A DNA stretch of 32,305 nt. Source: Pelagibacteraceae bacterium AG-365-D07 (lineage in GTDB: Bacteria > Pseudomonadota > Alphaproteobacteria > Pelagibacterales > Pelagibacteraceae). The stretch is from the NCBI GenBank assembly GCA_003280005.1, contig QCGH01000014.1:1-32305 (forward strand), in the 5' to 3' direction. The position numbers were made by a program, and so were the translations under genes. The notes below the pieces were generated by a model, which saw only the letters and a list, made by a program, of their open reading frames with translations, was not told the origin of the DNA and did not search any database. This document shows, one piece after another, positions 1 to 32,305 of the stretch. Numbering within the stretch: position 1 is the first letter of the stretch; each line of letters starts with the position of its first letter.

Positions 1-2078
1 GTATCTAATCCTGTTTCTTTTGCTGTAAAATCAGGTCTATAATCTAAAGTCCAAGCCCCCCAGTTCTTTTCTAGTCTCATTGACATTAAAGCTCTTCCAC
101 CAAATGGTTTTATGTTAAATTCTTTTCCTGCCGCCATTATTTCTTCGTATAATTTTAACTGAAAGTGTGGTGCAACATAAATTTCATAACCGAGTTCTCC
201 TGTAAAAGAAATTCTATTAATAATGGCAGGAACACCGCCAACAAACATTCGTCTAGAGTCTCTAAATTTTAGTTTTGTATTTGAAACGTCATCTCTTGTT
301 ATTTTTTGTAGCAATTCCCTTGATTGTGGACCAGCAATTGATAAACCATGAAACTCATCCGATCTATTTTTATATGTTAAATTAAATTTATTTTTATGGC
401 TTTCAAACCATCTTCTATGCATCTCTTGGGCAGCGCCTGATCCAAAAACCATAAATTCATTTTCATCAAAACATGCAACTGTTAAATCTCCATATAATTT
501 TCCTCTATACGACAACATTGGTGACAAAGAAATTCTTCCTGGTTTTGGCAATTTACCAGCCATTACATGATCTAAAAATTTCCTTGCATCTGGGCCTTTA
601 AATTCATGTTTAGAAAAATTAGCAACCTCAATTACTCCTACATTTTCTCTAACGTTTATAACCTCTTTTGAAACATAATTATGAGATCTTGATCTTTTAA
701 TTGTTGGTTCTTCGTGAGCATCTTCTTTGTTATTAGCAAACCATAAAACATTCTCTAAACCAAAACTATCACCCATTACTGCGCCTTGATTTACAAAACG
801 ATCGTACAATGCTGTTGTTTTCTGTTTTCTACCTTTGGGTAAAGTTTCGTTGGGAAAAGTCATAATAAATCTTCTCTCATAATTTTCTGAAGATTTAATG
901 GTTCCATATTGTGGAGATGCATAGTCTCCAAATCTAGCCACATCCATCGCCCAAACATCAATAGAAGGTTCTCCATCAATAATCCACTCTGCAATACATT
1001 TTCCAACTCCACCACCTTGGCAAAATCCTGCCATTACTCCAACAGCAACCCAATAATTTTTTAAACCTGGAACAGGTCCAATAAGGGGACTTCCATCTGG
1101 GCCAAAAGTAAAAGGCCCATTAACTATATTTTTTATTCCAGCTTTTTCTAAAGCTGGCATTCTCTCAAATCCAATAGCTAATCTGTCTTGAATATTATCA
1201 AGTTTTGGCTCAAGTAATTCATGACCGAAGTTCATAGGAGTTCCTTCTACTTTCCAAGGAGTGGATTTAGGTTCATAAGTTCCGAGCAACATTCCTTTGC
1301 CCTCTTGTCTAAAATAAATATTTCCTTCAAAATCAGTTCCTATCGGTAATCTTTGATCTCCCATTGCTTCTATTTCTGGGATTGCCTCTGTAATTAAATA
1401 ATGATGTTCCATTGGTTGAACTGGTAAATTTAAACCAGCCAGTTGACCTACCTCCCTAGCCCACAAACCTCCAGCATTAATCACTATTTCCGCAGTAATA
1501 TTTCCCTTATCTGTAATTACATCCCATGATCCGTCTTGTCTTTGTTTTGTGTCCTTAACAACTGTATGAGTATAATATTTTCCACCATGGATTTTTGCAG
1601 CTTTTGCAAATGCATAAGTAACCCCAGATGGGTCAACCTCACCATCTATTGGATCCCAAAGAGCTAGAAGGTATCGCGAAGGATCAATTAATGGGTTTTT
1701 CTTTTTAACCTCCTCAAGGGAAATAAATTCTTGATCAAGACCCATATATCGAGCTTTTGATCTCTCTCTTTTTAGATAATCAGCCCAAGTCTCATTTGAT
1801 GCTAAGTAAAAACCACCACTTGGTTTAAAGCCTACAGAATGGCCTGACTCTTTTTCAATCTCTTTATATAGACCTATAGTATAAGCCATCATTCTTGAAA
1901 TATTTGGATCATTTGAAATTACATGGACATTTCCTGCGGCATGCCATGAAGAGCCTGAAGTTAATTCATTCCTCTCCAAAAGAATACAATCCTTTAACCC
2001 AAATTTAGAGAGATGATATAGAATTGAACATCCTACTACACCTCCTCCAATTATTACTACTTTTGCATTTTTTTCCAT
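1..2078 (-). CDS. Dimethylglycine/sarcosine dehydrogenase family protein, C-terminus cut by window edge
   Basis: FAD-dependent N-demethylase that oxidises dimethylglycine or sarcosine and passes the methyl carbon to tetrahydrofolate. 692 codons are visible from the ATG at 2078; the reading frame is open to base 3, so roughly 120-150 C-terminal residues lie outside. The N-terminus has a dinucleotide fold with GGGVVGCS (about residues 11-18), followed by SSWHAAGN, the conserved WHAAG context whose His carries covalent FAD in characterised family members. The first half is the DAO-type oxidase domain; from about residue 430 the protein becomes a GcvT-like folate domain (FKGPDARKFLD, SFTGELGYEIY). 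It sits 9 bp downstream of the BHMT-like gene on the same strand, which fits sequential betaine to dimethylglycine to sarcosine breakdown. The sequence does not decide between dimethylglycine and sarcosine as substrate; context favours dimethylglycine. Confidence 0.9.
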   Translation of the reverse strand, partial: MEKNAKVVIIGGGVVGCSILYHLSKFGLKDCILLERNELTSGSSWHAAGNVHVISNDPNISRMMAYTIGLYKEIEKESGHSVGFKPSGGFYLASNETWADYLKRERSKARYMGLDQEFISLEEVKKKNPLIDPSRYLLALWDPIDGEVDPSGVTYAFAKAAKIHGGKYYTHTVVKDTKQRQDGSWDVITDKGNITAEIVINAGGLWAREVGQLAGLNLPVQPMEHHYLITEAIPEIEAMGDQRLPIGTDFEGNIYFRQEGKGMLLGTYEPKSTPWKVEGTPMNFGHELLEPKLDNIQDRLAIGFERMPALEKAGIKNIVNGPFTFGPDGSPLIGPVPGLKNYWVAVGVMAGFCQGGGVGKCIAEWIIDGEPSIDVWAMDVARFGDYASPQYGTIKSSENYERRFIMTFPNETLPKGRKQKTTALYDRFVNQGAVMGDSFGLENVLWFANNKEDAHEEPTIKRSRSHNYVSKEVINVRENVGVIEVANFSKHEFKGPDARKFLDHVMAGKLPKPGRISLSPMLSYRGKLYGDLTVACFDENEFMVFGSGAAQEMHRRWFESHKNKFNLTYKNRSDEFHGLSIAGPQSRELLQKITRDDVSNTKLKFRDSRRMFVGGVPAIINRISFTGELGYEIYVAPHFQLKLYEEIMAAGKEFNIKPFGGRALMSMRLEKNWGAWTLDYRPDFTAKETGLD

Positions 2079-2087
2079 CAAATTACT

Positions 2088-3134
2088 TTATAAAGTTTTT
2101 GCTGCATCAGTATTATGTTTTTTTAAAGTAGAATCAGTTCCATGAGCATAATGTTTGGACATATCTGGATAATATTTATAAGCAATAGGTTTTCTACCTA
2201 ATGCTACAGCCATCTCCCTAACGTGATGAGGTTCCGCTCCACAACATATTCCAATAAAGTTAACTTTCATATTTGAACATTGTTTTGCAAACTCCGCCAT
2301 TTCAAATCTGTTGCAATATAAATTATCTAAAGCGACTGGAAATGCATTACCGCCGGGGATACAATCACATCCTTCATCAACTTGATTTAAAAATCCAGGA
2401 CGTTGTTCAGTTGTTCTATACGGAACAGGTAGTGCCGCTACATGACAAGAAACAGCTTTTCTTATTTCTGGCAAAATTTTCATTGTCATTTCTGGACCTC
2501 TAAAACAATTTGTTCCAACCACATCAGCCCCATGATCCTCTAATATTTTACAACCATCACCTGGGCTAATACCATCTCTAAGACCGCCAGCACTTCTAAA
2601 TGCATAGTTGCAGACTGCAATTAATCCAGCGTCTTTAATTGCTTTGAGTGCAATTTTCATTTCTTCAACCCAAGTAATTGTTTCAGCAATTACAAAATCT
2701 ACTCCCGCATCTTTTGCCCATCCAACTTGCTCTTCAAACATTTTTTGACATTCAATATTGCTTTTTTTATCATTAGGATCATAAACGTTTGTGTTTGCAA
2801 CGTTGCCAGCTACTAATAAATCTAAATCTTTAAATTCATCTCTCGCATCTTTAGCGATTTTCAAAGCATTTTTTTGAAGTGGCTCTAGAAGATTTTCTTT
2901 ACCAATTATCCTTAGTTTTTCTCTATGCCCGTAATACGTGAATGCTTGTACTACGTCACTTCCAGCTCTAATAAATTCTCTATGTAATTGAGTAACTACT
3001 TCGGGATGTTCTAAAACTACTTCTGGAACAAATGCCCCTGCTTGTAAATAACCTCTTCTCTCCATTGCAAATAAATATCCTTCAGCACAAAGAATGGGTC
3101 CCTCATTTAATCTTGTCATTAAATCTTTTGTCAT
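2088..3134 (-). CDS. bhmT: Betaine-homocysteine S-methyltransferase-like protein
   Basis: Predicted to move a methyl group from glycine betaine (or a related donor) to homocysteine, giving methionine and dimethylglycine. The 348-aa length is normal for a single-domain homocysteine methyltransferase. The three zinc-binding cysteines of the family are visible: the Cys in VGTNCFRGPE (about residue 209) and the CC pair in IGICCGAEPHHVRE (about residue 298). The N-terminal barrel motif AGSDVVQAFTYYGHREKL also fits. The start at 3134 is set by a strong AAAGGAGG ribosome site 4 bases upstream. The next gene downstream is the dimethylglycine/sarcosine dehydrogenase, which would consume its product. 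The methyl donor is inferred from family and context; dimethylsulfoniopropionate or S-methylmethionine type donors cannot be excluded. Confidence 0.9.
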   Translation of the reverse strand: MTKDLMTRLNEGPILCAEGYLFAMERRGYLQAGAFVPEVVLEHPEVVTQLHREFIRAGSDVVQAFTYYGHREKLRIIGKENLLEPLQKNALKIAKDARDEFKDLDLLVAGNVANTNVYDPNDKKSNIECQKMFEEQVGWAKDAGVDFVIAETITWVEEMKIALKAIKDAGLIAVCNYAFRSAGGLRDGISPGDGCKILEDHGADVVGTNCFRGPEMTMKILPEIRKAVSCHVAALPVPYRTTEQRPGFLNQVDEGCDCIPGGNAFPVALDNLYCNRFEMAEFAKQCSNMKVNFIGICCGAEPHHVREMAVALGRKPIAYKYYPDMSKHYAHGTDSTLKKHNTDAAKTL

Positions 3135-3138
3135 TAAT

Positions 3139-3146
3139 CCTCCTTT
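3139..3146 (-). promoter_or_regulatory. Strong Shine-Dalgarno of the BHMT-like gene
   Basis: On the minus strand the bases read AAAGGAGG, nearly a full anti-16S complement, placed 4 bases before the ATG at 3134. Most genes in this window have weak or no visible ribosome sites, so this one stands out and fixes the start. Confidence 0.7.
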
Positions 3147-3343
3147 AAATTTTTGATTTTTTAAAAAAAAAATTATCGACTCTGGAAATAATTTGAATGT
3201 AATCTGTAGTGGTGTCTGTTTAAATACAAGTCCTCAAAAGCAAAATATCCAAGAACACAAAATTTTTTTATAAAATTGTAAACTTCTTTAGACATTGAAC
3301 TAAAGATTACACCTGGAAAGAAGGATTGGCAAAACATTTTGTC

Positions 3344-3360
3344 TACAACTGAAAGTTGTA
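3344..3360. repeat. Inverted repeat, 7-bp arms with 3-base loop
   Basis: The left arm TACAACT and the right arm AGTTGTA are perfect complements around GAA. It lies upstream of both divergent genes, about 210 bp before bhmT and 69 bp before the binding-protein gene. It could be an operator for a dimeric regulator or a short leader hairpin. It has no terminal T-tract directly after it, so a terminator is unlikely. Confidence 0.45.
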
Positions 3361-3428
3361 ACAAGTTTGCATTTTTCTCTTAGATATGTTCTCATATCAT
3401 TCATTAATTAATTAATTAAAGGGAGAAT

Positions 3429-4448
3429 ATGAAAATAAAAAACATAATTATTTCTGCTTTAGTGATACTTGGTTTCACATCATTTTCTGGGATTGCAAAC
3501 GCTAAATGTGGAAAGCTAGTTATTGCTGAGCAAAACTGGGCGTCAGCTGAATTAATGGCTAACGTAGATAAAATTATCTTAGAAGAGGGTTATGGCTGTG
3601 ACGTGGAACTTGTTCCAGGAGCTACAATGCCAACTTTTACTTCTATGAACGACAAAGGCTCACCTGACATGAACCCAGAACAATGGGCTAATGCGGTTTA
3701 CACACCATTAAAAAAAGCAGTAAGTGAAAAAAGATTAATTATTGCAAATGGTGCACCAATTACAGGTCTTGGTGAAGGTTGGTGGTTAAATCCAGCAGCT
3801 TTAAAAAAACATCCAAAACTTAAAGGAATGACTGCAGTTCAAATTCTTGAACACCCTGAGTTATTTCCAGATAAGGAAGATCCATCAAAAGGAGCTTTCA
3901 TGGGATGTCCAGCTGGTTGGGGATGTCAGCTAGCTAACGCAAATCTATTTAGAGCATTTGAAATGGAAAAAAAAGGTTGGAAGTTAATTGATCCAGGTTC
4001 AGCTGCAGGTTTAGATGGATCAATTGCAAAAGCATCTGATTCTGGTGAACCGTGGTTTGGATATTACTGGAACCCTACGTCAATGGTTGGAAAATATAAT
4101 TTACAACCAGTTGATTTTGGTGTGCCATTTGCTGGAAGAGACAACTGGGATAATTGTATTACGCTTGCAGAGCAAGATTGTGCAAATCCGAAAGCAACGG
4201 CTTGGACAAAATCAGAAGTTAACTCAATCGTAACAGCTAATTTTGCGAAAACTGGTGGTAAAGAAGCCTTAAGTTATGTTGAAAAAAGAGTATTTCCAGG
4301 TGAAGTTATGAATGGAATGCTTGTTTACATGGCTGATAACCAAGCAAAAGGGTCTGATGCAGCAGTTGAATTTTTAATTAAACACGAAGATGTTTGGACT
4401 AAATGGGTATCTTCGTCAGCTGCGAAAAAAATCAAAAAAAGTTTATAA
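3429..4448 (+). CDS. proX: Glycine betaine/TMAO-type ABC transporter substrate-binding protein
   Basis: Periplasmic receptor that delivers a methylated ammonium or sulfonium osmolyte to an ABC permease. A classic Sec signal peptide covers residues 1-25 (cleavage after IANA). The mature part is an OpuAC/ProX-like binding protein with several aromatic residues in loops expected to form the cation cage: EQNWASAE (Trp37), GEGWWLNP, GYYWNPTSM. Six cysteines occur in the exported part, including CPAGWGC and CITLAEQDC, consistent with disulfides. At 339 aa it has the usual length. It starts an operon with a permease (4505), a MetF-like and a DmdA-like gene. A GGGAGA ribosome site precedes the start. 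Ligand identity (betaine, TMAO, choline, DMSP or other) cannot be read from sequence; SAR11 proteins of this type are known to be multi-substrate. Confidence 0.88.
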   Translation: MKIKNIIISALVILGFTSFSGIANAKCGKLVIAEQNWASAELMANVDKIILEEGYGCDVELVPGATMPTFTSMNDKGSPDMNPEQWANAVYTPLKKAVSEKRLIIANGAPITGLGEGWWLNPAALKKHPKLKGMTAVQILEHPELFPDKEDPSKGAFMGCPAGWGCQLANANLFRAFEMEKKGWKLIDPGSAAGLDGSIAKASDSGEPWFGYYWNPTSMVGKYNLQPVDFGVPFAGRDNWDNCITLAEQDCANPKATAWTKSEVNSIVTANFAKTGGKEALSYVEKRVFPGEVMNGMLVYMADNQAKGSDAAVEFLIKHEDVWTKWVSSSAAKKIKKSL

Positions 4449-4460
4449 TAACTTAAATAT

Positions 4461-4488
4461 AACGAGCCTATTTTTTAATAGGCTCGTT
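4461..4488 (+). terminator. Intercistronic hairpin between binding protein and permease
   Basis: Perfect 10-bp arms, AACGAGCCTA and TAGGCTCGTT, flank an 8-base loop. It is unusually GC-containing for this window. No long T-run follows, so it probably acts as a partial terminator or as an mRNA 3'-end protector, keeping binding-protein mRNA above permease mRNA, a common arrangement in ABC importers. Confidence 0.65.
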
Positions 4489-4504
4489 AATAGAAAAAAT
4501 AATT

Positions 4505-5389
4505 ATGGAATTTTTTACTGAATTTCCCGAATTAGGTAGACGTTCGCAAATGGAGCTAAGAAAAGGTATAGACTTAGCATTTAGAAATTTTTCAAGAGAG
4601 TATGGAGATGGTATAGAGGCCTTTTTCGATCCATTATTATTTTTTTTAGTATCATTAGAAAAATTATTATTAGCAACACCATGGATTGTAATTATTACAA
4701 TAATTTGTGGATTAGCTTGGTTAGGTTCCAGAAGTTGGAAATTGGTTTTAGGTAGCGCAATAGCATTTCTATTAATTGGTTATTTTGGCATGTGGGAAGA
4801 TTGTATGGCAACAGTTGCAATTATTCTTGTTTGTACAATTATATGTATCGTCGTTGGAATTCCAATTGGAATTGTAATGTCTAGATCTGCCAGAGCTGAA
4901 AGAGCTATACTTCCAATTTTAGATATGATGCAAACAATTCCAAGTTTTGTTTATCTAATTCCAATTTTAATGTTGTTAGGAATTGGAAAAGTACCAGGTC
5001 TAATAGCCGTTTGTGTCTATGCTGTACCTCCAATAATTAGATTAACCAACCTAGGTATAAGAGAGGTCGATAAAGAGACTTTGGAGGCTAGTGAGGCATT
5101 TGGTGCCACCACTGTGCAAAAGTTAAAATCGGTTCAAATACCTTTGGCTCTTCCAACTGTATTTGCTGGGGTTAACCAAACAATTATGATGGCATTAGCT
5201 ATGGTGGTAATTGCTTCGATGATTGGTGTAAAAGGGCTTGGAGTGCCGATTTTAAGAGCTGTATCAAATCAGTACCTGGCATTAGGATTATTTAATGGTC
5301 TAGCAATAGTTGCTCTAGCAATTGTATTTGACCGAGTAACCCAAGAATACGGAAGAAGAATTCAAAAACACAGAGGTCAGAGAAAATAA
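4505..5389 (+). CDS. proW: Betaine-type ABC transporter permease
   Basis: Inner-membrane subunit of an osmolyte importer. The 294 residues have a long N-terminal stretch (about 45 residues, soluble) followed by about six or seven hydrophobic segments. The permease coupling (EAA) loop reads EASEAFGATTVQKLKSVQIP around residue 198, ending in the usual LALP segment. It is a single-domain ProW/OpuAB-like protein, unlike the double-length permease at 28525. It lies 56 bp after the binding protein, separated by a hairpin. No ATPase gene accompanies this pair; the only ATPase of the family in the window is at 30682. The start is preceded by an A-rich stretch with no clear ribosome site. Confidence 0.87.
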   Translation: MEFFTEFPELGRRSQMELRKGIDLAFRNFSREYGDGIEAFFDPLLFFLVSLEKLLLATPWIVIITIICGLAWLGSRSWKLVLGSAIAFLLIGYFGMWEDCMATVAIILVCTIICIVVGIPIGIVMSRSARAERAILPILDMMQTIPSFVYLIPILMLLGIGKVPGLIAVCVYAVPPIIRLTNLGIREVDKETLEASEAFGATTVQKLKSVQIPLALPTVFAGVNQTIMMALAMVVIASMIGVKGLGVPILRAVSNQYLALGLFNGLAIVALAIVFDRVTQEYGRRIQKHRGQRK

Positions 5390-5430
5390 AATTTTCTAGA
5401 CAGTTATTCTAAAATAAATAAATATCTCGA

Positions 5431-6159
5431 ATGAATTTTTCAATTGAGATAGGACCTGCTACAGACCTAGAAACTCTTCCAGCTTTAAAGGATGTTTATA
5501 TTACTATGTTGCCTGGTGGAGATTTTAGAGAAACGGCAGATCAAGCAGAAAAATTAGTGAAAAAAGGTCTTAACCCGATTCCCCATATTCCTGCTAGATC
5601 GATTGAAAACGAAGCACAACTAAAAGAATATGTTTCTAGATGTAGAGATGGAGGAACTAAACAAGTCTTAGTTATTGGTGGTAGTAGAGAACCAATCGGG
5701 GATTTTGATAGTTCAATTCAGCTTTTGGAAACTGGTTATTTTGAGGATATGAAGATTGGAATTGCTGGACACCCAGAAGGGAGTCCTGATATATCTGATT
5801 CAAAATTAGAAAAAGCTATGAATGATAAAAAGCCTTATGCTGACTATATAGTTACCCAATGGTTGCTAGATTCTCAGTTAATCTTAGACTTTATTTCTAA
5901 ACAAACAGTACCAGTTCATGTTGGAATTACTGGACCTTTAAAAATTACAAGCTTAATTAAGTTTGCAAATATTGTTGGGGCAAAAAATTCCTTAAACTTT
6001 CTTAAATCTAATTTTAGTAAGGCACTAGATTTAATGAAACCTAAAGACCCTAATGATTTAATTGGGAAAGTTAAATCACATACTGATAACTTCCACATTT
6101 ATACATTCGGCGGCTTGAAGGAAACTAACAAGTGGTTGATGGAGAATAAATATGTCTAA
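5431..6159 (+). CDS. Methylenetetrahydrofolate reductase-like protein (short, atypical MetF)
   Basis: MetF-family flavin barrel, expected to interconvert 5-methyl-THF and 5,10-methylene-THF. The family signature is clear: IGIAGHPEGSPDI (about residue 110), DYIVTQWLLDSQ (about 140), and GITGPLKITSLIKFANIVGA (about 167-186). The N-terminal Glu of the catalytic FxFEFFPP strand seems kept as Glu6 in FSIEIGP. The segment where classic MetF has LRGD reads VIGGSREPIGD, so the usual active-site Asp is not at that position. At 242 aa it is shorter than the roughly 290-aa classic enzyme. Its stop overlaps the start of the DmdA-like gene by 8 bases (ATGTCTAA), implying coupled translation. I infer that it oxidises methyl-THF made by that partner; this is not proven. 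Confidence 0.75.
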   Translation: MNFSIEIGPATDLETLPALKDVYITMLPGGDFRETADQAEKLVKKGLNPIPHIPARSIENEAQLKEYVSRCRDGGTKQVLVIGGSREPIGDFDSSIQLLETGYFEDMKIGIAGHPEGSPDISDSKLEKAMNDKKPYADYIVTQWLLDSQLILDFISKQTVPVHVGITGPLKITSLIKFANIVGAKNSLNFLKSNFSKALDLMKPKDPNDLIGKVKSHTDNFHIYTFGGLKETNKWLMENKYV

Positions 6160-7510
6160 AGAATTTGATTATAGTAAATTAAGACATGTAACGTCAGTGG
6201 ATCAATCTGACAGAAAGGTTCCGTACAATTTAAGACAAAGCGGACCAACAAAAGTAGAAATGCTAATTTCAACGAGGGTAAGAAAATCTCCTTATTGGCA
6301 TTTATCAATGAGAGAAGGTTGCTGGAGAGCAACTGTATACAATCGTATTTACCATCCGAGAGGATATGTGAAGCCAGAAGATGGTGGAGCAATGGTAGAA
6401 TATGATGCAATCGTAAATCATGTAACAATGTGGAATGTAGCTGTTGAAAGACAAATTCAAGTTAAAGGTCCTGATGCAGAAAAGTTTGTAGATTATGTAA
6501 TTACAAGAGATGCAACTAAAATTTCGCCAATGAGAGCAAGATATGTAATTCTTTGCAATCAATATGGTGGAGTTTTAAACGATCCTATACTTTTAAGAAT
6601 TTCAAAAGATGAATTTTGGTTTTCTTTATCAGATAGTGATATCGGAATGTACTTACAGGGTGTTAATGCTGATGGAAGATTTAATTGCGAGATACATGAA
6701 ATCGATGTATCGCCAGTTCAAATACAAGGTCCTAAATCTAAAGCATTGATGCAAGATCTTTGTGGTGATCAAGTAGATTTTGATAATATTCCTTTTTATG
6801 GATTAGCTTCAGCTAAGATTGGTGGAAGAAGTTGTATAATTTCTCAATCTGGTTTCTCTGGAGAAGCGGGATATGAAATATATTTAAGAGAATCTACTTT
6901 ATATGCTGAAGATATGTGGAACGCTGTTCTTGAAGCAGGAAAAAAACATAAACTTATGGTGATAGCACCTGCTCACCATAGAAGAATACAGGCTGGAATT
7001 TTATCTTGGGGACAAGATATGGATCATCAACACAATCCTTATCAATGTAATTTGGGATATCAAGTTTCACTATCTGGAAAAGGTGAGTGGAATAAAAAGG
7101 GTGATTACGTGGGTAAGAAAGCTTTAGAAGCTATGGGTGCTGATATAAAAGCTGGAAAAAAACCTTACAAACTTCAATTAGTTGGAATGGAATTGGGTGG
7201 CAAACCAATTGATGACTATGCTCCTGATTTCTGGTTGATATCTAATGAAGATGGAGGTGAGCCAGTAGGATTTGTTACTTCTCCATGGTGGCATCCTGAA
7301 AAGAAAACTAACATCGCAATGGGTTATGTGCCTTTTGATGGTACTTTAAATGCAAATGGATTTCCTAAAGGTAAAGTTGGAACTAAATATAAAGTTCATT
7401 TGCCAGAAAAATATTCTGACAAACCTGGACAACCAGTAGATGCAGTTGTTGTTGATATTCCATTCAAGGAATCATTCAACGCAAACACTAGAGAAGTTGT
7501 AAAAGGCTAA
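6152..7510 (+). CDS. DmdA/GcvT-family tetrahydrofolate-dependent methyltransferase (demethylase)
   Basis: Predicted to move a methyl group from a methylated substrate to tetrahydrofolate. It resembles DMSP demethylase DmdA more than GcvT: WRATVYNRIYHPRG, then MWNVAVERQIQVKGPDA (about residue 93), VLNDPILL and the SLSDSD strand, SGFSGEAGYEIYLRES (about 230), and LSWGQDMDHQHNPYQC (about 285), which parallels DmdA LSYGNDFDNNDNPFEC. At 452 aa it is about 80 residues longer than typical SAR11 DmdA (about 369), with an N-terminal extension of about 35 residues. It is translationally coupled to the MetF-like gene and lies in the same operon as an osmolyte importer. Substrate could be DMSP or another quaternary ammonium or sulfonium compound; the differences in length make a non-DMSP substrate plausible. 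Confidence 0.8.
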   Translation: MSKEFDYSKLRHVTSVDQSDRKVPYNLRQSGPTKVEMLISTRVRKSPYWHLSMREGCWRATVYNRIYHPRGYVKPEDGGAMVEYDAIVNHVTMWNVAVERQIQVKGPDAEKFVDYVITRDATKISPMRARYVILCNQYGGVLNDPILLRISKDEFWFSLSDSDIGMYLQGVNADGRFNCEIHEIDVSPVQIQGPKSKALMQDLCGDQVDFDNIPFYGLASAKIGGRSCIISQSGFSGEAGYEIYLRESTLYAEDMWNAVLEAGKKHKLMVIAPAHHRRIQAGILSWGQDMDHQHNPYQCNLGYQVSLSGKGEWNKKGDYVGKKALEAMGADIKAGKKPYKLQLVGMELGGKPIDDYAPDFWLISNEDGGEPVGFVTSPWWHPEKKTNIAMGYVPFDGTLNANGFPKGKVGTKYKVHLPEKYSDKPGQPVDAVVVDIPFKESFNANTREVVKG

Positions 7511-7519
7511 TATTTTAAT

Positions 7520-7546
7520 TTTAGGGGAAGTTAAACTTCCCCTAAA
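7520..7546 (+). terminator. Hairpin terminator after the DmdA-like gene
   Basis: Arms TTTAGGGGAAG and CTTCCCCTAAA (11 bp) enclose a 5-base loop, 10 bases after the stop codon. It is the strongest hairpin in the window. The downstream side is only moderately T-rich, but the position at the end of the four-gene operon supports a terminator. Confidence 0.75.
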
Positions 7547-7598
7547 TCAATTTATCATTCGACATTCCTCATATAATTCTGTAATAGATATTTAGGCA

Positions 7599-7700
7599 AT
7601 GAGCATCATGTTAATTGTTATATGTGTGATTATTACAATCGCTTTAATAATATTTCCATTAGCAGTATCTTATGTTGCCCAGAAAAAAGATAAAAAATAA
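7599..7700 (+). CDS. 33-residue single-pass membrane peptide
   Basis: Very small ORF: it begins MSIMLIVICVIITIAL and ends with the charged tail QKKDKK. About 23 hydrophobic residues form one membrane helix, with the positive tail expected in the cytoplasm. A TTTAGG stretch precedes the ATG. The last base of its TAA is the first base of the ATG of the YIP1-like gene (TAATG), so the two are very likely co-translated. I do not recognise a family; it may be a small partner or stabiliser of the downstream membrane protein. The coupling and the hydrophobic pattern are the evidence that it is real. Confidence 0.6.
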   Translation: MSIMLIVICVIITIALIIFPLAVSYVAQKKDKK

Positions 7701-8245
7701 TGTTTGGGCAATTTTTACATATTGTTGTTAGCTGTTTAAAATTAGATAGGAATATCTTTAAAGATCCAAAATATTTTGGAGAAGCTGCAGTTTATTTTGC
7801 AGGTCTAATTATGATGTTAGATGGAGTGGCGGGAGCAGTGGCAGCAAATACTTTTGTTAAAACTTCAATAGGTGTATCTGGGATTACAGCGCTTGTAACT
7901 TGGTTAATTTGGGCAATATTTATCTATGTTATTGGTGTAAAGTTATTTCCAGACGGAAACTCTAAAATACCCTTTAAAAAAGTTCTTATAGGAGTTGGGT
8001 ACGCACACGCTCCTGGCTTAATTAGATTTTTTGCAGTAACGCCAGAACTTGTTATCCCAATAATTTTTCTTACACAGTTTTGGATATTTGCAGCTTTAAT
8101 TATTTCTACAAAACATATTTTAAATTTAAAATCAAATCTTAAAGCTTTTGGAATAATATTTTTATCTTTTTTGATAATTGCTTTTTTGTCTATATCATTC
8201 GTAATGAGTAGAATGAGCGCTCTGCCAATATCCAATATTAGTTAA
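7700..8245 (+). CDS. YIP1-like integral membrane protein
   Basis: 181-aa polytopic membrane protein. Hydrophobic segments lie at about residues 28-50, 58-82, 98-118, 122-140 and 143-168. The pattern and the segment VLIGVGYAHAPGLIRFF, followed by FLTQFWIFAALIISTKHIL, resemble bacterial YIP1-domain proteins. The function of bacterial members is unknown. It starts by TAATG coupling to a 33-residue membrane peptide. Its 3' end overlaps the convergent 48-aa zinc-ribbon-like gene by 4 bases. Confidence 0.72.
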   Translation: MFGQFLHIVVSCLKLDRNIFKDPKYFGEAAVYFAGLIMMLDGVAGAVAANTFVKTSIGVSGITALVTWLIWAIFIYVIGVKLFPDGNSKIPFKKVLIGVGYAHAPGLIRFFAVTPELVIPIIFLTQFWIFAALIISTKHILNLKSNLKAFGIIFLSFLIIAFLSISFVMSRMSALPISNIS

Positions 8246-8388
8246 ATTGGAAAAATAGTCTTTGAAGTTTTACACGAATTACAAAGTTTATATCCAGTAA
8301 GAATCAGATTTTGAGAAACACTTTCGTGTTCTTTTTTGCACTCCTCACAAATATCATCTATGATTTCATTGTTATCTTCTTCAGTCAT
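8242..8388 (-). CDS. 48-residue CxxC...CxxC zinc-ribbon-like protein
   Basis: Small acidic protein beginning MTEEDNNEIIDDICEECKK, with a second pair in LCNSCKTS. The CxxC pairs (residues 14/17 and 36/39) are spaced as in a zinc ribbon. The start codon lies inside the end of the preceding 203-aa gene (overlap of 8 bases, 8381-8388), the same coupled arrangement used by the other genes of this operon, which supports it as real. It is the last gene of the operon starting at 11619. No family recognised; a metal-binding partner of the upstream proteins is a guess. Confidence 0.62.
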   Translation of the reverse strand: MTEEDNNEIIDDICEECKKEHESVSQNLILTGYKLCNSCKTSKTIFPI

Positions 8389-8992
8389 TATCCGTTAATC
8401 CTGCTCCTGCTGATTTTTCTTTTAACTCATCACTCTCCTCTACAAAAGTTTCATTTGCAAATTTAGTCATTTCTTTCCACTCATCATCGCTAAATGAATT
8501 ATTATTATCTAAAAAATTAATTAATACTGAATTAGCATTTTCCCAAATTTCATTTTTTGAATAATTTCCAAAAATACTTTGATTAAAGTTTAATATAAAT
8601 TCTTTTTCATCTAATTTTAACAATATTTTTTTGCCTAAGACCTCTGAGGCTCTACTTGCAAAAGATAAAAATAAAATTGGATAGGCAATTTTATTAAATT
8701 CTAATGATTTTAGTTTTTCTAATGATTTAATTTGATCTAAAAAACCTATACCCGAACTTATAGGACAGTGAAATTTATTTTCTGATAAATTTGATTTGGA
8801 AATAAGTTTGATTTGTTGAAATTTATTTTGGTCATATATCTTTAGATATTGATTAAGATTTTTTAAACCTGGCAAACCAAATAACTCTAAGTGTTTAACA
8901 CATTTACCTATTTCCTCAGAAACGCCCCAACTAAATCCTTTTGCTTTTGAGGCACGTTTAGAAATAGTGTCAATTTCGCTTAAAGATCTCAT
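8381..8992 (-). CDS. DUF3726-like protein of unknown function
   Basis: 203-aa soluble protein. The N-terminus (RASKAKGFSWGVSEEIGK, about residues 13-30, then LELFGLPGLKNL) resembles DUF3726 proteins, which carry an A..AG..WG.AEE.G pattern; this is recalled from memory and not checked by search. The rest is mixed helix/strand with many Lys, Asn and Glu and ends in an acidic tail. Its ATG directly follows the stop of the 552-aa gene with no gap, and its own end overlaps the 48-aa gene. The function is unknown; the neighbours suggest a shared complex or pathway. Confidence 0.6.
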   Translation of the reverse strand: MRSLSEIDTISKRASKAKGFSWGVSEEIGKCVKHLELFGLPGLKNLNQYLKIYDQNKFQQIKLISKSNLSENKFHCPISSGIGFLDQIKSLEKLKSLEFNKIAYPILFLSFASRASEVLGKKILLKLDEKEFILNFNQSIFGNYSKNEIWENANSVLINFLDNNNSFSDDEWKEMTKFANETFVEESDELKEKSAGAGLTDND

Positions 8993-10651
8993 TTAATTTA
9001 ATGTTTCATAGACCCATTTATCATCAAAGTTATTTAATTGATGAGGAAGTGGCGCACCTTGAAACATGCAAATCCTTAACCATTTGTCTGATCTAGGATC
9101 AAATTTGATTGCTCCAAAAAATGACAATTTAAATCTTAGCATATCTATTGGCATTAGTTTTTGCCCAATAGTGTTATCTAATATTTCTGAGTAAGGAAAT
9201 TTTTCAATTATAAATGCTCTTCTAACTACATGCCTCAAATCATTATTTTCTATTAAAAATTCTGCAATTGATAAACTATTTTTTGTAACTATTACTCTAT
9301 CGTATAATTTTTTTATATCTCTAGCTATTGCCAAAGGTTGTTCTAATTCGGATCCATTAACCTCAAATCTACTACCAAGTCGTGGTTCCTCTTTATTTTT
9401 TGATATAAACCAAAAATTATGATTGTTTTCTTTTTTTGAAAAATCTAATTTTAAAATATCAGAATAATTCTTTTCAAGGATATCTCTTAGTTCAGATATA
9501 TTTCTTTCTGTTGGTATTGTGAAATATTTATCCTCATCTGAGCTCATCTTATCTTTAAAATTGTTTACTATTTCATCAAATGGTTCCATAAAAATTGAAA
9601 CTAAATATTCTAAACATTCATCACATACTTGATTTTCAGCCCACTTATAAATTTCGTTAAATAAAAATTTTTGATTGAACTTAATTGTATCTAAATATTT
9701 TATAGTTTTTTCTAAATCACCAAATAGCTCTTTGATCTTTTTTTTCTGAAAATCGCTATCAGTATTCCAGTTTTTGACATTTTTAATTGATTTTTTTAGG
9801 CATATTAGAAAGGTGTTAAATTGATCTTTATCTACCTTTTCAATTTCTCTAATTTGTTTTAAAATAGTTTCTCTGGCAAGAACCCAATTGTTTAAAAGTG
9901 TTGGATGGTTTACTATAAATGGCGCCATACCAAGTCCAGTTGAATTGCCAATGCCAAGTCCTTTTGCAATTTCACTATCAAGTTCAACAAATCTTTTTGG
10001 ATTTTTATTCTTTGCTATATGATTAATTTGATCAAATGTGAATTGTCTCACTAAATAAACTAACATCATCTCTAATCTGAATGGCCCTTTAATTTCTGAA
10101 CGATTTTTTACTCTAAATCTATCAGCTAAACCAAATTTACCAGATCCATAAACTGCAGTTGTTCTATATAAATATCCAACTTTTGATAAAATATTTTTAT
10201 CAGGCTGTCTTCCATTAGACAGACTTTCTACAACTTCATTAAATAATCTTACTGATCTATTTGCCCTTGAAAGAGTCAATTCCTTATAGCTTAATCTTCC
10301 AACTTCTTGCATTGGTACATTTTCATTGAGTCTTTCAATGTCTTGCTTATTTGGAATGCCATCGTATAGTGCAAACGCAGCATCCCACTTTGTTGCAATA
10401 ACTCTATCTGATCTTTCATCGTCTTTAAGTTCATTTGCAAAACAAACTAAGGAATAAGTTCTATTTTTTTTTGAGAAAGAATATACCGCTCTACCATACC
10501 CTTCTTTATTTAATTCAAATAAATCTCTTGAGTACTTCCAGTCTTTAAATTCTTCTAAAAATGATCTTAAAAAAGAAAGTTTAGATTGATGGAAGCAGCC
10601 CAGTCTTGAAAGCTTCATAATTTCTTTAGGTGATCTTAATTGAACTTCCAT
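8993..10651 (-). CDS. Conserved-looking 552-aa protein of unknown function
   Basis: Large soluble protein without signal peptide or membrane segments. I do not recognise the family. The first about 240 residues are better ordered and less Lys/Asn-rich (RVIATKWDAAFALYDG near residue 84, RTTAVYGSGKFGLADRF near 165), and suggest a nucleic acid- or nucleotide-type fold only by being basic and compact. The middle (about 265-400) is helical and charged, with a CDECLEYL motif near residue 340. The C-terminal part (PRSDKWLRICMFQGAP, about residue 522) looks conserved in style. Its ATG overlaps the stop of the M19-like gene by one base (TAATG), and it abuts the DUF3726-like gene. No function is proposed. 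Confidence 0.75.
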   Translation of the reverse strand: MEVQLRSPKEIMKLSRLGCFHQSKLSFLRSFLEEFKDWKYSRDLFELNKEGYGRAVYSFSKKNRTYSLVCFANELKDDERSDRVIATKWDAAFALYDGIPNKQDIERLNENVPMQEVGRLSYKELTLSRANRSVRLFNEVVESLSNGRQPDKNILSKVGYLYRTTAVYGSGKFGLADRFRVKNRSEIKGPFRLEMMLVYLVRQFTFDQINHIAKNKNPKRFVELDSEIAKGLGIGNSTGLGMAPFIVNHPTLLNNWVLARETILKQIREIEKVDKDQFNTFLICLKKSIKNVKNWNTDSDFQKKKIKELFGDLEKTIKYLDTIKFNQKFLFNEIYKWAENQVCDECLEYLVSIFMEPFDEIVNNFKDKMSSDEDKYFTIPTERNISELRDILEKNYSDILKLDFSKKENNHNFWFISKNKEEPRLGSRFEVNGSELEQPLAIARDIKKLYDRVIVTKNSLSIAEFLIENNDLRHVVRRAFIIEKFPYSEILDNTIGQKLMPIDMLRFKLSFFGAIKFDPRSDKWLRICMFQGAPLPHQLNNFDDKWVYETLN

Positions 10652-11619
10652 TAATTCATTCTTTTATAAAAATTAAACCAATTATCTCCAAGTATTCCGC
10701 TAATTTCATTTTTTCCAAATCCAACTTTGGATAAACCAATTTCTAAATTTAAAAATCCTCTTGCATCAATAAACCAATCAGGTTGTTTAGGAAATCCAGA
10801 ATTTTTTTTTGTACCTTCGCCAAAATTTTTTGCTTTAGCCCACGTTCCATTTCTCATCCATTCAACAACAGTGTCTGGTTGATTAAAACAGAGATCAGAT
10901 CCAATTCCTATTTTTTCTACACCCATAACGTCCGCCGTTTTTGCCACCATTTCACAAAAACTTTCTAGCGTACAATTTGTTCCGTTTTTAAGATGATGAG
11001 GGTATAAAGATAGTCCTAACATTCCATCATTTTTAGATAAAATTTTAAGCAATTCATTTGATTTATTTCTTTTAGCTGCGTGCCAAAAAGTGGGGTTTGC
11101 ATGAGTAATTGCTATTGGTTTTTGACTTATATTAATGGCATCTATTGTGCTTCTTTCTGCTGAGTGAGACATATCAATTACAAGTCCTAGTCTATTCATT
11201 TCTTTAATTACTTCTTTTCCAAAATTTGTAACCCCACTATCGACGTTTTCAAAACATCCTGTAGCTAACAAAGACTGATTATTATAAGTAAGTTGCATAA
11301 ACCTACAACCAAGATCGTAAACTTTTTCAACTAAACCAATATCATCTTCAATGGGTGAACAATTTTGAAAACCAAAAAAAATTGCAGTTTTTTTTTCTTT
11401 TTTAGCTTTTTCAATATCTTTATAAGATTTTCCTAAAAAAATTAGATCTGAATTATCTTTAAAATGCACATTCCATTCATCAACTCTGGAATTGAATTCA
11501 TCAAAATCTTCATGATAGACAACTGTAACATGTACAGCATCTAATCCAGCCTCTCTGTTAATTTGAAATACTTCTCTTGACCAGTTGCAATACTGAAGGT
11601 TATCTATTTTATAATTCAT
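10651..11619 (-). CDS. Atypical membrane-dipeptidase (peptidase M19) family protein
   Basis: 322-aa TIM-barrel amidohydrolase of the M19 family. Visible conserved points: VIDMSHSAERSTIDAI (about residue 164, the SHS motif with a metal His), ITHANPTFWH (about 190, the second His), and IGIGSDLCF (about 258, the GSD motif). The N-terminal HxD pair of classic dipeptidases is missing: the corresponding place reads IDNLQYCNWSREVF. The bridging Glu region reads FFGFQNCSPIEDD, with Gln where Glu is usual. The metal site is therefore incomplete by family standards, so the protein may use one metal, have another substrate or lack hydrolase activity. No signal peptide, so likely cytoplasmic. First gene of the operon to 8242. 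Confidence 0.78.
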   Translation of the reverse strand: MNYKIDNLQYCNWSREVFQINREAGLDAVHVTVVYHEDFDEFNSRVDEWNVHFKDNSDLIFLGKSYKDIEKAKKEKKTAIFFGFQNCSPIEDDIGLVEKVYDLGCRFMQLTYNNQSLLATGCFENVDSGVTNFGKEVIKEMNRLGLVIDMSHSAERSTIDAINISQKPIAITHANPTFWHAAKRNKSNELLKILSKNDGMLGLSLYPHHLKNGTNCTLESFCEMVAKTADVMGVEKIGIGSDLCFNQPDTVVEWMRNGTWAKAKNFGEGTKKNSGFPKQPDWFIDARGFLNLEIGLSKVGFGKNEISGILGDNWFNFYKRMN

Positions 11620-11636
11620 ATTATTAAAGGTATAAT
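11608..11636 (+). promoter_or_regulatory. Possible sigma70-type promoter for purEK
   Basis: A perfect TATAAT lies at 11631-11636, 17 bases after a weak TTTATA at 11608-11613, and 24 bases before the purE ATG. The 40-bp gap between the divergent M19-like gene and purE leaves little other space. AT-rich background makes chance matches likely. Confidence 0.3.
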
Positions 11637-11659
11637 AGATTAAAAATATTTGCTATTAA

Positions 11660-12160
11660 ATGAATAAAATGCCTCAAAAAAATAAACCTTTAGTATCAAT
11701 CATTATGGGTAGTCAATCTGACTACGAGACTATGAAATATACTGAAAATGTTTTTAAAAGTTTAAAAATTAAATTTGAAACAAAAATTATTTCTGCTCAT
11801 AGAACGCCTAATAGATTATTCGAGTTTGCCTTAGCTGCTGAAAGAAACAATATTTCTGTTATAATTGCTGGGGCTGGTGGATCTGCTCATTTACCAGGTA
11901 TGGTTGCTGCCATATCCCCTATTCCGGTAATTGGTGTTCCAATTGAAAGCAAAAAATTAAAAGGATTGGATAGCTTGTTATCTATAGTTCAAATGCCTAA
12001 AGGAATTCCTGTTGGATCGGTTGCAATAGGCAAGGATGGTGCAATAAATGCTGCTTTATACGCAGCTTCGATATTGGCAGTAAGTGACAAAAAAATTAAA
12101 TCAAGATTAAATCAATTAAGATCTAAACAAACTAAATCTGTTAAAAAAAAACCTAAATAA
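11660..12160 (+). CDS. purE: N5-carboxyaminoimidazole ribonucleotide mutase
   Basis: Class I PurE, which converts N5-CAIR to CAIR in purine synthesis. The 166 residues show IIMGSQSDYETM (about residue 14), ISAHRTPNRLFEFA (about 44) with the catalytic His, and IAGAGGSAHLPGMVA (about 70), all hallmark PurE motifs. The C-terminus is a Lys-rich tail. There is no clear ribosome site; the second in-frame ATG at 11669 (MPQKNKP) is an equally possible start. purK follows after 3 bases, the usual purEK pair. Confidence 0.95.
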   Translation: MNKMPQKNKPLVSIIMGSQSDYETMKYTENVFKSLKIKFETKIISAHRTPNRLFEFALAAERNNISVIIAGAGGSAHLPGMVAAISPIPVIGVPIESKKLKGLDSLLSIVQMPKGIPVGSVAIGKDGAINAALYAASILAVSDKKIKSRLNQLRSKQTKSVKKKPK

Positions 12161-12163
12161 AGT

Positions 12164-13210
12164 ATGTCAGAACTAACTATTGGAATTTTAGGTGGTGGTC
12201 AACTTGGAAGTTTATTGTGTTTGGGAGCAAAAAAACTAAATATAAACACAGTTATCTATTGTGATGATAAAGATGCACCTGCCCAAAATTATGCTAATGC
12301 TTTCATTTTTGGAGATTACAAAGATGAAATAAAAATAAAAGATTTTATAAATAAAGTAGATATCGTTACTTATGAATTTGAAAATATTCCTTTTGAAACA
12401 TTAGATTTAATTAATCAATTTAAAGAAGTTAAACCAAAACCAGCTATAAATAAAATAGTACAACACAGACTATATGAAAAAGATTTTATAAATAAATGTA
12501 ATATTGGAACTGCTAGATACGTGTCAATAAAAGAAAAATCTGATCTTAACTCAAATATAAAATTAATTCCTGGAATCCTTAAAACCTGTAGGCTAGGTTA
12601 TGATGGGAAAGGACAGTACAAGTTAAACAATCCTTCAGATATAGAAAATTTGAATATTGATTTTTCTCAAGAATATATTCTTGAAAAAATGATTAATTTA
12701 AAAAAAGAATTTTCAATTATATTAACTAGATTTAGTCATTCTGTTCATTCGGTTTATGAACCAATTGAAAACGAGCATGAAAATCAGATATTAAAATATT
12801 CAAAAATACCTGCAGATATTGACAATAAAATCGTATCAAAAGCAAAAGACTGGGCATCAATAATTGCTGACGATTTAGATTACGTAGGAACAATTTGTGT
12901 TGAATATTTTATGGATAGAAATGATAATTTATATGTCAATGAAATTGCACCAAGAGTTCATAATTCAGGTCATTTAACAATAAATTCATACAATATTAGT
13001 CAATTTGAAAATCATATAAGAGCTATCTGTGGATTGGGAAAACAAGAGTTAAAAAAATTACATGACGCAAAAATGATAAATATTATTGGTGAAGAAATTG
13101 TCTCATATCGATCTAAAAAATATTCTGATAATGAATTCTTCTTCGATTATGGAAAAAAAGAAATTAAAGCAAATAGAAAAATGGGTCATTTAACTGTTAT
13201 TCAAAGATAA
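12164..13210 (+). CDS. purK: N5-carboxyaminoimidazole ribonucleotide synthase
   Basis: ATP-grasp enzyme making N5-CAIR from AIR, bicarbonate and ATP. 348 aa, normal length. The N-terminal GILGGGQLGSLL motif (residues 7-18), TYEFENIPFETLD (about 69), LKTCRLGYDGKGQYK (about 141), and VNEIAPRVHNSGHLTI (about 264) are typical of PurK. It follows purE with 3 bases between and is followed by a GTG-started gene 4 bases later, so three genes probably form one transcript. Confidence 0.95.
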   Translation: MSELTIGILGGGQLGSLLCLGAKKLNINTVIYCDDKDAPAQNYANAFIFGDYKDEIKIKDFINKVDIVTYEFENIPFETLDLINQFKEVKPKPAINKIVQHRLYEKDFINKCNIGTARYVSIKEKSDLNSNIKLIPGILKTCRLGYDGKGQYKLNNPSDIENLNIDFSQEYILEKMINLKKEFSIILTRFSHSVHSVYEPIENEHENQILKYSKIPADIDNKIVSKAKDWASIIADDLDYVGTICVEYFMDRNDNLYVNEIAPRVHNSGHLTINSYNISQFENHIRAICGLGKQELKKLHDAKMINIIGEEIVSYRSKKYSDNEFFFDYGKKEIKANRKMGHLTVIQR

Positions 13211-13214
13211 AAGT

Positions 13215-14270
13215 GTGACAAAATTTTTTATTTTTCTATTTATTTTATTAAATTACTCAAATAATTTGTTTGCTATGGATTCAAGACCGTATCACCATTT
13301 GTCTGATGGAACATTTAGGAATCCAGAAGGTTCGCCTGTCAGGGACGGTTCTTTTAATTGGAGTTTTAAAATATTTAATGAAGAAAAGAAAAAACTTGAT
13401 ACTACAGTCCCTGATGATCACGTTATTAAAAAGACCGAAGTATTAAGCAATTTAAATAAATATAAAAAAGGCAACTATATTGCTTGGATAGGACATGCTA
13501 CCTTTTTAATAAAATTAGGAAATACAACAATTATAACTGACCCAGTATTTGAAAAAAATATGGGTCCATTAATATTTGGTCCAAAAAGATTTGTAGATCC
13601 TGCTTTAGAATTGAATGAATTACCCGAAGTAGATTTGTTTTTACTTACACACAATCATTATGATCATTTAAGTACAAGAACAATTCAAAAATTTCCGAAT
13701 AAAAAAGCTAAAGTGCTTGCACCTTTAAAATTAGGCAAATATTTCACACGTAATGGTTATAGAGATGTAAATGAGATGGATTGGTATGATGAGATCAAAA
13801 TCAATGATTTAAAAGTTACTCTCGTACCAGCTGTACATTGGTCAAAAAGAAGTTTGTGGGATACAAACAAAACACTATGGGGAAGCTTTATAATTGAGTA
13901 TCAGGGTATGAAAATATTCTTTGCTTGTGATACTGGATATGGAAATATTTATAAGGATCTCGGAAAAAAATATGGGCCAATAGATTTAACGTTAATAAAT
14001 ATTGGTGCATATAACTTTTATCCAATGGCAACAATAAAAGATAAATCAATTTATCATACAAATCCTGAGGAAGCACTTCAAATAGGAAAAGATTTGAAAA
14101 GTAAAAAAATGTTAGGAATGCATTGGGGTACAGTTGTATTATCGCTTGAGCCTATACTTGAGCCAGCAAAAAGATTTAAAGATTCAGCCAATCAATTCGG
14201 TTACGATCCTAATGATGCTATTATATTTAAAATTGGGCAAGTAGAACCAATAGAAAAAATATTAAAATAA
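13215..14270 (+). CDS. Secreted metallo-beta-lactamase-fold hydrolase, NAPE-PLD/UlaG-like
   Basis: 351-aa metal hydrolase. The GTG start at 13215 is chosen because it gives an N-terminal signal sequence (MTKFFIFLFILLNYS, then LFA, cleavage before about residue 21); starting at the later ATG (13275) would remove it. The core has WIGHATFLIKLGNTTIITDP (about 92-111), the metal motif THNHYDHLS (HxHxDH, about 141), ACDTGYG (about 238) and GMHWGTV (about 299). The layout resembles N-acylphosphatidylethanolamine phospholipase D-like proteins that act on lipid head groups; the substrate is not known. It probably acts in the periplasm, translated with purEK. Confidence 0.8.
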   Translation: MTKFFIFLFILLNYSNNLFAMDSRPYHHLSDGTFRNPEGSPVRDGSFNWSFKIFNEEKKKLDTTVPDDHVIKKTEVLSNLNKYKKGNYIAWIGHATFLIKLGNTTIITDPVFEKNMGPLIFGPKRFVDPALELNELPEVDLFLLTHNHYDHLSTRTIQKFPNKKAKVLAPLKLGKYFTRNGYRDVNEMDWYDEIKINDLKVTLVPAVHWSKRSLWDTNKTLWGSFIIEYQGMKIFFACDTGYGNIYKDLGKKYGPIDLTLINIGAYNFYPMATIKDKSIYHTNPEEALQIGKDLKSKKMLGMHWGTVVLSLEPILEPAKRFKDSANQFGYDPNDAIIFKIGQVEPIEKILK

Positions 14271-14271
14271 A

Positions 14272-14895
14272 TTAATTTATTTTTTGTATTAAAGATATTG
14301 AGTTATTTGTAGGTTTATTAACATCCTTTGAAATTTCATAGAATTCTAAATTAGGCTTTTTAGCTTCTTTTAAAAAATTTGAACCATCTATTTGTAGGTT
14401 CAAATAATTATTAATATCCTTTTCATTTAAAATTACAGGTTGTCTATGATGAATTTCATTTACATTTTGTGACGCTTGTTCAGTAATTAAACAAAATTCA
14501 TTATCTGCAAAAATTCCTGCAATAAACATCATTTTTTTATCATCTCTTAAAAAGTAAAAAGGTTTTTTTTCTTTACCATCTCTTTTCCATTCATAAAATC
14601 CATCAGCTACTGCAATGCATCTATGAATTTTAATATGTTTTTTGAAAGAAATTTTTTCATCTATTGTTTCTAGTCTCGCATTGATAAGAGGTTTAAAATC
14701 CTTTTGCTTTGACCAAGATGGTACAATACCCCATTTAAGCAACTCTAGCGTGTTTCCATTTGTATATTTTTTAACAACTGGTAAATTTTGTGCTGGGTGA
14801 GCGTTATAATTTTCGGTATCCTCGACTTTAATTGCAGTTTTTACAATTCCTTTAGTTTTTGCAACAGGATTGGTAACAACAAATCTTCCACACAT
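14272..14895 (-). CDS. yedK: SRAP-family abasic site processing protein (YedK/HMCES-like)
   Basis: Family members form a covalent thiazolidine link to abasic sites in single-stranded DNA through the amino-terminal Cys. The 207-aa protein starts MCGRFVV, so Cys2 is in place. LLKWGIVPSWS (about residue 54), INARLETIDEK (about 71), CIAVADGFYEWKR (about 93, with the conserved Glu) and EIHHRQPVIL (about 146, conserved His) complete the expected set. Its stop lies one base from the stop of the convergent gene at 14270. Confidence 0.93.
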   Translation of the reverse strand: MCGRFVVTNPVAKTKGIVKTAIKVEDTENYNAHPAQNLPVVKKYTNGNTLELLKWGIVPSWSKQKDFKPLINARLETIDEKISFKKHIKIHRCIAVADGFYEWKRDGKEKKPFYFLRDDKKMMFIAGIFADNEFCLITEQASQNVNEIHHRQPVILNEKDINNYLNLQIDGSNFLKEAKKPNLEFYEISKDVNKPTNNSISLIQKIN

Positions 14896-14945
14896 AAAAA
14901 AAATCTTTGTTTAATTTATTTTTAGATTATATGTTTTTCAGATTT

Positions 14946-15401
14946 ATGAAATCAATAGAAAATAACTTTGATAATCCAAGAGTAAATACACTTTTGCATT
15001 ATCATTTTTATCAGCTTAGATCAAATTCTCCTGAGGGCAGCACACACGTTCTAGATATCGAAGGTTTAAAAGTGCCTAGTATTAAATTTTGGAGTGTTTG
15101 GGATAAAGACAAGTTAATTGGGTGTGGTGCTTTAAAATTTTTAGAAAAAGATCACGGAGAATTTAAATCTATCAGAATAGCAGATGAATTTAGAAATATG
15201 GGATACGGCATTAAACTGCTGGATATTTTAATTATTGAAGCAAAGAAAATTGGTATTAATAGAATAAGTCTTGAAACAGGTGCGGGTAGTTTTTTCAAAC
15301 CTGCAAGAAAACTTTTTGTAAAAGCAGGATTTAAAACTTGTGAACCATTTGCACATTACAAAGTAGATCCTAATTCATGTTACTTTTCTAAAGAAATTTA
15401 A
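14946..15401 (+). CDS. GNAT-family N-acetyltransferase
   Basis: Acetyl-CoA-dependent acetyltransferase of about 151 aa, resembling YsnE-type GNATs: THVLDIEGLKVPSIKFWSV, GCGALKFLEKDHGEFKS, then FRNMGYGIKLLDILI (the acetyl-CoA-binding loop, here RNMGYG for the usual R/QxxGxG/A), ISLETGAGSFFKPARKLF, and a C-terminal DPNSCYFSK. I choose the ATG at 14946, where the alignable domain begins; in-frame ATG 14931 and TTG 14907 are further upstream and would add short hydrophobic extensions. The acceptor substrate is unknown. Confidence 0.82.
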   Translation: MKSIENNFDNPRVNTLLHYHFYQLRSNSPEGSTHVLDIEGLKVPSIKFWSVWDKDKLIGCGALKFLEKDHGEFKSIRIADEFRNMGYGIKLLDILIIEAKKIGINRISLETGAGSFFKPARKLFVKAGFKTCEPFAHYKVDPNSCYFSKEI

Positions 15402-15405
15402 TTTA

Positions 15406-15840
15406 ATGAAGCAAACTATCGAGAAACCATACGTGCTTTATGTTGCTGAAGTAATCTACTTGGAAATATTAAAAATAAAAAAACAAGATAATTTAAATAA
15501 TATAGATGCATTTGAAAGATTTATAGGTTCTGAAATATTTAAAAGGATAAGTTCAGGAAGGTTTCATGATGATTGGCTTAATGAACTAAAAAAAAATGAT
15601 TTTATAGATCAATCTAGTGGTAAAAAAATTCCAATAGAGACCTTAAGACTATTAGAAATTCAGAAAGACTCTATGATTAAACAATTAATACAGTATCCAG
15701 ATTTATACTATGCAAAAAGTCAATTTCCATTGGAGATTGCGCAGAGATCATTTGATCATTTATGGAGAATATGTGAAAGTTATGAGTTATGGTGTAAAGA
15801 AACAGGGCAAAATAAGCTTATCAAATTAAAATTAATTTAA
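15406..15840 (+). CDS. Hypothetical helical protein, 144 aa
   Basis: No family recognised. It looks soluble and mostly helical, with a moderately conserved-looking middle (FERFIGSEIFKRISSGRF, about residues 36-53) and a tail FDHLWRICESYELWCKE with aromatic and Cys residues. It starts 4 bases after the GNAT stop, so the two are probably co-transcribed. Its stop is one base from the stop of the convergent lipoprotein gene. It has no signal peptide. Confidence 0.65.
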   Translation: MKQTIEKPYVLYVAEVIYLEILKIKKQDNLNNIDAFERFIGSEIFKRISSGRFHDDWLNELKKNDFIDQSSGKKIPIETLRLLEIQKDSMIKQLIQYPDLYYAKSQFPLEIAQRSFDHLWRICESYELWCKETGQNKLIKLKLI

Positions 15841-15841
15841 C

Positions 15842-16180
15842 TTAATTAGAATTAATCAAAGTTCTTGTTTTTTTCAAATTATTTTCAAGAAGAATATATA
15901 ATTGTCTATTTTGAATGTTCTGTTCTAACATCAAAGATAATTCTTTATTTATCCTCTTATCTTTGTTTTTTAATTGCTGTTCTTCTACTTTTTTAACTAT
16001 TAATTCGTGAGCTTGCATTCCGGTTTCTTCTTCAACAGCTTTATTTGTTAAAAATGATCCAAATGCTTGACCGGTGCTTCCTGTTGAAACTAAGGTCATT
16101 GCTGGGCCAATCATTGCTGTATTTTGGAAACAGCCTGTTAAAAATAACAAAATTAATATGTTTAAAAATAACTTTTTCAT
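15842..16180 (-). CDS. Small predicted lipoprotein
   Basis: 112-aa protein from the ATG at 16180, starting MKKLFLNILILLFLTGCFQ. The LTGC lipobox puts the lipidated Cys at about residue 17. After it come a Gly/Ser/Thr-rich stretch (TLVSTGSTGQAFGSF) and a helical, charged C-terminal half, probably coiled-coil, in the periplasm. A longer start at 16195 would put MIHKG before the signal sequence and is less likely. Function unknown; a small envelope or trafficking role is only a guess. Confidence 0.72.
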   Translation of the reverse strand: MKKLFLNILILLFLTGCFQNTAMIGPAMTLVSTGSTGQAFGSFLTNKAVEEETGMQAHELIVKKVEEQQLKNKDKRINKELSLMLEQNIQNRQLYILLENNLKKTRTLINSN

Positions 16181-16290
16181 TCCCTTGTGAATCAATACAT
16201 ATTTTATGATTCAACTCAATAGCGAAGTTATTATTTTGCCTACTTTGGACTATGTCTTTATTATTTTTTAAATATTTATTATTATAGCCA

Positions 16291-16974
16291 ATGATTTTCA
16301 AACAATTGTTTGATGAAACCTCGTCAACATATACATATTTAATTTCATCGGGTGAAGGTAGAGAAGCGTTAATTATAGATCCTGTTTTGGATCATGTTAA
16401 TAGCTATATTAAAATCTTAAATCAACTCAATTTAAGACTTGTTAAAGTAATTGATACTCACATTCATGCTGATCACATTACTGGAATGTCAGAGCTAAAA
16501 AATAAGACCAATTGTGAAACAGTTATGGGAGATAAAACACCTGCAGATGTTGTGTCTATAAAAGTAAAGGATCAAGAAAATATAAATTTAGATAAGTTGA
16601 AACTTAAAGCGATTTATACACCTGGGCATACCTATGAGAGTTTTAGTTTCTTAATGGATGATAAAATTTTTACTGGAGATACTCTTTTAATTGGAGGAAC
16701 CGGTAGAACTGATTTTCAAAATGGAAATCCTTATGACTCATATAATTCTATTTTTAATATACTTTTAAAATTACCTGATAAAACAAAAGTTTACCCTGCT
16801 CATGATTATAATGGAAAATCATTTAGTACAATTGAAAATGAGAGAAAAAATAACCCTAGACTACAGGTAAAATCGGCAGATGAATACGCGGATATAATGA
16901 ATAATCTAAATTTACCAGATCCTAAATTAATGGATGTAGCAATTCCTCGAAATTTAAAATTAGGTGCTAAATAA
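16291..16974 (+). CDS. Persulfide dioxygenase, ETHE1-like
   Basis: Metallo-beta-lactamase-fold iron enzyme expected to oxidise glutathione persulfide to sulfite and glutathione. Ordered motifs: IIDPVLDHV (about residue 28), DTHIHADHITGM (about 55, HxHxDH with only one metal site used in this family), YTPGHTYESFS (about 111), FTGDTLLIGGTGRTDFQ (about 127), and VYPAHDYNGKSFSTI (about 166) followed by ER..NPRL. The GRTDFQ and NPRL elements favour ETHE1 over glyoxalase II. 227 aa is a normal length. No clear ribosome site precedes the ATG at 16291. It could handle sulfide or persulfide from methionine/cysteine turnover. Confidence 0.88.
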   Translation: MIFKQLFDETSSTYTYLISSGEGREALIIDPVLDHVNSYIKILNQLNLRLVKVIDTHIHADHITGMSELKNKTNCETVMGDKTPADVVSIKVKDQENINLDKLKLKAIYTPGHTYESFSFLMDDKIFTGDTLLIGGTGRTDFQNGNPYDSYNSIFNILLKLPDKTKVYPAHDYNGKSFSTIENERKNNPRLQVKSADEYADIMNNLNLPDPKLMDVAIPRNLKLGAK

Positions 16975-16975
16975 G

Positions 16976-17554
16976 CTAAACTGATTTGTAGCCAAATTCT
17001 AAACTAGAATCAGTTAGCGAATGATACAAAGACTCTCCAAAACTTCTCAAACCAAAGATTCTTATTATTTTTGGATCGTTTGAAATAAAATCTAAAGTTA
17101 TCGTAATTCCATTAAAGATTGTATTAGCACAGTCTCCAGCCTTTAATTTTCCTACATCTAAAGGAGATCCTTTTTTTAAAACTTCGTATACCATATCACC
17201 CTCAAGCTCGATGATTGATCTCGAATGAGAAAGATCTGTAATTGCAAAATCAGTTTCTTTAAAATTATGTAAATCTTTACTTATTTCATTAGATGAAAAA
17301 ATATACCAATTATCTGGACCCATCCAAATAATTCTTGTAGATGAATTACTTATTGTTTTAAGACTACTAGGTAAGTTAAGTCCATCTATTTTAAAATTTG
17401 AAATGTTTTCCTTAGAATTTTTATATTTTACGACTTGAAATAAATTTATATTTTTAATTTCTTTTATTTTAACTATCTCATTATCATTTTTATTTTTATA
17501 ATCACCAAATAATCCTAATTTATGTACATTTTTTAGAGAAGAGATACTATTCAC
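16976..17554 (-). CDS. soxG: Sarcosine oxidase gamma subunit
   Basis: Fourth subunit of heterotetrameric sarcosine oxidase, a small GcvT-like protein of 192 aa. Recognisable pieces are TRIIWMGPDNWYIFS (about residue 73), FAITDLSHSRSIIELEG (about 101) and KAGDCANTIFNGITITL (about 138). It starts at a GTG (17554) whose GTGA overlaps the TGA stop of soxA. The gamma subunit is the most divergent of the four, and its identity rests partly on position at the end of soxBDAG. The gene is convergent with the persulfide dioxygenase gene, one base apart. Confidence 0.88.
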   Translation of the reverse strand: MNSISSLKNVHKLGLFGDYKNKNDNEIVKIKEIKNINLFQVVKYKNSKENISNFKIDGLNLPSSLKTISNSSTRIIWMGPDNWYIFSSNEISKDLHNFKETDFAITDLSHSRSIIELEGDMVYEVLKKGSPLDVGKLKAGDCANTIFNGITITLDFISNDPKIIRIFGLRSFGESLYHSLTDSSLEFGYKSV

Positions 17555-20547
17555 GATCTTACCCTCTTACCTTCATGATCAACATAATGGGAAGAAATTA
17601 CCTCAACTTCTATAGATTTGTTTTTTAATGGAGATACTGCGAATAACTTTTTTCCTATCATATTTTTTCCATCTTTTAAAATTGCTAATGAAAAAGGATT
17701 ATTATTTTCAACACTCCAGCAAGAGGAAGATACGTGTCCTAATTTTGGATTTGGTAATTTGGCATTTTTATCTATAACAAGATGTGAGCCCTCGGGAATG
17801 CTAGTTTTTCTATCAATTGGTACAAGCCCAACAATTTTTTGCCTATCAGACTGATTAAAAGCTGATTTAGATAAAGATCTTTTTCCAATAAAATCTTTTT
17901 TCTTTGAAACCATTCCATCAAGAGAAACATCATAAGGTATAGTTCTTCCATCTAGTTCTGGCCCTGCAACATGTCCCATTTCTATTCTTAATGTAGATAA
18001 TGCTTCTGTTCCATATGGTTGGATGCCAAATTCTTTACCAATCTCCATTATTTTTTCCCACATAAATAATCCATGGTCTGATTTTACGTTTATTTCATAA
18101 GCTAGTTCACCTGAAAAAGAAATTCTAAAAATTCTTGCTGGCACACCGAACAGATCTCCTTCTGTAAATCCCATAAATGGCAAAGACTCATTTGAGACAT
18201 TTAAATTTGGAAATAATTTTGCTAAAACATCTCTTGATTTTGGACCTGCGAGCGCTGCACCTGCCCACTGTTCAGTGGTTGAAAGGACATTTACATTTAA
18301 TTCTGGCCAAACAATTTGTAGATAATATTCTAAATGAGACAAGACATTTGCTGCCTGTGCAGTTGTTGTTGTCATATGATAGTGATTTTCTGAAATTCTT
18401 GTAGTCGTTCCGTCATCCATTACCATGCCATCTTCTCTAAGCATAACTCCATACCTTGCTTTTCCAATTGGAAGCTTCATCCATGCGTTGGTATATACTC
18501 TGTTTAAAAATTCAGCTGCATCAGGACCTTTAACATCAATTTTTCCTAAAGTTGTAACATCACATATACCTACCTTATCTCTTACATTTTTGGCTTCACG
18601 ATTAGCTGCCTCCAACATATTTTCATTTCCAATTTTATAATACCTAGGTCTTTTCCACGCTCCAGCATCAACAAATACTGCATTATTTTTTATATGCCAA
18701 TTATGCATTGGAGTTAATCTTGTTGGCATGAAATGTTTTCCCACTTCTCTTCCAACGATAGTCCCTATTGTTACTGGAGTGAAAGGTGGTCTAAATGTAG
18801 TATGGCCAACTTCAGGAACAATTTTATTCTCTATATTTGAAACTAATTGAAGTCCGTTCAGATTACTTGTTCTTCCTTGATCTGTTGCCATTCCAAGAGT
18901 AGTATATCTCTTCACATGCTCAATTGATCTATAGCCTTCTCTTAATGCAATCTCAATATCTGTAACTGATACATCATTTTGAAAATCAACAAATCTTTTT
19001 GCTTTAATATTTTTAGGTAATGGAGCACACCAAAACTTATCATGAGTATTGTGTTTTTTTTCTGTAACAGTTGGAATTTGGACATCAACATTCTTATTAT
19101 TTATTTTTTTAGAAACCTCATTTCCAGCATGGAAGCCTGCATTTATAGAATCATGTAGCGTGAAACTTCCATTCGCTGCGCCAATTGTTATTTCATTTTG
19201 TTTTGATTTATCAGGTATAAAAGCATCAATTTCTTTATTAAACTTTAGTTTATTTCCTGATTGAGATGTAAGATGAACAGATGGTGTCCAAAATCCAGAT
19301 ACACAAATACAATCACATTTTATAGTACTAATATTATCGTATTTTGTTTTATCTTCTGATAATTCTCCAATAGTTGCTGATTTTACCTTTTTATAACCAT
19401 TGGCTTTGATAACAGCGTGATTAAATTTAATATTTATACCCTTGTTTTTTGCCTCATTAATTAAATCTGAATCTTGCTCTTTTCTTGTATCTAAAATTAA
19501 AGGATCAGCTCCGTTATTTTTAAATTCTATAGCAGTTTCATATGCGCTATCATTATTTGTGAATATAATTGGTTTTCTTCCAACAAGAACTCCATAGACT
19601 TTCATGTATTCTTTAGCTCCCGAGGAAAGCATAACTCCAGGTGTATCATTATTTCCAAAAACAATGGGTCTTTCAATAGAACCTGTAGAGAGTATTACCT
19701 CTTTGCATCTTATATACCAAAGTCTCTGTCTTGGTGTAAATTCAGATTTTTTTTCAAGATGATCACCTGTTCTTTCAAACATAACAAGCATGTTGTGGTC
19801 GTAATAGCCAAAAATTTGAGATCTGTTTTTTACAGTCACATTTGGCATTTCTTTTAGTTCTGAAATAATTTTATCTGCCCAATCTTTTCCAGATAAATTG
19901 TCAATACTCACATCATCCATTAAAAGTGACCCACCAAATCTATGTTTATCCTCCGCTAATATTACTTTAGCTCCACTTTTGGCTGCTGCGTATGCGCTTG
20001 CAAGACCTGCGGGGCCAGATCCAGTTACTAGCAAATCACAGTATTCAAATTTATGTTCATACCTCTCTCTATCCTTTTCTGTAGACGCAACCCCTAGTCC
20101 TGCAGCTTTTCTTATAAATGGTTCATAAATTTTGTACCAAAAACTCTTGGGCCACATGAAAGTTTTGTAATAAAAACCTGCAGGGAAAAATTTATTCAGT
20201 AAATTATTAATTGCACCAACATCAAAATCTACAGATGGCCAACAATTTTGACTTGTGGCTGATATACCTTCAACTAATTCTATTTCTGTTGCATTAACAT
20301 TTGGTTCAGAATGTCCATTTAATTTAACTTGTAATTTTGCATTTGGCTCGTCTACTCCAGCTGCAAAAAATCCCCTAGGTCTATGATATTTAAAACTTCT
20401 TCCAACTAAATGAATTCCATTCGCTAAAAGGGCAGATGCTAAAGTATCTCCTTCATATCCAGTATAACTTTTCCCATTAAACTTAAAATTAATAAGTTTA
20501 TTTCTATTAATGTACCCTTTTTCTTTAATTCTAAATTCCTGAGACAT
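17551..20547 (-). CDS. soxA: Sarcosine oxidase alpha subunit
   Basis: 998 aa, the full size of TsoA/SoxA. It makes glycine, 5,10-methylene-THF and H2O2 from sarcosine with the other subunits. An N-terminal ferredoxin-like domain (residues about 15-100, GYEGDTLASALLANG, then FKYHRPRGFFAAGVDEPNA) is followed by an NAD-binding domain (LLVTGSGPAGLASAYAAA, about 172) and, from about residue 610, a GcvT-like folate domain (GICDVTTLGKIDVKGPD, SFSGELAYEINV, LRIEMGHVAGPELDGR). The gene starts by TAATG coupling to soxD. Complete and intact in this window. Confidence 0.96.
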   Translation of the reverse strand: MSQEFRIKEKGYINRNKLINFKFNGKSYTGYEGDTLASALLANGIHLVGRSFKYHRPRGFFAAGVDEPNAKLQVKLNGHSEPNVNATEIELVEGISATSQNCWPSVDFDVGAINNLLNKFFPAGFYYKTFMWPKSFWYKIYEPFIRKAAGLGVASTEKDRERYEHKFEYCDLLVTGSGPAGLASAYAAAKSGAKVILAEDKHRFGGSLLMDDVSIDNLSGKDWADKIISELKEMPNVTVKNRSQIFGYYDHNMLVMFERTGDHLEKKSEFTPRQRLWYIRCKEVILSTGSIERPIVFGNNDTPGVMLSSGAKEYMKVYGVLVGRKPIIFTNNDSAYETAIEFKNNGADPLILDTRKEQDSDLINEAKNKGINIKFNHAVIKANGYKKVKSATIGELSEDKTKYDNISTIKCDCICVSGFWTPSVHLTSQSGNKLKFNKEIDAFIPDKSKQNEITIGAANGSFTLHDSINAGFHAGNEVSKKINNKNVDVQIPTVTEKKHNTHDKFWCAPLPKNIKAKRFVDFQNDVSVTDIEIALREGYRSIEHVKRYTTLGMATDQGRTSNLNGLQLVSNIENKIVPEVGHTTFRPPFTPVTIGTIVGREVGKHFMPTRLTPMHNWHIKNNAVFVDAGAWKRPRYYKIGNENMLEAANREAKNVRDKVGICDVTTLGKIDVKGPDAAEFLNRVYTNAWMKLPIGKARYGVMLREDGMVMDDGTTTRISENHYHMTTTTAQAANVLSHLEYYLQIVWPELNVNVLSTTEQWAGAALAGPKSRDVLAKLFPNLNVSNESLPFMGFTEGDLFGVPARIFRISFSGELAYEINVKSDHGLFMWEKIMEIGKEFGIQPYGTEALSTLRIEMGHVAGPELDGRTIPYDVSLDGMVSKKKDFIGKRSLSKSAFNQSDRQKIVGLVPIDRKTSIPEGSHLVIDKNAKLPNPKLGHVSSSCWSVENNNPFSLAILKDGKNMIGKKLFAVSPLKNKSIEVEVISSHYVDHEGKRVRS

Positions 20548-20813
20548 TATATTTCTTCATTCATCGTTGCTGTTTTGAAAATTTCGTGAGTAGCTGTATC
20601 TCTTTGAGCTTTAAACCATTGTCTGCAACCTGAAACATGGTGCCATAGTTCGATATGTTTTCCTCTTAGGCTTTTTCTATTATAAACAAAGTCATCCCAT
20701 TCTTTATCTGGTACATCTTTATTTAATTCTGGTCGTTTTACTGAAGCGTCTCCTCCATAAGCAAATTCATTCTGTGATCTAATCCCACAATAAGGACATT
20801 TAATATGAAGCAT
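20547..20813 (-). CDS. soxD: Sarcosine oxidase delta subunit
   Basis: 88-aa zinc-binding subunit. It begins MLHIKCPYCGIRSQNEF, with two of the Zn cysteines in CPYCG, and further on has LWHHVSGCRQWFKAQRDT, with the His and Cys expected to complete the site. It ends in TAATG overlap with soxA and begins 3 bases after the stop of soxB, the standard soxBDAG order. Confidence 0.96.
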   Translation of the reverse strand: MLHIKCPYCGIRSQNEFAYGGDASVKRPELNKDVPDKEWDDFVYNRKSLRGKHIELWHHVSGCRQWFKAQRDTATHEIFKTATMNEEI

Positions 20814-20816
20814 TAG

Positions 20817-22073
20817 TTATCCAACCCAAGTTTTTGTTCCAATACCCTTTTCGTCTAAAAGATACCCGGTTGAAAATCTATTTAAAGACAATTCTGAATT
20901 TAATTCATGTGGTCTATCTTGTGCAATTGTATGAGCAAAAGTCCAGCCAGAAACAGGGGTAGACTTAAATCCACCATAGCACCATCCACAATTTAAATAT
21001 AATCCATCTATATGTGTTTTATCAATAATAGGTGAACCATCCATTGACATATCCATTATTCCTCCCCATGTCCGAAGCATTTTAAGTCTACTTAAAAACG
21101 GAAATAAAGCTAAGCCACCTGTTAAAACATGTTGAATAGTTGGGAGATTTCCTCTTTGTGCGTAACTATTATAACCATCTAAATCTCCACCCATTACCAT
21201 CTCACCTTTGTCAGACTGGCTAATATAAAAATGGCCAGCTCCAAATGTAACTACTCCATCTAGCAAAGGTTTAACTGGCTCAGAAACACAGGCTTGAAGG
21301 CAATGTGTTTCAATTGGAAGAGTCATATTTAGTTTTTCTGCAAGAATATTTGTACTTCCAGCTACACATAATCCAACTTTTTTAGCCTTAATTTCCCCTT
21401 TTGACGTTCTTACTCCAGTAATTTTTCCATTTGTAATATTAAATCCTTCAACTTCACAATGTTGAATGATGTCTACACCCATTGAATCTGCTTGTCTTGC
21501 ATATCCCCACGCGACAGCGTCATGTCTTGCTGTGCCAGCACTTGGTTGCATTAATCCTCCAAAAATTGGAAAGCGTACGTCGTCAGAAAAGTCAGCCATT
21601 GGAATATGTTTTTTTACTTCTTCTCTTCCTAATAAAACTGCATCAATTCCATTTAATCTCATTGAATTACCTCTCCTTGCGTAAGCATTCATTTGAGCGT
21701 CGGAATGTGCTAGGTTGATTATTCCTCTTGGTGAAAACATTACATTAAAATTTAATTCTTGACTGAGGTTTCTCCATAAATCCATTCCAAATTCATTAAA
21801 ACGTCCGTTGGCGTCATACATGAAATTTGAACGAATAATTGTTGTATTCCTTCCAACGTTTCCTCCGCCAATCCAACCCTTCTCTATTATTGCAACATTT
21901 GTTATTTTATGTTCTTTGGCTAAATAATATGCAGTAGCTAAACCGTGTCCACCACCACCAATTATGATAACATCATATTCTTTCTTTGGAGTTGGATCTT
22001 TCCAAGCCACCTCCCAGTTCATATGATCTGAAAAAGCATTTTTAATTAAGCTAAAAACAGAATATTTCTGCAT
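20817..22073 (-). CDS. soxB: Sarcosine oxidase beta subunit
   Basis: 418-aa flavoprotein subunit. FAD-binding motif IIIGGGGHGLATAYYLA (about residue 34), then KGWIGGGNVGRNTTIIRSNF (about 65-84). GTARHDAVAWGYARQA (about 175) contains the His that carries covalent FMN in characterised sarcosine oxidases. The C-terminal LNCGWCYGGFKSTPVSG motif is also typical. It leads the operon and lies divergent to fhs across a 116-bp gap, suggesting coordinated control of sarcosine oxidation and formyl-THF/formate handling. Confidence 0.96.
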   Translation of the reverse strand: MQKYSVFSLIKNAFSDHMNWEVAWKDPTPKKEYDVIIIGGGGHGLATAYYLAKEHKITNVAIIEKGWIGGGNVGRNTTIIRSNFMYDANGRFNEFGMDLWRNLSQELNFNVMFSPRGIINLAHSDAQMNAYARRGNSMRLNGIDAVLLGREEVKKHIPMADFSDDVRFPIFGGLMQPSAGTARHDAVAWGYARQADSMGVDIIQHCEVEGFNITNGKITGVRTSKGEIKAKKVGLCVAGSTNILAEKLNMTLPIETHCLQACVSEPVKPLLDGVVTFGAGHFYISQSDKGEMVMGGDLDGYNSYAQRGNLPTIQHVLTGGLALFPFLSRLKMLRTWGGIMDMSMDGSPIIDKTHIDGLYLNCGWCYGGFKSTPVSGWTFAHTIAQDRPHELNSELSLNRFSTGYLLDEKGIGTKTWVG

Positions 22074-22189
22074 GTAATAACTTTATCCAATTAAAATGAA
22101 TTATTTCTTATTTTTTATATATATATTTTTTAGAAGTTTAAATATATATAAAAGACTATACTAATTCGTTTCGTAGATGAGGAGACAAA
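22074..22189. promoter_or_regulatory. Divergent promoter region between soxBDAG and fhs
   Basis: A 116-bp, nearly pure AT stretch with TATATATATA tracts. A TATACT at 22157-22162 is a possible -10 for fhs, but no good -35 is seen. A GAGGAGA ribosome site lies 6 bases before the fhs ATG. No riboswitch fold was recognised. Confidence 0.4.
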
Positions 22190-23869
22190 ATGCCTAAATC
22201 TGATATTGAAATAGCAAGAGCAGCAAATATGAAACCTATCAAGGAAATCCTTGAGGTATTAAATGTCCCAGATGATCCTAAAGCTTTCAGTCCAATGGGC
22301 AGACACATAGCCAAAATAAATTTAGAGTATCTAGACCAACAAAAAGATAAGAAAGATGGAAAATTAATTCTTGTTACTGCAATCACACCTACTCCAGCGG
22401 GTGAGGGAAAAACAACTACGTCTGTAGGTTTAAATGATGGTTTGAATAAAATCGGAAAAAAATCAATTGTTTGTCTAAGAGAACCAAGTTTAGGACCTTC
22501 TTTTGGAATGAAAGGAGGGGCTGCAGGTGGTGGATATGCACAAGTAGTTCCGATGGAACAAATAAATTTACATTTCACTGGAGACTTTCACGCAATTACA
22601 TCTGCACATAATTTGCTTTCCGCGTTGATTGATAATCATATTTACTGGGGCAATAAACTTAATATTGACGTGAGAAGAGTAGTTTGGAAAAGGGTAATGG
22701 ATATGAATGATAGATCTCTTAGATCAATAGTGGTTGACTTAGGAGGTGTTGCAAACGGATATCCAAGACAAGATGGATTTGATATTACTGTAGCCTCTGA
22801 GATCATGGCGATTTTTTGTTTAGCTAATGATTTGAAAGATTTAGAGAATAGAATTGGGAATATAACAATAGCTTATACCAGAGATAAAAAACCAATTTAC
22901 GCAAAAGATTTAAATGCCCAAGGTTCAATGACAGTTCTTTTAAAGGATGCAATTAGACCAAATGTAACTCAAACATTGGAGAATAATCCTGCAATAATTC
23001 ATGGAGGTCCTTTTGCAAATATTGCTCATGGATGTAATTCAGTAATTGCAACTAAAGCAGGTTTAAAATTAGCAGATTTTGTTGTTACTGAGGCAGGTTT
23101 TGGAGCTGATCTTGGTGCAGAAAAATTTTTAGATATCAAATGTAGAAAATCTGGAATTAAACCAGATTGCGTAGTTATTGTAGCAACAATTAGAGCGCTT
23201 AAAATGCATGGAGGATTGTCAAAAGATGAATTAAAAAATGAAAATGTAGATGCTCTCAAAAAAGGATTGGTAAATTTAGAAAGACATATTAACAACACAA
23301 GAAAATTTGGCATCCCAGTTACTATTGCTGTCAATCATTTCATCACTGATACTGATAAAGAAATGAATACATTATTAGATTTTTGTAAAACACAAGGTGT
23401 GAAAGCTTCTAAGTGTACACATTGGTCTAATGGAAGTGAAGGGACAGAAGAACTTGCACAAAACGTTGTTGAAATTTGTAAAGAAAGTAAAAATACATTT
23501 AAATACTTATATGAAGATAAATTAAGTTTATTTAAAAAAATTGAAAAAATAGCACAAGAAATTTATCACGCAAGTGAAGTAGTTGCTGATACAAAAGTAA
23601 GACAACAGCTAAAAGATTTTGAGGAAAAAGGGTACGGGCAACTTCCAGTATGTATTGCAAAAACTCAATACAGTTTCTCAACAGATCCAAATTTAAAAGG
23701 TGCTCCAACTGGACATGTGTTGCCAGTCAGAGAAGTTCGGTTATCATCTGGAGCTGAGTTTATTGTTGTTGTATGTGGAGAAATAATGACTATGCCAGGT
23801 CTACCACGTGTACCTGCTGCTGACTCTATAAAGCTCAATGACAAAGGTGAAACAGAAGGTTTATTTTAA
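22190..23869 (+). CDS. fhs: Formate-tetrahydrofolate ligase
   Basis: 559-aa enzyme that joins formate and THF with ATP; in methyl-group oxidation it can run in reverse to release formate and make ATP. The P-loop [16 protein letters not shown] is at about residue 69; [20 protein letters not shown] (about 99-118) and [16 protein letters not shown] (about 298) are strongly conserved in Fhs. Length is normal. Start fixed by a GAGGAGA ribosome site. It lies next to soxBDAG, a familiar pairing for using methylene-THF. The stop overlaps the convergent amidotransferase gene by 4 bases. Confidence 0.97.
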
Positions 23870-24648
23870 AAAGAATTCAACCAATTTTTTAATTCAATCA
23901 TTCTCTGTTGATTATCAGAAATTGATATTTCTTTTTCTATAAAAGAAATATGTTCATCAACTTGATCATGATTAGCAAACACTTTCCTTGTTTCAATTAA
24001 TCTATCTTTTCTAAACTTTATAAGTTGTATCATTTTTTGATAAGTGATTTCTGGGTGATACTGCAAACCCCAAACATTATTATTATTTATTTTAAAATAC
24101 ATACTTTGAACTTTGTTTATTTTATTTGATGCTAAACAAACTCCATTTTCTGGAAGTGTGGCCACTTCATCAAAGTTGAATGCTGGAGTATTAAAATTAT
24201 TTTTTTTTCCACTATACAATGGATGTTTAATACCTTGTTCATTTATTATTAGTTGATTTGCAATTCCTATATGAGCTCCATTAGATGATTTTTTTACAAC
24301 TCCTCCAGCTGCAGTAACAGCAACTTGCATGCCCCAACAAATAGCCAGAATATTTTTTACTTTTTTTTGACATTCTTTCATAAATTGAATTTGTCTTCTT
24401 ATTTCTGGAGTATCATTGTAGATGTTTAAACTACTTCCACCCCATATTAGGCCATCATATTTATTAAGCTCCTTTGCTTTTGTATCAATATCTTCATCTG
24501 ATGACGGGTTAACAACATCCATATCAAGTTCATTTGTAAAATTGGCTAAGCTATCTTGAAGACTTTGAGTATGAGTTTGTATACCAGAAGTAGAAAAATT
24601 TTGATTTTCTTCTCTCAGGTTGCCTTCAACAATTAGAATTTTTTTCAT
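23866..24648 (-). CDS. Class I glutamine amidotransferase-like protein (GMP synthase-like)
   Basis: 260-aa stand-alone class I amidotransferase or gamma-glutamyl hydrolase-type protein. The catalytic nucleophile is in [17 protein letters not shown] (about residue 104); the His and Glu are in [12 protein letters not shown] (about 194). No synthase domain is fused. It lies between fhs and tmm, back to back with tmm, so a role in methylamine or gamma-glutamyl amide handling is possible but inferred only from position. It could also be a general glutamine-hydrolysing enzyme. Confidence 0.82.
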
Positions 24649-24707
24649 AGTCTAAATGAAAATTATATTTTAATTTTTTTATTTTACTTATAAGATAATA
24701 GATAAAT

Positions 24708-26042
24708 ATGACAAAAGTTGCAATCATAGGCACAGGACCATGTGGTCTTTCGATGTTGAGAGCTTTTGAACAAGCTGAAAAAAAAGGTGAAAAAATTCCT
24801 GAGGTAGTTGCTTTTGAAAAACAAAGTGACTGGGGTGGATTATGGAATTATAGTTGGAGAACAGGCTCAGACGAATATGGTGATCCAGTTCCAAATAGTA
24901 TGTACAGATATCTTTGGTCAAATGGACCAAAAGAATGTCTAGAGTTCGCAGATTATTCTTTTGATGAACACTTTGGAAAGCCTATTCCTTCATTTCCTCC
25001 AAGAGAAGTGCTTTATGATTATATATTAGGTAGAGTTAAAAAAGGTAATTCTAAAAGCAAAGTAAGATTTAATACCACTGTAACCAGTGTGAAATATGAT
25101 GGAAACAAATTTGAAGTTGTTTCAAATGACAAAAAAAATAACAAATTAGTGAAAGAAAACTTTGACTATGTTGTTGTTTCATCAGGACATTTTTCTGTAC
25201 CATATATTCCTGAATACCCGGGTATGAGTTCTTTTCCTGGAAGAATAATGCATTCACATGATTTTAGAGATGCAGAGGAGTTTAGAGGAAAAAATGTAAT
25301 TGTGTTAGGCAGCAGTTATTCGGCTGAAGATGTTGCTCTGCAATGTCATAAATATGGAGCCAAAACTGTCACGATTGGTTACAGACATAATCCAATGGGA
25401 TTTAAATGGCCTAATGGTGTAACAGAAGTTTTTCATCTTGATCGATTAGATGGAAAAAAAGCAATATTTAAAGATGGACACGAACAAGAAGCAGATGCAA
25501 TTATATTATGCTCAGGATATCTTCATCACTTCCCTTTCTTGTCTGAAGACTTAAAACTAAAAACTAGAAACAGATTATATCCACCGAAATTATATAAAGG
25601 TGTAGTTTGGCAAGACAATCACAAATTATTATATTTAGGAATGCAAGACCAATTCCATACATTTAATATGTTTGATTGTCAGGCATGGTATGCAAGAGAT
25701 GTTGTTATGGGAAAAGTAAAAATGCCTGATAATAATGAAATTGAAAAAGATATTAGTAAATGGGTGGCTATGGAGGAAAAATTAGAAAATCCAGATCAGA
25801 TGATTGATTTTCAAACTGAATATACTAAAGAGCTTCATGAGTTATCAGATTATCCAAAAATTGATTTTGAATTAATTAGAAAACACTTCAAAGAGTGGGA
25901 GCATCATAAAGTAGAAGACATTATGACCTACAGAAATAAATCCTTCTCTTCTCCTGTTACTGGGTCAGTCGCCCCAATCCATCACACTCCTTGGGCAACA
26001 GCGATGGATGACTCTTTAAAAGTATTTTTTGGATCAGCCTAA
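24708..26042 (+). CDS. tmm: Trimethylamine monooxygenase
   Basis: FAD- and NADPH-dependent monooxygenase of the bacterial FMO family, oxidising trimethylamine to TMAO. FAD motif AIIGTGPCGLSML (residues 5-17), WGGLWNYSWRTGSDEYGDP (about 42-60), FMO identifying motif FPGRIMHSHDF (about 176), and an NADPH motif VLGSSYSAEDVA (about 198). The 444 aa match the length and many segments of SAR11 Tmm as I recall it (for example SMYRYLWSNGPKECLEF, PSFPPREVLYDYILGR). It is convergent with the minus-strand gpsA-glpK-permease-ATPase operon. Such enzymes may also oxidise dimethylamine or dimethylsulfide. Confidence 0.94.
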   Translation: MTKVAIIGTGPCGLSMLRAFEQAEKKGEKIPEVVAFEKQSDWGGLWNYSWRTGSDEYGDPVPNSMYRYLWSNGPKECLEFADYSFDEHFGKPIPSFPPREVLYDYILGRVKKGNSKSKVRFNTTVTSVKYDGNKFEVVSNDKKNNKLVKENFDYVVVSSGHFSVPYIPEYPGMSSFPGRIMHSHDFRDAEEFRGKNVIVLGSSYSAEDVALQCHKYGAKTVTIGYRHNPMGFKWPNGVTEVFHLDRLDGKKAIFKDGHEQEADAIILCSGYLHHFPFLSEDLKLKTRNRLYPPKLYKGVVWQDNHKLLYLGMQDQFHTFNMFDCQAWYARDVVMGKVKMPDNNEIEKDISKWVAMEEKLENPDQMIDFQTEYTKELHELSDYPKIDFELIRKHFKEWEHHKVEDIMTYRNKSFSSPVTGSVAPIHHTPWATAMDDSLKVFFGSA

Positions 26043-26058
26043 AAAATAAATATTTATT

Positions 26059-27031
26059 CTATTTATTCCGCCATCTAATATTCAATTTTTTATTTTTTAA
26101 AATTGATCTTAATAAATCAACCATTAAAGGTATTTTCTTCTTATTAACTTTTTTTAAAATATATCTACCAATTTCTCTAGCAAGCTCTGCTCCTTCAACA
26201 GTATCATTTGGCATAAATCTTTTTTTCGCATTTTCAAATGTAAAACCTTTGCCTAAAAACTCACCCATCTTACTATTTCTTCCACCTACAGCGCTTACAT
26301 ATAAATCTCCAACACCAGCTAAACCGTAAACAGTTTCTTCTTTTCCTTTAAAATGTTTTATTAAATACATCATTTCGTTAATAGATTTTGTAAATATAGA
26401 GGATGAAGTATTTGAACCTTCTCCCGAACCAATTAACATAGAATAAATATTTTTAATCGCAGAACATACCTCTACACCTTTAATATCTGTCGAATATTCT
26501 ATTTTGTAGTATTTAGTTGATATTAAATTTCCTATTGATTTTGCTTTTTTAATATCTTTGTTTGCAATAATAGTGCTAGATTTTATTTTTTCTAGCTAAC
26601 TCTTTTGCTAAACAAGGTCCTTTCAATACAGATATATCAAATTTTCTAGTTTCTTTATTAAGCTGTTCGGACATTGTAATGATTTTTTTTGAATTCTTGT
26701 CGTATTTTAAACCTTTGGTTAATACTAATATTTTTGAGCTAAATTTTAATTTTTTTAAACAATCCCTAACAAGATCAATTCCGACAGAACTAACCGCTAC
26801 AGCTACTAGATCCCATCTTTTATTCAATAATTCACTTGAAAGATTTTTTACAATTAAATTATTGTGTAATTTTAATTTCAAAGATGGATGATATTTTTTA
26901 TTTGAATTTATTTTTTTAATTAATTTAAAATTATATGGTTCTGACAATGTAACTTTATGTCTGTTATCCATACAAGGAACTGAAAATGCCGCTCCCATAG
27001 CTCCTGCTCCAATAATAAGTATATTTTTCAT
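26059..27031 (-). pseudogene. gpsA: GpsA-like NAD(P)-dependent glycerol-3-phosphate dehydrogenase, one frameshift
   Basis: The N-terminal part (27031 to 26576) has the dinucleotide motif LIIGAGAMGAAFS, LVLTKGLK (about residue 105) and KGPCLAKELARKN, then hits TAG. The C-terminal part continues in another frame: SAIKNIYSMLIGSG (with the conserved Lys), YGLAGVGDLYVSA and GGRNSKMGEFLGKG. The switch falls in the A-run pair at 26581-26591; removing one A gives an open 323-codon frame of normal GpsA length with no other stop. Glycerol kinase lies 8 bp upstream on the same strand. The enzyme would interconvert glycerol-3-phosphate and dihydroxyacetone phosphate. It may be a true pseudogene or a sequencing/assembly error in a homopolymer; the otherwise intact frame favours error or very recent loss. 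Confidence 0.82.
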
Positions 27032-27039
27032 TTTTTAAA

Positions 27040-28519
27040 TTATGCTAAAGTTTTTCTAATTGCTTGTCTCCAACCTTGCAATAACTTATTTCTCAAAGAT
27101 TTGTTAAGTTTTGGTGAAAAAACTCTATCTTTTTTCCATTTAACTTTAATTTCATTTAAAGATTTGAATTCTTTAATTTGATATCCTGCTAATAGTGCTA
27201 CACCTAACGCAGTAGTTTCTGAAACTTTTGGTCTTACTACTTTTAAATTAATCGTATCTGATAGAAACTGTGCAAACCAATTGTTTGCTACCATTCCACC
27301 ATCCACTTTAATTATTTTTGGTTTTAGCCCATCTTTTTTCATAGACTCAAATAAATCAAAACTTTGATACGCGACAGACTCCACAACTGCCCTGACTAGA
27401 CTTTTCCAATCGCTATTCCTAGTTAGGCCTGTGATCAGTCCTCTTGCGTCTGGCCTCCAATACGGCGCTCCTATTCCACTAAATGCAGGAACAATATAAA
27501 CACCCTCATTATTTTTTTTTGATTTAGCAATTTGTTCAGTTTCATATGCATTATTTATCAACTTTATTTTATCTCTCAACCATTGAACTCCAGCTCCAGC
27601 TATAAATATCGAGCCTTCTAATGCATAAGTGTTTTTACCATTCAGTGTATAGCAAATTGTGGTTAATAATTTATTTTTAGAATAAATTTTTTTAGATCCT
27701 GTGTTCATAATCACAAATGCTCCAGTTCCATATGTGCTTTTTGTTGAACCACTTTCAAAACAAGCTTGCCCAACAGCTGCAGATTGTTGATCTCCAAGAA
27801 CAGCAGAAATAGGTATCTCTTTACCTAAAATTTTTTTATTTGTTATTCCGAAATTATCTGCTGAGTTTTTAACCTCAGGCAAAATTTTTTTAGGTATTTT
27901 TAATTTATTTAATATTTCGTCATCCCATTTATTTATATTTATATTAAATAGCATTGTTCTTGAAGCATTGGTAGTTTCTGTCAGGTGATGTTTTCCATTG
28001 GTGAGTTTCCATATTAAAAATGTATCAATGGTACCGAATAGTAAATTATTTGATTTTAATAAAAATTTACAACTTTTAACGTTATCTAATATCCATTTGA
28101 TTTTTGTTGCAGAAAAATATGGATCAATAAATAAACCAGTTTTATTTCGAATTTTTTTTTCAAAATTGTTTTTTTTTAAATTTTTACAAGATTCTTGTGT
28201 TCTTCTATCTTGCCAAACAATTGCATTATAAACTGGCTTCCCATTTTTTTTATTCCAAAGAACTGTTGTCTCTCTCTGATTGGTTATTCCAATACTTAAG
28301 ATTTTACCTTTTAGCTTTTTTGATTTTTGAATTATTTTTTTTTAATGATGAAAGTGTAGTTTTCCAAATCTCATTTGGGTCATGCTCTACCCAGCCATTT
28401 TTAGGAAAAAATTGTTTAAATTCTTGCTGGTGTATACATTTTATATTACCACTAGTATCGAATAATATTACTCTTGATGATGTTGTTCCCTGATCAATGG
28501 CAACAATAAATTTTTTCAC
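27040..28519 (-). pseudogene. glpK: Glycerol kinase, one frameshift
   Basis: The N-terminus from 28519 has [16 protein letters not shown] (residues 6-21, phosphate-binding), then runs out of frame after residue 71. Downstream, the other frame reads SIGITNQRETTVLWNKK and IVWQDRRT, then GDQQSAAVGQACF, GTGAFVIMNTG and VDGGMVANNWFAQF, all GlpK hallmarks. The 9-base A-run at 28335-28343 (T on the plus strand) accounts for the shift: with eight A the frame is open for 492 residues, the usual GlpK length. The gene is 5 bp after the permease gene and 8 bp before gpsA, so it is in the ATPase-permease-glpK-gpsA operon. Function would be ATP-dependent glycerol phosphorylation, if the frameshift is not real. 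Confidence 0.85.
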
Positions 28520-28524
28520 AAAGT

Positions 28525-30678
28525 TTAATCAATGCCTAAGTGTTTTTTTCTTTGTCCTACCCAAGTTCTAATCAAGTTATCAAATATCAAACCTATAAAA
28601 GCTACACAAATACCTAGGGTTAATCCTATTCCAGCTCCGTTTTTATCCGAAAGCGCTTTTAGAATATATTGTCCTAAATCCTCTGTTCCTATAAATGCTC
28701 CAATTATCACCATAAACAATGCAAAAACTATAGTTTGATTAAGACCAAGCATCATATGTGGAAATGCTAATGGAAATTCTATTTTTGTTAATCTTTGGAA
28801 TTTATTTACTCCTGACATTGTTGCCGCATCGTGTAGACCTGCTGGAACACTTCTTAATCCTTCAATTGTATATCTTGTTGCAGGTATTGTGGCGTAAACT
28901 ATAACAGCTATCAATACAGATGTATCAGTGATTCCAAAAAGCATCATAACCGGTATTAAATAAACAAAAGATGGGAATGTTTGAAATATATCGCATACAC
29001 CAAGCATAAAAGCAGCTGCACGTTTGCTTTGGAAACATAAAGTTCCAACTGTAAATCCAATTGCACAAGACATAATTACTCCAAAAGTTGCCATGTACGT
29101 TGTAACTAAGGCTCTATCCCACCACGGGCTTAAAGCTATAAATAAAGTTAATCCAAAAACTACTAAAGCGGAACGAATTCCACCAATTAAATATCCCGCT
29201 CCTACAACTAAAACTAAGGTAGCTACTGCCGGCATTCTTAAATATAAAGCTCGCATTGGCTGAAGGACTTCAACAATCAGCCAGGTATTAAATGCTTTTA
29301 TATATACAAAAAAAGTATCAAAAATCCAGTCAACACCTTTATTCCAAAAATCTGCTGTTGATATTCCCTTATTATGTGGAACTTCAAATAAATAATTAAA
29401 TGTATCTTTGAATATAAAAGTTCCAACATAAGCAAGTATAATTCCTACAATTACTGATGCGCCAAAAAATAAAGAATTTTTATTTCTTTGGTAGAATGTA
29501 AGATTTCCAAAATAATCTGTTTGTTTATTCGCCCAAGCTAAAGACATTTTATCTAAAAGAATTGCAATTAAACTAATACATAGTCCTGCCTCTAAAGCTA
29601 ATCCAATATTTAATTGGTTTAAAGCTAATAATAAATTAAATCCTAAACCTTTTGCACCTATAAAGGCCGAAATAACAGCCATAGAAAAACAAACCATGAT
29701 TACTTGGTTCACCCCTATTAAGATATCTCTTCGTGCAGTTGGAATTAAAACTTTAGTCATCAATTGCCAATTATTACATCCGCTCATTCTTCCTGCTTCG
29801 ATTACTTCTGGAGGTACTGCTCTTAGACCCAATAAAGTTAAAAGTATCATTGGGGGAACAGCAACAATCATAGTTATAATTACAGCGGCATGATCTCCTA
29901 CTCCAAAAAGAACAAGTGCTGGGACTAATACTGCATATTGTGGCATTGTTTGCATAACTAGAAGTATGGGATACAACGCTTTTTCAACACGTTTACTTTT
30001 ATATGCTGCTACACCTAATCCTAAACCAAATATAAATGACAATGGTGCTGCTACTAATATAAATGACAGTGTTTGCATAGATGGCTTCCACTGACCAAAT
30101 ATAGAAATATAAACCATTACTAAACCAGCAAATATAGCTAAACCCTTGCCACTTAATTTGTATGAAAGTATAGCGAAACCAGCAGCAACAATTGTCCAAG
30201 GTAGACCTGGTAACTCTGCCCAAGGATTTTTATCAATCCAATCCCAACTAGTAAACGCTACAATTGTTTCAAGTCCACCTAATAAAGTTTCTCTAATTAA
30301 AAATATTAAAAATGTCATAAATGAAGTTAAGGTTCTTGATATTTCTAATACTAGTGGTCTAGTTTTATATTCTTGTGTATCTTCATTCCAAAATTCCATT
30401 GGCATCCACTCATTCATTAAAAAAAATAACGAATCATTGATCCAAATAGGTAGCCATCCAAGAAGTGGTGGTAGTCTCCAAAATACATCAAAAGCGTAAT
30501 ACCTTACTTCTTTTCCTAAAAAAACATATGTACTTTGATTTGGGTCTTTTACAAATTCTGCTTGTCCTCTTATAAATTTGTATGTTTCAGGAACATCGAT
30601 AGAAAAACATAAAGCAAAAAATATGATTAATAAAAATAACCATTGAAATAATTTCGGATATTTTTTTAAGTAATCCAT
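28525..30678 (-). CDS. Double-length betaine/TMAO-type ABC transporter permease
   Basis: 717-aa inner-membrane protein in which two ProW-like permease domains are joined. Each half carries its own coupling loop: [20 protein letters not shown] (about residue 291) and [20 protein letters not shown] (about 617). A periplasmic or cytoplasmic stretch with few hydrophobics sits between (about 430-465). The arrangement allows a single chain to replace the permease dimer. It starts 3 bp after the ATPase stop. The neighbourhood with tmm makes a TmoW-like (TMAO) permease plausible, but the same type takes up glycine betaine and choline; the substrate is unproved. Confidence 0.87.
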
Positions 30679-30681
30679 ATT

Positions 30682-31713
30682 TTAATTACTATTTTTTCTT
30701 CCTCCAAAAACCGTGTTAATTATTTTTGTAGGATTGATAGAACCGATTACTTTATTATTTTCATCTGTAACGGCCACTGTTTTTTCTTGAGAAAGAATTT
30801 TTTCAGCCACATTTTCTATGACTTCATCTTTTGAAACCTTTAAATCACCTACATTCTCTGTATTTGATGTATCCATTACATCTTCTATTAATAAAACTTT
30901 TTCTCTTGGCACTTCTTCAGTGAATTTTCTCACATATTCAGTCGCAGGATTTAAAACAATTTTTGCAGGAGTGTCTAATTGCTCAATTATACCATCTTTC
31001 ATAATTGCAATACGGTCAGCAAGTTTTAAAGCTTCATCAAAATCATGCGTAATAAACATAATTGTTTTTTGTAATTTTTCCTGAAGTCTTAAAAACTCAT
31101 CCTGCATTTCTTTACGAATTAAAGGGTCTAATGCAGAAAAAGGTTCATCTAAAAACCATATATCAGGTTCTACTGCTAAGGATCTTGCTATTCCTACTCT
31201 TTGCTGTTGACCACCTGAAAGTTCTCTTGGAAAATAATTTTCTCTTCCATCAAGGCCAACTAATTTAACCATATCCATTGCTTTGCTAATACTATCTTCA
31301 GTTTTAATTCCCTTAATTTGAAGTGGAAAAGCAATATTCTCAACTACTGTTTTATGAGGCAGCAAAGCAAAACTTTGAAAAACCATTCCCATTTTATTTC
31401 TTCTAAGGTCTATAAGTTCTTTATTATTTAATTTTAGAAGATCCTGACCTTCAATAAAAATTTTTCCACCTGTTGCATCTGTCAATCTGGATATACATCT
31501 TAACAATGTTGATTTACCTGAGCCTGATAGGCCCATTACAACCAACATTTCTCCTTTTGAAACTTCAAATGAAGCATTATTGACACCCACAATGCATCCA
31601 TTATCTTGGAAAGTTTTAGCATCAACATTACCATTTGATTCTTGAAGCATTTTTTCTGCATTTGCTCCGAAAATTTTATAAACATTTTCACATTTAATAA
31701 CTGGTTCTGACAT
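30682..31713 (-). CDS. proV: Betaine-type ABC transporter ATP-binding protein
   Basis: 343-aa ProV/OpuAA-like ATPase. Walker A GLSGSGKST (about residue 61), signature LSGGQQQRVGIARSL (about 165), Walker B IWFLDEPFSALDP (about 185), and switch His in FITHDFDEAL (about 220) are all intact. The C-terminus (about 280-343, KTVAVTDENNKVIGSIN) resembles a CBS half-domain, as in osmotically gated OpuA-type ATPases. It leads the operon with the double permease, glpK and gpsA. Being the only ATPase of its kind here, it may also serve the binding-protein/permease pair at 3429-5389. Confidence 0.9.
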   Translation of the reverse strand: MSEPVIKCENVYKIFGANAEKMLQESNGNVDAKTFQDNGCIVGVNNASFEVSKGEMLVVMGLSGSGKSTLLRCISRLTDATGGKIFIEGQDLLKLNNKELIDLRRNKMGMVFQSFALLPHKTVVENIAFPLQIKGIKTEDSISKAMDMVKLVGLDGRENYFPRELSGGQQQRVGIARSLAVEPDIWFLDEPFSALDPLIRKEMQDEFLRLQEKLQKTIMFITHDFDEALKLADRIAIMKDGIIEQLDTPAKIVLNPATEYVRKFTEEVPREKVLLIEDVMDTSNTENVGDLKVSKDEVIENVAEKILSQEKTVAVTDENNKVIGSINPTKIINTVFGGRKNSN

Positions 31714-31777
31714 AAATTATTAATTAAATTATATGAAATTAATATAAAATTAAATCTATTTAATTAGTATTTTCCCC

Positions 31778-32305
31778 CTAAAAGTTTTTTATAAAATATA
31801 CCCTTGTATCAATTCCAGTACTTAAAAAGCTTAATGCCTCTCCACTAACTGTAATTGACTCGTTTACTCCTACATTGTCTCCACTTACAGTAAAACCAGC
31901 AAAACATTTATTTTTTTCTTTATCCCATTTCACAAATGTCTCATCTATTTTATTTCCATTTATTGTATAAATTTCATGTGCTCTAAAATTAAGAAAATTC
32001 GCACCCATAATCGCTCGTTGTGGTATAAGCTTTGTTGCCTTGCAAACCTGCTCGTAAATATCATCTGTTAATTTGTAGTGATCTGTACCATCAAAAGTTA
32101 CTAATATCCCTGATGGAAGTTTTGATATTAATTCACTAAGTTTTTTTTCTTGTGCAATTCTCTCTTCCTCTATTTTCATTTTTTCGACTAATTCATCACC
32201 TTCCCCAAACATGACATTTAAAATAAAAAAAAATGAAATTACTATAACTGTTACTATGACTAAGCCACTAAATTGCTTGATAGATTCGGGTAATTCTTTA
32301 ATTCT
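31778..32305 (-). CDS. Membrane-anchored protein of unknown function, N-terminus cut by window edge
   Basis: The frame is open from the window edge through the ATG at 32212, so that ATG is probably internal. The 31 codons upstream include the hydrophobic stretch LVIVTVIVISFFFILNVM, a likely transmembrane anchor near the N-terminus. After it come a charged helical stretch (EEERIAQEKKLSEL) and a compact domain (GILVTFDGTDHYKLTDD, then MGANFLNFRAHEIYTING) ending near 31778. No family recognised. It lies 64 bp before the ATPase gene on the same strand; the AT-rich gap means it may or may not share the transcript. Confidence 0.65.
   Translation of the reverse strand, partial: RIKELPESIKQFSGLVIVTVIVISFFFILNVMFGEGDELVEKMKIEEERIAQEKKLSELISKLPSGILVTFDGTDHYKLTDDIYEQVCKATKLIPQRAIMGANFLNFRAHEIYTINGNKIDETFVKWDKEKNKCFAGFTVSGDNVGVNESITVSGEALSFLSTGIDTRVYFIKNF

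Follow-up and report, generated by a model that had tools for sequence, protein, structure and literature searches.

AMT, a GcvT-fold, tetrahydrofolate (THF)-dependent methyltransferase encoded together with a MetF-like protein in the 32,305-nucleotide stretch analysed here (the window), is a candidate glycine betaine demethylase. We consider it rather likely that AMT acts as a glycine betaine:THF methyltransferase without cobalamin and that the MetF-like protein oxidises the resulting methyl-THF, with substrate, product and direction of the MetF reaction deduced from sequence and gene context. According to this proposal AMT would convert glycine betaine and THF to dimethylglycine and 5-methyl-THF, the co-translated MetF-like partner would oxidise 5-methyl-THF to 5,10-methylene-THF, FolD and Fhs would release the methylene unit as formate with a gain of ATP, and DMGDH-like and sarcosine oxidase enzymes would turn dimethylglycine and sarcosine into glycine. 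The relevant features of the window are:

3-2081, - strand: DMGDH-like flavoprotein with a GcvT domain (GCV_T match at 6-809), cut by the contig end; named from its translation, without a family scan
2088-3134, - strand: BHMT-like homocysteine S-methyltransferase, divergent (Pfam S-methyl_trans, 137.5 bits)
3429-4448, + strand: OpuAC-type substrate-binding protein, DmpX-like, 339 aa (Pfam OpuAC, 151 bits)
4460-4489, no strand: 13-bp perfect inverted repeat with a 4-base loop, in the gap between binding protein and permease genes
4505-5389, + strand: importer permease (ProW/ChoW type), 294 aa (BPD_transp_1, 90 bits)
5431-6159, + strand: MetF-like protein, candidate methyl-THF oxidising partner, 242 aa (MTHFR, 23.0 bits)
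6152-6159, + strand: 8 bases shared by the reading frames of MetF-like protein and AMT, letters ATGTCTAA
6152-7510, + strand: AMT, candidate glycine betaine demethylase, 452 aa (GCV_T, 138 bits)
16976-17554, - strand: soxG-like gene, directly downstream of soxA; named from gene order
17551-20547, - strand: soxA, heterotetrameric sarcosine oxidase-type (TIGR01372, 1326.7 bits, above the cut-off of 1164)
20547-20813, - strand: soxD, heterotetrameric sarcosine oxidase-type; named from gene order
20817-22073, - strand: soxB, heterotetrameric sarcosine oxidase-type; named from gene order (the soxB-soxD-soxA set spans 17551-22073)
22190-23869, + strand: ORF, fhs-like (formate-THF ligase), in the same C1 region; named from gene order in PMC3160333 (fhs = SAR11_1285)

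The four ORFs from binding protein to methyltransferase, which the earlier note had grouped into one operon, are all present on the + strand where it had placed them. They are spaced by 56, 41 and -8 bases, the last value being the claimed coupling of the MetF-like and methyltransferase genes, which can be read directly in the sequence. An ATPase gene is absent from the unit, and the choline permease model TIGR03416 scored 267 bits with the permease (cut-off 363). A promoter scan detected no + strand promoter-like site in the permease-MetF gap and one weak site (9/12, 4475-4503) between binding protein and permease, which carries no weight because the scan gave 10 sites as compared with 18.5 in shuffled sequences. 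An Rfam search of the window gave no match at the gathering threshold.

The conserved unit is smaller than four genes and comprises the MetF-like gene and AMT. In a sample of 61 SAR11-type genomes AMT was found in 53, a count that takes in fragments and partial genes (e.g. G035, G052) and leaves out paralogues below about 232 bits. MetF-like gene and AMT are adjacent and on the same strand in 50/50 genomes in which both were found, a coupling far closer than chance would give. The importer lies next to AMT in only 10 of the 53 AMT-bearing genomes, and in family f2 in 0 of the 20 genomes holding an importer; it was thus rejected as a member of the conserved unit. Hence, importer, MetF and methyltransferase do not form one conserved unit as had been suggested, and the conserved linkage of all four genes, whose lack the earlier note had named as an argument against its proposal, is largely missing.

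The pair had also been reported before. Sun et al. described SAR11_1264 (metF) and SAR11_1265 (gcvT-like) of HTCC1062 in 2011, with demethylation of MMPA as a guess (PMC3160333). The order given there, metF, AMT, then soxB2D2A2G2, fhs and an amidotransferase gene, is also that of the window and, judged by this gene order, the window pair is SAR11_1264/1265.

On sequence criteria AMT is not DmdA but belongs to a clade of its own, sister to DmdA. The DmdA model NF009133 gave 233 bits for AMT, below the curated cut-off of 410, 229-275 bits for seven other orthologues and 337 bits for the divergent orthologue of G076, whereas the true DmdA, encoded by another gene of this genome, reached 579 bits. 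In a quick tree without bootstrap, calculated after dropping 6 duplicate or fragment rows, 46 AMT rows and 20 DmdA rows each formed one clade (SH-aLRT 97), placing the methyltransferase outside the DmdA clade. With 452 aa AMT exceeds the DmdA of its own genome (369 aa) by 83 residues, in agreement with the claimed difference of about 80 from SAR11 DmdA, and it also differs in a conserved N-terminal extension and in its gene neighbours. DmdA is nevertheless the nearest family by sequence and fold: a Foldseek search with the AMT model (mean pLDDT 73) identified DmdA 3tfh as the nearest solved structure (E 2.9e-31), with 1wos at E 1.6e-30, and both families share the N-D-P motif, common to the four DmdA rows in the alignment, two residues of the E-x-Y motif (Glu and Tyr) and, probably, a direct transfer of the methyl group to THF. 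Two positions are invariant in 40/40 aligned rows: Asn143, from the N-D-P motif, and Asp144, the latter of the two Asp in the GcvT D-D motif, which we take to be catalytic. L030, in which no motif was matched, was dropped before counting.

AMT belongs to the GcvT superfamily PF01571 (cut-off 25.6 bits for GCV_T), and models of GcvT from the glycine cleavage system scored below their cut-offs (149.6 vs 300 and 125.7 vs 235.85). The LigM/DesA O-demethylases of Sphingobium, which work with MetF, are likewise GcvT-fold THF-dependent demethylases of similar length, and LigM presumably sits beside metF; AMT is distinguished from them by 35.5 and 39.6 bits with the LigM and DesA models (cut-offs 580 and 800) and a TM-score of 0.52-0.60.

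The sister position of the AMT clade would also fit demethylation of DMSP or MMPA by AMT, as proposed by Sun et al. 2011 for SAR11_1265, and so would the DmpX-like importer beside AMT in the window, the occurrence of DmdA above cut-off in 6/9 AMT genomes vs 21/240 overall, and the G076 orthologue, which retains the Trp of SAR11 DmdA. However, besides the DmdA encoded separately in the same genome, AMT occurs without DmdA above cut-off in 3/9 AMT genomes of this 240-genome set and has orthologues in Arthrobacter, Nocardioides, Brevibacterium and Gemmatimonadota. As AMT is thus found in genomes without DmdA above cut-off and in non-marine genera, MMPA is lowered as a rival. Moreover, Trp197 of SAR11 DmdA is Phe in 40/40 A2 rows, though the position is Tyr in 2/4 DmdA rows, and DmdA loci mostly do not have C1/sarcosine neighbours. 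Taken together, we regard DMSP or MMPA as an unlikely substrate.

These neighbours are what makes glycine betaine the likeliest substrate. AMT relatives with 64-83% identity (one 51%) are present in several phyla, and their neighbouring genes were taken from composition-aware gene calling. With a radius of 8.5 kb and score thresholds that were chosen after an earlier neighbour result had been seen, one or more genes of the types DMGDH-like, MetF-like, fhs and soxA were found near AMT in 52 of 62 deduplicated named loci (18 near-identical ones out of 80 having been dropped before counting), and in 42/45 of those flanked on either side by 5 kb or more. DmdA control loci have such a neighbour in 2/20 cases (2/17 with full flanks). 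DMGDH-like genes, a label covering dimethylglycine and sarcosine dehydrogenases alike, are near AMT in 45/62 loci. In Arthrobacter, locus L161 carries SHMT and PurU and locus L148 FolD near AMT, both together with fhs- and DMGDH-like genes. A cluster of GbdR-like regulators is near AMT in 12/83 deduplicated loci; the two members scanned scored 384.8 bits (L130) and 493.3 bits (Marinobacter L156, above the cut-off of 480) in an NCBIfam GbdR scan. In a class sample of 385 genomes a soxA match (E <= 1e-100) was present in 19/19 AMT genomes vs 130/366 others (p 7e-9, ignoring relatedness among 13 families). The linkage is weaker at the class loci outside SAR11 (9/16; 8/13 with full flanks), which speaks against the glycine betaine reading.

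The same neighbourhoods point to N-methyl catabolism in general, so that AMT might act on another quaternary N-methyl osmolyte (proline betaine, carnitine, gamma-butyrobetaine, a choline derivative) joining the dimethylglycine/sarcosine route. N-methylglutamate dehydrogenase is another possible identity of the sox-type enzymes (PMC3160333), and the MtgB-like proteins are divided over many different substrates (PMC12478193). We nevertheless hold this to be possible rather than probable, for the DMGDH-like genes and GbdR-like regulators indicate dimethylglycine as next intermediate, which would arise directly from glycine betaine. Homarine and trigonelline were dropped as substrates as literature searches tied neither to the MetF-AMT pair. 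The methylated osmolyte postulated earlier is thus narrowed to, most probably, glycine betaine, on the basis of neighbourhoods across phyla.

The importer itself looks DMSP-type. The best solved structure for the binding protein is 7yle (E 3.9e-51), an entry named once in PMC10030565 and with a numbering that fits the RnDmpX of that paper. Compared by eye, seven of the eight DmpX pocket residues (Trp35, Thr64, Trp84, Glu113, Trp152, Ala153, Tyr200, Trp202) are identical in the binding protein, which has the cage of four Trp residues and the position of Tyr200 in common with the DMSP importer DmpXWV (PMC10030565); the unit differs from DmpXWV in the replacement of Ala153 by Gly and in having no ATPase gene. 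A pocket that appears DMSP-type beside AMT in the window argues against glycine betaine. In our reading the importer is a neighbour of accessory character, present beside AMT in some SAR11-type genomes, and probably takes up DMSP and/or betaines.

The MetF-like protein scored 23.0 bits with the MTHFR Pfam model, just below the gathering score of 24, and its best solved structure is the MTHFR 7xg9 (E 1.2e-31), which we assume to be from Sphingobium SYK-6. Of the 61 SAR11-type genomes searched, 33 have an MTHFR match above cut-off; 46 have an MTHFR-family match of any strength, and in 45 of these it is the MetF-like partner and no other. The MetH profile gave no match above cut-off in any of the 61 (0/61), leaving methyl-THF without a MetH to feed. 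With the partner being the only clear MTHFR, the MetF-like protein should therefore run oxidatively, and demethylation coupled to a methyl-THF-oxidising MetF, as put forward in the earlier note, is the best reading. An argument from the loss of an acidic residue was dropped as the position varies (Gly/Ser in the genus, Gly in HIMB59-type loci, Asp in family f2 and many others). Some SAR11-type strains may use methyl-THF, as PMC5069961 gives metH for HTCC7211 and metE for HIMB114. Alternatively, the MetF-like protein could be reductive, with AMT a scavenger supplying or balancing methyl-THF and glycine betaine catabolised by BHMT. A BHMT-like gene lies nearby in the window and is present in 27/53 AMT-bearing SAR11-type genomes, but none was found in 26/53 (many incomplete), and together with the missing MetH matches this makes the alternative very improbable. 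Of 18 SAR11-type genomes with a completeness of 90% or more, 17 have AMT and 12 a BHMT-like gene, which favours AMT as the glycine betaine demethylase. BHMT-like genes are frequent importer neighbours, within 6 kb of ProX in 9/10 f1 and 11/20 f2 genomes with ProX.

Returning to glycine betaine (GBT) demethylation by AMT with oxidative MetF, the published analogue is MetF2 in GBT catabolism of R. pomeroyi, where MtgBCD and MetF2 cover the step proposed here for AMT and the same fate of the methyl group, methyl-THF formation followed by MetF-type oxidation (PMC12478193). MtgBCD differs from AMT in being cobalamin-dependent and of protein family pfam06253; among soxA genomes the MttB/MtgB family occurs in 2/19 AMT genomes vs 78/130 (p 4e-5, again ignoring relatedness). 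PMC12478193 assigns SAR11 GBT demethylation to Bhmt, which counts against AMT; as the SAR11 enzyme of the first demethylation, Bhmt is only predicted. We see a slightly better than even chance that AMT adds a cobalamin-independent enzyme of GcvT fold to the aerobic glycine betaine demethylases GbcAB, Bhmt and MtgBCD, and that in SAR11, as in many Alpha- and Gammaproteobacteria, Actinomycetota, Gemmatimonadota and Acidobacteriota, glycine betaine catabolism begins mainly with AMT; SAR11 Bhmt would then be used chiefly to make methionine, at odds with the 2025 proposal that SAR11 rely on Bhmt alone. If so, surveys with bhmt, mtgC and gbcAB markers miss a route without need for vitamin B12 whose gene is in 53/61 SAR11-type genomes and several phyla, a group of DmdA-like proteins would gain a testable function, and a missing step in one of the major pathways of marine carbon would be supplied, with the methyl group of a common osmolyte oxidised for energy.

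Expression data for HTCC1062 bear on both enzymes. In the stationary-phase conditions given in PMC5069961, SAR11_1264/1265 mRNA was 0.10-0.20 of control in both and protein 1.29-1.46, a pattern that lends GBT no support. Upon sulfur limitation bhmT mRNA rose 33.77-fold alongside methionine-synthesis genes (PMC5069961), which fits an anabolic role of Bhmt.

The open reading frames of the four-gene set at 3429-7510, their coordinates and the 8-base overlap between the genes for the MetF-like protein and the GcvT-fold methyltransferase (AMT) were confirmed by an ORF and Pfam check and by reading the sequence. A BHMT-like and a DMGDH-like gene flank the set on the opposite strand, and sox genes, an fhs-like gene and an OpuA-like transporter lie farther right in the window, soxA being the one of these with a family score.

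3-2081, minus strand: DMGDH-like gene
2088-3134, minus strand: BHMT-like gene
3429-4448, plus strand: importer, OpuAC-type binding protein (ProX)
4505-5389, plus strand: importer, permease (ProW)
5431-6159, plus strand: MetF-like protein, 242 aa
6152-7510, plus strand: AMT, 452 aa
17551-22073, minus strand: soxBDA
22190-23869, plus strand: fhs-like gene

The source genome comprises 31 contigs with 1,050,652 bases at a completeness of 85%; its DmdA and a gene order in common with HTCC1062 suggest that it is of SAR11 type. Conservation was counted in this genome and 60 relatives, gene fragments being included for AMT. AMT orthologues are present in 53/61 genomes and the MetF-like gene in 50/61, the three AMT genes lacking this partner being partial or contig-end matches. 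In all 50 genomes with both, the two genes are adjacent on one strand, with gaps of -5, 7 or 64 (counted without the stop codon), whereas ProX adjoins AMT in 10 of the 53 AMT genomes. In family f1 ProX lies beside AMT in 10/10 and beside BHMT in 9/10 ProX genomes; in family f2 it is near AMT in 0/20 ProX genomes and within 6 kb of BHMT in 11/20. Because of these patterns the MetF-like/AMT pair is the conserved unit and the importer rather associates with BHMT, so that of the four-gene operon proposed in the earlier note the pair holds and the importer drops out. In f2 a divergent fhs-like gene stands beside the pair in all five loci read (L053-L057). In one of these, L055 (genome G039), AMT is followed directly by another AMT-like gene, which has diverged (180 bits, 29% identity) and lies about 1.4 kb past the AMT start.

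The gene pair is real, widespread and already known. In Sun et al. 2011 (PMC3160333) SAR11_1264 (metF) adjoins SAR11_1265 (gcvT-like), with a speculated role in the second demethylation step of DMSP. Judged by gene order, the window fits the HTCC1062 numbering excerpted there (metF 1264, AMT 1265, soxB2D2A2G2 1281-1284, fhs 1285, amidotransferase 1286).

AMT stays below the cut-off of the DmdA model (233 against 410 bits), and the genome encodes a separate 369-aa DmdA (579 bits), whose start and score are nearest to those of the P. ubique protein. The phylogeny suggested earlier, a quick 70-row tree with very long outgroup branches, placed AMT (46 rows) and DmdA (20 rows) in one clade each (SH-aLRT 97), together against four GcvT/DMGDH/sox rows. 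By score and clade, and with a separate DmdA in the genome, AMT is not DmdA. The AlphaFold model has a mean pLDDT of 73, with low confidence at residues 1-41 and 286-304; its fold is nearest to DmdA (3tfh) and T-protein structures. Excerpts of PMC7487153 set DmdA apart from a "non-DmdA" clade, in part of which, modelled on DMGDH, Phe replaces a DMSP-contact Trp. Phe235 of AMT, found in 40/40 aligned AMT sequences, is at the position of SAR11 DmdA Trp197 (residue numbers matched in this analysis); exceptions are Trp in the divergent G076 orthologue and Tyr in 2/4 DmdA rows. We infer that the AMT clade corresponds to the Phe-bearing part of that clade.

Across a broader set of genomes from the order, AMT was matched at E <= 1e-75 in 120/147, several other genera of the family giving no match at this threshold. 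The class sample contained AMT in 19/385 genomes from 13 families, 16 of the 19 outside SAR11. In named genomes a scan confirmed at least 579 stretches, of which the best 80 span Alpha- and Gammaproteobacteria, Arthrobacter, Brevibacterium, Nocardioides, Gemmatimonadota, Acidobacteriota and others; 39 aligned sequences among them are 64-73% identical to the window AMT.

Neighbours were counted within 8.5 kb of AMT in 62 deduplicated loci from these best 80 and in 16 class loci outside SAR11, with 20 DmdA loci as controls. DMGDH-like genes were counted at 45 of the 62 loci, MetF-like genes at 27, fhs at 18 and soxA at 10. At least one of the four was present in 52/62 loci (42/45 where flanks reach at least 5 kb) and in 9/16 (8/13) class loci, compared with 2/20 (2/17) DmdA controls. 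BHMT-like and ProX genes (at least 60 bits) were found beside 0/62 and 0/16 loci. Clustering of neighbours placed a GbdR-like AraC regulator in the neighbourhood of AMT in 12/83 deduplicated loci; of two members scanned one scored 384.8 bits and that of Marinobacter (L156) 493.3, over the cut-off of 480. Neighbours in Arthrobacter are SHMT and PurU (L161) and FolD (L148).

Among the 385 class genomes soxA (E <= 1e-100) is matched in 19/19 with AMT versus 130/366 others, and when only soxA genomes are compared, 2/19 with AMT versus 78/130 without carry the MttB/MtgB family (PF06253), both comparisons ignoring the relatedness of genomes. A replacement enzyme would be expected to produce such a complementary pattern. 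Where SAR11-type genomes reach a completeness of at least 90% (18 genomes), AMT is present in 17 and the BHMT-like gene in 12.

A profile search found MetH over the cut-off in 0/61 SAR11-type genomes, five weak matches being confined to the first quarter of the model. MTHFR-family matches (E <= 0.01) occur in 46/61, each being the AMT partner except one weak, broken second match in G056; the model missed the partner itself in G004, G012, G021 and G024. Given no MetH over the cut-off that would use up methyl-THF, its oxidation would be the sensible direction for the MetF-like protein. Excerpts of PMC12478193 describe SAR11 as lacking MetE; those of PMC5069961 list metE for HIMB114 and metH for HTCC7211. 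At one position the MetF-like protein has Gly or Ser in the genus and Gly in HIMB59-type loci, in contrast to Asp in f2 and in many relatives from outside.

In the proposed mechanism, supported in its genetic part, an osmolyte would be taken up, AMT would move one methyl to THF, the MetF-like protein would oxidise methyl-THF, FolD/Fhs would carry the C1 unit to formate, and the DMGDH-like and sox enzymes would oxidise dimethylglycine and sarcosine. Glycine betaine is, with moderate confidence, the best-supported AMT substrate; a literature search outside preprints and most subscription journals found no GcvT-type enzyme assigned to it in titles or abstract openings. In the class relative G090 (L235) the surroundings of DmdA (8.5 kb radius) include ProX-, ProW-, ATPase- and M19-like genes, apparently a grouping for DMSP uptake and demethylation. 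As the window importer, too, looks DMSP-type (binding-protein alignment, compared with excerpts of PMC10030565), import and demethylation at this locus may concern different osmolytes.

The importer genes (3429-5389) have no accompanying ATPase gene; at 30682-31713 the window has an ORF resembling an OpuA-type ATPase, together with a permease-like ORF of 717 aa. A 181-aa protein lacking a Pfam match (7700-8245) follows AMT in 16/16 genus-level loci and 0/5 f2 loci. Between the binding protein and permease genes a hairpin (4460-4489; perfect 13-bp stem, 4-base loop) may set unequal expression.
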